Source of the DNA: Marvinbryantia formatexigens
GTDB lineage: Bacteria > Bacillota > Clostridia > Oscillospirales > Ruminococcaceae
Assembly (NCBI GenBank): GCA_021771035.1
Contig: JAETPU010000004.1
Location: forward strand, 62,001-126,000
Direction: 5' to 3'
DNA: 64,000 nucleotides
A program made the translations under genes and the position numbers. Shown piece after piece: positions 1 through 64,000 of the stretch (positions are counted from its first letter, which is position 1; every line of letters begins with the position of its first letter). The notes below the pieces were generated by a model, which ran no database searches, had not been told where the DNA came from, and saw nothing but the letters and a program-made list of their open reading frames with translations.

Positions 1-601
1 TGAGATTTTTCAGAAAGCTTTTGCGGTGTACCGGGCTCACGCCGAACTGGGCGATTTTCTCGTAGTGCAGTTTCGTGGGGTAGCCCTTGTGCCTGTCAAA
101 CTCATACTGGGGATACTGCAGGGCCAGCTCCTTCATATACCGATCCCGGCTCACCTTTGCCAGTATGGAAGCGGCGGCTATGGAGGCGGACTTGCTGTCC
201 CCCTTCACTACGCTGCGGCACTCCATTTCCAGCTGCGGGGTACGGTTGCCGTCCACCAGCACCAAGTCCGGCGATACGCCCAGCATGGCTACCGCGCGCT
301 TCATTGCCAGAAAGGTGGCGTTGAGAATGTTGTATTCGTCAATCTCCGCCTCGCTGGCGCTGGCAACCGCACAGGCCTGGGCCAATTCGACAATGGTGTC
401 GTACAATTCTTCCCTCTTTTTTTCCGTCAGCTTTTTGGAGTCGTCAATCCCCTGCACATCCGCAAGAGAACAACGTTCCGGTAAAATGACAGCCGCGGCA
501 AACACCGGCCCAGCCAAGGGCCCGCGGCCGGCCTCATCCACACCGCACACCAGGCGCTTTCCCTGGCTGTGGGCCTTTTCCTCCAGCACCAGCATATTCA
601 T
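1..601 (-). CDS. rnhB: Ribonuclease HII (partial, 3' end outside window)
   Basis: Cleaves the RNA strand of RNA-DNA hybrids and single ribonucleotides in DNA. Reading leftward from an ATG at 601 the frame is open to the window edge for 200 codons and contains the family signature DEAGRGPLAGP near residue 20-30, the second acidic region around VLVDGN, and the SIAAASILAKVSRD block. RNase HII proteins are about 200-260 residues, so only the tail is missing. A GGGAGG ribosome site lies 11 bases before the ATG. A second in-frame ATG two codons in is possible. It is followed in the same direction upstream by rbgA, a common rbgA-rnhB order in Firmicutes. Confidence 0.95.
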   Translation of the reverse strand, partial: MNMLVLEEKAHSQGKRLVCGVDEAGRGPLAGPVFAAAVILPERCSLADVQGIDDSKKLTEKKREELYDTIVELAQACAVASASEAEIDEYNILNATFLAMKRAVAMLGVSPDLVLVDGNRTPQLEMECRSVVKGDSKSASIAAASILAKVSRDRYMKELALQYPQYEFDRHKGYPTKLHYEKIAQFGVSPVHRKSFLKNL

Positions 602-794
602 TGTACTGCCGTCCTCCCTAAGTGTCATACAACCAGTCAAAGAAGTAAAAAACACCCCATACGCGCTTTGCAGCCCCCAAAGTTTTTAACCCCTATCCAT
701 TGCATGGGCAAACCCGAAAACGGTACGGTATGGGGGATTGGCTTGCAGAGCCGCCGCATTGAACGGGGAATTTCCCGCAGGGATTCGATTTTCC

Positions 795-1667
795 TCAGCG
801 GGCGCCGGGCATTTCCAGCGAAATACGGCCCATGGCGCCGCTGCGAAACTCGTCCAGCACCATGATGGAGGCGCGTTCCAAATCCACCTGGGCGCCCGCC
901 AGCAGCATTCCCCGGCGGCGCGCGATCAGTTCCAGCAGCGCCAGTCCATCCAGCCCATCCATCCGCTCAGGGACCAGCTTATACCGGCTTTGCAGAAGGG
1001 GCGCGTATCCCAGCTGGACTAAAGTTTCCAGCAAGCGGCCTGCCAGAGCCTGCGTATCCAGAATATCATCCTTGACAGCGCCAGTGAAGGCCAGCTTTTC
1101 CCCCACCTGCCTGTCCTCAAATTTAGGCCAGAGTACGCCGGGCATATCCAGAAGATCCATACCGCTGCCTAATGTGACCCACTGTTTACCACGGGTGACG
1201 CCGGGGCGATCCTCCACCTTGGCCCGCTTCTGTCCGGCCATCCGGTTGATAAAGGAGGATTTTCCCACATTGGGAATGCCCACCACCATCATGCGGATGG
1301 GGCGTCCGGCCATTCCCCTGTCCCTGCGCCGCTCAAGCTCCTTGGCGAGAACCTGGCGCACCATGGGCAGAAACTTCTGCAGCCCCCTGCCGCTGCGGCA
1401 GTCCGCAGCCAGGGCCCAAATCCCCTTGCCGCGGTATTCCTGCAGCCAGGCAGCTGTAACTTTTTCGTCGGCGGCGTCGCTCTTATTGAGCAGCACAAGC
1501 CGGGGCTTTTTGCCGATAAGGCTGCCCAGCTCCGGGTTGCGGCTGCTGGCGGGGATCCTGGCATCCGTCAATTCCACCACCAAGTCCACCAAGGGAAGAT
1601 TTGCTTTCATCAGGCGGCGGGTTTTTGCCATATGCCCGGGGAACCACTGAACCGATACGTTTTCCAA
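795..1667 (-). CDS. rbgA: Ribosome biogenesis GTPase YlqF/RbgA
   Basis: A circularly permuted GTPase that acts late in 50S ribosomal subunit assembly. The G motifs appear in permuted order: NKSD (G4) at residues 61-64, then the P-loop GIPNVGKSS (G1) at 130-138, then DMPG (G3) near 174. The N-terminal WFPGHMAK motif is typical of the family. Length 290 residues fits. The start is a TTG at 1667, chosen because AAGGAGG sits 7 bases upstream and the protein then begins MENVSVQWFPGHM. It lies between lepB and rnhB, both on the same strand, with a 31-base gap to lepB, so it is probably part of one lepB-rbgA-rnhB transcript. Confidence 0.97.
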   Translation of the reverse strand: MENVSVQWFPGHMAKTRRLMKANLPLVDLVVELTDARIPASSRNPELGSLIGKKPRLVLLNKSDAADEKVTAAWLQEYRGKGIWALAADCRSGRGLQKFLPMVRQVLAKELERRRDRGMAGRPIRMMVVGIPNVGKSSFINRMAGQKRAKVEDRPGVTRGKQWVTLGSGMDLLDMPGVLWPKFEDRQVGEKLAFTGAVKDDILDTQALAGRLLETLVQLGYAPLLQSRYKLVPERMDGLDGLALLELIARRRGMLLAGAQVDLERASIMVLDEFRSGAMGRISLEMPGAR

Positions 1668-1698
1668 GCTGTTTCCTCCTTTTCAGGTGCGCTCAGGC

Positions 1699-2250
1699 CT
1701 ATTTCACTGTTCCGAAGGAATCGATAGGAAACAGGCGGAATACGGCTTTTCCCAGGATATAGCGCTCATCAATCAGGCCGATTTCACGGCTGCGGCTGTC
1801 GGTGGAGTTGTTGCGGTTGTCTCCCAGGACAAAAACGCACCCCTTCGGCACAGTAAGCGGGAAGGATACCGGCGCGGAAGTTGGGTTGTGGGTGGGCTCC
1901 TGAATATAGTCCTCCTGCAAAACCGTACCGTCCACGGTAACCGTACCCTGCTCAAAATCGATATCCACTGTCTGCCCTTCCTTGGCGACGATGCGCTTAA
2001 TCAGAGGTTCATTGCGGGAATTGGGCTGGGTAATCACCACGATATCCCCCTGCTGCGGGTTGCGATAGGCCTGGCTGTAGAGCACCAGCTTATCACCATT
2101 GTGCAAAGTGGGCTGCATGGAAGGCCCGTCGACCGTTACCACGCGCCAAAGAAATGTAAAAACCAATACTACCAATACAACAGCCAGCAGCAGCGCCTCT
2201 ACCCACTCATACAGGCCTGAGGCCGAATCCCTTTTTCTTGTTTCTTCCAC
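1699..2250 (-). CDS. lepB: Signal peptidase I
   Basis: Membrane-anchored S26 serine protease that removes signal peptides from exported proteins. The 183-residue protein has one N-terminal membrane segment (about residues 18-36), then the catalytic serine in GPSMQPTL (Ser44), the general-base lysine in LIKRIVA (Lys85) and the GDNRNNSTDSR box near the C-terminus. The start codon is GTG at 2250 with GGAGGG 9 bases upstream. Short single-anchor form as in Gram-positive bacteria. It precedes rbgA in the same orientation, and rplS lies upstream with its own terminator, an order found in many Firmicutes. Confidence 0.96.
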   Translation of the reverse strand: MEETRKRDSASGLYEWVEALLLAVVLVVLVFTFLWRVVTVDGPSMQPTLHNGDKLVLYSQAYRNPQQGDIVVITQPNSRNEPLIKRIVAKEGQTVDIDFEQGTVTVDGTVLQEDYIQEPTHNPTSAPVSFPLTVPKGCVFVLGDNRNNSTDSRSREIGLIDERYILGKAVFRLFPIDSFGTVK

Positions 2251-2436
2251 GCGGGATGTCCCTCCTTACAAAAAATGAACGCCGTCCCAGCCGCCGCACT
2301 CCTGGTATCAAGCTGTGAAGCACCCGGGAACGCCGGCTTTTCCTGCCGGCCTGAGCGGTTTGAGCGAAAAAACCTCTCAATGGAAGGATTGCGGAAGAGC
2401 CGAAACCCCTCCGCAATCCGCCTTGCAAACCCGCTC

Positions 2437-2481
2437 AAAACAGCAAAAGGGACGAATCCACGTCCCTTTCCCAGCTGTTTT
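2437..2481 (-). terminator. Terminator of rplS
   Basis: Leftward hairpin with stem AAAGGGACG / CGTCCCTTT and a 6-base loop, extended by an outer AAAACAGC / GCTGTTTT pair, followed by T-rich sequence. It touches the rplS stop codon. Confidence 0.8.
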
Positions 2482-2824
2482 AGCGAATCTGTCCTTTAAC
2501 TTTTGCAGCCTTACCAACACGATCCCGCAGATAATACAGCTTGCCTCTGCGGACACGGCCCTTACGGACAACTTCCACACTGGCAACATTGGGCGAATGC
2601 AGAGGAAATACTCTCTCTACACCGCAACCATAGGATACGCGGCGAACGGTAAAGGTTTCGGAAATGCCGCCATGCTTCTTCGCAATAACGGTTCCCTCAA
2701 ACATCTGAATTCTCTCTTTATCGCCCTCTTTGATCTTGACGGCAACGCGTACGGTGTCGCCGATGTTCATCTGAGGGATCTCAGTTTTCAGAGAATCCTG
2801 CGCGATGGTCTTCAAAGCATCCAT
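2480..2824 (-). CDS. rplS: 50S ribosomal protein L19
   Basis: Structural protein of the large ribosomal subunit at the 30S-50S interface. The 114-residue product shows the family blocks [48 protein letters not shown] and RRGKLYYLR. The longest frame begins 13 codons earlier, but the ATG at 2824 is preceded by AAGGAGG at 8 bases and gives the normal L19 N-terminus (MDALKTIA), so it is taken as the start. It has its own promoter at 2974-3002 and a terminator at its stop, so it seems to be transcribed alone. Confidence 0.97.
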
Positions 2825-2973
2825 TGATACTTCCTCCTTGTAATTCCAGACATTCATTCCCATCTTTATCTCAAATAAAAGAGTTTGGCAGCGGACTGTC
2901 TGTTTAATGTCTCAGCTTGCGCCGGCATCAAAACCGTCAGCCAAAGCGGCTAACGTACTCCAAATGCTTTTCA

Positions 2974-3002
2974 ATTATACCATGACTCACGGCCCAACAC
3001 AA
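2974..3002 (-). promoter_or_regulatory. Sigma-A promoter of rplS
   Basis: Leftward -35 TTGTGT (2997-3002) and -10 TATAAT (2974-2979) separated by 17 bases. The transcript would carry a leader of about 140 bases before rplS. Autoregulatory L19 leader RNAs are known in Firmicutes, but I could not match this leader to that structure. The rest of 3003-3367 holds no gene I can support. Confidence 0.75.
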
Positions 3003-3367
3003 GACTTTTTCTCGCATTTTATCCGCTTTTTTTCCGATATTTGGCCCTGGGGCGAGAACGGGCTGCCCGCTGAACTGTCCTGCGGCGCGCGCACCGCCTG
3101 ATGGAAAGGCAGGCCCCGCCGCAGCGGCCGGCAGAACGCTTTCCGGCTCCCGCGCCTGCGCAAAACCGTTTCATATCCCGCATCATACAGGGAGGTGCCG
3201 CTTGCCGCTCCAGAGAAAACCGGATGAACTTCAACGTTTGCCCAAACGGCAGCATTCCAGGGGCTTTCCCGTTCCGCTATGGATTGGGGAAGCCCAGACA
3301 AGCGGAGGGCGGCCTCCTTGGGCTATCCCAGCTTCCCCCTGCTCATCACCCGCTACCCCTTAGGCTG

Positions 3368-4030
3368 TCAGCAAAACTCCTTCAAATCCTGGGTCAAAAT
3401 CCGGGTACGCACGATCTCAAGTACGCTCGGGTCCAGAGAATTCTGAATCAAGAAGCGATCCAGCGCCAGGGTGGGGTTGATATTCGTCACAGTTCCCGCC
3501 GCAAAGCGCAGGCTCAGCCGGAGTCCCCGGGAGGAGGCCTGCGCCTCCAGTGTCTCAAAGAAGGGGCGGATATCCACCTCCTTCATCCCCTTTTTTCCCT
3601 TTTTCTGCACCAAAATGGGCCCGGGGACGTCAAAACTTTGCCAGAGATGCAGCAACTCCTGTGCTGGGATTCCCTCGCACTCCAAGGACACCTGGTACTC
3701 AGCCCAGGCAATTTGGGCTGGTTTTCCCTGTGCGTTTAGCACCTGCACCACCCGGAAGCCCTGGGGCAGCACCGCGTTCAGGCGATCCTGCACCTGGCCC
3801 AGGGGCATTTCATCGTCCAAGAGGCGGATATCCATCGTCTCCCGAAGCCCCTCATAGCCCAGCGCCAGGGGCAGCGCAAAGGTGAGGTACAGATGGGGAT
3901 TGAACCCTTCCGTATACCACACGGGGAGCCCGGCGCGCTTGATGGCCCGCTGCATACAGCGGGTACAGTCCAGATGTGAGATATATTTCGCGCGGGAACG
4001 CTTTTCAAAAAAGATTCGTATGGTTCTCAA
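3368..4030 (-). CDS. TIGR03936 / DUF2344 radical-SAM-linked protein
   Basis: A non-radical-SAM partner that is regularly encoded beside, or fused to, a TIGR03960 radical-SAM protein; its biochemical role is not established. The sequence carries the family motifs AKYISHLDCTRCMQRAIKRAGLPVWYTEGFNPH and LALGYEG (quoted in part: KYISHLD, EGFNPH). The start is placed at TTG 4030, because its TTG shares bases with the TGA stop of the upstream gene (TTGA overlap) and GGGAGG lies 8 bases before it; the longer frame to 4066 would need an ATG deep inside the upstream gene. The overlap implies tight translational coupling. Confidence 0.88.
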   Translation of the reverse strand: MRTIRIFFEKRSRAKYISHLDCTRCMQRAIKRAGLPVWYTEGFNPHLYLTFALPLALGYEGLRETMDIRLLDDEMPLGQVQDRLNAVLPQGFRVVQVLNAQGKPAQIAWAEYQVSLECEGIPAQELLHLWQSFDVPGPILVQKKGKKGMKEVDIRPFFETLEAQASSRGLRLSLRFAAGTVTNINPTLALDRFLIQNSLDPSVLEIVRTRILTQDLKEFC

Positions 4031-5865
4031 AAACAGGCCCTCCCCAACAATTGATTGGCTGAGCATCCGGCGCAGCCCTCCTTGCAGTTGGGCGTGGTCA
4101 CCGCCGCCTTGGCAAGCTGGTTTTCCCGGATGAGAAATTCTTTGGAAACGCAGTAATCCAGGTGATCCCAGGGCATTACCTCGTCATAGCTCCGGGTGCG
4201 GTTGGCATAGAAGGCCGGATCCACGCCCAGATCCTTTAGTACCTGCATCCAGACGTCAAATTTGAAGTGTTCATCCCAGCTGTCAAATTTACAGCCGCGG
4301 CGCCAGGCCTCCTCCATGACAGCGCACAGCCGCCGGTCGCCCCGGGCAAAAACACCCTCCAAAAAGCTGGTTTTAGACTCATGGTAGTTGACGGTTATCT
4401 TCCTGGAATGCACGCTGTCCAAAAGATGCCGCTGCTTTTCCTGGAGCATCTCCCGGGTATCCTGGGGTTCAAACTGGAAGGGAGTAAAAGGTTTGGGCAC
4501 AAAGCAGGCACAGCTCACCGTGACATGGACGGCCTTTCCCTTGGGCTTGGTGGGCAGGCTGTAATAGAGATCCACAATCTTCTGGGCCAGCTGGGCAATC
4601 CCCTCGATATCCTCCAGGGTCTCTGTGGGAAGCCCCATCATAAAGTAGAGCTTCACGCTGGTATAGCCGCCCTCAAACGCGGTTTTGCAGGTGGTGAGGA
4701 CCTCCTCCTCCGTGATATTTTTGTTGATCACGTCCCGCATGCGCTGGGTTCCAGCCTCCGGGGCAAAGGTCAGGCCGCTCTTGCGCACCTTAGCGATTTT
4801 TTCCAGAAGCTCGGGGGAAAAGCTGTCCACCCGCAGGGACGGCAGGGACATATTGACCTGCTCTTCGGCCGTCCAGGTGAGCATATCATCCAAAAGCGGC
4901 TCCAGCTGAGAGTGATCGCTGGTGGAAAGGCTGGTGAGGGAAACCTCGTCATAGCCGGTGGAATCACACAGTGTTCTGGCGTCGGAATTGATAATGGAAT
5001 GGTTTTTCTCCCGGAACGGGCGGTAAATAAATCCAGCCTGGCAGAACCGGCAGCCCCGCACACAGCCGCGGAGCACCTCCACCATAGCCCGGTCGTGAAC
5101 CGTCTCCAAAAACGGGACCACAAAGTCCTTGGGATAAAACACCTTGTCCAAATCCCGGATAATGCGCTTTTGCACCGTTTTGGGCGCGCCGTCCAGAGGC
5201 TGTACCTGACGGATGGTGCCATCCTCGTGATAGGACACCTCATACAGGGAGGGCACATAGACTCCCGGGATATGGCAGGCCTTCTTTAAAAATTCCCACT
5301 TTGTCTCCCCCGCCTCTTTGCTCTGCCGGTACAGATCCAAGAGCTCGTTCATCACTTCTTCGCCCTCGCCCAGCATAAACAGATCGATAAAATCCGCCAG
5401 GGGCTCGGGATTGCACGCGCAGGGGCCGCCCGCCACAATCAGCGGCGCAAGGGCATCCCGGTTTTCGCTGCGCACCTGGATGCCGGCTAAATCCAGCATA
5501 TTGAGTACATTGGTAAAGCTCAATTCATACTGGAGCGTAAAGCCGATGATGTCAAACTGTGAGAGCGGATCCTGGCTCTCCAGGCCATAGAGCGGCACCC
5601 CATTTTCCCGCATCAGGGTTTCCATATCCACATCCGGCGCAAATACCCTCTCACACCAGGCATCCTCGCGGGCATTGATGAGGGAATAGAGGATTTTCAT
5701 TCCCAGATGGGACATTCCCACCTCATAGGTGTCGGGGAAACAAAAGGCAAAGCGGAGATCCACCGCCGTTTTATCCTTCATCACACTGTTGAGTTCTCCG
5801 CCGGTATACCTGCCGGGCTTCTGAACTTTTCGTAAAATTTGCTGGAGCTTTGGATTCATTCTCAA
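4027..5865 (-). CDS. TIGR03960 B12-binding-domain radical SAM protein
   Basis: A radical S-adenosylmethionine protein of unknown substrate, 612 residues, the usual length. The N-terminal part (about residues 30-200) resembles a cobalamin-binding-like Rossmann domain with FCFPDTYEVGMSHLG; the [4Fe-4S] cysteines are in CVRGCRFC near residue 268; a C-terminal cysteine group (CKEGCAGC) sits about 20 residues from the end. The first start is TTG 5865 with AAAGGA 7 bases upstream; an ATG two codons later (5859) is the alternative. It is transcribed with the TIGR03936 gene downstream and preceded by two candidate promoters at 5963 and 6125. Confidence 0.92.
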   Translation of the reverse strand: MRMNPKLQQILRKVQKPGRYTGGELNSVMKDKTAVDLRFAFCFPDTYEVGMSHLGMKILYSLINAREDAWCERVFAPDVDMETLMRENGVPLYGLESQDPLSQFDIIGFTLQYELSFTNVLNMLDLAGIQVRSENRDALAPLIVAGGPCACNPEPLADFIDLFMLGEGEEVMNELLDLYRQSKEAGETKWEFLKKACHIPGVYVPSLYEVSYHEDGTIRQVQPLDGAPKTVQKRIIRDLDKVFYPKDFVVPFLETVHDRAMVEVLRGCVRGCRFCQAGFIYRPFREKNHSIINSDARTLCDSTGYDEVSLTSLSTSDHSQLEPLLDDMLTWTAEEQVNMSLPSLRVDSFSPELLEKIAKVRKSGLTFAPEAGTQRMRDVINKNITEEEVLTTCKTAFEGGYTSVKLYFMMGLPTETLEDIEGIAQLAQKIVDLYYSLPTKPKGKAVHVTVSCACFVPKPFTPFQFEPQDTREMLQEKQRHLLDSVHSRKITVNYHESKTSFLEGVFARGDRRLCAVMEEAWRRGCKFDSWDEHFKFDVWMQVLKDLGVDPAFYANRTRSYDEVMPWDHLDYCVSKEFLIRENQLAKAAVTTPNCKEGCAGCSANQLLGRACF

Positions 5866-5962
5866 AGACCATTCCTTTCCTCAGTGGCTCCGGTTTCGCC
5901 AAAGCGAAATCCGAATATTCATCCCGGCTGGCACAGGGCGCGCACCTGACGGATTCTTTCCT

Positions 5963-5993
5963 ATTATAACGCCTGTGTTTTCTCAATTTCCAA
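5963..5993 (-). promoter_or_regulatory. Candidate promoter for the radical-SAM pair
   Basis: Leftward TATAAT (5963-5968) with TTGGAA (5988-5993) 19 bases upstream. The -10 is perfect; the spacer is longer than ideal. Confidence 0.5.
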
Positions 5994-6124
5994 CGCCTGC
6001 CGCGGGCAGCTGTTCTTTCCCCCGGGCACTAACGGCAGCTGTTGTTTTAACCACACTTCCCAGGCACAAGCACCACACGCCGCCCAGAAGATTTCTGTCA
6101 GAAACAATCAAAAACCGTCATTAT

Positions 6125-6153
6125 ATTATACCGGCTTTTCCCCGGCAATGCAA
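6125..6153 (-). promoter_or_regulatory. Second, better promoter upstream of the radical-SAM pair
   Basis: Leftward TTGCAT (6148-6153), 17-base spacer, TATAAT (6125-6130). With the promoter at 5963 this would give two start points and a leader of about 260 bases. I see no further gene in 5866-6260. Confidence 0.65.
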
Positions 6154-6261
6154 CGCCGGTTTTCCCGTTTCCCTGCCGTTGGTGTCAGCCTGAGGCAGGA
6201 AGCCGGCAGCACAATCCCGCTCAGGCCGATTGGGATGGAGTCCCGTCCGGATAACGATAAA

Positions 6262-6293
6262 GGGGAACGCCGCCTTTTCAGACGGCATTCCCC
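6262..6293 (-). terminator. Terminator of the broken amidase gene
   Basis: Leftward hairpin GGGGAATGCCG / CGGCGTTCCCC with a 10-base loop followed by TTTATCG. Lies 16 bases past the stop at 6309. Confidence 0.75.
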
Positions 6294-6308
6294 TCATCCT
6301 CTGCCATA

Positions 6309-6873
6309 TCAGGCGGCGTGGGAGCCCGCCACTCCGCCTGGACCGGCATACGGCCGGCCCCTGTCCCCCTTGCGCTGCACAAGCTCCCTCAGGGAGCCGC
6401 GGAACAGGCAGCTGCACTCAGGCATCAAATCAAAATCCACCGGGCGCATCAGGGACGGGTGTTTGGGCAAGCGCACCGCGCCGCTGCGGGAGAGCAGTTC
6501 CCCCGCAAACTGGGAACAAAAATAGTAAAAGGGCCGGTTATGCACTATATTTTTTCGGCACAGCCAAAGCCCCCACAGGCTGTACCTGAAATCCCCGGCG
6601 CGGCTGAGCATCCGCTGCGCCTCCTTCCTGGCCCACCGATAGGCCTCCCCGCTCACCTTGATTTCAAGCAGGGCGCAGGGAATTTCCGGGTGGATTCCAT
6701 AATAACCCGCTTTCAGCCTCTCTACAACCAGCCCCGCCGGAAGGGGCAGCCTGCTGAAGCGGCGGGCAAAGCTGACCCAGGTTTCCAAATCCTCCTCAAA
6801 GCACAGTGGCGCGGCGGATTGCCCCAGCCAGCAGGGTGCCGGAGCTGGTCAATAAAAGATAGATGGATTTCAT
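6309..6873 (-). pseudogene. Broken YiiX-like (permuted papain / NlpC-P60) hydrolase gene
   Basis: The gene seems to start at ATG 6873 with TTAGGAGG 7 bases upstream and reads MKSIYLLLTSSGTLLAGAIRRATVL then stops at TGA. In the +1 frame the coding resumes at CFEEDLETWVSFARR and runs to 6309. The C-terminal half has FCSQFAGELL, which fits the cysteine motif (FCSxFV) of permuted papain-like enzymes, and KHPSLMRPVDF, typical of the family. Intact relatives should have a short catalytic-histidine block (of the YTHVSL type) exactly between ARRAT and CFEEDL; here it is missing, so a small deletion probably caused both the frameshift and the loss of the histidine. The family call is by motif memory only. 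Confidence 0.55.
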
Positions 6874-6908
6874 CCGTATTCCTCCTAAACCGGGTGGGGC
6901 CAAAGGCC

Positions 6909-8888
6909 TCAGTCAATGGGGCGCGAGTTTACCACATTGCGCTTGGCGGTGAGATAGGTTGCGGTAAAATAGAGCCCATAGATGGCGGCCATCACCAGAG
7001 CTATCATGCCGGAATTGGCAAAAACACGGCTTAAATGCTCCTCAAATCCAGCCAGAACCGTCAGCTGTCCGCAGATAAGGGCCGTGGGAATACTCAAGAG
7101 GATGGGCAGGGCAAACGGCAAAAAGAAGAAGCTGAAGGTCTGCCGGAACAGGGTCTGGCTCTGCTGGCGCCGTGAGGCTCCCAGGCGAAACAGCACCCGG
7201 TAGCGCTCCTTGTCCTCGGAGAGGCCGGACAGGGTTTTTAAGGCAAGAATGGCCATGGCCATAAAGACGAACACCACAGCCAGATACAGCGCGCCCAAAA
7301 CAAACACCGCCGAACTGCTGTACCGGATTATCCGGCTGTATTCCTTGATTCCATAGTCGCAGCGCTCGGTAGAAATCGGCCCGTAGGAAGCGCTGTTATA
7401 TTCATAGGTATAGGTGAGTGCCTGGCGCAGCCCCTGGGCATCAAACTTTTGATCCTGCAGCTGATAGGCCGCGCACTGCTGCCGCACCGTCAGCCCCTGT
7501 ACCGCCTCGTCGGGCACAACCGCCATAAAATAGGCAGAGGAAAAAAACGGCATCTCGCAGGTTCCCCGGTAGGAATAGGTTTTTCCCCCCAGGGTAAGCT
7601 GGGCAGCGGAAAAATCATAGGCCTGCACCTGGGGCTGGCCGGCAAGAATTCGGAAGCCGCCCTGAAGATCAATGGGTTGTCTTCCCATGGCGGTATACAG
7701 CCGGTTTAAATCGCTTTGGGAAATCAGGCAGTCCCGCACATCCTCATAGCCGTTCCCCGTCCATCTGGTGAAGCTGTGCAGGTAGCCGTTATTGGATTCA
7801 TAGATCGTATAGGGGAGCTTTTCTTTGATTTGGGCGTACTGACTGATGAGTTCCTCCCCCTGCTGCTCGCTGATGGGAGATTTCCCCTCTGAATCACGGC
7901 TGAGCATAATATCGAAGGGATACTGTTTTTCCAGGGATACCTGCTCGCTGAACCGCTGTAAAAAGGATACGTTGGCTCCAATGACAGCAAAGCTGATGAG
8001 GAATGCCAGAATGCCCGCCATCACAGAATTGGAAGCCAGCTTTCCCGAGAGCTGCCGCAGGGTGAAGGTGTTGGTGCCCCGGCAGCATAAGCGTTTATTT
8101 TTCATCAGCAGGCCCACCGCGCTTCTGGCAAGCCCGATATGGAACAGTACAATCCCGACTGCAAGCAGGAAAATACTCCAAAACAGCCCCATTCCTGAGG
8201 AGTTCCCGCTGAAGACGGAGGCGTGCAGTTCTTTGGAAAACGCAACGCAGCTGACGATGATGAGGATCAGGGAAAAAACTGTGAGGATTCCCCAGGAAAC
8301 CGGATGCCGGACTGACTTCTCCACCACCTTGTCCCCATGCAGCAGCTGATGGATACTCACCTTTTTCAGGTAGACCGCAGAGGTGACGCAGGACAGCGCA
8401 AACACTCCCAGCACCAAGGCCACTGTCAGGATGAGCCCCCGCAGGGAATAGGCGGCAAACTCAAAGGGGATTTCCATCAGGCTGGTCATAATCCCCATGA
8501 GCCCCTGGTACAAAAACAGCCCCAGCAGGATGCCCACGCCCAGGGCCACTATCCCCAGAAGCAGAGTTTCCAATACAAAAATGGCAAGGATATTGCCCCG
8601 GGTCATCCCCAAGGTGAGGTAGGTTCCGAACTCCCGCTTGCGCAGCTTGAGCATAAAGGAGGTGGCATACCCCAATACGAACGCCATAATCAAAGAGACA
8701 AATACAGTCAGCGCCGTGAGCCCCGCGCTGAGCTCCTGAATGGCTTCGGCCCGCTCAAGCAGCTGCTGGCTGAAGATCACATTGTTGACGGCAAACATCA
8801 GGGCCACCGTGAAGGCGACGGTGATAAAATAGATGAGATAATTCCCCAGCTGCCGCCTTACATTACGCACTGCAAGCTTAGCGAACAT
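6909..8888 (-). CDS. BceB-type ABC transporter permease (module 1)
   Basis: Permease of a peptide-antibiotic detoxification ABC transporter. The 659-residue protein has the FtsX-like pattern: an N-terminal membrane segment (about 18-40), a cluster of segments near residues 55-230, a large extracellular domain (about 310-510), and three segments at the C-terminus. The motif KLRKREFGTYLTLGM is characteristic of BceB/YtrF-type permeases. ATG start at 8888 with GGGAGG 8 bases upstream, overlapping the ATPase stop by 11 bases. Last gene of the four-gene operon bceR-bceS-bceA-bceB. Confidence 0.93.
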   Translation of the reverse strand: MFAKLAVRNVRRQLGNYLIYFITVAFTVALMFAVNNVIFSQQLLERAEAIQELSAGLTALTVFVSLIMAFVLGYATSFMLKLRKREFGTYLTLGMTRGNILAIFVLETLLLGIVALGVGILLGLFLYQGLMGIMTSLMEIPFEFAAYSLRGLILTVALVLGVFALSCVTSAVYLKKVSIHQLLHGDKVVEKSVRHPVSWGILTVFSLILIIVSCVAFSKELHASVFSGNSSGMGLFWSIFLLAVGIVLFHIGLARSAVGLLMKNKRLCCRGTNTFTLRQLSGKLASNSVMAGILAFLISFAVIGANVSFLQRFSEQVSLEKQYPFDIMLSRDSEGKSPISEQQGEELISQYAQIKEKLPYTIYESNNGYLHSFTRWTGNGYEDVRDCLISQSDLNRLYTAMGRQPIDLQGGFRILAGQPQVQAYDFSAAQLTLGGKTYSYRGTCEMPFFSSAYFMAVVPDEAVQGLTVRQQCAAYQLQDQKFDAQGLRQALTYTYEYNSASYGPISTERCDYGIKEYSRIIRYSSSAVFVLGALYLAVVFVFMAMAILALKTLSGLSEDKERYRVLFRLGASRRQQSQTLFRQTFSFFFLPFALPILLSIPTALICGQLTVLAGFEEHLSRVFANSGMIALVMAAIYGLYFTATYLTAKRNVVNSRPID

Positions 8889-9642
8889 CTACGTCACCTC
8901 CCAGCGCGCCCATCACCGTGAGGATCTCCTGGTACATCTGGCGGCGTTCCCGCTGGCCCCGGTTGATTTCACTCCAGATTTTCCCGTCCTTTAAAAACAG
9001 AACCCGCCCCGCATAGGAGCCCACCACCGGATCGTGGGTTACCATCAGGATGGTGGAGCCAAGGGACTCATTCATGGTCCCTAGCGTTTTCATCAGGCTG
9101 CGGGAGTTCTGGGAATCCAGCGCACCGGTGGGCTCGTCCGCCAGAACCAGAGCCGGACTAGTGATGATGGCCCTGGCACAGGCCGCACGCTGCCGCTGCC
9201 CGCCTGAGAGCTCATAGGGGAATTTTTTAAGCTGATCGGTCACGCCCAGGGCCTTTGCCACCCGGTTGAGCTGGGCCTGGGTGCGCCGCAGGTCTACCTT
9301 TTTGAGGTTGAGCGGCAGTACAATGTTTTCCTCTACAGTCAGGGTATCCAGCAGGTTATATTCCTGGAAGATGAACCCCAGCTTATCCCGGCGGAACTGG
9401 GAGAGCTCCCTTTCCCGGAGTTCCGCAATGCTTTTCCCCTCTAAAAAAATGTCCCCCGCACTGACGCTGTCAATGGTGGAAATCACATTGAGCAGGGTGC
9501 TCTTTCCGGAACCGGAGGCCCCCATAATCGCGGTGAACTCTCCCTGCTCCACGGTGAAGGAGATGCCGTCCAAGGCCTTTGTCACAACATTTGGGCTCCC
9601 ATAGTACTTGGTGACATTCTTTACCTCTAAAATTGTTTTCAT
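8878..9642 (-). CDS. BceA-type ABC transporter ATPase (module 1)
   Basis: ATP-binding subunit that drives the BceB-like permease. Walker A GASGSGKST, Q-loop FIFQEYNLLDTLTV, signature LSGGQRQR, Walker B LVLADEP and the H-switch VTHDP are all present in 254 residues. The ATG at 9642 is used rather than the one at 9651: GGAGG lies 1 base from the latter but 10 bases from the former. It lies in an operon behind the kinase gene, with a 77-base gap holding an inverted repeat (9658-9683) and a BceR-type box (9718-9735), so it can also be separately induced. Confidence 0.95.
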   Translation of the reverse strand: MKTILEVKNVTKYYGSPNVVTKALDGISFTVEQGEFTAIMGASGSGKSTLLNVISTIDSVSAGDIFLEGKSIAELRERELSQFRRDKLGFIFQEYNLLDTLTVEENIVLPLNLKKVDLRRTQAQLNRVAKALGVTDQLKKFPYELSGGQRQRAACARAIITSPALVLADEPTGALDSQNSRSLMKTLGTMNESLGSTILMVTHDPVVGSYAGRVLFLKDGKIWSEINRGQRERRQMYQEILTVMGALGGDVDVR

Positions 9643-9657
9643 TGTTCGCATACCTCC

Positions 9658-9683
9658 GTTTCGTATTTAGGATAACACGAAAC
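9658..9683. promoter_or_regulatory. Inverted repeat ahead of bceA-like gene
   Basis: GTTTCGT and ACGAAAC separated by 12 bases, 15 bases upstream of the ATPase ATG. It covers a possible -10 (TATCCT on the minus strand). Could be an operator or a hairpin in the leader. Confidence 0.45.
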
Positions 9684-9717
9684 AGGGCGTGATTATCTAA
9701 CGCAGCCGCTGTATCTT

Positions 9718-9735
9718 TCTTACAGTTTTGTAAGA
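9718..9735 (-). promoter_or_regulatory. BceR-type operator, module 1
   Basis: TCTTACA-GTTT-TGTAAGA. BceR-like regulators bind TNACA-N4-TGTAA repeats, which this matches exactly. It overlaps the last codons and stop of the kinase gene and lies about 45-50 bases upstream of the probable -10 of the transporter genes. Confidence 0.75.
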
Positions 9736-10697
9736 GTTTCAAATTCCAGGGAAACCCGGGTAAACTCCCCTTCGCGGGACTGAATCTCCAAGCGGATTCC
9801 CATCTGCCCGCACAGCTGGCTCACCAAATAAAGCCCCATCCCCGTGCTGGTGCCCAGGCGCCTCCCATTGGTGCCGGTAAAGCCCCGCTGCGTGACGCGC
9901 CTGATTTCATGGCTGGGGATCCCGATGCCATTGTCCTGCACCGAGAGAACGCCGCACTGGGCCGTCAGGCTGATTTGGCAGCCAGGGGAATATTTGGCGC
10001 TGTTTAAAAGCAGCTGCTTTAGGATAAAGCACAGGGATTTACGGTCGGCATAAACCCTAAAATCCCCCTGTACCTGTACGCTGACCCCCGCGGCGATGAG
10101 CAGTTCCATCTGGCTTTTGACCGCCTCCTCCATCACGGGAGCCAGGGAAAATTCCTCGATTTTCAAATCCCTGTCCGGCGTACGCAGCCTGGCATAGTAC
10201 AGGATTGTCTCCGTGAGATTGTCCGCGCGCTTGAGCTCCCGTCTCAGTTTGCGGGGATCCGGGTCGTTATCCAAAATCAGAGAACAGGCGGTGAGCGGCG
10301 TTTTGATCTCATGGATCCAGCTCTCCACATACCTGCAATATTCCTCTTTTTCCTCCTGGGAACGCTCCACCAGGCCGATTGCGGAACGGGATACCGCTTT
10401 CATCACAGAAAAATACTGCCGTTCCACCGCGTTCACCGGCGCCGGCAGCACCTCGCCCAGCAAATATTTCTGCGGCAGCACCTCCATCATGCGTTCCAGG
10501 CGCCTGAGCCTGCGGCATTCCAAACAGTAGCCGCACCCAAGCCAGGCCGCGGCCAGCAGCAAAAACAAAAGGCAGGCTGTCCCAACCAGGGCCATGGGCG
10601 CCGAACACACCGCCATAATGACCGCCAGCACAACCACTGCCATGAAGGCAAAGCATAGGGAAACCGCCTTGGAACTCACATATTCCCAAACACTCAT
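9720..10697 (-). CDS. BceS-like intramembrane-sensing histidine kinase (module 1)
   Basis: Sensor kinase of the module, 325 residues. Two N-terminal membrane segments (about 10-30 and 35-55) with almost no extracellular loop, then the H-box WIHEIKTPLTA (His near 129), N-box region LLLNSAKYSP, and G-boxes DNGIGIP and GTSTGMGLYL. This loop-less layout is that of BceS-type kinases, which sense through their ABC transporter rather than directly. The ATG at 10697 overlaps the regulator stop (ATGA), so the two are translationally coupled. The stop codon lies inside the BceR box. Confidence 0.93.
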   Translation of the reverse strand: MSVWEYVSSKAVSLCFAFMAVVVLAVIMAVCSAPMALVGTACLLFLLLAAAWLGCGYCLECRRLRRLERMMEVLPQKYLLGEVLPAPVNAVERQYFSVMKAVSRSAIGLVERSQEEKEEYCRYVESWIHEIKTPLTACSLILDNDPDPRKLRRELKRADNLTETILYYARLRTPDRDLKIEEFSLAPVMEEAVKSQMELLIAAGVSVQVQGDFRVYADRKSLCFILKQLLLNSAKYSPGCQISLTAQCGVLSVQDNGIGIPSHEIRRVTQRGFTGTNGRRLGTSTGMGLYLVSQLCGQMGIRLEIQSREGEFTRVSLEFETLTKL

Positions 10698-11305
10698 AAC
10701 CGGTACCCCACTCCCCGCACCGTGCGGATATAGTCCTTGGCACCCAGCCGTTTGAGCTTTTCCCGCAGGCGGTTGATGTTCACATACAGCGTATTCTCGT
10801 CAATATACAGGCTGTTGTTCCACAGGCTTTCGATAATCTCCTCCCGGGTGCACAGCTCCTGTTTCATCAGGCACTCCAGAATCCGGGTTTCGTTTTTCGT
10901 CAGTTCCGCTGCAGCTTCCCCAAACCGAACCGTCATATCCGAAAGGTTTAACGTCAGCCCCCGCACCGCCATCACCGGGTTGTTTTTGCGCTTGAGCAGG
11001 CGGGATATCCGCGCCAGCAGCACAGAGGAATGATAGGGCTTGCGGATATAGTCGTCCGCGCCCACGCCAAAGCCCAGCAGTTCATCCTGGGCCGAATCCC
11101 GAGCTGTCAGGAAAATGACCGGCACATCGGAATGCTGTCGCAGCCTGCGGCACACTTCAAATCCGTTCTCCCCAGGCAGGTTGATATCCAAAAGCGCCAG
11201 CTCGCAGGGCTCCTGCTCCACCGGGAGATACCCATTGGACTGCAGCAGCGTAAAAAGCTCCCGGCGGATACTGGCGTCGTCTTCTAAAACTAAAATTCTT
11301 TCCAT
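10694..11305 (-). CDS. BceR-like OmpR-family response regulator (module 1)
   Basis: DNA-binding regulator of the module, 203 residues, somewhat short for the family (about 220-230). Receiver acidic pair LEDD (8-10), phospho-acceptor in LLDINLPG near residue 44, LTARD and KPYHSS; C-terminal winged helix ending YIRTVRGVGYRL. The receiver looks shortened between the acidic pair and the phospho-acceptor. ATG at 11305; the ribosome site (GGTGGG) is weak. About 285 bases upstream lies a copy of the repeat promoter element (11504-11601) pointing at this gene. Expected to bind TCTTACA-N4-TGTAAGA at 9718. Confidence 0.92.
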   Translation of the reverse strand: MERILVLEDDASIRRELFTLLQSNGYLPVEQEPCELALLDINLPGENGFEVCRRLRQHSDVPVIFLTARDSAQDELLGFGVGADDYIRKPYHSSVLLARISRLLKRKNNPVMAVRGLTLNLSDMTVRFGEAAAELTKNETRILECLMKQELCTREEIIESLWNNSLYIDENTLYVNINRLREKLKRLGAKDYIRTVRGVGYRL

Positions 11306-11503
11306 TGCTATCCCACCTTTTTCAAAATCACAGGGGTACCGATTGGCGGATACCCCAACGCTATCGCATCAAGCGGGGCCGCCTTCGTTCCAGTATGTCT
11401 GCATCCTCTTCAATATCGTTCAGACCTTCATTCTGAGATACGCGGCTCAAGGCTCCGTTTTGGAAAACGGCGTGAGGTTATGGGAACATAAAGCCTGGAG
11501 CAG

Positions 11504-11601
11504 CCGAGACGTTTTGCGGTTCAGCGCCGGCTGAATGCCGGGCGTTGGCCGGCAAGCAAAACTCTATACTGTTCACGGCTTGCGTGAACAGTATAGCATA
11601 T
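11504..11601 (-). repeat. Dispersed hairpin/promoter repeat, copy A
   Basis: Single copy of the element also seen near 29.8, 34.8 and 60.1 kb. Read leftward: extended -10 TGC-TATACT (11590-11598), whose hexamer is part of a 14-bp hairpin CTATACTGTTCACG / CGTGAACAGTATAG (11564-11596), then a CCGG-based hairpin, then TTCAGC / GCTGAA, ending near AACGTCTC. Compared with copies B1 and D, all three stems differ by paired changes. It points at the bceRSAB-like operon. Confidence 0.8.
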
Positions 11602-11641
11602 CAGCCCCCGAAAGCCAAAGCCAACCCAAGCAATGGCAAGA

Positions 11642-11684
11642 ACGCCCGAACCAGACCGGTTTGCCGCCTGGTTCGGGCGCTTTT
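11642..11684 (-). terminator. Terminator after the methyltransferase
   Basis: Stem CGCCCGAACCAG / CTGGTTCGGGCG, 13-base loop. The U-tract is better on the plus strand (CTTTTGA) than on the minus (TTCTTG), so it may act in both directions. Confidence 0.6.
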
Positions 11685-11703
11685 GAGCGGTGCCCTCACT
11701 TTG

Positions 11704-12456
11704 TTACACCCTGCCCAGATAGCAGCGGGTCACATAGGGATAGGCCACTGTGCCGCCGCCAAATTCCTCAAACAGCCGGGTGAGCGCCTGTACATAGCCG
11801 TGATAATTCTCATCACCCGGCCGGGGCGCATAGGAGGAGGACAGACTTCTTCCAAGGAAGGTTTCCCGATCATAGGACAGCACGTTTTCGAATTGCCTGA
11901 CCTCAAAGTCCCCTTTAAAAAAGTCCGCAAACTGCTGGGGATCCGAAAAATCCATTCCGTTGGAATATCCCCGGTAGCCGTGGCAGAATTGAGCGTTGAT
12001 TTCCCCACTGCGCCGGATGATTTCACTGGCTTCGTCCCGGTCATTCCACACCAGCACAACCCAGCCCGACGGCTTCAGGATACGGCGGCACTCCGCCCTG
12101 AAGGCCTGCCGGTCAAACCAGTGAAAGGCCTGCGCCGCGGTGACGCAGTCGACAGAGCCGTCTTGCAGTCCTGTATGCTCCGCGCTGGCCTGCACGGAGA
12201 TAATTCTCCCACCGAAAGCCTCACAGTCCCGCTTAGCCGCCCGGCGCATACTGTCGTTGGGTTCCACGGCAAAAACCGTCTTCACCGTTTGGGCCAGCTG
12301 TATGGAAAATATCCCTGTACCGGATCCGATATCCGCGGCGGTACTCTGAGGTGTGAGTATCCCCCGCTCTGTGAGATACTCAAACAGGCCGTCCGGATAG
12401 TTGGGGCGGGAAGCCGAATAGAGGCTTCCCTTTGCGCTGAATTTATCCTCGTTCAT
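11704..12456 (-). CDS. Class I SAM-dependent methyltransferase
   Basis: Transfers a methyl group from S-adenosylmethionine to an unknown small molecule. 250 residues with the binding loop ADIGSGTGIFS (motif I), the acidic end of strand 2 in AVEPND, and the Methyltransf_11-like VTAAQAFHWFD block. The longest frame begins 8 codons earlier, but ATG 12456 has GGAGG 5 bases upstream and is preferred. It lies between the two Bce modules with its own promoter and terminator; nothing links it to them beyond position. Confidence 0.88.
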   Translation of the reverse strand: MNEDKFSAKGSLYSASRPNYPDGLFEYLTERGILTPQSTAADIGSGTGIFSIQLAQTVKTVFAVEPNDSMRRAAKRDCEAFGGRIISVQASAEHTGLQDGSVDCVTAAQAFHWFDRQAFRAECRRILKPSGWVVLVWNDRDEASEIIRRSGEINAQFCHGYRGYSNGMDFSDPQQFADFFKGDFEVRQFENVLSYDRETFLGRSLSSSYAPRPGDENYHGYVQALTRLFEEFGGGTVAYPYVTRCYLGRV

Positions 12457-12685
12457 ACATTCCTCCACATTTTGAGGCATTCCTTTATTCTGCCGAATTC
12501 ATTTTTGAAAAACGCAGCCGGCGCGGTGCCGCCCGTGCGCCCAAGGACGGCCTCAGGCCCAGCGAAAAATACCGGCAGCACAGCTTTTTGAGGGCGTGAA
12601 AGCCCATAGGGTTGCTGTTTCATCCATAGTTTCAGGAGCCCGTGCCGCAGCCGGGTTCCCCGCCTTTCCGGCATTCGGCTTATTT

Positions 12686-12714
12686 ATTTTACTACAGGTT
12701 TTCCGGCGGTACAA
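12686..12714 (-). promoter_or_regulatory. Candidate promoter of the methyltransferase
   Basis: Leftward TTGTAC (12709-12714), 17-base spacer, TAAAAT (12686-12691). Predicts a 220-base leader. The stretch 12715-12990 contains nothing I can assign. Confidence 0.5.
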
Positions 12715-12996
12715 GCATTCTTTTTCCATCCTGTTTTACAAATATACCCAAATTCCCGCCGCAGGGATATCCGGAATTCCCAGCCCAGAGCCGCCGGTTT
12801 CTGTGTCGGGTTTTCAGCAGATGCGGCACGGGGTGAAACCAACCCTGAGCCCGTCAACGGCAGGCATATCCCCAATCCGTTCCAGGCCCCTGTCGCTTGG
12901 AGTATTCTGTACCCTCTCCTAAATTGGTACAGCTTATCAGCTTACCTGGGACAGCCGCGCCTTTCGCCCGACGCCGAAGCCGCGCCATATCCACGC

Positions 12997-13031
12997 AAAA
13001 AGGCCCCCTGCGGCAAATTCGCAGAGGGCCT
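12997..13031 (-). terminator. Terminator of Bce module 2
   Basis: Leftward stem GGCCCTCTGCG / CGCAGGGGGCC with a 7-base loop followed by TTTTT (12997-13001). It closes the bceAB-like operon after the small peptide gene. Confidence 0.85.
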
Positions 13032-13090
13032 GGGCCAGATGAACCGAAAACCGGCGGGATCCGCTTTCTCTGTTTTGGCGCCGGGATTTT

Positions 13091-13180
13091 TTACCACAGC
13101 ATCCACAATACCAAGAGAACGCCGCCGATATCCAGGCAGGCCAGTGCAACTAAAAAAAGCGGTCCCATTTGAGCATCCAT
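13091..13180 (-). CDS. Small hydrophobic peptide after the permease gene
   Basis: A 29-codon frame starting ATG 13180 (or the internal ATG five codons in) and ending TAA, too short for the usual gene callers. The product, MDAQMGPLFLVALACLDI followed by GGVLLVLWMLW, is one probable membrane segment with no charged residue after Asp17. It lies 45 bases after the permease stop and 60 bases before the operon terminator, so it is inside the transcript. The weak point is its ribosome site: GAAAGG abuts the first ATG and is 12 bases from the second. I know no family for it; a small transporter-associated protein is a guess. Confidence 0.4.
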   Translation of the reverse strand: MDAQMGPLFLVALACLDIGGVLLVLWMLW

Positions 13181-13225
13181 CCTTTCATAAACTTGCAGGA
13201 GCGGCCTTAGGCCGTCCCGGCTTCA

Positions 13226-15211
13226 TTACTGGCTGACAATCCGGGTATAGGTTCTGGCAGTGAGCGAATAGATGATGGCATACAAAACCGCGAACACCAA
13301 AAAGCAGATCACCGTACATAGAATGAACAGCCCAGTGTTAAGCAGATTGAGCACCGCCAGAATCCTTGAAACAATGGGAAATGCGAAGGCCACGTGTACG
13401 CCCGCTGTAAGCAGGGGCAGGAAGAACACCGTGAGAATCTGGGAATGGATGGACTGGCGGACCTCCTGGCGGCTCATCCCCACCTTCTGCATAATCTGGT
13501 AGCGCTGACGGTCATCATAGCCCTCTGAAATCTGCTTGTAGTAGATAATCAGGATGGTCGCCATGACAAACAGGGAGCCAAGGAAGATTCCCAGGAAGAA
13601 AAACCCGCCGTACATGGAGAGAAACGTGCTCCTCTCCTGGGCGCGGCATTCCACGGTCCCCAGGAACTCCATATCCTCAAGAGAGCCCTGAAGCTCTTGG
13701 TAAGCCGCCACAATAGCTTCCTCGTCCCCGGTTACATCAATTCCGCGGCAAAACCGGATTTTGGAGGCCTGTTCCCCGTATGCCTCCTTTTGCAGCCGGT
13801 ACAATTCCTGGATTTCCCCCATATCCTTCACCACGATAAAGTGGCTGCTGGCGATATTGGAGGCCAGAAGGCCGTTTCCGATAAAGCTGTCCGGGCGCTC
13901 CTTAATGGTGTATTCCCGATCGAACACCTTGAGCACCGGGTACTCGAACTGGTCCCGGTTGGAATACAGCAGTATCTGTGAGTCCTCAAGATCGGCGTTT
14001 TCCCCGGTCACCCGGTTATAGTCCTCGAGGGGGATAAAAAACAGGTTGTTGATGTTCTCCAGTACCGCCTGGTTGGCCTCTCTGTCCGTGGCAAAGGTAT
14101 CCCCCACCCGCAGCCCTGCAAAGCTCAGATAGGTATAGCTGATATCCTGTGTCAGGGCCAGGTCATTCTTTTGCAGGACGGACTGCAGGGTGTCCTCCAT
14201 CTGCCGGTTGCGCTGCTCGTCGGTTTCGGCGGAATATACGGTGATATCGTTGGGATAGCGGGCATTCAGCACATCCTCGAGCCCCACCATCAGCGAGGTG
14301 GTGGCGGAAACCATCACCAGCACCATTGTGGAGAGGATACAGATATTGGCCAGCCCCACCGCATTCTGCTTCATCCGGTACAGCATACCGGAAACAGCCG
14401 TGAAATGGTTGGTCTTATAGTAATAGCGCTTGTTTTTGCGCAGCAGCTTGAGCAGGGCGATACTGCCCGCGCAGAACAGAAAGTACGTTCCGGCGATTAC
14501 CAGGATGACCGCCAGGAAGAAGTTGAAGATTGCCGCCATGGGGTTTTCGCTGGTGACGGCGATATAGTATCCGATTCCCAGGCAAACAATGCCCAGAACC
14601 GCCATAATCCATTTGGTTTTGGGCTCCTTTTCGCCCACATTTCCGCCCTTCAGAAGTTCGATAGGCTTGGAAAGATGAATTTGCCGCAGGGAGTTGAGAA
14701 AAATCAGAAGGAAGATAACGCCGAACAGCGCCAGGGTTTGGAGCATGGAATCCCCAGAGAGATAAAACCCCAGGGGAACCTGCGCATCCATAATTTTTAG
14801 GATCAGCAGGTACATGGCCTTGTCCAGGAGCACACCCAGCACCAATCCGCACACCAGGCTGATGGCCGCCAGGTACAGCGTTTCAAAGCCTACAACCCGG
14901 GACAGGTGCTTTTTCTCCATTCCCAGGATATTAAACAGCCCGAATTCCTTTTTGCGGCGTTTCATCAGGAAAGAATTGGTATAAAACAGGAAGATCCCCG
15001 CAAAGATCCCCACCACCCAGCTGCCCAGATACAGCATATACTGGATAAATCCCGCGCCTGCCAGCTCCTGGATACCCGGGTTCATGGACAGGGATTTGAT
15101 GATATAGAACATGGCCACCGTGATGATGCAGGTGATGAGATAGGGCACATAGGTTTTCGCGTTCTTGCGGATATTGTCCGCCGCCAGCTTTGGATAAAAC
15201 AGCTTACTCAT
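13226..15211 (-). CDS. BceB-type ABC transporter permease (module 2)
   Basis: Permease of the second peptide-antibiotic module, 661 residues. Membrane segment at about 20-40, a cluster of segments to residue 300, a large extracellular domain (about 300-530) and three C-terminal segments; the motif KRRKKEFGLFNILGMEKKHL after the second segment is the FtsX/BceB signature (in part: RKKEFGLFNILGM). Start at ATG 15211 (MSKLFYPKL), seven codons inside the longest frame, because it overlaps the ATPase stop by 8 bases and is preceded by GGTGGGG. Only modestly similar by eye to the module 1 permease. Confidence 0.92.
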   Translation of the reverse strand: MSKLFYPKLAADNIRKNAKTYVPYLITCIITVAMFYIIKSLSMNPGIQELAGAGFIQYMLYLGSWVVGIFAGIFLFYTNSFLMKRRKKEFGLFNILGMEKKHLSRVVGFETLYLAAISLVCGLVLGVLLDKAMYLLILKIMDAQVPLGFYLSGDSMLQTLALFGVIFLLIFLNSLRQIHLSKPIELLKGGNVGEKEPKTKWIMAVLGIVCLGIGYYIAVTSENPMAAIFNFFLAVILVIAGTYFLFCAGSIALLKLLRKNKRYYYKTNHFTAVSGMLYRMKQNAVGLANICILSTMVLVMVSATTSLMVGLEDVLNARYPNDITVYSAETDEQRNRQMEDTLQSVLQKNDLALTQDISYTYLSFAGLRVGDTFATDREANQAVLENINNLFFIPLEDYNRVTGENADLEDSQILLYSNRDQFEYPVLKVFDREYTIKERPDSFIGNGLLASNIASSHFIVVKDMGEIQELYRLQKEAYGEQASKIRFCRGIDVTGDEEAIVAAYQELQGSLEDMEFLGTVECRAQERSTFLSMYGGFFFLGIFLGSLFVMATILIIYYKQISEGYDDRQRYQIMQKVGMSRQEVRQSIHSQILTVFFLPLLTAGVHVAFAFPIVSRILAVLNLLNTGLFILCTVICFLVFAVLYAIIYSLTARTYTRIVSQ

Positions 15212-15971
15212 GTTCCCCACCGCCTGTCGCAATCAAGGTCAGGGTATCGGAGATCTTCTGGTACATCTCCTGGTTGGTGCTGTTGCCCCGGTACAGCTGA
15301 TGGAACACCTCGCCGTCCTTGATGAAGAGCACTCTGCCCGCATGGCTGGCAGCTTTGGTGGAGTGGGTCACCATCAGGATGGTCTGTCCGTCCAAGTTTA
15401 TCTCATTGAACAGCCGCAACAGGCCGTCCGTGGCGTGGGAGTCCAGCGCGCCGGTGGGTTCGTCCGCCAAAATCAGCTTGGGCGAGGTGATCAGCGCACG
15501 CGCCACAGCCGCCCGCTGCTTCTGCCCGCCTGAAACCTCATAGGGATATTTGGAAAGCAGATTTGTGATGCCCAGCTTCTCGGCGATGGGCGCAAGGCGC
15601 CTGTCCATCTCAGAATAGCTCTTGCCGGAGAGCACCAGGGGCAGAAAAATATTGTCCTGCAAAGAAAAGGTATCCAAGAGATTAAAATCCTGAAACACAA
15701 AGCCCAGGTTATTGCGGCGAAAGGCGGAGATTTCCTTCTCCTTCACCGAGGAAAGCTTTTTGCCGTCCAGAAGGACCTCTCCGCTGGTGGGTTTGTCCAG
15801 TGCCGCCAGAATGTTGAGCAGCGTCGTTTTGCCGGAGCCGGACTCTCCCATAATTGCCACATACTCCCCTTGCTCCACGGAAAAGGAGACATTGCTCAGC
15901 GCCTGCACCTGGCTGGCGCCGAAGCGCGTAGTGTAAATTTTTTTAAGGCTCGTTACCTCTAAAATTGCCAT
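15204..15971 (-). CDS. BceA-type ABC transporter ATPase (module 2)
   Basis: Energises the permease encoded next. Walker A GESGSGKTT, FVFQDFNLLDTFSL, signature VSGGQKQR, Walker B LILADEP and VTHSTKAA are present in 255 residues. The open frame extends 66 codons further upstream without matching the family; ATG 15971 (MAILEVTSL) gives the normal N-terminus, with GGGAGG 13 bases upstream, rather far. The 408-base gap before it, after the kinase stop, holds a BceR-type box and a possible -10, so the transporter genes are probably induced apart from the two-component genes. Confidence 0.93.
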   Translation of the reverse strand: MAILEVTSLKKIYTTRFGASQVQALSNVSFSVEQGEYVAIMGESGSGKTTLLNILAALDKPTSGEVLLDGKKLSSVKEKEISAFRRNNLGFVFQDFNLLDTFSLQDNIFLPLVLSGKSYSEMDRRLAPIAEKLGITNLLSKYPYEVSGGQKQRAAVARALITSPKLILADEPTGALDSHATDGLLRLFNEINLDGQTILMVTHSTKAASHAGRVLFIKDGEVFHQLYRGNSTNQEMYQKISDTLTLIATGGGEHE

Positions 15972-16299
15972 AGTCCAATGAAAACCTCCCTGTTTTGTTT
16001 GCTTTGGCACCGGATACCAAGGGCCTGCGCATCCGCACGGCTTTGGGGCGCCGTTTTTGCAAGGAACCAGAACCCGTAATCCTATCGCCAAGGATTTGAC
16101 AGCAAGCCACAACCCGCGCCGCGCCCGGCGAAGAAACGCCCGGTGGGCAAGCGTCATCGATGCCGCCAACCGGCTGCGTTGCCCTGTGAAATCCGGGATT
16201 ATGAAGAATTTTGGGGTACCATCCCGCCGGCCGCCTGCCGGTGGCAGGGGCCGCCTTTTTATTTGCAGAAAACAGCTGCAGTTCCGGCTGCTTGACTAT

Positions 16300-16305
16300 A
16301 GTATA
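16300..16305 (-). promoter_or_regulatory. Possible -10 of bceAB-like genes, module 2
   Basis: Leftward TATACT with no recognisable -35 at the proper distance, as expected for an activator-dependent promoter. It lies 54 bases downstream of the BceR-type box. Nothing else was identified in 15972-16299. Confidence 0.45.
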
Positions 16306-16358
16306 ACAAAACGGCCGAAATCCCCGACATCGAATCCGGTGACATTTCGGCCCTGTCA

Positions 16359-16376
16359 TCTTACATTTTTGTAAGA
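16359..16376 (-). promoter_or_regulatory. BceR-type operator, module 2
   Basis: TCTTACA-TTTT-TGTAAGA on the plus strand, the same arms as the box at 9718-9735. It begins 3 bases past the kinase stop codon. Confidence 0.78.
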
Positions 16377-16379
16377 CGG

Positions 16380-17369
16380 TTATTCTGTTTGCAGTTCCAC
16401 GCTGGCAAGCCCCAGGCTTACCGTGGTGCCGACGCCCACCCGGGAGTCTATTTCAATGCGGTGGGAGAGCTTTTGCGCCGCCTGCTTGCACAGGTACAGC
16501 CCCAGGCCCGTGGACTTTTTATCCGCCCGTCCGTTGTAGCCGGTAAATCCCTTTTCGAAAACCCTGGGCAGATCCTCCGGGGCTATGCCGATGCCGGTAT
16601 CCGTAATCCTCAGGTTTTTTTCAGCATCCACCCGGATGGTGATTGTCCCCTTGGGCGTATATTTGATGGCATTGGAGAGCAGCTGCTCCAGGATGAACTG
16701 AAGCCATTTTTCATCGGTGAGGACGCTCTCGGCTGTGGGCTCGTAGATGAGCTGGATGCGCTTTCCCACAAACTGCGGGGCATATTTGCGGATGGCCTGC
16801 CGGATGATGGGATCCAGAGGGTACTCCCGGAACACAAAATCCGAGGAGGAGCTGTCCAGGCGGAAATAGGACAGAACCATTTCCACATACTGCTCGATAC
16901 GGAACAGTTCCAGAAGCAGCTGCCGGTTTTCGCTGGTGTCCTGGGCCTGCAGCATCATGCGCATGGCGGAGATGGGGGTTTTTATCTGGTGCACCCAGGT
17001 GGTATAGTAGTCGATACTGTCACTGCGCTGGGTTTGCCATTGGGTGAGGATTTCCCGGTTTTTCCGGAGTAAATCCGCCAAAATCTCCTGGTAATCCTCC
17101 TCCATCTGGTTGAGCGGCCGGGGCAGGGTGTCCGCCAGCAGAACGCTGTTTTTGGCAATGCGCTCCAGCTGGCGGTGCCTTGCGCAAAACCGGACAAAGT
17201 CCACCCCTGTCAGCACACACGCCAGCAGCGAACACCAGAGAAGCGCATAGAATATGGCCTCCAGTTCCAGGCTGTACAGGGAGAATACCCCCGCGAACAC
17301 CAGCCCGAACAGGAAAAACAATACGAGCCCCATCCGGTGCTGCCAGAGATAGTTCCAAAACAGCTTCAT
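16380..17369 (-). CDS. BceS-like histidine kinase (module 2)
   Basis: 329-residue sensor kinase with two membrane segments (about 12-32 and 36-58) separated by a very short loop, H-box WVHQIKTPISAMR, N-box LLSNAIKYTPKG, G-boxes DTGIGIAPEDLP and KKSTGLGLYL. Intramembrane-sensing type, expected to be controlled by the BceAB-like transporter downstream. The start is ATG 17369 (MKLFWNYL) with GGAGG 8 bases upstream; the open frame continues 21 codons further and overlaps the regulator stop, which is less likely. Confidence 0.93.
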   Translation of the reverse strand: MKLFWNYLWQHRMGLVLFFLFGLVFAGVFSLYSLELEAIFYALLWCSLLACVLTGVDFVRFCARHRQLERIAKNSVLLADTLPRPLNQMEEDYQEILADLLRKNREILTQWQTQRSDSIDYYTTWVHQIKTPISAMRMMLQAQDTSENRQLLLELFRIEQYVEMVLSYFRLDSSSSDFVFREYPLDPIIRQAIRKYAPQFVGKRIQLIYEPTAESVLTDEKWLQFILEQLLSNAIKYTPKGTITIRVDAEKNLRITDTGIGIAPEDLPRVFEKGFTGYNGRADKKSTGLGLYLCKQAAQKLSHRIEIDSRVGVGTTVSLGLASVELQTE

Positions 17370-17382
17370 ACCCCGTCCCTCC

Positions 17383-18054
17383 TCACTCCACAATATAGCC
17401 GCTGCCCACCCTGGTGGCGATAAAGTCCCCAAGCCCCACGCTCTCCAGCTTTTTTCGCAGGCGCGCCATGTTCACCGTCAGGGTGTTCTCCTCCACATAG
17501 CAGTCCATCTCCCAGAGCCTGGTCATCAGGGTATCCCGGCTCACCACCTTGCCCTTATGCTCCAAGAGGGTCTGCAGCATCCGAAACTCATTGCGGGTGA
17601 GCTCAACTTTTTGTTCTCCGAAGCTCAGGGTTGCGTCCCCCAGGTTCAGAACGGCACCCCGGTGCTCCAGCACGGGGATTTTCCCCGGCATATCATAGCT
17701 GCGGCGCAATACCGCCTGGATTTTTGCCGTCATCACGGTTAAATCCACCGGCTTTGCGATAAAGTCGTCCCCGCCCATGTTCATTGCCATGACGATATTC
17801 ATATTATCCGAGGCTGAGGAGATAAACACGATGGGGACATTGGAGATTTTCCGAATCTGGGTGCACCAGTGATAGCCGTTGAAAAATGGAAGCATGATGT
17901 CAAGGAGCACCAGATGGGGGTCAAACCTCATAAATTCCGGCATGATATCGCTGAAATCCTCCACACAGCGCACCTCATGCCCCCAGGAGGCAATCTGTTT
18001 TTGCATGGCCTGCGCCAGGCTGGCGTCATCCTCAATAATCAGGATTTTATGCAT
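17383..18054 (-). CDS. BceR-like response regulator (module 2)
   Basis: OmpR-family regulator, 223 residues. Receiver acidic pair IIEDDAS, phospho-acceptor VLLDIMLP, switch SSASD, KPVDL; winged helix with LTRNEFRMLQTLLEHKG and ENTLTVNMARLRKKL, ending VGSGYIVE. The frame is open for 70 more codons upstream, but MHKILIIEDD at ATG 18054 is the standard N-terminus; ATG 18066 is possible. GAAAGG lies 12 bases before it. First gene of the module, 14 bases ahead of the kinase. Confidence 0.92.
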   Translation of the reverse strand: MHKILIIEDDASLAQAMQKQIASWGHEVRCVEDFSDIMPEFMRFDPHLVLLDIMLPFFNGYHWCTQIRKISNVPIVFISSASDNMNIVMAMNMGGDDFIAKPVDLTVMTAKIQAVLRRSYDMPGKIPVLEHRGAVLNLGDATLSFGEQKVELTRNEFRMLQTLLEHKGKVVSRDTLMTRLWEMDCYVEENTLTVNMARLRKKLESVGLGDFIATRVGSGYIVE

Positions 18055-18238
18055 GGTTTTCTTCATCCTTTCTGTGCAGGGCCAAAGGCGGCTGCCCGCC
18101 TGATTCCCGGTAACGGATAGTCCGACAGCTTTGGAAGGCGTTTTCCCAGGGCTGCGCAAAGCCCCTATTCCCACGCCATCCAGAGGGCGTTCGGGTTTTA
18201 GAAAAACGCAGCAGCCGCTAAAATCTTCACGCAGGCGC

Positions 18239-19306
18239 CTACCGCATCCGGCCTGACGCGCCATACCGCAGCGTTTTATAAACCGTGACGACGATTTCCA
18301 GCAGTGTGGCGGCGATAATCAGCAGCAGAAGCAGATTGGAAAACAGCCCGGTTCCCCACTGGGCCAGAAAGGGGTTTGACGTCTGGAACACAGAGGGGAA
18401 CTGCCGGGAGAGCTCCGACGCAAAATTGGGGTTCCACAGTGGCAGCACCTTGAGCAGCACCGCCGCCAACAGCACCTGCAGCGCCCCGGAGAGGATATTG
18501 CAGATCATGACAGCCTTGCAGTAGCAGCCCATCACCAGGCGCGTCACCTCGTCCACAAAGCCCACCAGCAGCCACAGCAGAAGAACCGGCAGAAGCAGCG
18601 CCCACTGGGAAAGGTTGAACACCGGGATCTGCAGCAGCGATTCCCCCTCTTTATAATAGGCGCCGATGAGCCCCGGGGCAAAGACCAAGAGCGCGCCGAA
18701 CAGGGCGATAAAGACGATACCGGCGATACTGTCCCCACGGCTGATGAGGGCCCGTTTATCGGGCACCGGCGGCAGAAAGCTGGGGGCCCAGGTTTGTCTT
18801 TCCGGAGCGGTACGCCCCCTAAGGCTGCCCGGCGTCCATTTCTGAGGCTGCCGCAGATCCAGCTTGATTTTCTGCCGTTCCATGACGGCGAATACCAAGG
18901 TGACGCCGCCGAACACGCCCACCCCGCAAATCGTCAGATTGACGATTGCATTGACCGTGCTCTCAACGATGGCGGGAACCAGGCCCCCGCCCTCCAGAAT
19001 CCCGCTGACAACGGCGGTAATGAATATGGGGACTGCGGCGCAGAGCAGTACGATTTTCAGCATCCACAGATAATCGTCATAGTATTCGGGCCCAATCAGG
19101 TACCTGGAATCATCCCGGTACCGCTTGGCAAACTGCACCGGATCTCCCAGCTTTGTGAGCACCCGTTCCATATCCGGATCCTCCTCGAAAAGCTCCTGGA
19201 TAAGCCCCCGCAGTTCCAGGGAAATCTCTTCCCGCTGATCCTTGGGCAGGCGGCGTACCACCTCGTAGAGATACCGCTCTGACATATCCCGCTCGCTTGC
19301 GTTCAT
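18239..19306 (-). CDS. HAAS-domain membrane protein (PadR partner)
   Basis: 355-residue membrane protein. The N-terminal 75 residues (MSERYLYEVVRRLPKDQRE, LRGLIQELFEE, LTKLGDPVQFAKRYR) form the HAAS/DUF1700-like helical domain, followed by membrane segments near 85-105, 115-140, 210-235, 245-265, 275-300 and 330-350. Such proteins are usually encoded next to PadR repressors and often next to ABC transporters; their function is not settled. The start ATG 19306 overlaps the padR stop by 4 bases (ATGA), giving coupled translation. Ends 185 bases before the module 2 regulator, so it may share its transcript. Confidence 0.85.
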   Translation of the reverse strand: MNASERDMSERYLYEVVRRLPKDQREEISLELRGLIQELFEEDPDMERVLTKLGDPVQFAKRYRDDSRYLIGPEYYDDYLWMLKIVLLCAAVPIFITAVVSGILEGGGLVPAIVESTVNAIVNLTICGVGVFGGVTLVFAVMERQKIKLDLRQPQKWTPGSLRGRTAPERQTWAPSFLPPVPDKRALISRGDSIAGIVFIALFGALLVFAPGLIGAYYKEGESLLQIPVFNLSQWALLLPVLLLWLLVGFVDEVTRLVMGCYCKAVMICNILSGALQVLLAAVLLKVLPLWNPNFASELSRQFPSVFQTSNPFLAQWGTGLFSNLLLLLIIAATLLEIVVTVYKTLRYGASGRMR

Positions 19307-19647
19307 TCCGACTCCTCCTTCAGCAGTTGTTCCATACCGGCTGCCATAAGCCGCCACTGCCCGCTGAGTTCCCGATAAATTTGGTCCCCTAGGAGTGTGC
19401 GGCGGTAATACTTTCGCGGCTTTGCGTCCCCAATTTCCCACTCGCTTTCCAAAAGCCCCTGCTTCTGCAGGCGCCGGAGCAGCGGGTACAGGGTGTTGGG
19501 ATCAATACTGACGCCCTTTTCTTCCAGGGACTGCACCAGAGAGTAGCCATAACGCGGCCTGCCCATCTGGCTCAGGACGCTCAAAATAAGCGTGCCCCGG
19601 CGCAGCTCTGAAATTAAACCGGATAGCAGATCCTTCTCTTCTCCCAT
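19303..19647 (-). CDS. PadR family transcriptional regulator
   Basis: 114-residue winged-helix repressor. RRGTLILSVLSQMGRPRYGYSLVQSL, the conserved NTLYPLLRRLQKQGLLESEW recognition-wing block (in part: TLYPLLRRL) and KYYRRTLLG are diagnostic. ATG at 19647 with GAGGTGAGG upstream. It heads an operon with the HAAS protein. A strong promoter directly upstream contains a short partial dyad in its spacer, a plausible autoregulatory site. Confidence 0.93.
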   Translation of the reverse strand: MGEEKDLLSGLISELRRGTLILSVLSQMGRPRYGYSLVQSLEEKGVSIDPNTLYPLLRRLQKQGLLESEWEIGDAKPRKYYRRTLLGDQIYRELSGQWRLMAAGMEQLLKEESE

Positions 19648-19669
19648 AGCGGCCTCACCTCACAGGTTC

Positions 19670-19699
19670 ATTATACTGTATGTCACACACTATTGTCAA
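19670..19699 (-). promoter_or_regulatory. Promoter of padR operon
   Basis: Leftward TTGACA (19694-19699), 18-base spacer, TATAAT (19670-19675). The spacer holds GTGTGTGACATACAG, an imperfect dyad that could be the PadR site. Confidence 0.8.
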
Positions 19700-19778
19700 T
19701 ATATAATTATTTTCTTTTTTACTTCCTGAGGCCCAGCGGCTCTTTACAAATTCTGGCGCGGCAGGGATTTCGAGCCAA

Positions 19779-19814
19779 CAAACAAAGAGGATGCCGCGGC
19801 ATCCTCTTTGTTTG
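19779..19814. terminator. Perfect 36-base palindrome, probable terminator
   Basis: CAAACAAAGAGGATGCCG followed by its exact complement, between DUF6809 and padR. The arms end in A/T runs on both sides, so it would work for leftward DUF6809 transcripts (TTTGTTTG tail). Confidence 0.75.
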
Positions 19815-19850
19815 CCTGGGAACTTCCTGTATAAGCCGGTTCCGGCTGAA

Positions 19851-20153
19851 TCAGGACTCATTTCCATTCATATAGAGGCTGTCCATCCCATGGTATGTCT
19901 CGGCCGTCATCAGGAGCCCCACCCGAAAGCCATAGATCAGGTTCTTCACAGCAGTCAGCTCATGGAGCTCCCCCTGCATGGCGGCATAGGCTGCAAACAG
20001 CTCCTTCTCAGCAGGGCCAAGGCGTCCCCGCAGCTTTTGCTCGTTTTGCTCGATGAGCCTTATGGCCTGGGCAACCTGGGAATCCCGCTTCCATGACTGC
20101 GCCTGGGGCGTCAGGTTCCCGTAGGCAAATTCCTCTAAAATACTCGCCATCAT
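19851..20153 (-). CDS. DUF6809 family protein
   Basis: 100-residue, all-helical protein of unknown function. MASILEEFAYGNLTPQ at the start, a central EQNEQKLRGRLGPAEKELFAAYAAMQGELHEL and the near-C-terminal LIYGFRVGLLMTAE are the patterns I associate with DUF6809, common in gut Clostridia (quoted in part: IYGFRVG). No membrane segment or catalytic motif. ATG 20153 or the next codon; AAAGGATG upstream. It lies after the RHH gene on the same strand and ends at a palindromic terminator. Confidence 0.75.
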   Translation of the reverse strand: MMASILEEFAYGNLTPQAQSWKRDSQVAQAIRLIEQNEQKLRGRLGPAEKELFAAYAAMQGELHELTAVKNLIYGFRVGLLMTAETYHGMDSLYMNGNES

Positions 20154-20295
20154 GAATCATCCTTTCTCTGTCGCACCGGCAGAGCCTTGCAAGATCATGC
20201 GGTAAGTGGTACAATCATTTTACCGCAATTGCTTTCGGGCATTTGCCGGTGGGTATAGGGACGGTGCGCGCTTGTCAGGGGTTGCGCCGTCCCTG

Positions 20296-20484
20296 TCATT
20301 TTTGTGCGGGCTTCTCCAAGCCGGCGAAGATTGTGTCAATCCCGGCCCGGATCACCTCTGACCGCGACATCCCGGTAACCTTGCAGCAGTAATCGAGTTT
20401 TTCAAGTTCTTGGTCTGTCATTCTTGTTTCAACCTTTTTCTGCCGTGCATTTCCGGATGGCGGTCGGCCTGTACGCGGACTCAA
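20296..20484 (-). CDS. Ribbon-helix-helix (CopG-like) regulator
   Basis: A 62-residue DNA-binding protein. The RHH strand is VETRMTDQELEKLDYCC and the second helix SRSEVIRAGID. The start is TTG 20484, with GGAGGT 6 bases upstream; the longer frame to 20547 runs through the promoter and operators and cannot be translated from this transcript. Two perfect palindromes of the form TTGTC-N2-GACAA straddle its own promoter, strong evidence of autoregulation. No partner toxin gene sits in frame next to it; DUF6809 is the only downstream gene. Confidence 0.8.
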   Translation of the reverse strand: MSPRTGRPPSGNARQKKVETRMTDQELEKLDYCCKVTGMSRSEVIRAGIDTIFAGLEKPAQK

Positions 20485-20501
20485 TGTATCACCTCCATTT
20501 C

Positions 20502-20513
20502 TTGTCCTGACAA
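20502..20513. promoter_or_regulatory. RHH operator 1
   Basis: TTGTC-CT-GACAA, perfect palindrome covering the predicted transcription start. Confidence 0.75.
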
Positions 20514-20518
20514 TATAT

Positions 20519-20547
20519 ATTGTAATCTTGTCCAGACAAAAAGTCAA
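20519..20547 (-). promoter_or_regulatory. Promoter of the RHH gene
   Basis: Leftward TTGACT (20542-20547), 17-base spacer, TACAAT (20519-20524). The spacer is filled by operator 2. Confidence 0.8.
20528..20539. promoter_or_regulatory. RHH operator 2
   Basis: TTGTC-CA-GACAA, same palindrome as operator 1 with centres 26 bases apart, between -35 and -10. Confidence 0.75.
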
Positions 20548-20657
20548 GTGTTAATTTGATACCAGGCCGCTTGTCCCCTTGGATGCCTGTGAAATAAGCC
20601 GGGCATCTTCACCCGTTGAGAGTTCCATGCCGCAATGGGTATCAGAAGACAGAGCAC

Positions 20658-20695
20658 AAAACAGCGAGACTGCAACGGCGGTCTCGCTGTTTTTT
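20658..20695. terminator. Terminator after the M50 protease gene
   Basis: Stem AAAACAGCGAGAC / GTCTCGCTGTTTT with a 10-base loop; T-runs on both strands, so bidirectional. Confidence 0.8.
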
Positions 20696-20706
20696 ATTTC
20701 TCCCCT

Positions 20707-21312
20707 TTAATCCCCGCTCTGCACCAGGAGCATCACCGTGAGATAGCCCACCGTAATTGCCAGAGTATAGTTGCGCCAGTGAGAAATTGCCATCCAGAAA
20801 GCGGCGGCAGCTACCGGGATTAACACCACAACGGACACCGCCGTCTCCACCCGGCGGGAAAGCTGCACGGAGAAGCGCTGCCGCAGCAGCATCCGCAGGG
20901 CGTTTCCTCCATCCAAGACGCCCACCGGCAGGCAGTTAAAGCCGCCGATGGTAAAATTCAGCACCGCAATCTGCAGGAGTTCCTGTTTATTCTGCAGCGT
21001 TCCCCACAGCCAAAACAGCCCCCCGCAGATAAAATTCACCATAGGCCCCGCGGCATAGACCACAGCTTCCTGCCGGTAGCTCACCGGGAGAAAGGGGGCC
21101 CGCTCGATCCGCACTCCGAAAATTTGAAGGGAGATCCTGCGGGGAACCAGCGAAAAAAACGCCATCGACGCAAGGTGGCCCAGTTCATGGACAACGCAGG
21201 CCAGCACGATGTAGGGCGCGAACCCGGTGGAATCCGTGATTAAAAACAGCCCCACCAGGGCGAGAAACAGATAAGAAATCCGGATTTTTACGCCGCGAAT
21301 CTCAAGCTCCAC
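20707..21312 (-). CDS. M50 site-2 protease, SpoIVFB-like
   Basis: Intramembrane zinc metalloprotease, 201 residues. HELGH (zinc ligands and catalytic Glu) lies near residue 42 within the second hydrophobic segment, and the third ligand motif LPVGVLDGGNALRMLL (NCLPVG..LDGG) near 145. In spore formers SpoIVFB cleaves pro-sigma-K at the forespore membrane. The start is GTG 21312 (VELEIRGVKI) with GGAGG 5 bases upstream, overlapping the stop of the M23 gene by 11 bases. This M23-M50 pairing copies the SpoIVFA-SpoIVFB order, which supports a sporulation role; other site-2 protease functions remain possible. Confidence 0.88.
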   Translation of the reverse strand: MELEIRGVKIRISYLFLALVGLFLITDSTGFAPYIVLACVVHELGHLASMAFFSLVPRRISLQIFGVRIERAPFLPVSYRQEAVVYAAGPMVNFICGGLFWLWGTLQNKQELLQIAVLNFTIGGFNCLPVGVLDGGNALRMLLRQRFSVQLSRRVETAVSVVVLIPVAAAAFWMAISHWRNYTLAITVGYLTVMLLVQSGD

Positions 21313-22117
21313 TGCTCTCCTCCAACACAGCCAGCACATCCATGGGATCATAGTGAATCCCATCCTGCATAATGTTCAGATGGACATGGGAACCGGTGGA
21401 CATCCCGGTACTGCCCACCAGGGCTACTGTTTCCCCCTGGCGCACCTTGGCGTTGAGCGGCGCCACAATTTCGCTGCAGTGGCAGTATTCGCTCTGCAGG
21501 CCGTTGGCGTGGTCGATAACGATGTAATTCCCATAGATCTCCGATTCCCCGATTTCGCTGACGGTCCCCGGATACACCGCGCCAATGCGCGCCCCCATGG
21601 GAGCGGCCAAATCCACGCCGGTGTGGAAATCCAGTTTTCCCGTGATGGGATGCCAGCGATAGCCGTAGGAAGAGGTCATGGTATATTCCGATACCGGGTA
21701 GATGGCCGGGGCTGTCGCCAAGAGCGGCGCTAAGCTCATATTCTCCGGGGCGGGAATGGCGCCGCCGCTTTGCGCCTGAACCTCAAGCTGGCCGCCCTTG
21801 CCGGTGAGAAACAGCCCGTTCAGGGAGTCCCGCAGCTTTTGAGCTGTCTCATGCAGGGGAATCCCGGTTTTGTCCTCGATAAAATCAATCACCTGGGAGA
21901 ACAGCTGCTGTTCGCCTATCATCGACGCATACGGCTCCCGCAGCAGATTCTGCCCTGAGCCCTGAAAATATCCGGTGAGGTATACTCCCAATACGACCAG
22001 CACACACAGGCAGCACTGCGCAATGACAGCGATAAGGACGCCGTCCGGCCCTTTTTCCTCCTGCTGGCGGGCACCATACGCCGGCGGCCTGCGCCTGGCG
22101 CGTACTTCACGTTCCAT
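21302..22117 (-). CDS. M23 peptidase, SpoIVFA/SpoIIQ-like
   Basis: Membrane-anchored LytM-domain protein, 271 residues: basic N-terminus, one membrane segment (about 30-50), a linker, and a C-terminal M23 domain. The zinc ligands look intact: HTGVDLA (H and D) and HVHLNI (HxH), unlike degenerate SpoIVFA homologs, so it may be an active endopeptidase. Start ATG 22117 (MEREVRARRR) has GGAAGGAG 8 bases upstream; the frame is open 32 codons further. It overlaps the SpoIVFB-like protease gene, for which it may be the regulator. Confidence 0.85.
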   Translation of the reverse strand: MEREVRARRRPPAYGARQQEEKGPDGVLIAVIAQCCLCVLVVLGVYLTGYFQGSGQNLLREPYASMIGEQQLFSQVIDFIEDKTGIPLHETAQKLRDSLNGLFLTGKGGQLEVQAQSGGAIPAPENMSLAPLLATAPAIYPVSEYTMTSSYGYRWHPITGKLDFHTGVDLAAPMGARIGAVYPGTVSEIGESEIYGNYIVIDHANGLQSEYCHCSEIVAPLNAKVRQGETVALVGSTGMSTGSHVHLNIMQDGIHYDPMDVLAVLEESSGA

Positions 22118-22346
22118 TGTGATACTCCTTCCTTTCCGAAAAAGGCCGCAGGGTTTCCCTGCGTCCAAATTCCCTCCCGGTGCCAGGGCGCCATCCCCCA
22201 ACAGAACCGTCACGGTACGCCCATAACAGCCTGGTTCGGGAATGGCTCCCTTTCCCTTTTTACCATGCTATTCGGCCCGTCCCTCTCTTATGACGCGGCG
22301 CCGGAAAAAAGCAAGCTGCCCCCCTTCAGGGAACAGTGTGCAGACA

Positions 22347-22381
22347 GCAAAAAGCCCCTCCGAAAGTTTCGGAGGGGCTTA
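22347..22381 (-). terminator. Terminator of ftsZ
   Basis: Leftward stem AAGCCCCTCCGAAA / TTTCGGAGGGGCTT followed by TTTGC. Lies 20 bases after the ftsZ stop. Confidence 0.9.
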
Positions 22382-22399
22382 TAGCCAGTCTGTCACAAT

Positions 22400-23524
22400 T
22401 TACTTTTTCTGGTTAAAAATCTGCATAATATCGAAGAAGTCCTTGTCCCGCTCGGAGATAACCCCGCCTGCCGCGGTATTGCCGGCACCGGAAGCCGGAG
22501 CCTTGGAAGCCGCAGAGGAAGCCGAATTGGCAGCGCTATTGGGAATCGCGGCCTGGGCGGCACCCTCTTCAAAACCGGTGGCAATGACAGTGACCTGCAT
22601 TTCGTCCTTAAAGCTCTCATCAAAGGCGGCACCCCAGATGAGGTTCACATCCGGATGCGCCTGATCATGCACCATCGAGGAGGCGATATCGATTTCATCC
22701 AGGCTGATATCCGGAGAAGCCGTAATATTGATGATAACGCCCCGGGCCCCGCTGATAGACGTCTCCAGAAGCGGGCTGGAAATTGCCATTCTGGCCGCCT
22801 GCTCCGCCTTGTCCTTGCCCTGTGCGCGTCCCACGCCCATGTGCGCGTAGCCGGCATCCTTCATAATGGCAGTGACGTCCGCAAAGTCCAGGTTTACCAC
22901 GCCGGGGACATTGATCAAATCGGAAATACTCTGAACGCCCTGGCGCAGCACATCATCCGCGGCCTTAAAGGCATTGAGAAGTGTAATTTTCTGTTCTGAA
23001 ATCAGCTTTAGGCGCTCATTGGGGATCACCACCAGGGCATCCACATTTTCCTTGAGGGCCGCAACACCGGCCTCCGCCTGCTCCATTCTGCGTTTACCTT
23101 CAAAGATGAAGGGCTTTGTCACGATACCAATGGTAAGAATTCCCAGTTCCCGGGCAATCTCCGCCACCACCGGTGCGGCGCCTGTTCCGGTTCCGCCGCC
23201 CATACCGGCGGTAATAAACACCATCTGGGTTCCCTTGAGCGCGGCTGCAATCTCTTCCCGGCTCTCCTCAGCGGCCCGCTGGCCCTTTTCGGGAGATCCG
23301 CCCGCTCCGCGGCCCTTGGTGAGCTTGTCCCCAATTTGAATCTTCTGAGTGGCCCTGGAATGGAACAGCGCCTGCTGATCCGTATTGACAGAAATAAACT
23401 CCACGCTCTGCATTCCAGATTCGATCATCCGGTTGACTGCATTTCCGCCGCCGCCGCCAACGCCGGCGACTTTAATTGAAACTACTTGTTCTAAATCATT
23501 CTCCATCTGAAAGTTCATGAACAT
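22400..23524 (-). CDS. ftsZ: Cell division protein FtsZ
   Basis: Tubulin-like GTPase that forms the cytokinetic ring. 374 residues with the tubulin signature [10 protein letters not shown] near residue 112, the N-terminal [12 protein letters not shown] loop, and the synergy-loop NLDFADV. The C-terminus carries a disordered Ala/Ser-rich linker and a terminal conserved peptide ending [13 protein letters not shown] 23524 has GGGAGG 9 bases upstream. It follows murA(3')-ftsQ in the same direction, the usual end of a division and cell wall cluster. Confidence 0.99.
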
Positions 23525-23669
23525 GGAATATTTCCTCCCGCATCTATCTATCTCAAGTGTTAAGCAATTTCATTCTGTATACAATAACTAAAATAACTTT
23601 ATCAGATTTCGTCCGGTATTTCAAGGGTTTACCAGGAGAAAAACCGGTTTTTTCCCATGAAATTGCTCT

Positions 23670-24701
23670 TTATTCCCCCTGGGAGGATCTGGAAACATTT
23701 TCCTCATCCTCAGCGGGCTTTTCTTCCTCCTGATTGACGACGCTTTCGGGGAGGGTGATGTGTCCCGGCCGGGTGGAGATATTGGAGGGCGTTGTCAAAT
23801 CCACTGTTCCGCTGAAATTCTCCAATTCACCGGCCAGCAGGCTGGAAAAGCCCTTCATTTTATATTCCATCTCATTTTCAGAGCCGAACACCACCTTGAG
23901 CTTGTCCCCACAATAGGCGCAGACATTGTAGACATCCGTCAGGTCCACCGCCGTAAAGGTAATCCCCCCCTCATTGGCCGCGCACTCCAAAAGGCGCTCC
24001 AAGACCGCCAGCCTCTGGTATTGGGGATTGGCGCTCTCATCCTCCAGGTACTGGGGAATTTTATCCAGCACCTGCATCCCGCTTACATCCACCCCCAGCA
24101 CCTTGGGGATGAAGGCGTCCGGAGAATCGATTCCCGTCTCCAGCACCTTGCCGCTTGCGGAGAGGATGGTATAGCCGTTGTCGTCCCGCACCGCCGCCAC
24201 CGGGGTCTCCTGGGTAATGGCAATTTCCACGCCGGTGGGCAGATGGAAGCGGATGTTTACCTCCTCGATATAGGCATATTTCTCCTTGAGGCGGCTGGCA
24301 ATTTCCTCCTTGGGGATCTCAAACAGGTTTTGCTGCTGCTGAATGGAGGCTGTCTTCAAAATGCTTTCGGTTTCATAGCGGTCGTTGCCGGACACCGTGA
24401 CGGTCTCCACATTGAAAAACAGGCGCACCGTCAAAAAAATACCGCCTCCCACCACAAAGAGCAGTAAAATAACGGAGAACAGCGCGCGCTTTTTCTTACG
24501 CCTGCGCAAACGGCGCTGCTCATTCAAGCGGCGCGCCTGTTCCCTTCTGCGTCTTTCCAGTGTGGCATTAGCCGATTTTTTCCCCGGCGTCCTGCTGCCG
24601 GACTGCCTTCCCGCGCTCCCCTGAGAAGGGGTTCCCCGCCTGGGGGCAGAGGGCTGGGGCCTCTGCGGTTTCTTTTGGGATGTTCCTTTTTTTTGTGCCA
24701 T
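23670..24701 (-). CDS. ftsQ: Cell division protein FtsQ/DivIB
   Basis: Bitopic divisome protein, 343 residues. A long basic, low-complexity cytoplasmic tail (residues 1-85, many K, R, P and S), one membrane segment (about 86-107), a POTRA domain starting NVETVTVSGNDRYETESIL, and the FtsQ beta domain; the last 30 residues are acidic. ATG 24701 (MAQKKGTSQKK) lies 2 bases after the murA stop with GAGGGAG upstream. Its expression normally depends on transcripts from murA, so the disruption of murA directly upstream could matter for it. Confidence 0.93.
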   Translation of the reverse strand: MAQKKGTSQKKPQRPQPSAPRRGTPSQGSAGRQSGSRTPGKKSANATLERRRREQARRLNEQRRLRRRKKKRALFSVILLLFVVGGGIFLTVRLFFNVETVTVSGNDRYETESILKTASIQQQQNLFEIPKEEIASRLKEKYAYIEEVNIRFHLPTGVEIAITQETPVAAVRDDNGYTILSASGKVLETGIDSPDAFIPKVLGVDVSGMQVLDKIPQYLEDESANPQYQRLAVLERLLECAANEGGITFTAVDLTDVYNVCAYCGDKLKVVFGSENEMEYKMKGFSSLLAGELENFSGTVDLTTPSNISTRPGHITLPESVVNQEEEKPAEDEENVSRSSQGE

Positions 24702-24703
24702 GA

Positions 24704-25624
24704 CTACTCCCTCGTAATTTTCGCTCCCAACCGGGAAAGACTCTGCTCCAGCGCATCGTATCCCCTGTCGATATGTTTTAAATCCGTCAGCTGCGTGGTT
24801 CCCTGAGCAGCCAGCCCCGCTAAAACCAAGGCGGCGCCTCCCCGAAGATCCGTACTGCACACCTTGGCGCTGTGCAGCGTACCGACCCCTTCCACTACGG
24901 CAACACGGCCCTGAACCTTGATATTCGCACCCATACGGGCTAATTCTTCCACGTGCTTATAGCGGCTCTCGAAAATATTTTCCACAAATACACTGGTCCC
25001 CTTGGCTACAGTCGCCAGGGCCATCATGGGCGCCTGGGCATCGGTGGGGAACCCCGGATACGGCATTGTGCGCACTAAGTATAACGGCTTGAGCCTGCGG
25101 GGAGCCCATAGGCTTACACTGTCCCCATGTACCCGAATCCGGCACCCCATTTCCTCAAAGGCAGGGAGCACCGCGGTTAAATGCTGCTGCAGCGCCCGGT
25201 GCACCACAATATTTCCTCCGGTGATGGCCCCGGCCGCCAGATAGGTAGCCGCCACAATGCGGTCCGGCATCACCGTATAGCTGCACCCGGACAGCTCAGG
25301 GACTCCCTGAATGGCAATGGTGCTCTCCCCGGCCCCGCTCACCTTAGCGCCGCAGGCGTTGAGGAAATTCTGTAAATCCACAATCTCCGGCTCCCGGGCC
25401 GCATTATTGAGAATGGTTTCCCCCTGGGCGCAACAGGCTGTCAGCATCACATTCTGCGTTGCCCCCACACTGGGGAACGACAGGGAAATTTCCGTTCCAT
25501 ACAGTCCATCTTCACAGGAGCAGTTTAAGTACCCGTGATCCTCCGTGATTTTTACGCCCAGCTTCTTTAAGGCCGCCAGATGCAGATCAATGGGCCTGGG
25601 CCCCAATTCACAGCCACCGGGCTG
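24704..25624 (-). pseudogene. murA: 3' part of murA (UDP-GlcNAc 1-carboxyvinyltransferase), 5' part missing
   Basis: MurA makes the first committed peptidoglycan precursor and is normally 415-435 residues. Here only about 306 codons remain. They begin with SQPGGCELGPRPIDLHL, where the cysteine (TGT at 25610-25612) is the catalytic residue that binds phosphoenolpyruvate and fosfomycin. The first possible start is a TTG after this cysteine with no ribosome site. Upstream of SQPGG the frame runs into the tail of a serine recombinase gene whose stop codon TGA overlaps the murA codons for Cys and Glu. The remaining body is uninterrupted. A second intact murA elsewhere would be needed; Clostridia often have two. 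Confidence 0.85.
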
Positions 25625-27167
25625 CGAGCGGATATGGCGCCATGCCCAAAACCGGCGACTCCAGCACCACGCCGCCCAGCCTGGCGAGCGTCTCCCGTTG
25701 GGTCTGGGACAGCCCCGGCTCCCTTTGGCCGGTACACTCCCCCGGCAGGTATACCCTGCCCCCGCAAACCGCCAGGCGAAGCCAGCCGGCCCTCAGGCTG
25801 GCAGCGCTTATCTGGTCCAAAAGCTCCTGAAATCCAGGATTTTTGGGCCGCGGAGCCTCTGTTTGCTCCCGGAGCTGTTCCCGGCACTGTCCGAGCTGCC
25901 GCTGATATTCCCCGTACTTTTTCTCAAAGAGCTCCTGGGAAATCCTGCCTTGCAGCCTGTCCTCATAGATCTGTTCGAGAATCCTGTTAATGGAGCCCTC
26001 CCGCTCTTTCAGGCGCTCCGAAGCCGTCCGGACACCCTGAGAACGCCTTGAGAGCTCCCCGCATACCAATTCCCGGTTTTCTAACAGCAGTTCCCGCAGC
26101 CGGGCTGCAACTTTTCGGAGAACCGCCTCTTCCAGCACCCGGTGAGACAGGCAGCCCGACTCCCCGGCCGGCGCCAGCGGCCCCTGGCGGTGATAACGGG
26201 AGCACACATAGGCGGCCCTTCTCCCCTTACGGGTCCGCAGCACCATCGTGGATCCGCACCTGCCGCAGCGCAGCAGCCCGGACAGCGGACGCACCGTCCC
26301 CTGCCGGGAACGATGCGGGACGCTTCCCCGGCTGCGCAGGCGCTGCACCTGCTCAAAGAGCTCGTGGGGGACAATGGGGGCATGGTGATGCTCTAAAACC
26401 ACCCAATCCTCCGGAGGACGCTCTATCAGGTGTTTATCCTTAAAGCTGGCATTGGTGCGCCGGGCATACACCATGGTTCCCTCATACACCGGGTTTTGGA
26501 GAATCCGCCCGATATGCTGCCGGTTCCAAGCGCTGCAGGCCTTAGGCCTGAGCTGAACCTGAGACGGGGTTGGAATTCCCTGGTCTGTGAGCGCCCGGGC
26601 AATGTCGCTGCAGGGTTCCCCGGCGGCAAACCGCCTGAACACCTGGAGGACAATTCCCGCAAAATCCTCATCCGGCACTAAAAGGCCGTTCTCCCGGCGG
26701 TATCCAAAGGGGGCCCGGATCAAGAGCTGGCCGGTCTCCATCTTATGGCGCAAAACCCGTCGGATTTTCCGGCTGTCCTCCTTGGCCCGCTGTTCGTGGA
26801 ACCAGGCTAAAAGCGGAAAAAAATCCTCGCTGTACTCCTCGCTTTCAAAGAGCACCTGAACCCCAAGACGCTGCATCTGTTCGATAAAATTAAGGCTTTC
26901 CCGCAGGTTTCTTCCCAAACGGGAGGAATCTTTAAACACCAGCACATCAATTTCACGGCGCTGGGCCGCCCTGACAATGCTGTCAAACCTGGAAAAATCC
27001 GTACCGGATTTGTCATCGTCCAGGATGATTCCCACAATGTTATTCAGCTGGCGGCGGCGGCAAAAATCCAAGAGGATATCCCGCTGCGTTTCAATCCGCT
27101 CAAAGTTCTCCCCGTTTTCATCCCGGCTTTCCCGGCAGTAGAGAACCACCCGCCTTGCATCTTCCAT
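25608..27167 (-). CDS. Large serine recombinase inserted in murA
   Basis: 519-residue site-specific recombinase. N-terminal resolvase domain with VVLYCRESRDENGE (Ser nucleophile), VLVFKDSSRLGR; recombinase domain with APFGYRRENG and FAAGEPCSDIARALTDQGIPTP; zinc ribbon LLRCGRCGSTM with paired cysteines near YVCS and GCLSH; a coiled-coil region; short C-terminal end. ATG 27167 has GGAG 9 bases upstream. Its last codons and stop lie inside the murA reading frame, the arrangement expected when such an integrase sits at the very end of an integrated element. No other phage or conjugation gene accompanies it. Confidence 0.93.
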   Translation of the reverse strand: MEDARRVVLYCRESRDENGENFERIETQRDILLDFCRRRQLNNIVGIILDDDKSGTDFSRFDSIVRAAQRREIDVLVFKDSSRLGRNLRESLNFIEQMQRLGVQVLFESEEYSEDFFPLLAWFHEQRAKEDSRKIRRVLRHKMETGQLLIRAPFGYRRENGLLVPDEDFAGIVLQVFRRFAAGEPCSDIARALTDQGIPTPSQVQLRPKACSAWNRQHIGRILQNPVYEGTMVYARRTNASFKDKHLIERPPEDWVVLEHHHAPIVPHELFEQVQRLRSRGSVPHRSRQGTVRPLSGLLRCGRCGSTMVLRTRKGRRAAYVCSRYHRQGPLAPAGESGCLSHRVLEEAVLRKVAARLRELLLENRELVCGELSRRSQGVRTASERLKEREGSINRILEQIYEDRLQGRISQELFEKKYGEYQRQLGQCREQLREQTEAPRPKNPGFQELLDQISAASLRAGWLRLAVCGGRVYLPGECTGQREPGLSQTQRETLARLGGVVLESPVLGMAPYPLAARWL

Positions 27168-27287
27168 TGCAACCGGCTCCTTTCCTTTTACAGGCAAGGA
27201 AGGAAACACCAAGCCCGCCAGCCTTTGGGCGCCCACGGCGCGCCGCGGGACGGCGGATATCGTTTCCTCCACACCTGTTACTCAGTT

Positions 27288-27327
27288 AAAAAAAGATACG
27301 CCGGTCTCTGAGAAACCATGCGTATCT
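27288..27327 (-). terminator. Terminator upstream of the recombinase gene
   Basis: Leftward stem AGATACGC / GCGTATCT with an inner GGTTTCTC-AGAGACC pair, then TTTTTTT (27288-27294). It ends the TIGR04086 operon, and would also stop transcripts begun at the -10 that abuts it. Confidence 0.85.
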
Positions 27328-27336
27328 ATTATAGCA
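27328..27336 (-). promoter_or_regulatory. Extended -10 directly before the terminator hairpin
   Basis: Leftward TGC-TATAAT with no good -35. The predicted start would fall in the hairpin's first arm, so a transcript would begin with a terminator structure; it may be a gated promoter for the recombinase. Confidence 0.4.
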
Positions 27337-27359
27337 TAAAGACCCAAAAAGAAAAGAAA

Positions 27360-27563
27360 TTATCCTGGTTTTTTCTCATCCCGGCACAGATCACCATCAT
27401 TTTCCAAAAAATCCTGGACGATCAGCGCAATCAGTTCCCGCTTATGCTGTTCGAATTCCTGTGCTTTTCCATTCGTCCGGCAAAAATACACCGGCATTGG
27501 TTCCTCATCGCAGCCTGCGGCCTGTTCCCCGTTTCCAAATTTGGGGTCTCTTGTGGGGATCAT
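27360..27563 (-). CDS. Small hypothetical protein coupled to TIGR04086 gene
   Basis: A 67-residue acidic protein (MIPTRDPKFGNGEQ at the start, EFEQHKRELIALIVQDFL near the end). ATG 27563 overlaps the stop of the upstream gene (ATGA) and has GGGGGAG 8 bases upstream, strong evidence that it is translated. No membrane segment and no motif I can name. It is the last gene before the terminator at 27288. Confidence 0.65.
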   Translation of the reverse strand: MIPTRDPKFGNGEQAAGCDEEPMPVYFCRTNGKAQEFEQHKRELIALIVQDFLENDGDLCRDEKKPG

Positions 27564-28009
27564 GGACGGAACTCCCCCTTCGCGCGCTGGTTGACCCCAA
27601 TCACGCCCCCGATGGCGCATACTAGGAGAAGAATAATCAATTTGAGGATGTGAAAACCGCCCGCAAAGATACTTCCGGTACATACTGCCGCTAAAACCAG
27701 CAGAAAATAGTAGCACCCGCCGCAGAGAAATCCCAGCATCAGCCCCTGACGCCGCAGGCGCTTAGTGGTATACAGCGAACAGATAAAAGCTCCCAGCGCG
27801 GCAGCCAGAAGCGATAAGTGCTCGATGAGCGCATGGGGAAAGTCTGTGAGCACCAGGACTCCGGAAAAGAGAAGCAGCAGGCTTACCGTCACCGCGGCCC
27901 CTACCAAAAGCCCCACCGCCATCTCCCGGGGCGGGCTCATGGTTCTGTGGAAGGAGGCCGACGTATTGCGCGGCCTGGGCTGTGCGGGAGGTTTGCGTAA
28001 CGCCTTCAA
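27560..28009 (-). CDS. TIGR04086 family membrane protein
   Basis: 149-residue integral membrane protein of unknown function with four predicted segments (about 33-55, 60-80, 88-110, 115-137) and a basic N-terminus. The family is usually found beside yajC in Clostridia, as here. The start is uncertain: TTG 28009 lies in the T-run of the terminator hairpin just upstream, whose 3' arm GGGGGTG could serve as ribosome site; an ATG at 27940 (MSPPREM) is the alternative. The hairpin thus may control both termination and translation. Confidence 0.75.
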   Translation of the reverse strand: MKALRKPPAQPRPRNTSASFHRTMSPPREMAVGLLVGAAVTVSLLLLFSGVLVLTDFPHALIEHLSLLAAALGAFICSLYTTKRLRRQGLMLGFLCGGCYYFLLVLAAVCTGSIFAGGFHILKLIILLLVCAIGGVIGVNQRAKGEFRP

Positions 28010-28067
28010 AAAAACACCCCCTGTGAATGGAAAGTATCGCAATAATACAATCTATTCACAGGGGGTG
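28008..28067 (-). terminator. Terminator of yajC
   Basis: Leftward stem CACCCCCTGTGAAT / ATTCACAGGGGGTG (14 pairs) with a 25-base loop, followed by TTTTTTT. It overlaps the likely start of the TIGR04086 gene. Confidence 0.85.
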
Positions 28068-28096
28068 AAAAATAGTCGCCCAAAGAAACGGGAATG

Positions 28097-28429
28097 TTAT
28101 TTTTCCTCTGCGGGAGCGTCGTGCACGGTGTTGTTCTGAGCAACCGCCCAGCGGGCAATTCTCAGTTTGCTGCGGTCGCTGCCGGTTTCAATGACGATGT
28201 TGTCCTCTCTCAGGCTGACCACGCGGCCGATAATTCCGCCGGAGGTCACAACCTCATCGCCTACTTCCAGGCTTGCGCGCATTTTTTGCACCTGCTTTTC
28301 CTGCTTTTTCTGAGGACGAATCAGCAGAAAATAGAAGACCACCATGATCAGGACAATCGGAAGAAGCTGGACCAGGAGCACGACCCAGGAAGAGCCGCCG
28401 CTCTCTGCGGTTGTCAAAAGTTGTGTCAT
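28097..28429 (-). CDS. yajC: Preprotein translocase subunit YajC
   Basis: Small accessory protein of the SecDF-YajC complex in the cytoplasmic membrane, 110 residues. One membrane segment (about 16-36) directly followed by RPQKKQEKQVQKM, then the conserved LEVGDEVVTSGGIIGRVV. ATG 28429 (MTQLLTTAES) is used; GGAGG is 11 bases upstream. The track's longer TTG start overlaps this ribosome site. It follows tgt on the same strand, the classical tgt-yajC order. Confidence 0.93.
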   Translation of the reverse strand: MTQLLTTAESGGSSWVVLLVQLLPIVLIMVVFYFLLIRPQKKQEKQVQKMRASLEVGDEVVTSGGIIGRVVSLREDNIVIETGSDRSKLRIARWAVAQNNTVHDAPAEEK

Positions 28430-28512
28430 CAAATTGAGCACCTCCAAAAAAGTTAACAGTACCTATTATAGCGGTTTGTCCAGGGGATTGCAACCGCTTT
28501 TACCGCCGCCGG

Positions 28513-29643
28513 CTAAATTCTTGTGGACAGACGCTGGGAATACTCCGCCCTGAACTGTGCAAAACGGTTTTCGTCCAAAGCCAGGCGGATTTGTTCCAGC
28601 AGCGTGTTGTAAAAGTACAGGTTGTGTGCCACCGCCAGGCGCATCCCCAGCATTTCCTTGGCCTTAATCAGATGATGGAGATAGGCGCGGGAATGGCTGC
28701 GGCAGGTGGGACAATTGCAGCCGGGCTCGATTGGGGCGTCATCCCGGGCATATTTTGCATTATTCAGGTTACGGATTCCCTCCCAGGTAAACAGGTGCCC
28801 ATGGCGGGCGTTGCGGCTGGGCATTACGCAGTCGAACAGATCCACGCCCCGCCACACAGCCTCAATGATATTGGAGGGAGTTCCCACCCCCATGAGGTAC
28901 CGGGGCTTATCCTTGGGCATGTAGGGCTGCACTTCCTCAATGATGCGGTACATCTCCTCGGTGGGCTCCCCCACCGCCAGCCCGCCGATAGCGTAGCCGT
29001 CCAAATCCAAATCCGCTATCCGCTTCATGTGTTCGATGCGGATATCCTCATACACACAGCCCTGGTTGATGCCAAAGAGCATCTGGTGCGGATTAATGGT
29101 ATCCTCCAGGGAATTGAGCCGCTGCATCTCCTGCTTACAGCGGACCAGCCAGCGCACCGTGCGGTCGCAGGAGGTTTTGGCATAGTCCCGCTGGGAAGGG
29201 TTGGCAATACATTCATCAAAGGCCATGGCGATGGTGGAGCCCAGATTGGACTGGATCTGCATACTCTGCTCAGGGCCCATAAAGATTTTCCTGCCGTCAA
29301 TGTGGGACTGAAAGGTGACGCCTTCCTCCTTAATTTTCCGCAAACTCGCCAGAGAAAAGACCTGAAAGCCGCCGCTGTCGGTCAAAATGGGGCGATCCCA
29401 GTTCATAAAGCGGTGCAGGCCGCCCAACTCCTTAATGATCAAATCCCCGGGACGCAGGTGCAGATGATAGGTATTGCACAATTCCACCTGACAGTGCAGT
29501 TCTTTTAAATCTAAAGAGGAGATGCCCCCCTTGATGGCGGCGGCTGTTCCCACATTCATAAAGGCGGGCGTCTGAACGGTGCCGTGAACCGTGGTGAACT
29601 CCCCACGCCGGGCGTCTCCCTCCTGTTTGAGCAGCTGATACAT
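28513..29643 (-). CDS. tgt: tRNA-guanine transglycosylase
   Basis: Exchanges guanine-34 for preQ1 in tRNAs with GUN anticodons in queuosine synthesis. 376 residues: FMNVGTAAAIKG, the catalytic nucleophile region DRPILTDSGGFQVFSL, GGLAVGEP, and the zinc site CNCPTCRSHSRAYLHHL. The frame is open 54 codons further, but ATG 29643 (MYQLLKQEGD) with AAAGGA upstream is the normal start. A tandem pair of the promoter-like repeat (29751-29964) lies 108 bases upstream pointing at this gene. queA, the next enzyme of the pathway, is at 41.9 kb. Confidence 0.96.
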   Translation of the reverse strand: MYQLLKQEGDARRGEFTTVHGTVQTPAFMNVGTAAAIKGGISSLDLKELHCQVELCNTYHLHLRPGDLIIKELGGLHRFMNWDRPILTDSGGFQVFSLASLRKIKEEGVTFQSHIDGRKIFMGPEQSMQIQSNLGSTIAMAFDECIANPSQRDYAKTSCDRTVRWLVRCKQEMQRLNSLEDTINPHQMLFGINQGCVYEDIRIEHMKRIADLDLDGYAIGGLAVGEPTEEMYRIIEEVQPYMPKDKPRYLMGVGTPSNIIEAVWRGVDLFDCVMPSRNARHGHLFTWEGIRNLNNAKYARDDAPIEPGCNCPTCRSHSRAYLHHLIKAKEMLGMRLAVAHNLYFYNTLLEQIRLALDENRFAQFRAEYSQRLSTRI

Positions 29644-29750
29644 GGTTTTCGGTTTCCTTTCCTGATAGAGATACTTTTTATTGGAGCCATCCCCGCGTCT
29701 TTCGCGGCAGATTTCATTCCACAAGAATACAATAAAGTCTAAGAGAACCC

Positions 29751-29848
29751 GGGATCTGTTGCGGTTTGGCCTTGCCAAACACCGGCTATGCCTTTGAGCC
29801 GGCAAGCGAAACTCCCAGATATTCGCGTTCTACGCGAATATTGTACCA
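29751..29848 (-). repeat. Dispersed hairpin/promoter repeat, copy B1
   Basis: First unit of a tandem pair (period 115). Leftward: TGG-TACAAT (29840-29848), hairpin ATATTCGCGT / ACGCGAATAT, then GCCGGC / ..CCGGC stem, then TTTGGC / GCCAAA, ending at GATCCC. Points at tgt. Confidence 0.8.
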
Positions 29849-29865
29849 TAATTTTAGAACTAACC

Positions 29866-29962
29866 GGGACGTTTTGCGGTTCAGCGGCAGCTGAATGCCG
29901 GTCGCTGTTTGACCGGCAAGCGAAACTCCTAGATGTTCACGCCCCGCGTGAACATTATACCA
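29866..29962 (-). repeat. Dispersed hairpin/promoter repeat, copy B2
   Basis: Second unit. Leftward TGG-TATAAT (29954-29962), hairpin ATGTTCACGC / GCGTGAACAT with loop CCC, then CCGGTC / GACCGG, then TTCAGC / GCTGAA, ending CGTCCCGG. All three stems differ from B1 by paired substitutions. Confidence 0.82.
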
Positions 29963-30061
29963 CACATTTTTTCCCCGGGCAAACTCCGCCGCCCAAGGAA
30001 TCCCGCACCCCAATGAGGGTATCCTGATTATAAAAAAGCGCCATGCCGGCGAAAAGATCTG

Positions 30062-30100
30062 AAAAAACGCTTGCTTTTTCAGTCGTTTTTGGTTATGACG
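30062..30100 (+). promoter_or_regulatory. Possible promoter of the rsgA leader
   Basis: TTGCTT, 17 bases, TATGAC around 30071-30099, overlapping a CTGAAAAA / TTTTTCAG hairpin. Weak match; included because a transcript must start before the leader ORF. Confidence 0.3.
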
Positions 30101-30147
30101 AAGGGGAATTCTCTGAAACAATCGGAGCTGGAAAGGAGATAAAGTAT

Positions 30148-30189
30148 ATGTTATCCCGTGTTGTGAAGGTGGTTTTCTTCAAAAAGTAA
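30148..30189 (+). CDS. 13-codon leader ORF of rsgA
   Basis: ATG 30148 preceded by AAAGGAG (9 bases) encodes MLSRVVKVVFFKK and stops at TAA. The excellent ribosome site on such a short frame, and the two terminator hairpins that follow before rsgA, suggest a leader peptide whose translation controls read-through, as in inducible ribosome-drug resistance genes. The peptide itself matches nothing I know. Confidence 0.5.
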   Translation: MLSRVVKVVFFKK

Positions 30190-30290
30190 ATAACCGGATC
30201 CTGCATCGGCCTCCGCTGATATAAAAGCGGGTTCTGTAGGCTCCTGAAACCCTTTCGTGAATACTGTCGCGTAGCATTACGCAGCTGCAG

Positions 30291-30314
30291 GACACGTCTG
30301 GCGTGTCTTTTTTT
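30291..30314 (+). terminator. Attenuator terminator 1 in the rsgA leader
   Basis: Stem GACACG / CGTGTC with loop TCTGG followed by TTTTTTT. Just upstream lie small hairpins (GCGTA / TACGC, GCAGCTGC) that could form alternatives. Confidence 0.65.
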
Positions 30315-30351
30315 GCGCCCTTTTTGCGCAGCATAAACACGACAGAGCCCT

Positions 30352-30394
30352 CCCGCGGAGACAGGCATGAAGGTGCTGTTTCCGCGGGATTTTT
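30352..30394 (+). terminator. Attenuator terminator 2 in the rsgA leader
   Basis: Stem CCCGCGGA.ACAG / CTGT.TCCGCGGG followed by ATTTTTG. Lies 90 bases before rsgA. A second short frame (ATG 30434, 33 codons, GGAG upstream) follows and overlaps the rsgA start. Confidence 0.6.
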
Positions 30395-30485
30395 GCGTCT
30401 TTTTGAAGAAAACCGGAATGAAGAAAGGAGAGTATGAAATTGAATCAAACGATACTGTACCATCGCTTATTGGAGGCACTAAACT

Positions 30486-31919
30486 ATGACAATCCTCGAT
30501 TATGGCTTCGACCCCAAAACCGTTACCCAAAATGATCCCGGAATCCCGGCCCGGATTACGGCGGTGCACCGGGGACGGTATGAAATTGTCTGCGACGCCG
30601 GGCAGGGCTTTGCCCGTCTGAAAACCGGCGCCTACCGGACAGGCAGCAGCATGATTCCAACCGCCGGAGATTTTGTCCTGTTGGACTGGCAGCCAAATTC
30701 AGACAGCCGCATCCTGAAAACACTGCCCCGCAAGACCTTTCTTTCCCGTGCGGATCCCACCTATGGCGGACAGCGGGAACAGGCAATCGCCGCAAACTTC
30801 GACACGGTGTTTCTCCTTCAGGCGCTGGATCAACGGTTCAGCCTCCATCGGCTGGAACGGTGCCTGGCGCTGGTTTTACAGTCGGGTGCATCTCCGGTGT
30901 TTATCCTGACCAAAGCCGACGCTGCCCAGGACTGTGCGCCCCAGGTGCGCGCCGTCCAGGCAATGGCCTGTTCAGCGCCGGTACACACTGTCAGCGCCAG
31001 AACCGGCGCGGGGCTGGACGCTCTTTCCCGATATCTGGCGCCCGCAAAGACCATTGTGCTCCTGGGCGCTTCCGGTGCGGGAAAATCCACCCTGGTGAAT
31101 GCCCTTGCCCGCCGGGAGATCATGCAGACGGGACAAATCAGGGAAAAGGACGGCCGGGGCAGGCATACCACCACAGGCCGCCAGCTGATTCTTCTGGAAA
31201 ATGGCGCCATCCTCATGGATACCCCCGGGATCCGGGAACTGGGCCTGTGGGAAACTCAAGAAGGAATCGCTGAGAGTTTCCCGGATATCCAGCAGTACCT
31301 GGGACAGTGTAAATTCCGGGATTGCCGCCACCAGGGAGAACCTGGCTGCGCCGTCAGCCGGGCCATTCGGCAGGGGGAGCTGTCCCCCGAGCGCTGGGAA
31401 AGCTATCAAAAATTGATGCGCCAGGTAAACTGCGGCGGAAAGAAGCCCAAGTATCAAAGTTCAAAAGGAGCTGTGCAGGAGAACGAAAACGTTTCCCGAA
31501 AGCAGAAAGCCTCAGAGCCCGACTACCGGATTTCTCCCTGTGAAAAAAGCTTTACCTGCCGTGTGTGCGGCGCTCTTGTAACGCCTGAGGACGCAGGAAG
31601 CGCACACCGCAACCACTGCCCGCACTGCCTGTGCAGCCTTCACGTGGATAACCAGCCCGGCGACCGGGCGTCCCTATGCCGGGGGATTATGGAGCCTATC
31701 GGCGTATGGGTGCGCAAAAACGGGGAATGGGCCATCATCCACCGCTGCCGTTCCTGCGGAAAGCTCATCTCAAACCGCATCGCCGCTGACGACAACTCCG
31801 CCCTGCTCCTCTCCATTGCCGTGAAGCCCCTGGCCTCCCCTCCGTTTCCCCTGTGGCAGGACACTGGCGCTGAAAAGCAGCCCGCCTCCGACACCCACGG
31901 AGCGGCCCCGAAGCTGTAA
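30486..31919 (+). CDS. rsgA: RsgA GTPase fused to an RNHCP zinc domain
   Basis: 477 residues in two parts. Residues 1-315 are RsgA, the circularly permuted GTPase of late 30S subunit assembly: OB-fold start, FILTKADAA (G4), GASGAGKSTLVNAL (G1), DTPGIREL (G3), and the zinc-finger end CKFRDCRHQGEPGC. Residues about 345-445 are an RNHCP domain: FTCRVCGALV, AHRNHCPHCLCSLHVD and CRSCGKL, with cysteine pairs for zinc. RsgA is normally about 300 residues and RNHCP proteins stand alone. ATG 30486 has GGAGG 9 bases upstream. The leader before it suggests control by translation stress. Confidence 0.9.
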   Translation: MTILDYGFDPKTVTQNDPGIPARITAVHRGRYEIVCDAGQGFARLKTGAYRTGSSMIPTAGDFVLLDWQPNSDSRILKTLPRKTFLSRADPTYGGQREQAIAANFDTVFLLQALDQRFSLHRLERCLALVLQSGASPVFILTKADAAQDCAPQVRAVQAMACSAPVHTVSARTGAGLDALSRYLAPAKTIVLLGASGAGKSTLVNALARREIMQTGQIREKDGRGRHTTTGRQLILLENGAILMDTPGIRELGLWETQEGIAESFPDIQQYLGQCKFRDCRHQGEPGCAVSRAIRQGELSPERWESYQKLMRQVNCGGKKPKYQSSKGAVQENENVSRKQKASEPDYRISPCEKSFTCRVCGALVTPEDAGSAHRNHCPHCLCSLHVDNQPGDRASLCRGIMEPIGVWVRKNGEWAIIHRCRSCGKLISNRIAADDNSALLLSIAVKPLASPPFPLWQDTGAEKQPASDTHGAAPKL

Positions 31920-32060
31920 GCCGCCAAAAATTTTCCGTGTGTCACCAGCCGGCTGGCAAAACGCCTTTTGGGGCATCCAATCCCCGCAGGCATGTACGCG
32001 CTTGCCGCCGGCCTGTCCTTAAAATCCGGCGATCTCCAGTTGATTTCAGGAACAACCGGC

Positions 32061-32110
32061 AAACCCCCGCTGCCTGGCTATCAATACAGGCAGCGGGGGT
32101 TCTCTTTTTT
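32061..32110 (+). terminator. Terminator of rsgA
   Basis: Stem ACCCCCGCTGCCTG / CAGGCAGCGGGGGT with a 10-base loop, then TCTCTTTTTT. Between convergent genes; may also serve phoR in the other direction. Confidence 0.9.
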
Positions 32111-32200
32111 GATGATAGGACAATCTTAAATACTCTGCGGCCGCCGGGCTGCGAGGGTCAGTTTCCATGGGCCCCCGCAAACTGGTACAGACAATCGGCC

Positions 32201-33862
32201 CTACTGCTTCCAGATAAGGGTAAACACACTCCCCTGACCCGGCACACTTTCCAGAGCAACCTGAGCGCCCAGGTAGGCGGCGCCGTGCTTGACGATGGAC
32301 AGGCCCAGCCCGGTTCCGCCGATCTCCTTGGAATGGCTCTTATCCACCCGGTAGAACCGCTCAAAAATACGCTTGCGGTTGGCTTCGTCAATCCCGATTC
32401 CTGTATCCCGGACCCGCAGGCAGACAGAATCCTTTTCGCTTTGCACTGAGACGGTGACATTGCCTCCCTTACGGTTGTACTTCACCGCATTGTCACACAA
32501 ATTGTAGCAGACTTCCTCCAAAATGGGCCTAACGGCGGACAATACTACGTGTTCTCCCTCCAAATGCAGGCTGACATTGGCCTTTTGGGCCGGGGCCTCC
32601 ATCTGCCCTAAGATTTTCTGCGCCATCTCAAACAGATCCACCGGTTCCTTCTCATAGGGCAGCTGGCCCTCGTCCAGCTGGGAAATTTTAATGACGTCCT
32701 CCACCAACCGGATGAGCCGCTGGGCCTCCTCAAAGATACGGGAGGCAAACCGGCGGATATCCCGGGATTCCACCATACCGTCCTGCATAATCTCAGCAAA
32801 GCCGGAGATGGAGGTGAGCGGCGTTTTTAATTCATGGGAGACATTGGCGGTAAACTCCCGGCGCAGCTCCTCCCGCAGGGTCTTTTCCGTCACATCCACC
32901 AGCAGGATTACCGCTCCCGCAGGCGCCCCCTCCCGCAGGACCGGATTGGCGATCACCTGGCAGTAGCTCTGCCCAATCTGCAGGGTTACGGTTTCGTGTT
33001 CCCCATCCAGCGCCCGTTCCACAGCGTGCTGAAACGGTTCAGTCCGGTTGAGGGTGAGCACATTGTGGTTTTGGGCCGGCTGGGCGTGAAGCAGCCTGAG
33101 AGCGCTGGAATTGCAGGAGAGCAGCTGGGCGCGGCGGTCAATGACCAAAAGCCCCTCCCGCATATTCTCAGTGATAATGGAGAATTCCTCCTGCTGGCGT
33201 TTGGCCAGAGCCAGCTGCTTCTCAATGGTTTTTTTCTGACGGTTGATTTTTCCCAAAAGCGGCGCAATCTCGTCATAGGCCTCGTTGGACTGGGGATCCT
33301 CCAAATTCAGTTCATTGATGGGCGCCGTTATTTTTTTGGACACCCTGGAGGCAAAGATCCCCGCCAGGGCCAGCATCACAAAGAAAATAATGAGAATAGG
33401 CTGGATAAGCCCGCCTAAAATTGCCATGGCTGTAAATTGCGTGCTGGAAACCCGCAGTACCCTTGAACCGGACAGCCGAACCGCATAGTATACCGTCTTT
33501 TCCGACAGAGTGCGGGAATACCGGGTGGATTCCCCTGTTCCGTCAAGCAGCGCCTGGCGCACCTCCTGGCGGTCCTTATGGTTATCCATGGACTCCTCGT
33601 CCACCTTGCTGTCATATAAAACAGAACCATCCGCCGCAATCAGGGTGATGCGCTGGGTCTGCTGGGCCACTCCCGGCAGCTGGGTAAAATAATCGGTTCC
33701 CTGCGTCTCCACAGCCGCCGCCAGGTAATTGGCCTCATTTCTCAGCTGCTCCCGGGTTTGCTGCCCAAAATACTGGTATAGAATTTCCATCACCAGGAAC
33801 AGCCCAACCGTTAAAACCAACGCGGACACCAGGACAATGGAACGAAAAATTCGCTTTGTCAT
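32201..33862 (-). CDS. phoR: Phosphate sensor histidine kinase PhoR
   Basis: 553-residue kinase. Membrane segment (about 8-30), extracytoplasmic domain, second segment (about 145-170), HAMP region (SKKITAPINELN), PAS domain (ITENMREGLLVIDRRAQ), H-box FTANVSHELKTPLTSISGFAE, N-box CDNAVKYNRKGG, G-boxes DTGIGIDEANRKR and GTGLGLSIVKH. This is the PhoR/ResE layout, and the setting between phoP and the pst genes makes PhoR the likely identity. ATG 33862 overlaps the phoP stop (ATGA). Confidence 0.92.
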   Translation of the reverse strand: MTKRIFRSIVLVSALVLTVGLFLVMEILYQYFGQQTREQLRNEANYLAAAVETQGTDYFTQLPGVAQQTQRITLIAADGSVLYDSKVDEESMDNHKDRQEVRQALLDGTGESTRYSRTLSEKTVYYAVRLSGSRVLRVSSTQFTAMAILGGLIQPILIIFFVMLALAGIFASRVSKKITAPINELNLEDPQSNEAYDEIAPLLGKINRQKKTIEKQLALAKRQQEEFSIITENMREGLLVIDRRAQLLSCNSSALRLLHAQPAQNHNVLTLNRTEPFQHAVERALDGEHETVTLQIGQSYCQVIANPVLREGAPAGAVILLVDVTEKTLREELRREFTANVSHELKTPLTSISGFAEIMQDGMVESRDIRRFASRIFEEAQRLIRLVEDVIKISQLDEGQLPYEKEPVDLFEMAQKILGQMEAPAQKANVSLHLEGEHVVLSAVRPILEEVCYNLCDNAVKYNRKGGNVTVSVQSEKDSVCLRVRDTGIGIDEANRKRIFERFYRVDKSHSKEIGGTGLGLSIVKHGAAYLGAQVALESVPGQGSVFTLIWKQ

Positions 33863-34536
33863 TCGGGCATTCCTCCCATTTTATAGCCGATTCCCCGCAC
33901 CGTCTGCACATAGTCCCCGGCCGGCCCCAGCTTCTGCCTGAGCGTGCGGATATGCACATCCACTGTGCGGCTCTCTCCGTCGAACTCGTACCCCCAAATC
34001 CGGTCCAGAAGCTGCGAACGGGAAAATACCACACCGGGCTGCCCCAGCATACAGCAAAGCAGCTCATATTCCTTGAGGGTAAGGGACACATCCCTGCCAT
34101 CCACCTGAACCAGGTGCCGGGACGGGCATACATACAGGCAGCCAAGCCGGTACTCCTCCACCTGGCCGGACTGTCCGCTGCGGCGCAATAACGCCCGGAT
34201 GCGGGAGAGCAGCTCCATCATACGGAAGGGCTTCGGAATATAGTCGTCGGCGCCGGAATCCAGTCCAAGCACCGTATCGTACTCGCTTCCCTTGGCTGTC
34301 AGCATGATAACCGGCAGCTTGCCCGTAAGTGCCGAGCTGCGCAGCTTTTTGAGAATGCTCAGGCCGTCCTCCTCGGGCAGCATAATATCGAGAAGCACCA
34401 GATCCGGAACCTGCGCGCGCACCGCTGTCCAAAACCCGGAGGGACGCGAAAAGCCCTGGGCCTGCATCCCCTGGCTGTTCAGGGTATAGATGATAAGCTC
34501 CCGGATGCTGTCGTCATCCTCCAAAAGATAAATCAC
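33859..34536 (-). CDS. phoP: Phosphate response regulator PhoP
   Basis: OmpR-family regulator, 225 residues. Acidic pair YLLEDDDSI, phospho-acceptor LVLLDIMLPEEDG, LTAKG, PKPFRMMELLSRI; winged helix LTLKEYELLCCML to TVRGIGYKM. The start is GTG 34536 with AGGGGAG 8 bases upstream. It should control pstS through the TTAACA-like repeats at 39303-39330. Upstream, at 34773-34874, a copy of the promoter-like repeat points at this gene. Confidence 0.93.
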   Translation of the reverse strand: MIYLLEDDDSIRELIIYTLNSQGMQAQGFSRPSGFWTAVRAQVPDLVLLDIMLPEEDGLSILKKLRSSALTGKLPVIMLTAKGSEYDTVLGLDSGADDYIPKPFRMMELLSRIRALLRRSGQSGQVEEYRLGCLYVCPSRHLVQVDGRDVSLTLKEYELLCCMLGQPGVVFSRSQLLDRIWGYEFDGESRTVDVHIRTLRQKLGPAGDYVQTVRGIGYKMGGMPE

Positions 34537-34718
34537 ACCTAGTTCTCCCCTTCCTGGGTACTTTCCAATCATGTTAACTGAGAAACCAAATTCAGGCCGG
34601 CTATCCCGTACCTGTTAAACGGCTGCAACCATATTCGGCTTTTGGGCAGGGGCATTTCTCCCCCACAGCCTGCCGTTCAAAGCTCAACAGCCGCTCCTGC
34701 GGGCCGGCAGGCAAGGCT

Positions 34719-34755
34719 TTCAGATATTGCGTTTACACGTATATCGTTTCACAAC
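34719..34755 (-). repeat. Degenerate remnant of the repeat, copy C0
   Basis: CAGATATTGCGTTTACACGTATATC followed by GTTTCACAACAAAGCCTGAACCATACC corresponds to the end of a repeat unit: the hairpin ATAT..GCGT / ACGT..ATATC is imperfect and the -10 has lost TAYAMT form (described in parts). Suggests that locus C was once a tandem pair. Confidence 0.5.
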
Positions 34756-34772
34756 AAAGCCTGAACCATACC

Positions 34773-34874
34773 GGGATGTTTTGCGCTTTGGCTTTGCCTT
34801 CGGGCCGGTGGGCGAACCCCCCCAATCATCTTCGATGATTGCATATTCACGCTCCGCGTGAATATTGTATCACA
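34773..34874 (-). repeat. Dispersed hairpin/promoter repeat, copy C
   Basis: Leftward TGA-TACAAT (34864-34872), hairpin ATATTCACGC / GCGTGAATAT with loop TCC, then an extra hairpin CAATCATC / GATGATTG not found in other copies, then a shortened CCGG stem and TTTGGC. Points at phoPR. The rest of 34537-34946 shows nothing else. Confidence 0.75.
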
Positions 34875-34946
34875 ACCTGCCGCCCATGCGCCAGAGGGGA
34901 CGATACAGCCGCAGAGCCGCCGGCGGTTTTTTTAGGCTGTCAGGCA

Positions 34947-35609
34947 TTATTCCCCCGGCTGGTGCTCGTTATTCTGATGGATGCCGGTGATGGAGTATTC
35001 CACCCACTCGGCGATATTCACCGCATGGTCGGCAATCCGCTCAAAGTATTTCGCCGCCATCAGCAAATCGATGGACATTCCGGCGTCCTCATCCTGATGG
35101 AAAATCAGCTGGGTAAGCTTTTCCCGCACTTCCAAAAACAGAGCGTCCACCTTGTCGTCCTCCCGGATAATCCGGTAGGCCATGTCCAAATCCGCCCGGA
35201 CAAAGGCGTCCACGCTGTCAGTCACCATTTTTACCGCGCTAAAGGCCATCTCATGGATGGGAACCTTTTGCAAAAGAGTGCTCCCCGCCAGGTTCGGGGC
35301 CAATTCCGCGATATCCCCGGCCTGATCCCCAATGCGTTCCATATCGGAGATCATGCGCAGCGCAGCCGAAATCGTCCGCAGATCCCGGGCCACAGGCTGC
35401 TGCTGTAAAAACAGGCGCATGCACAGGTTCTCCACGTCGTGTTCCTTCTGATCGATCTCGGTATCCAGCACAAACACCTGGTTTATCAGGCCCTCTTCCT
35501 CGTTTTTTAACGCCTGGGCCGAAAGGGCGATGGCCTGTTCGCACAGGCTGCCCATTTTAATCAGCTCTACGTGCAGCTGCTCCAGCTGACGGTCAAACTG
35601 TTTTCTCAT
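34947..35609 (-). CDS. phoU: Phosphate transport regulator PhoU
   Basis: 220-residue all-helical protein that links the Pst transporter with PhoR and restrains the regulon. Two PhoU repeats are visible, each ending with the metal-binding motif: ALRMISDMERIGDQAGDIAEL (first, in part MERIGDQAGDIA) and YFERIADHAVNIAEW. The start ATG 35609 (MRKQFDRQL) is preceded by GGAGG at 13 bases; the open frame reaches 43 codons further. Encoded directly after pstB in the same operon. Confidence 0.95.
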   Translation of the reverse strand: MRKQFDRQLEQLHVELIKMGSLCEQAIALSAQALKNEEEGLINQVFVLDTEIDQKEHDVENLCMRLFLQQQPVARDLRTISAALRMISDMERIGDQAGDIAELAPNLAGSTLLQKVPIHEMAFSAVKMVTDSVDAFVRADLDMAYRIIREDDKVDALFLEVREKLTQLIFHQDEDAGMSIDLLMAAKYFERIADHAVNIAEWVEYSITGIHQNNEHQPGE

Positions 35610-35661
35610 ATCAGTATTCCAGCCTCCTGTATCAAGATTTTGGGTCCGGTGCGCTGCGGGC

Positions 35662-36423
35662 TTATCCAAACCGTCCTGTAATATAGTCCTCGGTGCGTTT
35701 ATCCTTGGGTACGCTGAACATCTGCTCGGTGTCCCCATACTCGATGACCTCTCCCAAGAGGAAAAAGGCCGTTTTATCGGAAATCCGCGCCGCCTGCTGC
35801 ATATTGTGCGTCACGATGATGATAGTATAATCCTGCTTGAGCTGGGCGGCAAGCTCCTCAATTTTAGAGGTGGAGATGGGATCCAGGGCGCTGGTGGGTT
35901 CATCCATTAAAAGAACCTGCGGCTGAACCGCCAGGGCCCGGGCAATGCACAGGCGCTGCTGCTGGCCGCCGGAGAGCCCCAGGGCGCTGCGCTTGAGGCG
36001 ATCCTTGACCTCGTCCCAGATAGCGGCCCGGCGCAGGGAGGTTTCCACAAGCTCATCCAGTTTTGCCCTGGAGCGAATCCCCTGCAGGCGGGGGCCATAG
36101 GCCACATTGTCGTAGATGCTCTTGGGGAACGGGTTGGGCTGCTGGAACACCATACCCACGCGCTGGCGCAGGGCAATGGCGTCCATCTGCTTATAGATAT
36201 CCACGCCGTCCAGGCACACGCTGCCGGTGATTTTTACGTTATCCTCCAGATCGTTCATCCGGTTGAGCGTCTTTAAAAAGGTGGATTTTCCGCAGCCGGA
36301 CGGGCCAATCAGCGCTGTGATTTGATGGCTGGGGATGGATAAATTCACAGTTTTCAAAGCCTGGAACTGGCCATAGTACAAATTCAGATCGGTGATTTCA
36401 AATTTCTTCTGAGTCTCTTTCAT
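35662..36423 (-). CDS. pstB: Phosphate ABC transporter ATPase PstB
   Basis: ATPase of the high-affinity phosphate importer, 253 residues, standard length. Walker [10 protein letters not shown], the PstB-typical [11 protein letters not shown], signature [15 protein letters not shown], Walker [14 protein letters not shown], and [16 protein letters not shown] 36423 follows the pstA stop by one base; the GGAGG ribosome site lies inside pstA, 14 bases away. Confidence 0.97.
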
Positions 36424-36424
36424 G

Positions 36425-37306
36425 CTACCGATGTTCTCCTCCCATCTTTCGATCCAGATGACGGCTGAGTATTCTTGCGCCGATACTGAAGGCGAAAACC
36501 ACGATCAGCAAAACGGCTGAGGACAGATTGGCTATCTGAGCGGCGTTGGGCGCCACCGCCTCTGTTCGCGAGGCCCAGATATGCAGAGCCAGGGTTTCAC
36601 CGGGGCGGAAGGGATTGAGCGGACAGGTGGACGATGCCAGATTCCAGTTTCCCCAGTTGATATCGGTACTCATTCCCGCGGTATACAAAAGGGCTGCCGC
36701 CTCTCCGAACACCCGTCCCGCAGCCAGGATGAGCCCGGTCATAATCCTGGGAAGGCACGCCGGGAGCAGGACATGGACAATGCTCTGCCAGCGGGTGGCG
36801 CCCAGCCCCAGGCTCCCCTGCAGATACCCGGCGGGGAGAGAACGCAGAGCATCCTGAGTTGTGGTTACCAAAAAGGGCAGATTCAAAATGGATACCGCCA
36901 AAGCGCCGGAAAACAGGTTCCATTTGGCACCGGTGAGAACGATAAACACAAGGTATCCGAAGAGCCCCACCACAATGGAGGGCAGCGAGGAGAGCGTCTC
37001 AATGCAGATACGCAGGAAGTGGATAAACTTTCCCTGCCCGGCATACTGGGCCATATAGATTCCCGCAGCCACCCCCAGGGGCACGCTCATCATCAGGGAG
37101 AGAACCACCAGGTATACCGTATTGAACAGCTGGTTGCCGATCCCCTGGCGGCTGAAGCTGAGAAGCGATGGGGTAAACCCTGTAAAGCCCTTTATGATAA
37201 CCGTCAGGGCAAACGCCAGAAGCAGCAGAAGAAAAAATCCCGCCACCGCACAGAATACAATGGTCATCAGGCGGTCAGCCAGCTTTGCGCGTGCGAACGT
37301 GTTCAT
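36425..37306 (-). CDS. pstA: Phosphate ABC transporter permease PstA
   Basis: Inner-membrane permease, 293 residues, six predicted segments and the conserved cytoplasmic loop [19 protein letters not shown] 37306 is used (MNTFARAKL), nine codons inside the longest frame; GGAGG is 11 bases before it. It overlaps the end of pstC by 32 bases, so the two are translationally coupled. Confidence 0.95.
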
Positions 37307-38204
37307 CCTTTGGGGCACCTCCTTTTCTGGCAATCAGATGGATGATAAAAATAAAGAGAAGAGAGATGAGAAACAAGAGCAGCGCCATCGTCCACAGGGC
37401 GGTGTTGTATTCCCCGCCCTCCATAGCGCCTCCCATATCGGAGGCGATGGCGGCAGTCAGGTTATTGGTGGGCGACAGCAGCGATTTGGGGTAGGCCCTG
37501 GTTTTCCCGATGACCATGGCCACTGCCAGCGCCTCTCCGAAGGCGCGGGCCAGCCCCAGCACAATTCCGGTGAGCACACCGGGCTTTGCGGCGGGCAGAA
37601 CCACCTGGCGGATGACCTGCCATCGGGTGGCGCCCAAGCCGAACGCGGCCTTGCGGTAATCCCTGGGGACACTGCTCAGGGCATCCGTTGCGACGCTGGT
37701 AATGGTGGGAAATATCATCACTGCCAGCACAATCCCGGCTGCCAGCACGGAATACCCATGGGAAAGCCCGAACAGCTTTTTAATGGCGGGAACCAGGATG
37801 GTAAGCCCCATCCAGCCATAGATAATCGATGGAATTCCCACAAACAATTCCACGGCCGGACGAAACAGGCGCTCCCCCCACTTGGGGGCAATTTCCGAGA
37901 GAAAAATCGCGGTGGCCAGGCTCAGCGGAGCGGCAATCAGCAGCGCCAAAGCACAGGTGGAGATGGAGCCGAAGATGTAGATGGCGGCGCCCACCTTTCC
38001 GCCGCCCGCAGAGGTATCCGCCGGCGACCACTGGGAGGAGAAAAAGAATTCTCCAATGCTGTGCCCATACGTGGTAAAGGTGCCCGAACCTTTATAGATA
38101 AGAAACGCGCCAATACTGAGGGTCAGGAGAATCACGGCAATCCCGCAGGCGGTCACAATACCGCGCCCCAGCTGTTCGCTCCAGAACCTTTTATAGGATT
38201 TCAT
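37275..38204 (-). CDS. pstC: Phosphate ABC transporter permease PstC
   Basis: Second permease of the importer, 309 residues, six predicted membrane segments, with GEFFFSSQWSP in the first periplasmic-side loop and the coupling motif LGATRWQVIRQVVLPAA. ATG 38204 with AGGAAG upstream. A hairpin in the pstS-pstC gap (38302-38330) may lower its expression relative to pstS, as seen in other pst operons. Confidence 0.95.
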   Translation of the reverse strand: MKSYKRFWSEQLGRGIVTACGIAVILLTLSIGAFLIYKGSGTFTTYGHSIGEFFFSSQWSPADTSAGGGKVGAAIYIFGSISTCALALLIAAPLSLATAIFLSEIAPKWGERLFRPAVELFVGIPSIIYGWMGLTILVPAIKKLFGLSHGYSVLAAGIVLAVMIFPTITSVATDALSSVPRDYRKAAFGLGATRWQVIRQVVLPAAKPGVLTGIVLGLARAFGEALAVAMVIGKTRAYPKSLLSPTNNLTAAIASDMGGAMEGGEYNTALWTMALLLFLISLLFIFIIHLIARKGGAPKDEHVRTRKAG

Positions 38205-38301
38205 AATAGGACAACTTCCTTTCTGGAATTTGGACCGGCGAAAGCATCATCCAGGCTGCACCTGAAAAGCATTCCTGAATCCGCAGCCCGCTGCCGCGAA
38301 A

Positions 38302-38330
38302 GGGGCCGGACAGACACACTGCCCGGCCCC
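38302..38330 (-). terminator. Intercistronic attenuating hairpin pstS-pstC
   Basis: Leftward GGGGCCGG / CCGGCCCC with a 13-base loop and only TTTCGC after it, so probably a partial terminator or an RNA-stability element. Confidence 0.5.
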
Positions 38331-38347
38331 CCCACGAAACGAAGCGC

Positions 38348-39229
38348 TTAGCGGGAAACGGTCATCTTTGCGGTGACGCAGTAACCTTGGGCCTCCATGT
38401 GGGAGGCATACTCCTCGGAGGTTACGAAATCCAGGTACGCCTTCACAGCGCCGGCAGGCTCACCCTTGGTGTACATATGCTCATAGCCCCACACCGGATA
38501 GGTTCCGTTATAGGTGTTCTCCATGGTGGGCTCCACACCGTCGATAGCCACCGTGCTGACCGTGTCGTTGTTCACCAGGTAGGACAGTGCCACATAGCCG
38601 ATGGCGCCCTTGTTCTGGGATACGCTCTCCAGAAGGGTTCCGGAGTCGTCAGTCTCCAGAGCGGAGCCGGAAACCTCCTCATTGCCATCCAGCGCGTACT
38701 CCTGGAACAACGCGCGGGTTCCGGAGGTCTGCGGACGGGTTACCAGGACAATTTCCTCGTCCGGGCCGCCTACATCCTTCCAGTTGGTCACCTTGCCGGT
38801 GAAGATGTCGATGAGCTGCTGCTTGGTCAGGTTATCCACCTGCTGGGCCAGCTCCTTATTGATTACCGGGGCCATCGTCACCACACACACCTTGTGATCC
38901 ACCAGCTGGGCCGCCTTATCGGCCTCCAGTTTTTTCTCGGCCTCAACGTCCGAGTTTCCGATGTCCACAGAGCCGTCCGCCACCTGCTTGAGCCCTGTTC
39001 CGGAGCCGCCGGCATTGAGCGTAATGGAAACATCCGGGTATTTGTCCTTGAATTTGTCCGCGGCATCCTGAGCCAGCGGCAGCAGAGCCGAGGAACCGGA
39101 GCCTGTAATGCTGCCCGAGACCGTGGAGGAGCCATCTCCTGTACTGCTCCCCTGGGAAGGAGTCTGGCTGCAGGCGGCCAGGCTCAGCGCCATAGCACCC
39201 ACCAACAGAAACGATACTGCTTTTCTCAT
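38348..39229 (-). CDS. pstS: Phosphate-binding lipoprotein PstS
   Basis: Extracellular solute-binding lipoprotein, 293 residues. Signal peptide with lipobox LAAC (Cys20), a Ser/Thr/Gly linker, then the phosphate-binding loops GSGSSALLPLAQ, AGGSGTGLKQVADG and RPQTSGTRALFQ. First gene of the pst operon. Its promoter region has three PhoP-type half-sites 11 bases apart and a -10 without a good -35. Confidence 0.96.
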   Translation of the reverse strand: MRKAVSFLLVGAMALSLAACSQTPSQGSSTGDGSSTVSGSITGSGSSALLPLAQDAADKFKDKYPDVSITLNAGGSGTGLKQVADGSVDIGNSDVEAEKKLEADKAAQLVDHKVCVVTMAPVINKELAQQVDNLTKQQLIDIFTGKVTNWKDVGGPDEEIVLVTRPQTSGTRALFQEYALDGNEEVSGSALETDDSGTLLESVSQNKGAIGYVALSYLVNNDTVSTVAIDGVEPTMENTYNGTYPVWGYEHMYTKGEPAGAVKAYLDFVTSEEYASHMEAQGYCVTAKMTVSR

Positions 39230-39264
39230 ATTCTCTTCTCTTCCTTTCTTTTTGGTACACGTTC

Positions 39265-39270
39265 AGTATA
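39265..39270 (-). promoter_or_regulatory. -10 of the pst operon
   Basis: Leftward TATACT with no matching -35, as for a PhoP-activated promoter. Confidence 0.5.
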
Positions 39271-39302
39271 AAAAGAAAAGGTAAAATACAGAATCCTTCC
39301 TT

Positions 39303-39330
39303 TGTTAAATATAGGTTAAGTATTTTACAA
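39303..39330 (-). promoter_or_regulatory. Pho box upstream of pstS
   Basis: Leftward TTGTAA (39325-39330), TTAACC (39314-39319), TTAACA (39303-39308), exactly 11 bases apart: the TT(A/T)ACA direct-repeat pattern bound by PhoP in Firmicutes. A further TTAACATTTTACA lies near 39380-39400. Confidence 0.75.
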
Positions 39331-39560
39331 ACCCTCTCATCCATCAAAATTCCCGCCGGCGTCGACGCCCCCGGCACCTTTTTCATTTGTAAAATGTTAA
39401 GCGGCTCATTCTGATTTTACACACTCCCGCCATTTTGGCTTATGCTGCCTTCCGGCGCCGCCCAAGCCGGTACCCGCACTCCGCCGCAGTACAGCAGCGT
39501 TTCCAGGCATTACAGGGGTATTTCAGCTCCTGCCCCGGCGGGAAAGGCCGGGATACCGGC

Positions 39561-39589
39561 TTGAAAATCCTCTGTTGGTTTGATACAAT
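39561..39589 (+). promoter_or_regulatory. Promoter upstream of the MFS gene
   Basis: TTGAAA (39561-39566), 17-base spacer, TACAAT (39584-39589). Predicts a leader of about 405 bases. Confidence 0.7.
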
Positions 39590-39596
39590 AGTCGCC

Positions 39597-40001
39597 ATCA
39601 GCGTTTAATTGGAGGACATTTCCTGGAAAGATGGGATTGAGACGGCGGCATTGCCGCCTTCCGCTTCCGGTTCTCAAGCGTATCCCGTTATAGCCGCTTC
39701 CGGCAGACTGCCATCTGCCAGGCCCGCAGCGGACCGGGTTCGGCGGCGTCTGCGCTCCCTGTCCCGCGCGGCTATAATTCCAGCAGCACTACAGGCACAC
39801 CCTGCAGGGGCCGTGGCATCATTCTCAGCGTACCACGCCCCCTCGAAGCCTTCCGGCTTCGGTTACGGTTTTTGGACTTTTGAGGAACCACCCGGGCACA
39901 GCGACCGCCGGAAAAGGTTCCCGCTGCGCCGCCCTGGGGGCACACTCCCCGACCGCCGCCGCGGTATCTATTTTTTTGAGAGAGGATTTGAGAGCACCAT
40001 C
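39597..40001 (+). other. Long leader of the MFS gene, no supported gene
   Basis: The frame upstream of the transporter is open to 39609 but its product is rich in Pro, Arg and Ser without similarity or membrane segments, so I treat it as untranslated. It contains hairpins (GACGGCGGCA-type near 39640 and GAAGCC / GGCTTC followed by TTTTTGG near 39850). Confidence 0.4.
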
Positions 40002-41246
40002 ATGAAAAGCACCTACAAGCGCACCAAATATGCCTGCTATACAGCAAACCTTTCCATGTCAGTGGTCGCTGCACTTTCCCCGCTGCTGTTCTTAACATTC
40101 CGCACCCTGTACGGTATCTCCTTCTCCATGCTGGGCGCGCTGGTTCTCATCAATTTCTGCACCCAGCTGGCTGTCGATTTAATTTTCTCCTTCTTTTCCC
40201 ATCGGTTTAACATTTCCAAAGCCGTAAAGCTCACACCGGTTCTCACTGTGGCCGGGCTTTTAATCTATGCGATATTCCCCTATGTGTTTCCCCAGGCGGT
40301 CTATATGGGGCTTGTGCTGGGGACGGTTATTTTTTCTGCCTCAGGCGGACTGGCAGAGGTGCTGATAAGCCCCGTCATCGCCGAAATCCCCGCCCGGCAC
40401 CCCGAACGCGAGATGAGCAAGCTGCATTCGGTTTACGCCTGGGGCGTCGTGGGTGTGGTCATTGTCAGCACCCTGTTTTTACAGCTGTTCGGCAAGGAAA
40501 ACTGGCAGATCCTGGCGCTCATTTGGACGATTGTCCCGCTTTGTTCCAGTATCCTCTACCTCATCTCCCCGATTCCGGAACTGAAAACGCCGGATAAGCC
40601 CTCCAACGTGCTCTCACTTGTCAGAGGAAAGCGGTTTCTCATCTGTTTTTTCTGTATCCTCTTCGGCGGCGCCAGCGAATGTACCATGTCCCAGTGGAGT
40701 TCCAGCTATCTGGAGCAGGCGCTGAACATCCCCAAGGTCTGGGGGGATGTCTTCGGCGTGGCTATGTTCGCCGTGATGCTGGGGCTGGGCAGAACCCTCT
40801 ATGCCAAATTCGGCCGAAACATTCACCGGGTCCTGGTGATCAGTGCCGCCGGAGCCGTTATCTGCTACCTGAGTGCCGCTATCTCCACGAACCCGCTGGT
40901 GGGGCTGATTGCCTGCGCTATGACCGGACTTTGCACCGCGATGCTCTGGCCGGGAAGCCTGATAGTGGCCGCGGATCAATTTCCCGCCTCCGGTGTGGCG
41001 GTATTCGCCCTGATGGCCGCCGGCGGCGATTTGGGCGGCGCCCTGGGGCCCCAGCTGGTGGGCGCCATTACGGATTTTGCCATGAAAAATGAGCAGGTCC
41101 TCGCCCTGGCAGGCCGTCTTCACCTCACCGCGGATCAGCTGGGGATCAAAATCGGGCTGTGTTCCGCTGTGATCTTCCCAATTCTGGCAGCGATGCTGTT
41201 CCTATCTGTATCCAGACATCGTGGCACACACCCGGCAGAGAACTGA
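40002..41246 (+). CDS. MFS transporter
   Basis: 414-residue major facilitator with about 12 predicted membrane segments; substrate unknown. Segments are clear from SMSVVAALSPLLFLTFRTL onward (in part), with the loop between 6 and 7 near residue 195-215 and a lone SQWSSSYLE motif in segment 7, as in the sugar/FucP-like or YfkF-type families. ATG 40002 (MKSTYKRTKYA) starts just before segment 1; the ribosome site is weak (GAGAGG, 15 bases). Transcribed rightward, divergent from pstS. Confidence 0.88.
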   Translation: MKSTYKRTKYACYTANLSMSVVAALSPLLFLTFRTLYGISFSMLGALVLINFCTQLAVDLIFSFFSHRFNISKAVKLTPVLTVAGLLIYAIFPYVFPQAVYMGLVLGTVIFSASGGLAEVLISPVIAEIPARHPEREMSKLHSVYAWGVVGVVIVSTLFLQLFGKENWQILALIWTIVPLCSSILYLISPIPELKTPDKPSNVLSLVRGKRFLICFFCILFGGASECTMSQWSSSYLEQALNIPKVWGDVFGVAMFAVMLGLGRTLYAKFGRNIHRVLVISAAGAVICYLSAAISTNPLVGLIACAMTGLCTAMLWPGSLIVAADQFPASGVAVFALMAAGGDLGGALGPQLVGAITDFAMKNEQVLALAGRLHLTADQLGIKIGLCSAVIFPILAAMLFLSVSRHRGTHPAEN

Positions 41247-41770
41247 TGGAAAAAGCAGTCCCTCTGCCGGGCATCGCTTTCAAATTTCACCCGCATACGG
41301 GGATTCCCACCCGATTATCCCGCCTTTTTCAATTCGCCGCAGCTCACTTTGGAGAGCCGCGGCGAACTTTTTTCGTTCCTCAAGCGGCCTCCGGTTCTCT
41401 CAGGACAGGCAGAACCCCTGTTACGGCAGGGGCCTTCTGTTGGAAAACCGGCGTTTACGGGCCAAGAACCTCCGGCGTTAATCGCACCCACCGACGGTAC
41501 CGGCCAGAATCCGCTCACGGATCGCGGGATGCGTGCCGCGGTGGTATTGCTCCGTGGACTTCGAGGGGCTAACCCCCCTTTGGGGACTGCCTAAGCCGTC
41601 ATTTCAGTGATGGCACAGCCTTACGGCAGTTGTGCCCCCGACAGGATTCTTCCCCTACCGCAGGACAATCCGGGCTGTACTTGCCAGCCGGTGAACCGTA
41701 TTCCGGCATCACCGTTTGATAACCATATACCTGCTTTTTCTCTTCCAAAGATGCCAATTATATCGTGTCG
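41247..41770. other. Intergenic stretch without assigned feature
   Basis: About 520 bases after the MFS stop. Only compositional shadows are open. I see no terminator with a clear T-run and no repeat copy. Confidence 0.5.
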
Positions 41771-41776
41771 ATTTTT

Positions 41777-41805
41777 TTGTTTTTTTCTGTATTTTATGCT
41801 AGAAT
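41777..41805 (+). promoter_or_regulatory. Promoter of queA
   Basis: TTGTTT (41777-41782), 17-base spacer, TAGAAT (41800-41805) with TGC before it (extended -10). Confidence 0.7.
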
Positions 41806-41880
41806 ATACGATTGGAAGCAATCTCAGTGAATCTCCAGCAATAGGAAAGGAGCCCTTCGCCCTAAGCCGGACGAAGCCAT

Positions 41881-42915
41881 ATGGATATGATGAAAAAAAG
41901 CGATTTTTGGTATGATTTGCCCGAGGAGCTGATAGCCCAAACTCCCATGGAACCGCGGGATCACTCCCGGATGATGGTTCTGGGCCGCGGGGATCACTCC
42001 ATTGCCCACCGGCATTTCTATGATCTGCTGGAACTGCTCCGTGAGGGCGATGTGCTGATTCTCAACAACTCCCGGGTACTGCCGGCCCGGCTGTACGGCA
42101 ACAAGGCGGAAACCGGCGGGCGCATGGAGTTTCTGCTGTTGGAGCAAAAAGGCCCGGACACCTGGGAAATTTTAGTGCACCCCGGAAAAAAAGCTAAAAT
42201 CGGCAGTGAATTTGTCTTTGGAAACGGGCTTTTGCGGGCCAAAATCCTGGACATCCTGGAGGGCGGAAACCGCCTGGCGCAGTTCTTTTACGAAGGCAAT
42301 TTTTATAACATCCTGGATGAAATCGGCAATATGCCCCTTCCCCACTATATCACAGCCCAGCTTCAGGACAAGGAACGCTACCAAACAGTTTATTCCAAGA
42401 CTCCCGGTTCCGCAGCAGCCCCCACCGCTGGGCTCCATTTCACCCAGGAAATGCTGGGGGCCCTTCGGGAGAAGGGAGTACAAATCGGTTATGTGACGCT
42501 CCATGTGGGGTTGGGCACGTTCCGGCCTGTAAAGGCCGATGACATTACACAGCATGAAATGCATTCGGAACACTATGTCCTCCCCGAAGAGACCGCCCGG
42601 ATGATTCAGAGTGCCAAAGCGCAGGGACGCCGGGTCATTGGGGTGGGCACCACCAGCTGCCGGACCCTGGAATCGGTTGCCGCCAAGTATGGGGAAATCC
42701 GTCCCGATGAAGGGCATACCAATATTTTTATCTATCCCGGGTACCAATTCCGGGTGCTGGATGGGCTGATTACCAATTTCCATCTCCCGGAGAGCACGCT
42801 TATCATGCTGGTGAGCGCCTTTGCAGGATATGACTTCACCATGGAGGCCTATCATACCGCAGTCAGGGAGCGGTACCGCTTCTACAGTTTTGGCGATGCC
42901 ATGATGATCCTCTAG
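41881..42915 (+). CDS. queA: S-adenosylmethionine:tRNA ribosyltransferase-isomerase QueA
   Basis: Builds the cyclopentane ring of epoxyqueuosine on tRNA using the ribosyl part of SAM. 344 residues: [60 protein letters not shown] and the C-terminal GDAMMIL. ATG 41881 is the track start; ATG 41890 (MKKSDFW) would match family N-termini better. An AAAGGAG lies 28 bases upstream, separated by a small CTTCG / CGAAG hairpin that could bring it closer. Confidence 0.95.
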
Positions 42916-43090
42916 CAATCAGGACAGGCCGGATATGCAACGCGCCTGCTCCTTTCCCCATATGTGCTGCGGCCGGCAGCTTCGACGGGTAGCAAACTCA
43001 TCGCCGGCACTCACAAACAAATGCAAAACCAGCGCTGAGCCCCGTCCAGTACGGGACAGTTCAGACAATCTATTTCAAGGAGGTAATCCT

Positions 43091-43540
43091 ATGAAAATTG
43101 TAAAGGAATTTAAAGAGTTCATCGCCCGCGGCAATGTGATGGATATGGCGGTGGGCGTGATTATCGGCGGCGCTTTCACCGCAATCGTCAACTCGATGGT
43201 CAACGATATTCTCAACCCGCTGCTGGGGCTTATCACCGGCGGTGTCGATTTTTCCAGCCTGGCCATCACAATCGGAGAGGGCGAAAACCCGGCGGTGTTT
43301 GCTTACGGCGCGTTTCTCAGTGCAATCCTCAATTTTCTTCTGGTAGCCCTGGTTTTGTTCCTGATCATCAAAGGAATCAATAAGCTGCACTTCAGAAAAA
43401 AAGAGGCGCCGCCCAGCGCTCCTACCACTAAGGAATGCCCCTTCTGCAAATCCCAGATAGCGCTCGGCGCCACCCGCTGCCCCCACTGTACTTCTGAGCT
43501 GCTTGAGCAGCCGGCCCAAGCTGTACTGGAGGAATGCTGA
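43091..43540 (+). CDS. mscL: Large-conductance mechanosensitive channel with C-terminal zinc ribbon
   Basis: 149 residues. MscL opens under membrane tension and protects against hypo-osmotic shock. Residues 1-110 are Msc[23 protein letters not shown] (TM1 start, in part) and [21 protein letters not shown]-like TM2. The last 35 residues hold [18 protein letters not shown], a two-CxxC zinc ribbon that standard MscL (about 130-150 residues with a helical bundle) lacks or has only in some Clostridia. ATG 43091 with AAGGAGG at 7 bases. Confidence 0.93.
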
Positions 43541-43774
43541 ACGCGTTGCTGCAGTAAACTTGTGACGCAAGGCATTGGAATCAGGTAGGTTCCATACAGC
43601 CGCCCGGCTGCCCTTTTGGGGCGCTGGATTTCACTATAGCCGCACCCGTCCGGGAACAAAATCAATAAGCTTCCCGAGGCTGTAATGAAACGAAAGGGGC
43701 TCGCCGCATCTGTGCTCGCCTTGAGAGCCCCTGTACCGATGGGCTCATTTCACGGGTGTACGACTTAACAAGTA

Positions 43775-43810
43775 AAAAAATAGAGTGCCCCATGGGGCAC
43801 TCTATTTTTT
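43775..43810. terminator. Perfect 36-base palindrome, bidirectional terminator
   Basis: AAAAAATAGAGTGCCCCA followed by its exact complement; U-tracts on both strands. Lies 235 bases after mscL. Confidence 0.8.
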
Positions 43811-44290
43811 AGCAGAAAAGCAGAAATGAAAGGTTTTCACACCCAAAAAGCAAAAATAGTTCGTATTCCTTTGGCTGTAATAGGACGAAATACTATTTTA
43901 CCGTACATCAAGGGAAATCGGAGAATTTGCATCCCAGTTTATCAAAAAACAGAACGTCATCACCTTCGTGACTTTCGTGGCAAAGGAACTGACTTGTGTT
44001 TTTCATGATACCTAAGGAAGTCCATTGTCATCAACTTTGGAAAAATCCCGACTTTATCTGCAAAAAAAGCAGGCGCTATACGTATGGGGGCTTCTTCCCG
44101 GACCCAACGCAGCGCGCCAGGTTTGATACCCGTGTATCAAAAAACAGTTCTGTTCCCATTCGCAGCAAAAAGGGCTGAATACTTTAGCTTACACGATTCA
44201 CTTTCAGTCCAGCCGGGGGATTTTTTCTGACTTCTCCGGCGACAATTTATCCACCCCCGGTTTAACTGGGGGATTTTTCCGCCTGCTCGG
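43811..44290. other. AT-richer stretch of unknown origin
   Basis: About 480 bases with lower GC than the surroundings. Short frames occur in several frames (for example 43826-44008 and 43996-44178, both plus), none with a good ribosome site. TATCAAAAAACAG occurs twice (near 43938 and 44134), and GATAC / GTATC flanks one copy. On the minus strand two stretches read ..VLFFDKLGCKF.. and ..ELFFDTRVSN.., possibly decayed coding DNA. Confidence 0.35.
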
Positions 44291-44297
44291 CCACATC

Positions 44298-44331
44298 AAA
44301 AACTGGCGTAACCGGTACCGGTTACGCCAGC
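44298..44331 (-). terminator. Terminator of niaX
   Basis: Perfect hairpin CTGGCGTAACCGGT and complement (44304-44331) followed leftward by TTTTTGATG. Confidence 0.88.
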
Positions 44332-44360
44332 CGAAAACGGACTATCACAAAAAGCCTGGG

Positions 44361-44906
44361 TTAATTCATCACTTTTTTCAGGGGCTTCCAAATCAGCAGA
44401 GAAATCAGATAATCCACCATGCTGTGCACAATCGTTCCTACGCCAACCAACAGGATAACAGACACTACAAAGCCCTTGGCATAGTAGGCAGTCCCCATTC
44501 CATTTCCAAAATAGAAGGGGATTACCACCGCAACCTCACTGACAGCATGGATTACCGACAGCAGCAGTCCAAACAGCAGCGTTTTGGGAGTCGAACTCAT
44601 AATCTGCGGGCGCCGTTTCAGAATATAAGCTCCAAGCACGGCAAACAGGACATGGCTCAGGGCCCGCAGCGTTACCACCAGGGGAAGCCCCGCCAGCAGA
44701 AAGCCCAGCGCGCTGCCCACGGATACCGCCAATGCGGTCAGCGGCGAGATAAACACGGCGATAAAAACCGGTACATGGCTGGCGAGCGTGAAGGAGGCCG
44801 GCTCCAGCACGATCTTCAGCGGGGAAATAATCGGGATTAAAATCCCAATGGCAATTAGGAGTGCGGCAATCACCATTTTTTTAATGCGGTTGTCACGATG
44901 CTGCAT
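44361..44906 (-). CDS. niaX: Niacin ECF transporter S component NiaX
   Basis: 181-residue membrane protein with about six segments; the substrate-binding unit of an energy-coupling-factor transporter for niacin. KKMVIAALLIAIGILIPI start and the LASHVPVFIAVFISP segment fit the NiaX family. The call is strengthened by the NiaR-type palindrome in its promoter region and by niaR as the next gene upstream. The shared ECF module (EcfA, A', T) is not in the window. ATG 44906 with GAGGTGG upstream. Confidence 0.88.
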   Translation of the reverse strand: MQHRDNRIKKMVIAALLIAIGILIPIISPLKIVLEPASFTLASHVPVFIAVFISPLTALAVSVGSALGFLLAGLPLVVTLRALSHVLFAVLGAYILKRRPQIMSSTPKTLLFGLLLSVIHAVSEVAVVIPFYFGNGMGTAYYAKGFVVSVILLVGVGTIVHSMVDYLISLLIWKPLKKVMN

Positions 44907-44933
44907 TACTCATCCACCTCAATATTTTTAAAT

Positions 44934-44949
44934 AGGTGTCTTGACACCT
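44934..44949. promoter_or_regulatory. NiaR operator
   Basis: AGGTGTC-TT-GACACCT, the TGTCNNGACA-type NiaR box, covering about +4 to +19 of the niaX transcript. TGTCTACACCT follows, a possible weaker second half. Confidence 0.8.
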
Positions 44950-44959
44950 GTCTACACCT

Positions 44960-44988
44960 ATCATATCGGCTCAAGGCGGCCTTGTCAA
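44960..44988 (-). promoter_or_regulatory. Promoter of niaX
   Basis: Leftward TTGACA (44983-44988), 17-base spacer, TATGAT (44960-44965). Confidence 0.8.
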
Positions 44989-45120
44989 GAAACCTGTACT
45001 TCTCTTTGCCCCGCTGTCCCCAATAAAAATTCCTGAAACTGTAAAATATCGGCCGATTTTTTATCTGTCCTGTCCAAACTTTTTTGGAACAGAGTAAAAA
45101 ACCTGTGGATGCACCCAAAA

Positions 45121-45642
45121 TTAGCGGTTTTTTTCAAACAGGAGGTGTTTTTTCTGAAGAGCCCCCAAAACCCGCTGATACGCGGCCTCATCCTGACACA
45201 AAATGGTGTGCAGATGGATGCCGTCCGTCAGCCTGGACAGAGGCGAAACCTGCTCCCGGGACACCTTTTCCAAAAACTGATTCACATCATAGCGGGAGAA
45301 AATATGCAGCTGGCCGGAGATCTGTCCATATACAGCGTGCTCCACAATCACGTCCAAAACCGCTCCTCCGTTGTCTACAATGGTGTAGAGCTCCTCCCCC
45401 ATCTCCTCGGAGGTATGGCGGCAGGCAATGGTACGGCGAATCCCTCCGGATTCACGCCGGGCCATCACATAGCCCCGCGGGGTTGCGGCGATCTCCTCCC
45501 CAGCGGCGCGCAGCAGCGCAATATCCCCTACAATCAGCTGACGGCTTACCTGGAAATTTCCGGCGATTGCCGCAGCGCTCAGCGGATCCCGGCTTTCTTT
45601 CAGCATCTCCAAAATTTTTTCCCGCCGTTGATTCGACGTCAT
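45121..45642 (-). CDS. niaR: Niacin-responsive repressor NiaR
   Basis: 173-residue repressor that binds nicotinic acid and shuts off niacin uptake or NAD synthesis genes. N-terminal winged helix (RREKILEMLKESRDPLSAAAIA, in part; VSRQLIVGDIALLRAAG) and a C-terminal 3H domain with conserved histidines in ACRHTSEEM, VEHAVYGQI and GIHLHTIL. ATG 45642 with GGGAGGG 8 bases upstream. Encoded directly upstream of niaX on the same strand. Confidence 0.9.
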   Translation of the reverse strand: MTSNQRREKILEMLKESRDPLSAAAIAGNFQVSRQLIVGDIALLRAAGEEIAATPRGYVMARRESGGIRRTIACRHTSEEMGEELYTIVDNGGAVLDVIVEHAVYGQISGQLHIFSRYDVNQFLEKVSREQVSPLSRLTDGIHLHTILCQDEAAYQRVLGALQKKHLLFEKNR

Positions 45643-45855
45643 TCAGCATCCCTCCCAGTTATAGTTTAGACAATTTCTGCATTTCTGTCAAAAGCTGATG
45701 TCTCAGGGATTTCACACAGAGCCCAGAGAGGCCCGGTGCCGCAAGGAAATTCAGCGGGCATTTTCCTTGATGGAGAACCTCAGCGGTTCCCTTGCGACAG
45801 AGCGCCAGCGTGAACCTGTCCTTATTTTCCGCCGTCATATTAGTGGCCCAATACC

Positions 45856-46013
45856 TCATCTTTTCTGCAAATGGATGTTTTCTTTTTCCGAAAGGATGCT
45901 CCCCTTCCCTGTCGTCTTGTCATACAGCTCTTCGCCAAGCTCGATCGCCTTTTGCGCATAGTTCTTCCCGCGATACGGGCCGCCGCGGTTTTTTAAACGG
46001 AACGCAACCGACT
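45856..46013 (-). pseudogene. Start-less coding remnant after the kinase gene
   Basis: About 50 codons in the frame offset from the kinase read NQSVAFRLKNRGGPYRGKNY then AQKAIELGEELYDKTTGKGS up to a TGA at 45856. The composition is protein-like, but there is no start codon before the next upstream stop inside the kinase gene. It could be the tail of a lost gene. No family recognised. Confidence 0.3.
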
Positions 46014-46022
46014 GGTTACCGG

Positions 46023-46625
46023 TTACCCAAACCGCTGGGAAGCTTCACCATCCCAGTCAAGAAAGCGCCGGGCCGTTTCTGTCAGCGTGCAAAAGTCAAT
46101 CTGGCCAAAATCAGTGGTATCAACTTTTACAACACTCCCTCCAGCCTCAAAGGGATCCAGGTTGTGGCACCAGGTATCAAACTGGGCATAGGAGGGTTCA
46201 AAGCCCACCGTGTTCACCTTCCCGCGCTGCGGGGATTTCTCGCGTTCCAGAAACCGCCGGTACAGGACTTTCGTATCGCCCCAAAACTTAAAATCCAGCA
46301 CATCACAGGCATACTGGGCGATCAGTTTTCTGATGACGCCGGATTCGTCCATATCCTTGACGCCCTGAGGGACAAAATTGCCTTCAAGAATCACCGGGTA
46401 TCCCGCCTCCAGAAGCCTGTGGGCCGCATATATCATGGCGTCAAACGTAGCTGTGGACAAACGGCTGCTTTCGCGTCTGGATTCCACAGCCAGATGCTCG
46501 CACAGCGCAATCTTAAACGTATCCTTCATAAAATACGGGATTTTCAGCGCCTCTGCCAGTTTTAACGCAAATGTGGACTTCCCGGACGCCAGGTACCCCT
46601 CGACAACAATCAGTTTATTTTTCAT
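46023..46625 (-). CDS. P-loop kinase-like protein (AAA_33 type)
   Basis: 200-residue nucleotide-binding protein. Walker A EGYLASGKST at residues 9-18; LEGNFVP as the Walker-B-like strand; an Arg-rich lid (RRFLEREKSPQR). The fold resembles chloramphenicol phosphotransferase-like or zeta-toxin-like small kinases, substrate unknown. ATG 46625 has GGAGTG upstream; the track's GTG two codons earlier is less likely. Stands alone between niaR and the lysine genes. Confidence 0.75.
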   Translation of the reverse strand: MKNKLIVVEGYLASGKSTFALKLAEALKIPYFMKDTFKIALCEHLAVESRRESSRLSTATFDAMIYAAHRLLEAGYPVILEGNFVPQGVKDMDESGVIRKLIAQYACDVLDFKFWGDTKVLYRRFLEREKSPQRGKVNTVGFEPSYAQFDTWCHNLDPFEAGGSVVKVDTTDFGQIDFCTLTETARRFLDWDGEASQRFG

Positions 46626-46821
46626 AAGCACTCCTAAACCGCCCGCTTTTTCTGCCGCAAACTGCCCAGACCTATCGGGCAGCCTTTTTTCGTAACCCCC
46701 AGTATAGCATATGGTTCATCAAAAATCCATGCTCTGTTTCCAACTCTGGAATTCCCCTCACTTGAGAAATCCCACGGCCGAGGCTGCCGGCGCTCCTTAT
46801 GGACAGTACCCAAACAAACGT

Positions 46822-46866
46822 AAAAAACCGGAACACCCCGCTGACACAGGGTATTCCGGTTTTTTA
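46822..46866 (-). terminator. Terminator of the lysine operon
   Basis: Leftward AAAAAACCGGAA...CCC / GGG...TTCCGGTTTTTT with an 11-base loop, 46 bases after the ACT gene stop. Confidence 0.85.
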
Positions 46867-46911
46867 GTCCAGGCTGGGTGCAGGATACAGAGCCACGCCT
46901 TACCTGCCTTC

Positions 46912-47385
46912 TCAGCCCTCCAGGGAAACGCCGAACTCCTGTTCCAGCGCCTGGATAGTATCGGCCAAATGCTCCTGAGAAACCAACAGGGAGATATCCA
47001 CCTCGGAGGTGGTGACCATCATCACCTGGCAGCCCTGAGCCGCCACCGCGGAAAAGGCACGGGATGCCACTCCGCTGGTGCCGGGCATATTCTCCCCATA
47101 CAGCTGCACCTTGCAGTAGCCGGTGCTCACCAGGGGTTTTACACCGGAATTCTGGGCAATTTGACGGGCAGCCGCAAACACCTTGCCCACATCACTGTCG
47201 TTCATGGTAAAGGATACGCTCACCGAATCGCTCTGGGGCGCGGATTGGGAGATCATATCAATATCGATTTTATCCATGGAAAACCGCTCAAAAATAGCGG
47301 CCACCTGGCGAAAATCCGCCGAGACCCGGTTAAAGGTGACCAGTGTAACATCCTCCGTTACACTCAGTTTCGATACAATACTCAT
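46912..47385 (-). CDS. Stand-alone ACT-domain protein (aspartokinase-type)
   Basis: 157 residues made of two ACT domains resembling the regulatory half of aspartokinase: VTLVTFNRVSADFRQVAAIF and the GTSGVASRAFSAVAAQGCQV block. There is no kinase domain. Encoded after dapB in the asd-dapA-dapB cluster, which suggests a role in lysine-branch control, perhaps binding lysine. ATG 47385 is preceded by GGGG; the TTG one codon earlier is possible. Confidence 0.8.
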   Translation of the reverse strand: MSIVSKLSVTEDVTLVTFNRVSADFRQVAAIFERFSMDKIDIDMISQSAPQSDSVSVSFTMNDSDVGKVFAAARQIAQNSGVKPLVSTGYCKVQLYGENMPGTSGVASRAFSAVAAQGCQVMMVTTSEVDISLLVSQEHLADTIQALEQEFGVSLEG

Positions 47386-47627
47386 CAATAATCCCCATTC
47401 CTTTCCGGAGCTGTGCCGGGTTCACCCGGGTAAGCATAACGTCATCGGACTCATACAAAATCAACTATTCCTCCGACAGGCAGTTTTACAGAGCCCAGCC
47501 GCAGCTGTACTCACGCAGCCAGAGCCGGAAAAACAGAATTTCCCGGTCCGGGCCCGCTTTTGACAGCAGCTTATCCCCAAAAACCAAACCTTCCTGTGTT
47601 TCAGTATGTTGGATTCCGGGGAGTTTG

Positions 47628-48392
47628 TCAAGCCTTTTTCTGATCCGCCAGCATCCGGGACATATCGTACATCCCGGGCTGCTGTCCCGCCAGATATACC
47701 GCCGCGTTGACCGCGCCCACCGCAAATACCGCCTTGGAGGAGGCATGATGGGAGATGCTGAGCACCTCGTCCGTGCCGGCAAAGAGGATTTCGTGCTCCC
47801 CGACGATGTTGCCCCCGCGTACCGAGTGGATTCCCACCTCCCGGCGATCCCGCTTTTGCCGCACGCTGTGCCTGTCATAGACAACGTGCGCCTGATAGGG
47901 CAGTTCCTGGCTGACGGCATCCGCCAGCATCAGGGCTGTCCCGCTGGGGGCATCCACCTTCTGGTTGTGGTGCTTTTCAATGATTTCCACATCAAAATCC
48001 TCTCCCAAAAGCGCGGCGGCCTGTTTGGCCAGCGCCACCATCAGGTTGACCCCCAGGGACATATTGGCGGAAAAGAAGATAGGCACCTGGCGGGAGGCCT
48101 CGTGGATTGCCGCAATCTGCTCCTCGCTGAGCCCGGTTGTACACAGGACCGCGGGCATATGGTTCTCTGTAATAAACGCCAGCAGATCCTGGGTCAGGGA
48201 CGGATGGGAAAAATCGATTAACACATCGCAGGGTACTGTGCAGTCCTTCACTGAGGAAAAAACCGGGAACGGCATCTGGCGCGCCTGGGCGTCCACACCC
48301 GCGGCAATCTCACAGCCGCTGCGGTTCTGCACGGCGGCGGCCACCGCCTGGCCCATTTTACCGCAGCAGCCGCTTAATAAAATTCGAATCAT
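47628..48392 (-). CDS. dapB: 4-hydroxy-tetrahydrodipicolinate reductase
   Basis: NAD(P)H-dependent second step of the diaminopimelate branch. 254 residues: nucleotide-binding LLSGCCGKMGQAVAAAV, the catalytic EIIEKHHNQKVDAPSGTAL (His-His and Lys), and C-terminal ASSKAVFAVGAV. ATG 48392. Feeds lysine and cell wall diaminopimelate synthesis. Confidence 0.97.
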   Translation of the reverse strand: MIRILLSGCCGKMGQAVAAAVQNRSGCEIAAGVDAQARQMPFPVFSSVKDCTVPCDVLIDFSHPSLTQDLLAFITENHMPAVLCTTGLSEEQIAAIHEASRQVPIFFSANMSLGVNLMVALAKQAAALLGEDFDVEIIEKHHNQKVDAPSGTALMLADAVSQELPYQAHVVYDRHSVRQKRDRREVGIHSVRGGNIVGEHEILFAGTDEVLSISHHASSKAVFAVGAVNAAVYLAGQQPGMYDMSRMLADQKKA

Positions 48393-48451
48393 CTTGTTTC
48401 GTCCTTTCCAATCAACAAAAACGTCCTGGCATCCTACGCCTTGCCGCCGGC

Positions 48452-49342
48452 TCAGCCCAGCAGCCCCACGGCATTCAGCTGTGCCTTGAGGTTTTCCACC
48501 GCTTTTTGCTCCATCGAAACCAGCGGCAAACGGCAGGGCCCCGCCTTTTTACCCAGCAGGTTCATGGCTTCCTTTACCGGAATGGGATTCACATCGGCAA
48601 ACAGCGCCCGAATCAGCGGGAACAGCTGCAGCTGCAGCTGAGCGCTCTCCTTAACCTTTCCGTCGAAATACATCTGGCAGATTTCATGGGTCTGTCCGGG
48701 CAGGATATTGGACAAAACGGAGATAACGCCCTTGCCGCCCAGCGAGAGGATGGGGACAATCTGATCATCGTTTCCGGAATAGATACTCAGGGCATCCCCG
48801 CACAGGGAGATTGTTTCGGCCACAGCGGAGATATTCCCGCTGGCCTCCTTGGCGGCCACAATATTGGGATGGCTGCTCAGTTCCAGGTAAGTTTTGGGCT
48901 GGATGCCCACGCCGGTGCGGCTGGGAACATCGTAGAGAATCACCGGCAGATCGGTGGCGTCCGCAATGGCGTTGAAATGGCGGACAAGCCCCAGCTGAGA
49001 GGTTTTATTGTAATAGGGAGTGACATGAAGCAGCCCGTCGGCCCCGATGGCCTTGGCCTCCTTGGAAAGCGCCACCGCATAGGCAGTATCATTGCTGCCC
49101 GCTCCGGCGATGACCGGCACCCGGTGGTTCACTGTGTTCACGCAGCGGCGGATTACCTCAACGTGCTCCTCATCGGTCAGTGTAGCGGATTCGCCTGTGG
49201 TGCCGCACACCACAATTCCGTCAATTCCCCCGGCAATCTGCTCCTCTAAAATAGCGTCAAACGCCTCATAGTTAACCGTACCGTCCGCATACATGGGCGT
49301 AATAACCGCTGTTGCGGCGCCGGTAAACAATGTTTTCTTCAT
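48452..49342 (-). CDS. dapA: 4-hydroxy-tetrahydrodipicolinate synthase
   Basis: Condenses pyruvate and aspartate semialdehyde. 296-residue TIM barrel with GTTGESATLTDEEH, the tyrosine motif LHVTPYYNK, YDVPSRTGV and the Schiff-base lysine in VAAKEASGN (near residue 162). ATG 49342. In operon with asd upstream and dapB downstream. Confidence 0.98.
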   Translation of the reverse strand: MKKTLFTGAATAVITPMYADGTVNYEAFDAILEEQIAGGIDGIVVCGTTGESATLTDEEHVEVIRRCVNTVNHRVPVIAGAGSNDTAYAVALSKEAKAIGADGLLHVTPYYNKTSQLGLVRHFNAIADATDLPVILYDVPSRTGVGIQPKTYLELSSHPNIVAAKEASGNISAVAETISLCGDALSIYSGNDDQIVPILSLGGKGVISVLSNILPGQTHEICQMYFDGKVKESAQLQLQLFPLIRALFADVNPIPVKEAMNLLGKKAGPCRLPLVSMEQKAVENLKAQLNAVGLLG

Positions 49343-49448
49343 GGTTCAAACCATCCTTTCCCTGCTAAGGAAGGGCCCGAATCCCCCCAGCGCAGCTGGC
49401 TGCGGGCAGCCCTCCCCCATCTGAACGCATAAGCCCGGCTCCGGGGCT

Positions 49449-50477
49449 TTACTGCTGATTCCACATCGCAATCAGGCGCTGGGCAATCTGTACTGCATTG
49501 GAAGCCGCACCCTTGCGGATATTATCGGCCACCACCCACAGGTTCACGCCGGACTCCACGCTCTCGTCCCGGCGGATCCGGCCCACAAACACCTCGTCAT
49601 GGCCGGTGGCATTGACAGCCAGCGGATAGACGTCCTTTGCCGGATCGTCCTGAATGACGATACCGTCCTGCCGGGCCAGCACCTCACGCAGCTCCGGGAG
49701 CTCAAAGGGCTTCTCCAGCTCCACATTGATGGATTCACTGTGGCTGTTGAACACAGGCACCCGCACAGTGGTAGCGGTGACGCGCATCTGAGGATCCCCC
49801 AGGATTTTGCGGGTTTCCTCAATCATCTTGGTTTCTTCCTTGGTATAGCCGTTTTCCTGAAACACGTCGATGTGGGGCAGGCAGTTATTGAAAATAGGAT
49901 GCTGGAATTTTTCCAAAGGCCGCTCTTGGCCGTCCACAAAGCCGCGCACCCCATTTTCCAAATCGTCCCAGCCCTTGCGGCCCGCACCGGAAACCGCCTG
50001 ATAGGTGGAATACACCACGCGCTTGATGCCATAACGCTCCTGGAGCGCCTTAAGCGGCAGCATCGCCTGGATAGTGGAGCAGTTGGGATTGGCAATGATG
50101 CCGTTGTGCCAGGCAATGTCCTGGGGATTCACCTGGGGCACCACCAGGGGGACGTTGGGATCCATTCTCCACTGAGAACTGTTATCGATGACAACACAGC
50201 CCTTGGCGGCGGCGATGGGGGCAAATTTTGCACTGGTGGAGCCGCCGGCGGAAAACAGCGCAATATCAAACCCGCTGTCAAAGGAGGTCTGGGTGAGTTC
50301 CTGAACCTCGTATTCCCTGCCGAAAAAGGTCATTTTGCTGCCTGCAGAACGCTTGGAAGCCATTAATACATATTCTTTTACCGGAAGCTGATATTCCTCC
50401 AAAACCTTCAGAAAGGTTCTTCCCACCATGCCCGTGGCACCCACTACTGCAACTCGATATTCCTTCATAACTCCCAT
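49449..50477 (-). CDS. asd: Aspartate-semialdehyde dehydrogenase
   Basis: Reduces aspartyl phosphate to aspartate semialdehyde. 342 residues: VVGATGMVGRTF, FSAGGSTSAKFAP, the catalytic cysteine in NPNCSTIQ, and GAGRKGWDDL. ATG 50477 (MGVMKEYRV) is chosen because GGAG lies 5 bases upstream; ATG 50468 is also possible. First gene of the lysine cluster, placed behind a lysine riboswitch. Confidence 0.96.
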   Translation of the reverse strand: MGVMKEYRVAVVGATGMVGRTFLKVLEEYQLPVKEYVLMASKRSAGSKMTFFGREYEVQELTQTSFDSGFDIALFSAGGSTSAKFAPIAAAKGCVVIDNSSQWRMDPNVPLVVPQVNPQDIAWHNGIIANPNCSTIQAMLPLKALQERYGIKRVVYSTYQAVSGAGRKGWDDLENGVRGFVDGQERPLEKFQHPIFNNCLPHIDVFQENGYTKEETKMIEETRKILGDPQMRVTATTVRVPVFNSHSESINVELEKPFELPELREVLARQDGIVIQDDPAKDVYPLAVNATGHDEVFVGRIRRDESVESGVNLWVVADNIRKGAASNAVQIAQRLIAMWNQQ

Positions 50478-50555
50478 CTTTTCTCCGCACAAATGTAAAA
50501 GGTTCCGGCTGCGCCCCGTGCGGTAAAGCGCCGCCCATATTGGAAAACAAAAGGA

Positions 50556-50589
50556 TAAAACAAATGACCGGTCAAAAAACCGGTCATCA
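50556..50589 (-). terminator. Expression-platform terminator of the lysine riboswitch
   Basis: Leftward ATGACCGGT / ACCGGTCAT with a 6-base T-rich loop, followed by TTGTTTTATCCTTTTG. Expected to form when lysine is bound. Confidence 0.75.
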
Positions 50590-50632
50590 TTTCACCATAC
50601 AGAGAACCGCCGGCAAGGTCCCGGCGCTGTTT

Positions 50633-50804
50633 GAGATAGCTCTCCATCACAATGATATGATGACAATCACGCCCCTGTTCGGGCACGCAATCAGGGCAAC
50701 GCGTTCCGTCCAACATTCCCCTTCGGCGATTCTGCCTTTTTCTGCGGCTCTGTGGCCTACGGAAGCCTCCCCGCAGATACTCTTCAGTCTCGCGCCTCTA
50801 TCCG
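50633..50804 (-). ncRNA. Lysine riboswitch (L box)
   Basis: Leftward RNA starts GGATAGAGGCGCGA and ends GGAGAGCTATCTC, so GATAG and CTATC close helix P1. Between them are AGTATCTGCGGGGAGGC, a CCACAGAGCCGCAG arm, GAATCGCCGAAGGGG and TGTTGGACGGAACGC, which fit the conserved L-box core (GAGG, GCCGAAG, GG..GAGCTATC). The downstream genes asd-dapA-dapB make lysine, in agreement. Confidence 0.9.
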
Positions 50805-50816
50805 ATTGTTTCCTTT

Positions 50817-50845
50817 ATCTTACCATCCCGGGTGCCTCCTGTCAA
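50817..50845 (-). promoter_or_regulatory. Promoter of the lysine operon
   Basis: Leftward TTGACA (50840-50845), 17-base spacer, TAAGAT (50817-50822). Start predicted just before the riboswitch. Nothing else is supported in 50850-51185. Confidence 0.8.
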
Positions 50846-51185
50846 TTCATTTCCCCGGGCCCCGGCGTGATTTCATCATTCCACCCAACCATTCTCTTTT
50901 AGCCTCTTCTTTTTTCAACAAAGTGACACAAGAGGCCGGCTTCCGTATAACGCAACGTTCAGCCGCCGCACGGTTTTGCTGCAAGAAAACCGGCAATTCA
51001 AACAGAGTTGGAAGCGTTCCCCGCGATGCGGGCTGGGGTGAGCCTTTGCCTCGCCGCGGCAGATACGTGATGGAGTACCGTTGGGCCTGAGCAGCCCTGC
51101 TTTCTGGCCCTCTGCCCCGGAGCCTTCCAAGCCGGCACCCATCTGCGCCGCAGCCGGGAGCACCGGTTTGCCGGAGAATTCCAAA

Positions 51186-51226
51186 ACAAAAAACGGAAGC
51201 CGGAGCCAAGCTCCAAACTTCCGTTC
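51186..51226 (-). terminator. Terminator of rpsF-ssb-rpsR
   Basis: Leftward AACGGAAG...GGAGC / GCTCC...CTTCCGTT then TTTTGTTTTGG. Confidence 0.88.
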
Positions 51227-51268
51227 ATTTCGCTGTAGGATTAAACCCCACTGGACAGCAGGCTAAAA

Positions 51269-51520
51269 TTAGTCGCTGACATAGGGCAGCAAAGCCAAGT
51301 GGCGGGCACGCTTGATGGCCACGGTCAGCTGACGCTGATGACGGGCACAGGTGCCGGTGACTCTGCGGGGAACAATCTTCGCTCTTTCAGACAGGTATCT
51401 TCTGAGCTTCGGGATGTCCTTATAATCAACAGTCTGTACTTTATCTACGCAGAAAGCGCAAACCTTTTTGCGGCCTTTCCGGTTGCCGCCGCGTCTCTCC
51501 GGTCTCTCGGATCTCTCCAT
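51269..51520 (-). CDS. rpsR: 30S ribosomal protein S18
   Basis: 83 residues; forms a heterodimer with S6 on the small-subunit platform. KVCAFCVDK with TGTCARHQR gives a C-C-C-H set, so this is the zinc-binding type. [22 protein letters not shown] is the conserved core (in part). Last gene of the standard rpsF-ssb-rpsR operon. Confidence 0.98.
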
Positions 51521-51561
51521 GGTTCAAAACCTCCTTTTAATCTCATGATTCGTTCTGATAA

Positions 51562-52029
51562 TCAGAATGGCAAATCGTCTTCGTCATCAATCTCCGCAAA
51601 ATCATTGGCTGTTCCGCTGGAATAAGAGGAGCCTGCAGACGGCGCGGCAGGTGCTGCCGGAGCCGGGTTAAAGGAAGCGGCGGGAGCAGAATCATAGCTG
51701 CGGGCAGCCGCGCTCTTGCTCTCAACAAAACTGACGTTTTCCGCTAAAACCTCTACGCGGGTACGCTTATTTCCCTCACGGTCCTGATAATTGGAAACCT
51801 GAATCCTTCCATCAATGGCGATGGCATTTCCCTTGTGGAAATACTTTGAGATAAACTCAGCGGTCTGTCTCCATGCAACGCAGTTGATGAAATCGGTCTG
51901 CCGCTCGGCACCCTTGGAATAGGGACGATCCACCGCAATGGAAAAGGACAGAACCGGGATATTGGACGGAGTGTAACGAAGTTCAGGATCTGCGGTTAAT
52001 CTGCCGACAAGAATTGCTTTGTTCAGCAT
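51562..52029 (-). CDS. ssb: Single-stranded DNA-binding protein
   Basis: 155 residues. N-terminal OB fold (MLNKAILVGRLTADPELRYT; VAWRQTAEFISKYFHKG; in parts), a Ser/Ala/Pro-rich linker and the acidic partner-binding tail DEDDLPF. ATG 52029. Between rpsF and rpsR as in most Firmicutes. Confidence 0.98.
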   Translation of the reverse strand: MLNKAILVGRLTADPELRYTPSNIPVLSFSIAVDRPYSKGAERQTDFINCVAWRQTAEFISKYFHKGNAIAIDGRIQVSNYQDREGNKRTRVEVLAENVSFVESKSAAARSYDSAPAASFNPAPAAPAAPSAGSSYSSGTANDFAEIDDEDDLPF

Positions 52030-52044
52030 CTTTTACCACCATCC

Positions 52045-52353
52045 TTACGCTTCGGGGGTCTCAGTCTTAGCCACGATTAAAGAACGAAGCACGCCATCGG
52101 TGATCTTGTAGATACGATCCAGCTCAGCCGGGAAATCCGGAGCACTGGTGAAGTTGATGAGAGTGTAATAACCCTCAGTCTCGTCCTGAATCTCGTAAGC
52201 AAGTCTTCTCTTGCCCCAATCATCAATCTCTCCCAGAGTTCCATTTTCACTGATTAAAGTTGTGAACTTTTCTACCAGAGCTTTGGCGCCCTCCTCACCC
52301 AATTTGGCGCTGAGGATCACAATCGTCTCGTAGTTTGCCTGCAGTTTCGGCAT
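52045..52353 (-). CDS. rpsF: 30S ribosomal protein S6
   Basis: 102 residues: YETIVILSAKLGEEG start, WGKRRLAYEIQDETEGYY and LRSLIVAK. ATG 52353 with AAAGGAGG upstream. The 100-base leader could hold the S6:S18-binding RNA motif known in bacteria; I did not resolve it. Confidence 0.98.
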   Translation of the reverse strand: MPKLQANYETIVILSAKLGEEGAKALVEKFTTLISENGTLGEIDDWGKRRLAYEIQDETEGYYTLINFTSAPDFPAELDRIYKITDGVLRSLIVAKTETPEA

Positions 52354-52454
52354 ATTGACACCTCCTTTTGGACATTAGGCCCCGCCAAGGCACTGCCTTC
52401 GCAGAGCAAGGATAAAAAATGAGCGCTGCCGCATCGCAATACGGCAACGCAAAA

Positions 52455-52483
52455 ATTATATCAAAAAAACAGGCTGTCGTCAA
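52455..52483 (-). promoter_or_regulatory. Promoter of rpsF operon
   Basis: Leftward TTGACG (52478-52483), 17-base spacer, TATAAT (52455-52460). It starts 6 bases before the galU stop. Confidence 0.85.
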
Positions 52484-52488
52484 TCCTT

Positions 52489-53358
52489 TTACAGGTTCTT
52501 CGAGACATTCTTTAAATATTCCCGGAAATCTTCCCCAATTTCCGGATGTTTCAGGCCAACTTCCACAATCGCCTGCAAAATCCCCAGCTTATTGCCCATA
52601 TCATAGCGGGTGCCCACAAAGTCCACGCCAATCATACCGTTGGTGATTGCCAATGTGCGCATGGCGTCCGTAAGCTGCAATTCTCCCCCGGCGCCCGGCG
52701 CGGTGTTCTCCAGGATGGTGAAAATGGAGGACGGCAGCACACAGCGGCCCAGAATGGCAAAATTGGAGATAATCTGCTCCCGGCTGGGTTTTTCAATCAT
52801 ATCGGAGACCTCATACAGATTCCCCATGATGGGCTTGGTGTGCAGGGAGCAATATTTCATCACAAGCTCGGTGGGAACCTCTTTGATGCCCACAACGCCC
52901 TTGCCGAACTGCTCATAGGCCTCACAGAGCTGATGGCATACCGGCTGCTCGGAGATAATGACATCGTCGCCGTACAAAACGGCAAAGGGCTCGTCCCCCA
53001 CAAAGGATTTGGCGCACAATACCGCGTGGCCCAGGCCCTTGGTCTCCTTCTGGCGCACATACTGGATATTGGCTAAATTGGAGATGCGCACCATCTCCTC
53101 GTACTGCTTAATCTTGCCCGCCTTTAACAGCCTGTCCTCCAATTCGGGAGCCCGGTCAAAATGATCCTCCACGGTGGTTTTACCCCGGCTGGTGATAATG
53201 AGAATATCTTCAATTCCCGACTTCACCGCCTCTTCCACAATATACTGGATGGCGGGCTTATCTACAATGGGAAGCATTTCCTTCGGCATGGATTTGGACG
53301 CCGGCAGAACCCGTGTGCCCAAACCGGCCGCCGGGATCACGGCTTTCCTGATTTTCAT
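52489..53358 (-). CDS. galU: UTP-glucose-1-phosphate uridylyltransferase
   Basis: Makes UDP-glucose for glycolipids, teichoic acids and polysaccharides. 289 residues: KAVIPAAGLGTRVLPASKSMPKEMLP (in part AAGLGTR), EDHFDR, the VLYGDD metal site and GFVGTRYDMGNKLG-type end. ATG 53358. Confidence 0.96.
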   Translation of the reverse strand: MKIRKAVIPAAGLGTRVLPASKSMPKEMLPIVDKPAIQYIVEEAVKSGIEDILIITSRGKTTVEDHFDRAPELEDRLLKAGKIKQYEEMVRISNLANIQYVRQKETKGLGHAVLCAKSFVGDEPFAVLYGDDVIISEQPVCHQLCEAYEQFGKGVVGIKEVPTELVMKYCSLHTKPIMGNLYEVSDMIEKPSREQIISNFAILGRCVLPSSIFTILENTAPGAGGELQLTDAMRTLAITNGMIGVDFVGTRYDMGNKLGILQAIVEVGLKHPEIGEDFREYLKNVSKNL

Positions 53359-53458
53359 CGCGAAACATCCTTTCTGAATCCCCTTTTGGGGGGAACATTT
53401 TCATGGATCATCATACTGTTTTTTGCACTTTTTGTCAAATAACCGTCCCCATTTTATA

Positions 53459-54433
53459 TCAGTTCGTCAGGAGCATGAGCAGCACATTGGGGAGCACAAA
53501 CAGCAAAAACAGGAAGGCGGCGATACACACAATTACCAGAGTAAAATTGGTGCGTCCGTGGTGCGCCAGGGCATGGGCGCGGTCCTGTTCATCCGGAAAT
53601 TGTTCGCTTATGCGCTGTATTTTCTTTTTAGCATGGAGGAAATACAGCTTGTTGGCAAAGAGAGCGCAGCCGGTGGACAGGATAAAGGACAGGTACCGCA
53701 GCACGGAAGTGATATTTAAAAGCCCCTGGTAATTCTGCAAAAAGGCCATAAAGTGATCGATATCCAGCTGGGACATAGCGGCAAGGCCTCCGGTTTCGTA
53801 CAGCTGCTTCATATATACCGCGACCACACCGATAGACGGCAGGAAGGTGAGCACCCACAGCCCCAGCAGAACCGCCCCTATCAGGTACATCTTGCGGTAA
53901 AAATAGTACAGAAAATTAAAAAACAGCGACGACCAGTTGGCGCCGAAGGACACCGTATGCCGGTCCATCTGCTTAAACCTGGGCAGAAAATAATAGGAAT
54001 TATTCCCCACAAACAGCGCCCAGTCCCGCACCGGGATTCCGGCGATAGTTTCCCGGGCATCCAGGCCCCCATAGGGCGTGGTATAGGGGTTCCTCACAAT
54101 GGGCCGGGGACCCTGGTTGACAGCGCCGGCCGGCGTATTCCTGGACGCAGGCGTGTTCAGGCGCTCTCCGCAGATCTGGCAGAACACCGCCTCGGCGGGA
54201 TTCGCCGTACCGCAGGACGGGCATCTGAGCTGGCTGAGCCCATCCACCGTGGCGGCGTCCGGACGCTTCCAGCACTCCTGCGTACCGTGGCGATCCTCAA
54301 ATTTGCAGTGCCCGGTCTTTTCATAGCAGGCCCGGTGATAGGGCGCTCCGCACTCAGGGCACACCACAATATCGTCGCCCTGCGCAAATTTTTCCGAACA
54401 GACAGGGCACTGGGCCCCGATATAATTCGCCAT
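53459..54433 (-). CDS. RING-finger-like zinc protein with membrane region
   Basis: 324 residues. Residues 1-60 hold a RING/FYVE-like zinc finger (CPVCSEKF, VVCPECGAPYHRACYEKTGHC), residues about 72-95 a zinc ribbon (LRCPSCGTANPAEAVFCQICG, in part), then four predicted membrane segments (about 185-205, 240-265, 300-322 and others) in a DUF2628-like region. Function unknown. ATG 54433 (MANYIGAQCP) is used rather than six codons earlier. Divergent from prfB. Confidence 0.8.
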   Translation of the reverse strand: MANYIGAQCPVCSEKFAQGDDIVVCPECGAPYHRACYEKTGHCKFEDRHGTQECWKRPDAATVDGLSQLRCPSCGTANPAEAVFCQICGERLNTPASRNTPAGAVNQGPRPIVRNPYTTPYGGLDARETIAGIPVRDWALFVGNNSYYFLPRFKQMDRHTVSFGANWSSLFFNFLYYFYRKMYLIGAVLLGLWVLTFLPSIGVVAVYMKQLYETGGLAAMSQLDIDHFMAFLQNYQGLLNITSVLRYLSFILSTGCALFANKLYFLHAKKKIQRISEQFPDEQDRAHALAHHGRTNFTLVIVCIAAFLFLLFVLPNVLLMLLTN

Positions 54434-54573
54434 GCAGTTTTTACCTCCCAATTGGCAGCCGGGCCATTTACAGCCAGGCCGCAGATCCCCGCCTGGGATC
54501 CCAAAAGTTTGACAATAGTATCAGTATACCGTAAAACGGGGAAAATTCCAACCGCTTTCCCCTGCAAACACAA

Positions 54574-54613
54574 ACTTTACTTCCCTTGCAAATTGAATTA
54601 TAATACTATAATA
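54574..54613 (+). promoter_or_regulatory. Promoter region of prfB
   Basis: Two TATAAT boxes a few bases apart (ATTATAATACTATAAT) with TTACTT or TTGCAA upstream at 15-16 bases. Confidence 0.55.
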
Positions 54614-54660
54614 AATGATTGTGAAGAAACAATGAGATTACTTAGTAGGAGAATGACAAT

Positions 54661-55782
54661 ATGCTGCAATTGGATGAACTCAGGCTCCAGCTGGTGGATT
54701 TAAAGCCTCAGCTGGACAATCTGTCCGAGGCTATCGGCGTCACCCAGCTCACAGAGGAGCTGGCACAGCTGGATCAAAAGACGGCCGAGCCCGGTTTTTG
54801 GGAGGATCTGGAGAATTCCTCCAAAATTCTTCAGCGCTCCAAGCAGGTGAAAAATAAGCTGGAGGCGTGCCAGGGCCTTTACTCTCAATATGAGGATATC
54901 GCCACGATGGTGGAAATTGCCGAGGAGGAGCCCGACGAGGGGCTGCTGGAGGAGATCCGCACGGCGCTGCAGGGGCTCACCGGCAATCTGGAAACCCAGA
55001 AGCTGGCCACCCTGCTCAGCGGCGAATATGACGCCAACAACGCCATCCTCACCTTCCATGCGGGCGCCGGAGGAACCGAGGCCCAGGACTGGGCGCAGAT
55101 GCTTTACCGGATGTATACCCGCTACTCGGAGCGCCATGGCTTCAAGTACAAAATTCTGGATTATCTGGACGGCGATGAAGCCGGGCTCAAGAGCGCTTCT
55201 ATCCTGATTGAAGGGCTCAACGCCTATGGTTACCTGAAATCGGAGGCCGGCGTCCACCGGCTGGTGCGCATCTCCCCCTTTGACTCCTCCGGGCGCCGCC
55301 ACACCTCCTTTGCCTCATTGGAGGTTATGCCGGAAATCAGCGACGATACGGAAATCGAGGTCCGCGAAGAGGATTTGAAGGTAGATACCTACCGTTCCAG
55401 CGGCGCAGGCGGGCAGCACGTCAACAAGACGGAATCCGCTATCCGTATCACCCATCTGCCCACCGGGATTGTGGTTGCCTGCCAGAATGAGCGCAGCCAG
55501 CATCAAAACCGGGAGGTTGCCATGAAGATGCTCAAATCCAAGCTGGCGGAAATTAAGGAACGGGAGCATCTGGAAAAAATCGAGGACATCAAGGGCGTAC
55601 AGAAGGAGATTGCCTGGGGTTCCCAAATCCGCTCCTATGTATTTATGCCCTATACCCTGGCAAAGGATCACCGTACAAACTTTGAAAGCGGCAATATCAC
55701 CGCTGTAATGGACGGAGAAATCGACGGCTTCATCAACGCCTACCTGAAGGCCAAGAGCTTGGGAGAGCTGCAGCAGGGATAA
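54661..55782 (+). CDS. prfB: Peptide chain release factor 2
   Basis: Terminates translation at UGA and UAA. 373 residues: HAGAGGTEAQDWAQML, the codon-recognition tripeptide in RISPFDSSGRRHTSF, and the catalytic GGQ in SSGAGGQHVNKTESA. The whole protein is in one frame from ATG 54661; there is no in-frame CTTTGA shift site near codon 25, so the common autoregulatory +1 frameshift is absent. AGGAG lies 10 bases upstream. Confidence 0.97.
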   Translation: MLQLDELRLQLVDLKPQLDNLSEAIGVTQLTEELAQLDQKTAEPGFWEDLENSSKILQRSKQVKNKLEACQGLYSQYEDIATMVEIAEEEPDEGLLEEIRTALQGLTGNLETQKLATLLSGEYDANNAILTFHAGAGGTEAQDWAQMLYRMYTRYSERHGFKYKILDYLDGDEAGLKSASILIEGLNAYGYLKSEAGVHRLVRISPFDSSGRRHTSFASLEVMPEISDDTEIEVREEDLKVDTYRSSGAGGQHVNKTESAIRITHLPTGIVVACQNERSQHQNREVAMKMLKSKLAEIKEREHLEKIEDIKGVQKEIAWGSQIRSYVFMPYTLAKDHRTNFESGNITAVMDGEIDGFINAYLKAKSLGELQQG

Positions 55783-55793
55783 AAATATACAAT

Positions 55794-55830
55794 AGACCCC
55801 CCCACCAGCCGGGTTGGTGGGGGGGTCTAT
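55794..55830. terminator. Hairpin after prfB
   Basis: ATAGACCCCCCCACCA / TGGTGGGGGGGTCTAT with a 7-base loop. Little T-run on the plus strand; on the minus strand TTGTATATTTTTA follows. Confidence 0.7.
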
Positions 55831-55965
55831 TCGGGCAAAGCCCTGGATGACGGTCACGCTCAAGGGCGTTTAAAGATTCTCACAGACAACGGGTTCGCCT
55901 ATTCCACGCCTGTACGCGCATACCAAAAGCGGCAGAAGCCGGCGGCTTTGTGCTCAGGAAAAAAA

Positions 55966-56751
55966 TTACGGGAGAGGGCGCGCCAACACCTGTGCCCCAC
56001 TCAAAACCTGTTCCTGCACCGCTGTAGTGGAAATTTTTATTGGATTACACAGGGATTCTATCATCGCCACGACTTCCTCCTCAGTGAGCCCCTGTGCTGT
56101 CAGAACAAATCCTGCGTCTCCATAGAAAAACTGTGCGTGGTAGTATCCCGCATCCGTCAATCCCAGATACACCTGGGTGCCGGAGATGACAGAATTTTCA
56201 TAGTCCTTATCCATTGCAAAGCACACAAATGGCAGCCTGCCCTTTGCCACCTCCAGGTTGACGCTGCGTGTAAAATCCGGATTGGAGTAATTGAGCACCA
56301 CTTGATCCCAATAGACTTCTCCCTTCCCTTTGTCCCTTCGAAAAACGCCATGACCGCCGAAATCCTCCGCCGTATCCCAGCTGGTCAGATCCTGCGGAAC
56401 CTGCGGAAAAATATCGACGCCGTAATAGTCCTGTAACTGAGCGGCGTCCATCAGCACAAAATCATCCCAGGACAGGTTGATATTGAGCTTTTCCCGATAG
56501 GCGGCAGGCTCATCCAGGCGGTTGGTTATAATCCTGTTTTCCACGCTGCCGCTTTGTGGGGTATCCTCTGGCGCCAACGGCTGGTTTTGAGCCCCACTCT
56601 GCCAGAGCCCCGTCCCCAGCAGTACCGCAAGGCAAAGACAGGATGTACAGGAAATCACTGTTACCACTGTCCTTCTCTTTCTGCTGTGCTGCAGCCGGTA
56701 TTGTCTCCTGCGTTCCAGCAGGTTATTTACCACATCTTCACAGGTCTTCAT
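55966..56751 (-). CDS. Putative anti-sigma membrane protein
   Basis: 261 residues: about 30 cytoplasmic residues (MKTCEDVVNNLLERRRQY), one membrane segment (about 28-50), and a 200-residue outside domain with no motif I recognise. Starting inside the end of the ECF sigma gene (14-base overlap) and having this topology, it is probably the cognate anti-sigma factor. The cytoplasmic part is short and lacks a zinc anti-sigma motif. ATG 56751. Confidence 0.65.
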   Translation of the reverse strand: MKTCEDVVNNLLERRRQYRLQHSRKRRTVVTVISCTSCLCLAVLLGTGLWQSGAQNQPLAPEDTPQSGSVENRIITNRLDEPAAYREKLNINLSWDDFVLMDAAQLQDYYGVDIFPQVPQDLTSWDTAEDFGGHGVFRRDKGKGEVYWDQVVLNYSNPDFTRSVNLEVAKGRLPFVCFAMDKDYENSVISGTQVYLGLTDAGYYHAQFFYGDAGFVLTAQGLTEEEVVAMIESLCNPIKISTTAVQEQVLSGAQVLARPLP

Positions 56752-57295
56752 ATGTAAAGCCCTCCTTTTCCAGTTCTTTTTTCAGCGATTGCTTGGCACG
56801 GTAGAGAAGCATCTCGATTTGTGATTTGTTTTTCCCCATCACCCTGCCCGCCTGAGGATTGGTAAGCCCCTCAAAATAAGTCAAGGTTAAAACCTCCCGG
56901 TATTCGGCTTTGAGCCTGCCGAGGGTTTGATGAAGCAGGAGCCTGTGTTCCTCCCGGATATAGCGTTTTTCCAGGGTTTCCTCCTCCAATAGCAGCCGTT
57001 CACAGTCCTTCACGGGTATGCCCGGCTGCCTGGCGTGTTTTCGCAGATAATCCAAGGCCAAATTCCGCCCGATGGTGTAAAGCCAGGTTTTGAACGAATA
57101 CCGGCTGAAAAACACCGGCTTCTTTACCATGAGCTTAAAGAAGGTGTCCTCCATGAGTTCCTCTGCCACATCAAGATTTCCCATATACCCGTTCAGAAAG
57201 AGTGTCAGGCCATCCTTGTACTCCGTTACAATCTCAACGATCCCGCTGTCATCCCCTTCCAGAAAACGGCGGTAGCTACTTGCACCGTTATCCAC
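56738..57295 (-). CDS. ECF-type RNA polymerase sigma factor
   Basis: 185 residues. Region 2: VEIVTEYKDGLTLFLNGYMG and FKTWLYTIGRNLALDYLR; region 4: LGRLKAEYREVLTLTYFEGLTNPQAGRVMGKNKSQIEMLLYRAK (quoted in part: REVLTLTYFEGLTN). The start is placed at GTG 57295 with GGAG 8 bases upstream; ATG 57301 and ATG 57337 are alternatives with poorer spacing. Probably autoregulated together with the overlapping membrane protein. Confidence 0.85.
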   Translation of the reverse strand: MDNGASSYRRFLEGDDSGIVEIVTEYKDGLTLFLNGYMGNLDVAEELMEDTFFKLMVKKPVFFSRYSFKTWLYTIGRNLALDYLRKHARQPGIPVKDCERLLLEEETLEKRYIREEHRLLLHQTLGRLKAEYREVLTLTYFEGLTNPQAGRVMGKNKSQIEMLLYRAKQSLKKELEKEGFTYEDL

Positions 57296-57485
57296 CAGCA
57301 TTTCTCCTTTTCCTTGATTCGAACTGAGCCCATTCATCTATTTAACGCTTGAGAACAGGAAAACTAACACCATGTTTCCAATTTTGTCCCGTTGGCTGTT
57401 AAGGCGGCCCAGCCGGGCCCGGGAATCCGCCCGGTATAACCGGCGCAACGCCCCCGGCCCCTATGCCAGGCGGGAACGGATGCGA

Positions 57486-57514
57486 TTGAAATGCCTATGA
57501 ATCCATGGTAGAAT
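57486..57514 (+). promoter_or_regulatory. Promoter of the plus-strand methyltransferase
   Basis: TTGAAA (57486-57491), 17-base spacer, TAGAAT (57509-57514). Confidence 0.7.
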
Positions 57515-57664
57515 CTGATTGATACTATTCCGCCCGGCAGCCGAGGGAGCTGCTGTATGCAGCCCTGTCCCCCGCGTCCGGGAACACAGGCCGATACAAA
57601 AAGCGGGCGCTTTTGGCCGCCGTATTGGTTTGGGAAGAAAATGCACGCAACGGGAGGGAACAAT

Positions 57665-58453
57665 ATGTCAAAAAACGAAAAACAGCTCATTGAACAATAC
57701 CGCTTGGGAAACGAGGACGGGCGCGCCGCCTCATCACGCTCCACCAACCTTGAGTTCCACTATACCAAAAAGCATCTTCACGGCCTGATTCAAAAGACGG
57801 ACAGAGTATTGGAAGTGGGCTGTGCCACCGGGTACTACGGCCTTTATTATGCCGGCAGCTGCCAGGACTATGTGGGCATTGATATTGTTCCCGAGCATAT
57901 CGACTTATTCCGGCAAAAAATCGCCCAGCGCCGGCTGAACAATGTCTCCTGCCGGGTTGGTGACGCGACCAGCCTGAAGGGTGTGGGCGACAACAGCTTT
58001 GACGTTGTCCTATGCCTGGGGCCTATGTACCATTTGCCGCCCAGGGAAAGGGAGCTGGTGTTTGCAGAGTGCGCCAGAGTTTGCAAACAGGACGGGGTTC
58101 TCGCCTTCGCCTATATCAATAAGGTGGGGGTTTATGCCGGGGCCTGTATTCTGGACAGCCGGTATCCCAATGAGCTGGCAAATCAATGCGTCCTGGAAAA
58201 CGGCACCGACGATCTGCGCCCGGAACTCTTTTTCTATACGACACCGGAGGAAATGGCCTCACGCGCGGCAAGCTATGGGCTGCACAAGATCAAAAACCTT
58301 GGAACGGATTTCTTTTTCCTGATGAATCTGGTCAACGAAATGAATGATGAGGAATTTGAACGGATGCGGCCGCTGTATGATCAAATGACAAGCTATGAAA
58401 GCTGCACGGGGATGTCCAACCACGCCCTGCTCGTGTGCCGAAAGCGCAGTTAA
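57665..58453 (+). CDS. Class I SAM-dependent methyltransferase
   Basis: 262 residues. SAM loop VLEVGCATGYYGLYYA, acidic VGIDIVPEH, DATSLKGVGDNSFDVVLCLGPMYHL (in part), a Methyltransf_11/25-type core. Substrate unknown. ATG 57665 with GGGAGG 7 bases upstream; the open frame reaches 36 codons further. Not similar in detail to the methyltransferase at 11.7 kb. Confidence 0.88.
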   Translation: MSKNEKQLIEQYRLGNEDGRAASSRSTNLEFHYTKKHLHGLIQKTDRVLEVGCATGYYGLYYAGSCQDYVGIDIVPEHIDLFRQKIAQRRLNNVSCRVGDATSLKGVGDNSFDVVLCLGPMYHLPPRERELVFAECARVCKQDGVLAFAYINKVGVYAGACILDSRYPNELANQCVLENGTDDLRPELFFYTTPEEMASRAASYGLHKIKNLGTDFFFLMNLVNEMNDEEFERMRPLYDQMTSYESCTGMSNHALLVCRKRS

Positions 58454-58496
58454 TCCGCCGCCTGTGGTATGGCGGTTCCATTGCTTTTACCAAAGA

Positions 58497-58533
58497 AAAC
58501 CGCCCGCAGCCAAAAAGCTGCCGGCGGTTTTTT
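58497..58533. terminator. Bidirectional terminator between convergent genes
   Basis: AAAACCGCC..CAGC / GCTG..GGCGGTTTTTT with loop CAAAAA. Confidence 0.88.
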
Positions 58534-58548
58534 CTTGAGCGTTTTTCT

Positions 58549-58749
58549 TTACAGCAAATCCATCAGCTCTTCCTTGAGCTTTTCCATATGCTTGATTTCA
58601 AAGGTAACGGTATTTTTGAGCATCCCATTGTAGAGATCGCCCAAATCCGTCGGCTGGGTCTGGTGAGCCTCAAGGTGCTCCAGCCCCTCTTTGAGTTCGC
58701 CAATCTGCTGATCCATAAACTCCCGGACAAGATTCTTTTCCTTACTCAT
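58549..58749 (-). CDS. Small helical hypothetical protein
   Basis: 66 residues, charged and fully helical in appearance (LVREFMDQQIGELKEGLEHL, EIKHMEKLKEELMDLL), no cysteines or membrane segment. ATG 58749 has AAAGGAG 9 bases upstream. Longer upstream frame is not supported. Family not recognised. Confidence 0.65.
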   Translation of the reverse strand: MSKEKNLVREFMDQQIGELKEGLEHLEAHQTQPTDLGDLYNGMLKNTVTFEIKHMEKLKEELMDLL

Positions 58750-58986
58750 GGCTGATACACTCCTTTTCTTGTGCCAAAACGGCGTCCCGGTAAAACCGGG
58801 TTCAGCCATAGTGTGCCCAAAACAGGAATTGTTATTACAGCAAAAGAAAAATGCGGGAGTTTTGGGCCTGTACAGCCCTGAACGGCTCCCGATGCCGTCC
58901 CATGAAAGGAACCGCATTCTTTTTTAAGCATTTCAGCCAATTTGAAAGGGCGCGCCCGCAAAAACGCCCTGCCATCGGAACATCCG

Positions 58987-59796
58987 TCAATTTTCAGCAG
59001 CCGTTGTGTCCATTCCCAAAAGTTTCAGGCCATTTTGATAGAAAATTTTATCCTTCTCCTCTCGGGTGAGGCCGCTCGCCTGAAGATAGGCGATGGCATC
59101 CCTGGAATTGCCCCAGGGCGTATCGGAACCGAACAGGATTTTCCCGGCGCCATGGGAACGCACAATCCGCTCAAACTGTTCGGGGCTGCAGGCGTCACAG
59201 GCCAGGGACATATCCAGATAGAGATGTTCCCCCACCAGATACTCCTCTACCTCATCGAACCGGTACATTCCCCCCATATGAGCCCCAATCAGGCTAAGCC
59301 CGGGATAGCTGCGCACCACTTCGGCGATGGCCTTGGGCTGGGCGTGGACAGTGTCTGGAGAGAGCGGGTCATAGCCTGCGTGGATGACCACCGGCAGGCT
59401 CAGCTTCACCAGAGCTTCATAAATGGGAGCCATCCGGTCCTCATTGACGAAAAAGTTCTGATAATCCGGATGCAGCTTGACACCCCTGAGCCCCAGCTCC
59501 CGGATGCGGTACAATTCCTCGATGGCATCCGGCGCGTCCGGATGGATGGAGCCGAAGCAGAAAAACATCTCATCCTGGTTTGCCGCCGCGCAGTTGTTGA
59601 TGGTGGTCTGCTGGGAGGGCTTTGTGGCCACATTGAGAAGCACCGCCCTGTCCACGCCCCATTCCCGGAGCTTCTGCCTGGTGGAATCCAGCGTACCCAG
59701 GGTGCTGGGGGTCAGCCCTGATATTCGGGAGAGCTTCTCCAGAGTCCGGGGTGCAATGGCATCCGGGAATGTATGTACATGAAAATCCAATACCAC
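58987..59796 (-). CDS. Amidohydrolase family metal-dependent hydrolase
   Basis: 269-residue TIM-barrel hydrolase of the amidohydrolase-2 type. Metal ligands are readable: DFHVHTFP (HxH, residues 6-8), VIHAGYD and GAHMGGM (His), and FGSDTPWG (Asp). Substrate unknown. The start is GTG 59796 with AAGGA about 10 bases upstream. Two tandem copies of the promoter-like repeat lie 209 bases upstream pointing at it. Confidence 0.85.
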   Translation of the reverse strand: MVLDFHVHTFPDAIAPRTLEKLSRISGLTPSTLGTLDSTRQKLREWGVDRAVLLNVATKPSQQTTINNCAAANQDEMFFCFGSIHPDAPDAIEELYRIRELGLRGVKLHPDYQNFFVNEDRMAPIYEALVKLSLPVVIHAGYDPLSPDTVHAQPKAIAEVVRSYPGLSLIGAHMGGMYRFDEVEEYLVGEHLYLDMSLACDACSPEQFERIVRSHGAGKILFGSDTPWGNSRDAIAYLQASGLTREEKDKIFYQNGLKLLGMDTTAAEN

Positions 59797-60004
59797 AAAA
59801 ACCGCTTCCTTTACTTGCTAAAATTGATTCTTGGCTTCCGCAGCGGACCGCTCAGCGCGCAGTCCGGGGAGTCCCGCTATTCCATATGCCGGGTTCCTTC
59901 CTGTAGCCCCTGCTGCTGTGCCCCGAGCCCAAAGGCCGCAGGGCACAACCCCATCCGGCCGTGCGGGCTCCGGATCCAGAGAATGGCTCTGACGGCCAAA
60001 GCCC

Positions 60005-60102
60005 GGACGTTTTGCGGCTTGGCTGTGCCAAACACCGGCCACGCCTTTGGGCCAGTGAGCGAAACTCCCAGATGTTCACACACTGTGTGAACATTGTATC
60101 AC
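60005..60102 (-). repeat. Dispersed hairpin/promoter repeat, copy D1
   Basis: First unit of a tandem pair with period 118. Leftward TGA-TACAAT, hairpin GTTCACAC / GTGTGAAC, GGCCGG-type stem with one mismatch (ACTGGCC), TTGGC / GCCAA. Nearly identical to D2 (a few changes). Points at the amidohydrolase gene. Confidence 0.82.
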
Positions 60103-60122
60103 AATAAGGCCTGAACCAACCG

Positions 60123-60220
60123 GGACGTTTTGCGGTTTGGCTCTGCCAAACACCGGCCACGCCTTTGGGCCGGTGAGCGAAACTCCCAGATGTTCACACA
60201 CTGTGTGAACATTGTATCAC
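60123..60220 (-). repeat. Dispersed hairpin/promoter repeat, copy D2
   Basis: Second unit. Leftward TGA-TACAAT (60211-60219) whose TGA is at once the stop codon of the lysR gene; hairpin GTTCACAC / GTGTGAAC; ACCGGCC / GGCCGGT; GTTTGGC / GCCAAAC; ends CGTCCCG. Confidence 0.82.
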
Positions 60221-61125
60221 AGTTCCGAAGACGGGGCAATGCGGTCGGCGCTCACCAATTCCACAAAACGCTGGGCCGCATGGGAGAGGGTTACCCCGCG
60301 CAGAGTACAGATGCCAATTTGACGGGGCGGCAGCGGATCCTCCAGCTGAATTTCAAAGAGATCCCCCTGTGAAAGCGCCTGAGCGGAAAACTCCCGGATG
60401 ACGCAGGAGATCCCCAAATGGATCCTGGCAAAATCCAAAAGTAAGTCGTAGGCCCCCAGCTCGATGACCGGATGAATGGTAAAACCGTCCTTTAAAAAGC
60501 AGCGATCCACATACCGGCGGGAATTTGCCAGCGGCTCCAGGAGAATGAGCGGATACTCCAGGAGCTCCTTGCGGGAGATTCTGCGCCCGCGAAGCTGCGC
60601 ATACCGCTGAGAAGCCACAAAAATATCCTGAACGCTGCGGCAGGGAATCACCTGGATATCCTCGTCCTCGATGGGCAGATTGCCCACCACAATTTCCACG
60701 CCGCCGCTTTTGAGCATCCGGATGGACTGCCGGGTGGTGCGGTTGACCATCTGCAGCTTGATAGCAGGATACTGAGCGCTGAAGGTTTCCAGGTACTTCA
60801 AAAGAAAATTCTTGGCGACCGTGTCCCCCGCGGCGATTTTCAGTTCTCCCCACAGAAGCTGTTTCATTTGTTCCAGGCGCTCCTCCCCGGCCTGGAGAAG
60901 CCCCAAGGCGGAGCCCACATACTCCAAAAGCATTTTACCCTCCCGGGTTGGCACCACGCCCCGGGAGCGCCGGTAGAATAAGGCACAGTCCAGCTGCTGC
61001 TCCAGCTGGCGGATAGCCTGGCTCACCGCGGACTGGGTGATATAGAGTTCCCGCGCAGCGGCGGAAAAGCTCTGGGTTCTGCCCACCACGGAAAAAATCC
61101 GGTAGGCATCCAAATTTGCCCCCAT
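60217..61125 (-). CDS. LysR family transcriptional regulator
   Basis: 302 residues. N-terminal helix-turn-helix FSAAARELYITQSAVSQAIRQLE (in part) and a periplasmic-binding-like effector domain. Divergent from the F420-ligase-like gene, with the dyad CTAATA-TCAAC-TATTAG in the shared intergenic region, so that gene is its likely target. Its stop codon lies in repeat copy D2. ATG 61125, GGAGG 7 bases upstream. Confidence 0.93.
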   Translation of the reverse strand: MGANLDAYRIFSVVGRTQSFSAAARELYITQSAVSQAIRQLEQQLDCALFYRRSRGVVPTREGKMLLEYVGSALGLLQAGEERLEQMKQLLWGELKIAAGDTVAKNFLLKYLETFSAQYPAIKLQMVNRTTRQSIRMLKSGGVEIVVGNLPIEDEDIQVIPCRSVQDIFVASQRYAQLRGRRISRKELLEYPLILLEPLANSRRYVDRCFLKDGFTIHPVIELGAYDLLLDFARIHLGISCVIREFSAQALSQGDLFEIQLEDPLPPRQIGICTLRGVTLSHAAQRFVELVSADRIAPSSEL

Positions 61126-61151
61126 ACGCCTGCCTCCTCTTATAAGCTACG

Positions 61152-61168
61152 CTAATATCAACTATTAG
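61152..61168. promoter_or_regulatory. LysR-type dyad
   Basis: CTAATA-TCAAC-TATTAG, 10 bases upstream of the -35 of the plus-strand gene. Confidence 0.6.
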
Positions 61169-61178
61169 AAAATATGGT

Positions 61179-61207
61179 TTTACTTATAGAACTATCTGTA
61201 TTATAAT
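61179..61207 (+). promoter_or_regulatory. Promoter of the F420-ligase-like gene
   Basis: TTTACT (61179-61184), 17-base spacer, TATAAT (61202-61207). Confidence 0.7.
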
Positions 61208-61342
61208 AGGGATGTTCGGGCCTGGCAAGAGGCCGGCCTGTTTTTTTACAGTTCTGGTTCTGTAACGGCGGAAACGCATTGTGCCTGGGGAATTTTCGTA
61301 TGGGCGAAGCCGGCACAGTTGAGGAAAGGAAGGGTCATTCAT

Positions 61343-62533
61343 ATGGAAAGAACAGTAGGAACCATCTCCCGCGGCGTACGTGCACCGATTATTCGTGAGG
61401 GCGATCCGCTCGCGCAAATTGTTGCCGACTGCATTCTTAACGCCTCCAAAGCTGAGAACTTCACCATCCATAACCGGGATGTAGCAGCGGTTACCGAGGC
61501 CGTTGTGGCCCGCGCGCAGGGCAACTATGCCAGCGTGGACGATATTGCAGCCGATGTAAAGGCCCACTTTCCGGATGGCGAAGCCGGCGTCATCTTCCCC
61601 ATTCTCAGCCGGAACCGTTTTTCCGTATGCCTGAAGGGAATTGCCACAGGGCTCAAAAAGATTGTTCTGATGCTCAGCTATCCCTCCGATGAGGTGGGCA
61701 ATCATCTGATTTCCCTGGACGCCCTGGATGAAAAGGGCATCGATCCCTGGCGGGATACTCTCACAGAGGCACAGTACCGGGAGCTGTTCGGCCGGGTGCT
61801 GCATCCCTTTACGGGAGTGGATTACATTGAATTCTACCGGGATTTGATCACCAGCTGCGGCTGTGAGGTGGAAATTATCCTGTCCAACGACGCGAAAACT
61901 ATTCTCAACTATACAAAAAACGTTCTGGCCTGCGATATTCATTCCCGCCAGCGCACCAAAAAGATTCTGGAAAAAGCCGGCGCCGAGCGTGTGTATTGTC
62001 TGGATGATATTCTGTGCGCTTCTGTTAATGGAAGCGGCTTTAATGAGCAGTACGGCCTGCTGGGCTCCAACAAGGCCACCGAGACCACCGTTAAACTGTT
62101 CCCCCGGGACTGCCAGGCCTTTGTCAATGAGGTTCAGGCGATTTTGGCGGAGAAAACCGGCGTGAAGGTGGAAGTGATGGTCTATGGCGACGGCGCCTTC
62201 AAGGATCCTGTGGGGAAAATCTGGGAGCTGGCCGATCCGGTTGTCTCCCCCGCCTTTACAGACGGCCTGATGGGAACCCCCAACGAGCTCAAGCTCAAAT
62301 ATCTGGCAGACAACCAGTTCGCTGATCTGAAGGGCGAGGAACTCAAAAAAGCCATCACCGAGCAAATTAACCAGAAGGACAGGGATCTCAAGGGCGATAT
62401 GGCCTCTCAGGGCACCACGCCCCGCCGTCTCACAGATTTGATTGGCTCTCTGTGCGATCTCACCTCCGGCAGCGGTGACAAGGGAACCCCCATCGTCTTT
62501 ATCCAGGGTTATTTTGATAACTACGCCAACTAA
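61343..62533 (+). CDS. Coenzyme F420-0:L-glutamate ligase-like protein
   Basis: 396 residues related to CofE-type ligases: RTVGTISRGVRAPIIREGD start and the SRNRFSVCLKGIA, LSNDA and YGDGAFKDP blocks, as in clostridial proteins named F420-0:glutamate ligase. No other F420 gene is in the window and Clostridia generally lack F420, so the real substrate is probably another acid-amine ligation. ATG 61343 with AGGAAGG 9 bases upstream. Probably controlled by the divergent LysR. Confidence 0.75.
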   Translation: MERTVGTISRGVRAPIIREGDPLAQIVADCILNASKAENFTIHNRDVAAVTEAVVARAQGNYASVDDIAADVKAHFPDGEAGVIFPILSRNRFSVCLKGIATGLKKIVLMLSYPSDEVGNHLISLDALDEKGIDPWRDTLTEAQYRELFGRVLHPFTGVDYIEFYRDLITSCGCEVEIILSNDAKTILNYTKNVLACDIHSRQRTKKILEKAGAERVYCLDDILCASVNGSGFNEQYGLLGSNKATETTVKLFPRDCQAFVNEVQAILAEKTGVKVEVMVYGDGAFKDPVGKIWELADPVVSPAFTDGLMGTPNELKLKYLADNQFADLKGEELKKAITEQINQKDRDLKGDMASQGTTPRRLTDLIGSLCDLTSGSGDKGTPIVFIQGYFDNYAN

Positions 62534-62560
62534 AAAACTCTGCTTTTGAACTGCCGTTCC

Positions 62561-62592
62561 AAAACCGCCGTGGGAAATCCCGGCGGTTTTTT
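62561..62592 (+). terminator. Terminator of the F420-ligase-like gene
   Basis: AAAACCGCCG / CGGCGGTTTT with a 10-base loop, then TTCTT. The stretch 62593-62830 holds nothing I can name. Confidence 0.85.
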
Positions 62593-62831
62593 CTTATCAC
62601 TGAAGGTTCAGTAAACCACTGTATTGCCGTCATGCTGTAAGAATTCTCCTAAAAGGGGCGCGAGCCCTTCCTGCCATGGCAGCTTGATTTTTTGCTTTTA
62701 TGCAAAATATTTTTCTCCCGGGACCGCTTTTCCCGCACCCGCACGGTTCATCCCGGTTTTATTCCACCCGGCAGTTCTCTTCCACACAGGCAGTTGATTT
62801 ACATTGAATTTCAGATATATTTTATCGTATT

Positions 62832-62846
62832 ACAATAAATAATTGT
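62832..62846. promoter_or_regulatory. Possible operator of the DUF2975/XRE operon
   Basis: ACAAT-AAATA-ATTGT perfect dyad touching the -35 box. Confidence 0.5.
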
Positions 62847-62874
62847 TGACATACGGAGAATCCCAGTCTATAAT
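62846..62874 (+). promoter_or_regulatory. Promoter of the DUF2975/XRE operon
   Basis: TTGACA (62846-62851), 17-base spacer, TATAAT (62869-62874): full consensus. Confidence 0.9.
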
Positions 62875-62914
62875 AAGGGCAAGAAATCCACCTTATTGTG
62901 AAAGGATGATTGGT

Positions 62915-63388
62915 ATGAGTCAAAAAAGCCTGTCCAAGATGCTCAAGGGAATTACCGCACTCACGCTCCTTCTGTGTGTATGCCTATATTTTGCGGCAAT
63001 TCCGCTTGTGGGCAGACGTCTTGCCATCGGGGAATTTTCCGGTTACTTCTGGCCCTGGCTTCTCTTTCTGTGGGGGACGGCGCTGCCTGTCTTTGCCGGT
63101 TTGGCGCTGTTGTGGAAGATCTGCTGTGAAATCCAGGCCAACCGAGCCTTTTGCGCCGCCAACGCCAACCGCCTGGCCCTGATTTCCGGCTTGGCCGTGG
63201 GGGACGTGCTGTATTTCTTCGCCGGCAGCGTTCTTCTACTGCTCGTGAATAAAAGCCATCCCAGCGTGCTTTTGGCCTCCCTGCTTGTGGACTTTGTGGG
63301 AATCGCCGCCTCTATTCTGGCAGCCCTGCTGTCCCGGCTTGTGAGGCGCGCCGCCGAACTTCAGGAGGAAAACGCACTTACGATTTAA
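62915..63388 (+). CDS. DUF2975 family membrane protein
   Basis: 157 residues with four predicted membrane segments (about 13-33, 45-68, 90-112, 118-143). DUF2975 proteins are usually encoded just before a YozG-like XRE regulator, as here; function unknown. ATG 62915 (MSQKSLSKML) with AAAGGATG upstream; the longer frame starts inside the promoter. Confidence 0.82.
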   Translation: MSQKSLSKMLKGITALTLLLCVCLYFAAIPLVGRRLAIGEFSGYFWPWLLFLWGTALPVFAGLALLWKICCEIQANRAFCAANANRLALISGLAVGDVLYFFAGSVLLLLVNKSHPSVLLASLLVDFVGIAASILAALLSRLVRRAAELQEENALTI

Positions 63389-63436
63389 GCTTCCAAGGGA
63401 CCAAATTTTGAATTCCTTTTCCAACGGAGGAATGTG

Positions 63437-63673
63437 ATGATTATTATCAATATCGACGTTATGCTGGCGAAACGAAAAATGAGCGTCACCCAGCTGGCGC
63501 AGCAGGTGGGAATCACCCTGGCAAATCTCTCCATTCTAAAAAACGGAAAGATGAAGGCTATCCGCATTGAAACTCTCAATAAAATCTGCGGGGCTCTGCA
63601 ATGTCAGCCGGGCGACATCCTGGAATGGCGGGAGGATCCCAAAGAGCCCTGGGATTCCCCAGAATCTTTTTGA
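63437..63673 (+). CDS. XRE-family regulator (YozG-like)
   Basis: 78 residues: MIIINIDVMLAKRKMSVTQL, helix-turn-helix VTQLAQQVGITLANLSILKNGK and ICGALQCQPGDILEW (quoted in part). ATG 63437 with GGAGG 6 bases upstream. Partner of the DUF2975 gene 48 bases before it. Confidence 0.9.
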   Translation: MIIINIDVMLAKRKMSVTQLAQQVGITLANLSILKNGKMKAIRIETLNKICGALQCQPGDILEWREDPKEPWDSPESF

Positions 63674-63688
63674 AAAGGAGCCTCTTTC

Positions 63689-64000
63689 ATGATTCATAAT
63701 CCCTCGTCCTTTTTATGTCCGGTATGCCATGCTCCCCTGCTGCGGTTAGAACGCAGCTACTGCTGCCCCAATCGGCACAGCTTTGACTGTTCCAAGTACG
63801 GCTATGTGAACCTTCTTTTGGATAACGCGAAAAATTCCAAGCTGCCAGGAGACAACAAAGAGATGATCCGCGCCCGGAAGGAATTTTTAGAGAAAGGCTA
63901 CTACTTTCCCCTGGTTCAGGCGCTGCAGAAGGAGGTTTCCGGCGCGCTAAAAGAAGTGGAACACCCGGTACTCCTGGATGCGGGCTGTGGAGAGGGCTAC
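63689..64000 (+). CDS. rlmA: 23S rRNA (guanine-N1)-methyltransferase RlmA-like (partial)
   Basis: First 104 codons before the window edge. Zinc finger FLCPVCHAPLLRLERSYCCPN with HSFDCSKYGYVNLLL (in parts), then the SAM loop LLDAGCGEGY. This layout is that of RlmA(I)/(II), which methylate G745 or G748 of 23S rRNA. ATG 63689 with AAAAGGAG 8 bases upstream; 15 bases after the XRE gene. Confidence 0.88.
   Translation, partial: MIHNPSSFLCPVCHAPLLRLERSYCCPNRHSFDCSKYGYVNLLLDNAKNSKLPGDNKEMIRARKEFLEKGYYFPLVQALQKEVSGALKEVEHPVLLDAGCGEGY

Follow-up and report, generated by a model that had tools for sequence, protein, structure and literature searches.

The dcw murA is split within its active-site loop

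The window, the whole 64,000-nucleotide stretch analysed here, corresponds to positions 62001-126000 of contig C62 in a 3.27-Mb draft genome of 66 contigs (G000). On its minus strand lie ftsZ (22400..23524), assigned by synteny and 73-81% identical to its relatives, and ftsQ/divIB (23670..24702), which synteny with intact relatives identifies as the native downstream neighbour of murA. They are preceded by the 3' half of murA (24704..25621, minus strand, att core to stop), which carries an EPSP_synthase domain and matches TIGR01072 only over profile positions 112-416 (395.8 bits). The first TTG-initiated ORF of this half spans 24704-25606, and homology extends to the core at 25614-25621. The half abuts a gene for a 519-aa large serine recombinase, here called R (25608..27167, minus strand), with Resolvase, Recombinase and Zn-ribbon domains identified by Pfam and by alignment with relatives. 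As the original prediction described, and as direct reading and Pfam analysis bear out, the TGA of the recombinase gene falls in the TGT GAA (Cys-Glu) codons of murA; the last codons and the stop of R are made of murA DNA.

A profile search of the genome located the 5' half of murA (TIGR01072 positions 2-119) at C62:126638-127018. The statement that it lies nowhere in the window was correct, but the window stops only about 640 bp short of it; it shares contig and strand with the 3' half and ends in the expected second attachment half with the same core. The halves are arranged head to tail in the same orientation, with 39,054 bp between the two cores. Upstream of the 5' half are murG, ftsW, mraY, murF, murE, a PBP gene, mraW and mraZ, the dcw cluster, named by reading and synteny; genes were called with a simple hexamer-based program, which makes the neighbour lists approximate. 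In intact relatives murG-murA-ftsQ-ftsZ is contiguous and tgt is far off; in G000, then, one dcw murA is interrupted between the Gly codons of the active-site loop. The earlier suggestion of integration followed by deletion or inversion does not match the sequence, which retains all of murA in two co-oriented halves; a chromosomal inversion in G000 was rejected because of this co-orientation. A search with TIGR01072 further revealed a second, complete murA at C16:90952-92199, the other intact copy whose presence the original prediction had left to be checked.

The spacer between murG and the murA 5' half comprises about 1.6 kb of non-coding DNA (C62:127018-128619; L003 1900-3350) and contains several diverged inverted-repeat copies, GAATTGAAAC..GTTTCAATTCTC and GGAAGTTTTGG..CCAAAACTTC.

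Hybrid attachment sites in direct orientation

Direct reading and junction alignment showed that the hybrid site at the 3' half contains an 8-bp core, CCCGGTGG, at 25614..25621 (minus strand), and that the 5' half ends in the same 8 bp at C62:126675-126682. The core occupies Pro-Gly-Gly codons, in line with the crossover at or just before the active-site loop that was first proposed. The attP-type inner arm GGCGCCATATCCGCTCGCAG (25622..25643, minus strand) has its partner, CTGCGAAGCAAAATGGCGCC, at the other junction beyond the window. Joined, the inner arms give GGCGCCATATCCGCTCGCAGCCCGGTGGCTGCGAAGCAAAATGGCGCC, an imperfect, attP-like palindrome with a symmetry of 17/25, reached by 0.2% of shuffles. 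The corresponding values were 16/25 (0.4% of shuffles) for G051 and 13/25 (not significant) for G212, and the palindrome centre is identical in all three genomes.

Joining the outer arms regenerates the empty site. Done in silico, this yielded an in-frame 417-aa MurA with its catalytic loop, containing GAKNS and PGGCELGPRP, and thus the equivalents of Lys22-Asn23, Cys115 and Arg120; in-frame joining gave a full MurA in 11 genomes. The att sites are direct and the halves head to tail in all five cases where both lie on one contig, which is the arrangement that excision needs. Inverted sites, the mark of an invertible phase-variable switch, were seen in none of these five.

The interval is ordinary chromosome

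The 39.05 kb between the halves (25622..64000, with the last 674 bp outside the window) contain, besides R and a 67-aa ORF, ordinary genes, in agreement with the ordinary neighbours originally noted beyond the recombinase. These include yajC (28097..28447, minus strand, TIGR00739), tgt (28513..29724, minus strand, TIGR00430), the sole copy in the genome, queA (41881..42915, plus strand, TIGR00113), dapB, dapA and asd (47628..50477, minus strand; TIGR00036, TIGR00674 and TIGR01296), rpsR, ssb and rpsF (51269..52353, minus strand; TIGR00165, TIGR00621 and TIGR00166; S18, Ssb and S6), together with pstB and galU. An RlmA-like rRNA methyltransferase gene (63689..64000, plus strand; Pfam on L003:525-1373) is cut by the window end; it is convergent with the murA 5' half, which its 3' end faces. 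Some interval genes also adjoin murA, in a different order, in a genome of the same genus (G001), indicating that local shuffling of this region is common. At 30486-31919 (plus strand), a single reading frame encodes an RsgA GTPase with an RNHCP zinc domain at its C terminus.

The recombinase and its upstream region

Alignment of R with four relatives showed that the catalytic residue, Ser14 in a RES motif, is invariant. The nearest relative among solved structures is SprA/YokA. The best NCBIfam match, XisF, scored 78.7 bits against a cut-off of 375 bits, and assignment of R as XisF was rejected accordingly; a phage origin was also rejected, as no relative was found in viral contigs.

Upstream of R is the 67-aa ORF (27360..27563, minus strand), for which a family search returned no match. 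Small ORFs occur upstream of R in most relatives, and by its position this one is a candidate recombination directionality factor. By direct reading, an intrinsic-terminator-like hairpin (GATACGC...GCGTATC) with a T run separates the small ORF from R (27287..27326, minus strand). It is preceded by a TATAAT-like sequence, and might attenuate transcription of R.

Recurrence of the split together with R

Comparison with other genomes, most of them drafts, showed that 12 genomes from nine families, G000 included, carry a murA divided at these Gly codons; 11 of the 12 have R or a close relative of it, and all have a second intact murA. Among 394 genomes of the order, close relatives of R (E < 1e-60) were found only in one genus of another family, g51 (G051, G212 and G273); in the other genera of that family the dcw murA is intact wherever seen. 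A class-level profile search of 391 genomes identified 23 carriers of R, nine of which were tested further. In eight of these murA is again interrupted in the active-site loop (G683, G749, G745, G600, G812, G697, G460 and the finished, single-contig G470); G755 carries R with a murA that is not split. G263, a genome 85% complete, is the only case of a split murA with no R detected. The association between split murA and R gave a Fisher p of about 1e-11, the number of intact R-negative genomes in the table being approximate.

The surroundings of the halves vary. G051 and G212 retain the order radical-SAM gene, R, murA 3' half, ftsQ; the 5' half adjoins ylxM-ffh in G051 and G263, and lies near rpsP-trmD genes in G212. 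R is inside the interval in G000, G683 and G749 and outside it in G470; G697, G745, G600 and G460 have it either downstream of the 3' half or on a separate contig. The G470 interval (12.3 kb) contains polA and coaE but not the recombinase, which lies 81 kb away, and that of G697 (48.6 kb) contains pheS and pheT. The intervals of G000, G470 and G697 hold core genes, and exogenous DNA of the prophage or island type is found only in G683/G749; the G683 interval is a real mobile element with a Mob_Pre relaxase, a transposase and a reverse transcriptase. Relatives of R often occupy a conserved locus away from murA, shared between several families and lying beside an rpoN-like gene and/or a phosphoglycerate mutase gene, for which the mutase domain was found. 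In some lineages R has turned into a host gene at a different site. In G600 and G812 (L118 and L119) a spoIVA homologue follows a relative of R on the same strand, about 2.6 kb downstream.

Two further candidates were discarded. The apparent split of murA in G001 consists of two contigs that end in the loop and overlap by about 76 bp; the G001 murA is probably intact and the apparent split an artefact of assembly. The contigs (C106 and C71; L041 and L042) end exactly in the active-site loop and their overlap has mismatches; a mixed population is a less probable reading. A duplicated murA start in G005 was a scaffold-gap artefact.

Both halves of murA are under purifying selection

Codon comparison of the 5' halves of G051 and G263 gave dN 0.126 and dS 0.615, and that of the 3' halves of G051 and G212 gave dN 0.26 and dS 1.7, with dS near saturation in the more distant pairs. 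R is also under purifying selection. In G212 a TAA directly precedes the 3' half and no ATG, GTG or TTG occurs ahead of codon 66, so that codons 1-65 are untranslatable while the gene is split; these codons nonetheless gave pN 0.21 and pS 0.73 (p 2e-11). Purifying selection thus acts on both halves, including codons that cannot be translated in the split state, a pattern that favours rejoining over either a relic or a split enzyme. The argument assumes a split older than the divergence of the species compared, an assumption that their shared neighbours support. A start codon ahead of the loop is also missing in G683/G749, G745 and G812. Possible start codons near the loop are present in the 3' halves of G000 (TTG), G470, G697, G600 and G460, and from its TTG the G000 3' half could possibly give a separate C-terminal murA product.

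A SigK-like promoter upstream of the dcw murA

A SigK-like promoter, AC-N16/17-CATANNNT, was found upstream of the dcw murA in 15 of 16 intact relatives, compared with controls of 1/22 second-copy murA genes, 2/131 genes of the home contig and 20/373 genes of relatives (5%). SigK promoters of C. difficile have AC at -35 and share their -10 with SigE (PMC3789822). Among split genes, the 5' half follows such a promoter in G212 and in seven of the eight class members; G000 has the site 280 bp ahead of its 5' half, and G051/G263 carry TC in place of AC at -35. All four of these genomes (G000, G051, G212 and G263) have spoIVA, identifying them as spore formers. The small ORF-R pair has SigE-like sites ahead of it in G051, G212 and G273, and these are significant in this genus only; no SigE-like promoter was found for R in G000, and this candidate was dropped. 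In C. difficile the recombinase may be constitutive, with the directionality factor alone under SigE (PMC5025042). In B. subtilis the second MurA contributes to engulfment (PMC9600426), which makes an extra supply of MurA during sporulation plausible. The original description of the disrupted enzyme as the fosfomycin target holds for MurA generally and carries little weight here, given the second intact murA and a likely role in spore formation rather than in drug response.

Proposed mechanism and alternatives

We favour, with a probability of roughly three in four, a skin-like, developmentally programmed rearrangement that rejoins murA, most likely in the mother cell, and excises 39 kb including essential genes. 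Restoration of murA on excision had been one of the options originally put forward, and the direct att halves, purifying selection, recurrence across families and mother-cell-type promoter all point to it. In the proposed pathway, R and a directionality factor, perhaps the product of the small ORF beside it, would recombine the two hybrid att sites, restoring murA with its PGGCELGPRP active-site loop and releasing 39 kb of ordinary chromosome, essential genes included, as a circle. This would most likely take place in the mother cell during sporulation; the restored MurA would there supply peptidoglycan for the cortex, and the second intact murA would serve growth. The SigK-like promoter in split and intact relatives points to this cell type, and with essential genes on the circle, excision would be tolerable only in a cell without progeny. 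For such a cell their loss would be no obstacle, which would explain intervals that are filled with core genes and vary between lineages. Neither a joined murA nor a circle was seen in assembled sequences.

Alternatively, an element could have inserted in a dispensable second murA and decayed to its recombinase, after which rearrangements parted the halves and left the dcw murA a pseudogene. The intact second murA in every case, the loss of element genes from the intervals and the fact that one half can have moved off from murG fit such a history, which we nevertheless consider unlikely, since both halves and R are under purifying selection between split species, the 5' half retains its promoter, and the halves remain head to tail with direct sites. 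Reversible joining in growing cells, as phase variation or population heterogeneity not specific to the mother cell, is less likely still: a recombinase with attL and attR in place could act at any time, and the yin element of C. botulinum is excised in part of the population (PMC10747680), but a growing cell losing essential genes (ssb, S6 and S18 in G000, polA in G470, pheST in G697) would die unless it retained the circle, and the SigK-like promoter indicates the late mother cell.

Selection on both halves, a cut in a flexible surface loop and the possible starts near the loop in five genomes would also suit halves that are translated apart and assemble into a working MurA with no rearrangement. 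We regard this as very improbable overall, and for several lineages it is ruled out: the conserved loop residues of G212, G683, G749, G745 and G812 have no ATG, GTG or TTG before them, and in G212 the loop codons are conserved despite the stop directly before them. The persistence of the att arms and R would moreover go unexplained. A misjoin at 25.6 kb, which the original prediction had itself raised, might be suspected in a draft of 66 contigs, with the 39 kb placed between the halves in error; this has a negligible probability, because both breakpoints are exact att half-sites with a shared core and matching palindrome arms, and eleven other genomes, the single-contig G470 among them, have the same split.

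Relation to known intervening elements

The closest parallel is the skin element of sigK, excised by SpoIVCA in B. subtilis and by CD1231 with the directionality factor CD1234 in C. difficile (PMC5025042). In both systems a gene is split in frame by the hybrid att sites of a large serine recombinase, a mother-cell gene in the case of skin and probably also in that of murA; excision of skin requires a small protein and is confined to the terminal mother cell, as proposed here. The present case differs in that the target is murA rather than a sigma factor, the interval consists of core chromosome and includes essential genes, several relatives have R outside it, and excision is deduced from sequence. 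SPbeta, whose SprA/SprB restore spsM in the mother cell (PMC4191935), likewise has direct att repeats and rebuilds a spore-envelope gene there, and SprA/YokA is nearest to R, but SPbeta is a phage, whereas no phage genes are present here and the target and organism differ. The gin element in gerE (PMC5595907) and vfbin in spoVFB, vrin in spoVR and yin in yabG (PMC10747680) are non-phage or degenerate elements removed from sporulation genes by serine recombinases; they are reported as exogenous islands in single species or strains, unlike the murA split, which spans nine families with native DNA between the halves.

Outside sporulation, the serine recombinase XisF restores a gene in a terminally differentiated cell by removing the heterocyst fdxN element; the gene and cell type are different, and R falls far below the XisF cut-off. 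We do not file the murA interval as a typical intervening element, because in most lineages examined it is not exogenous DNA. The targets of sporulation rearrangements in the literature are sigK, spsM, spoVFB, spoVR, gerE and yabG, and no published murA rearrangement was found in the open-access literature, most subscription papers lying outside the scope of the search.

Known sporulation rearrangements are prophages or islands that occupy sporulation genes in few species; at murA the same codons are split in nine families and the element is mostly gone. It is somewhat more probable than the opposite that this represents long-standing programmed DNA elimination in many clostridia, in which a recombinase, passed on in several families as a host gene apart from murA with no mobile element left, would delete tens of kilobases of essential chromosome in the terminal mother cell and make a sporulation-specific MurA. 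Soma-like and germ-like genomes would then differ by core genes. Should joining be confirmed, the mother cell would be discarding essential genes deliberately and the dcw murA would be an enzyme of sporulation; living genomes, from G683 to G000 to G470, would then show how a mobile element turned step by step into a developmental switch.

The murA element of G683 (C9, L124, 4630-7019) carries the reverse transcriptase with a 122-aa ORF and an FGE-sulfatase-like gene, which we take to be the usual make-up of a diversity-generating retroelement. Within the G749 interval (C26, L125, 13587-13877) is a second, degenerate murA 5' fragment with a stop codon inside, as if left by a second insertion or a duplication.
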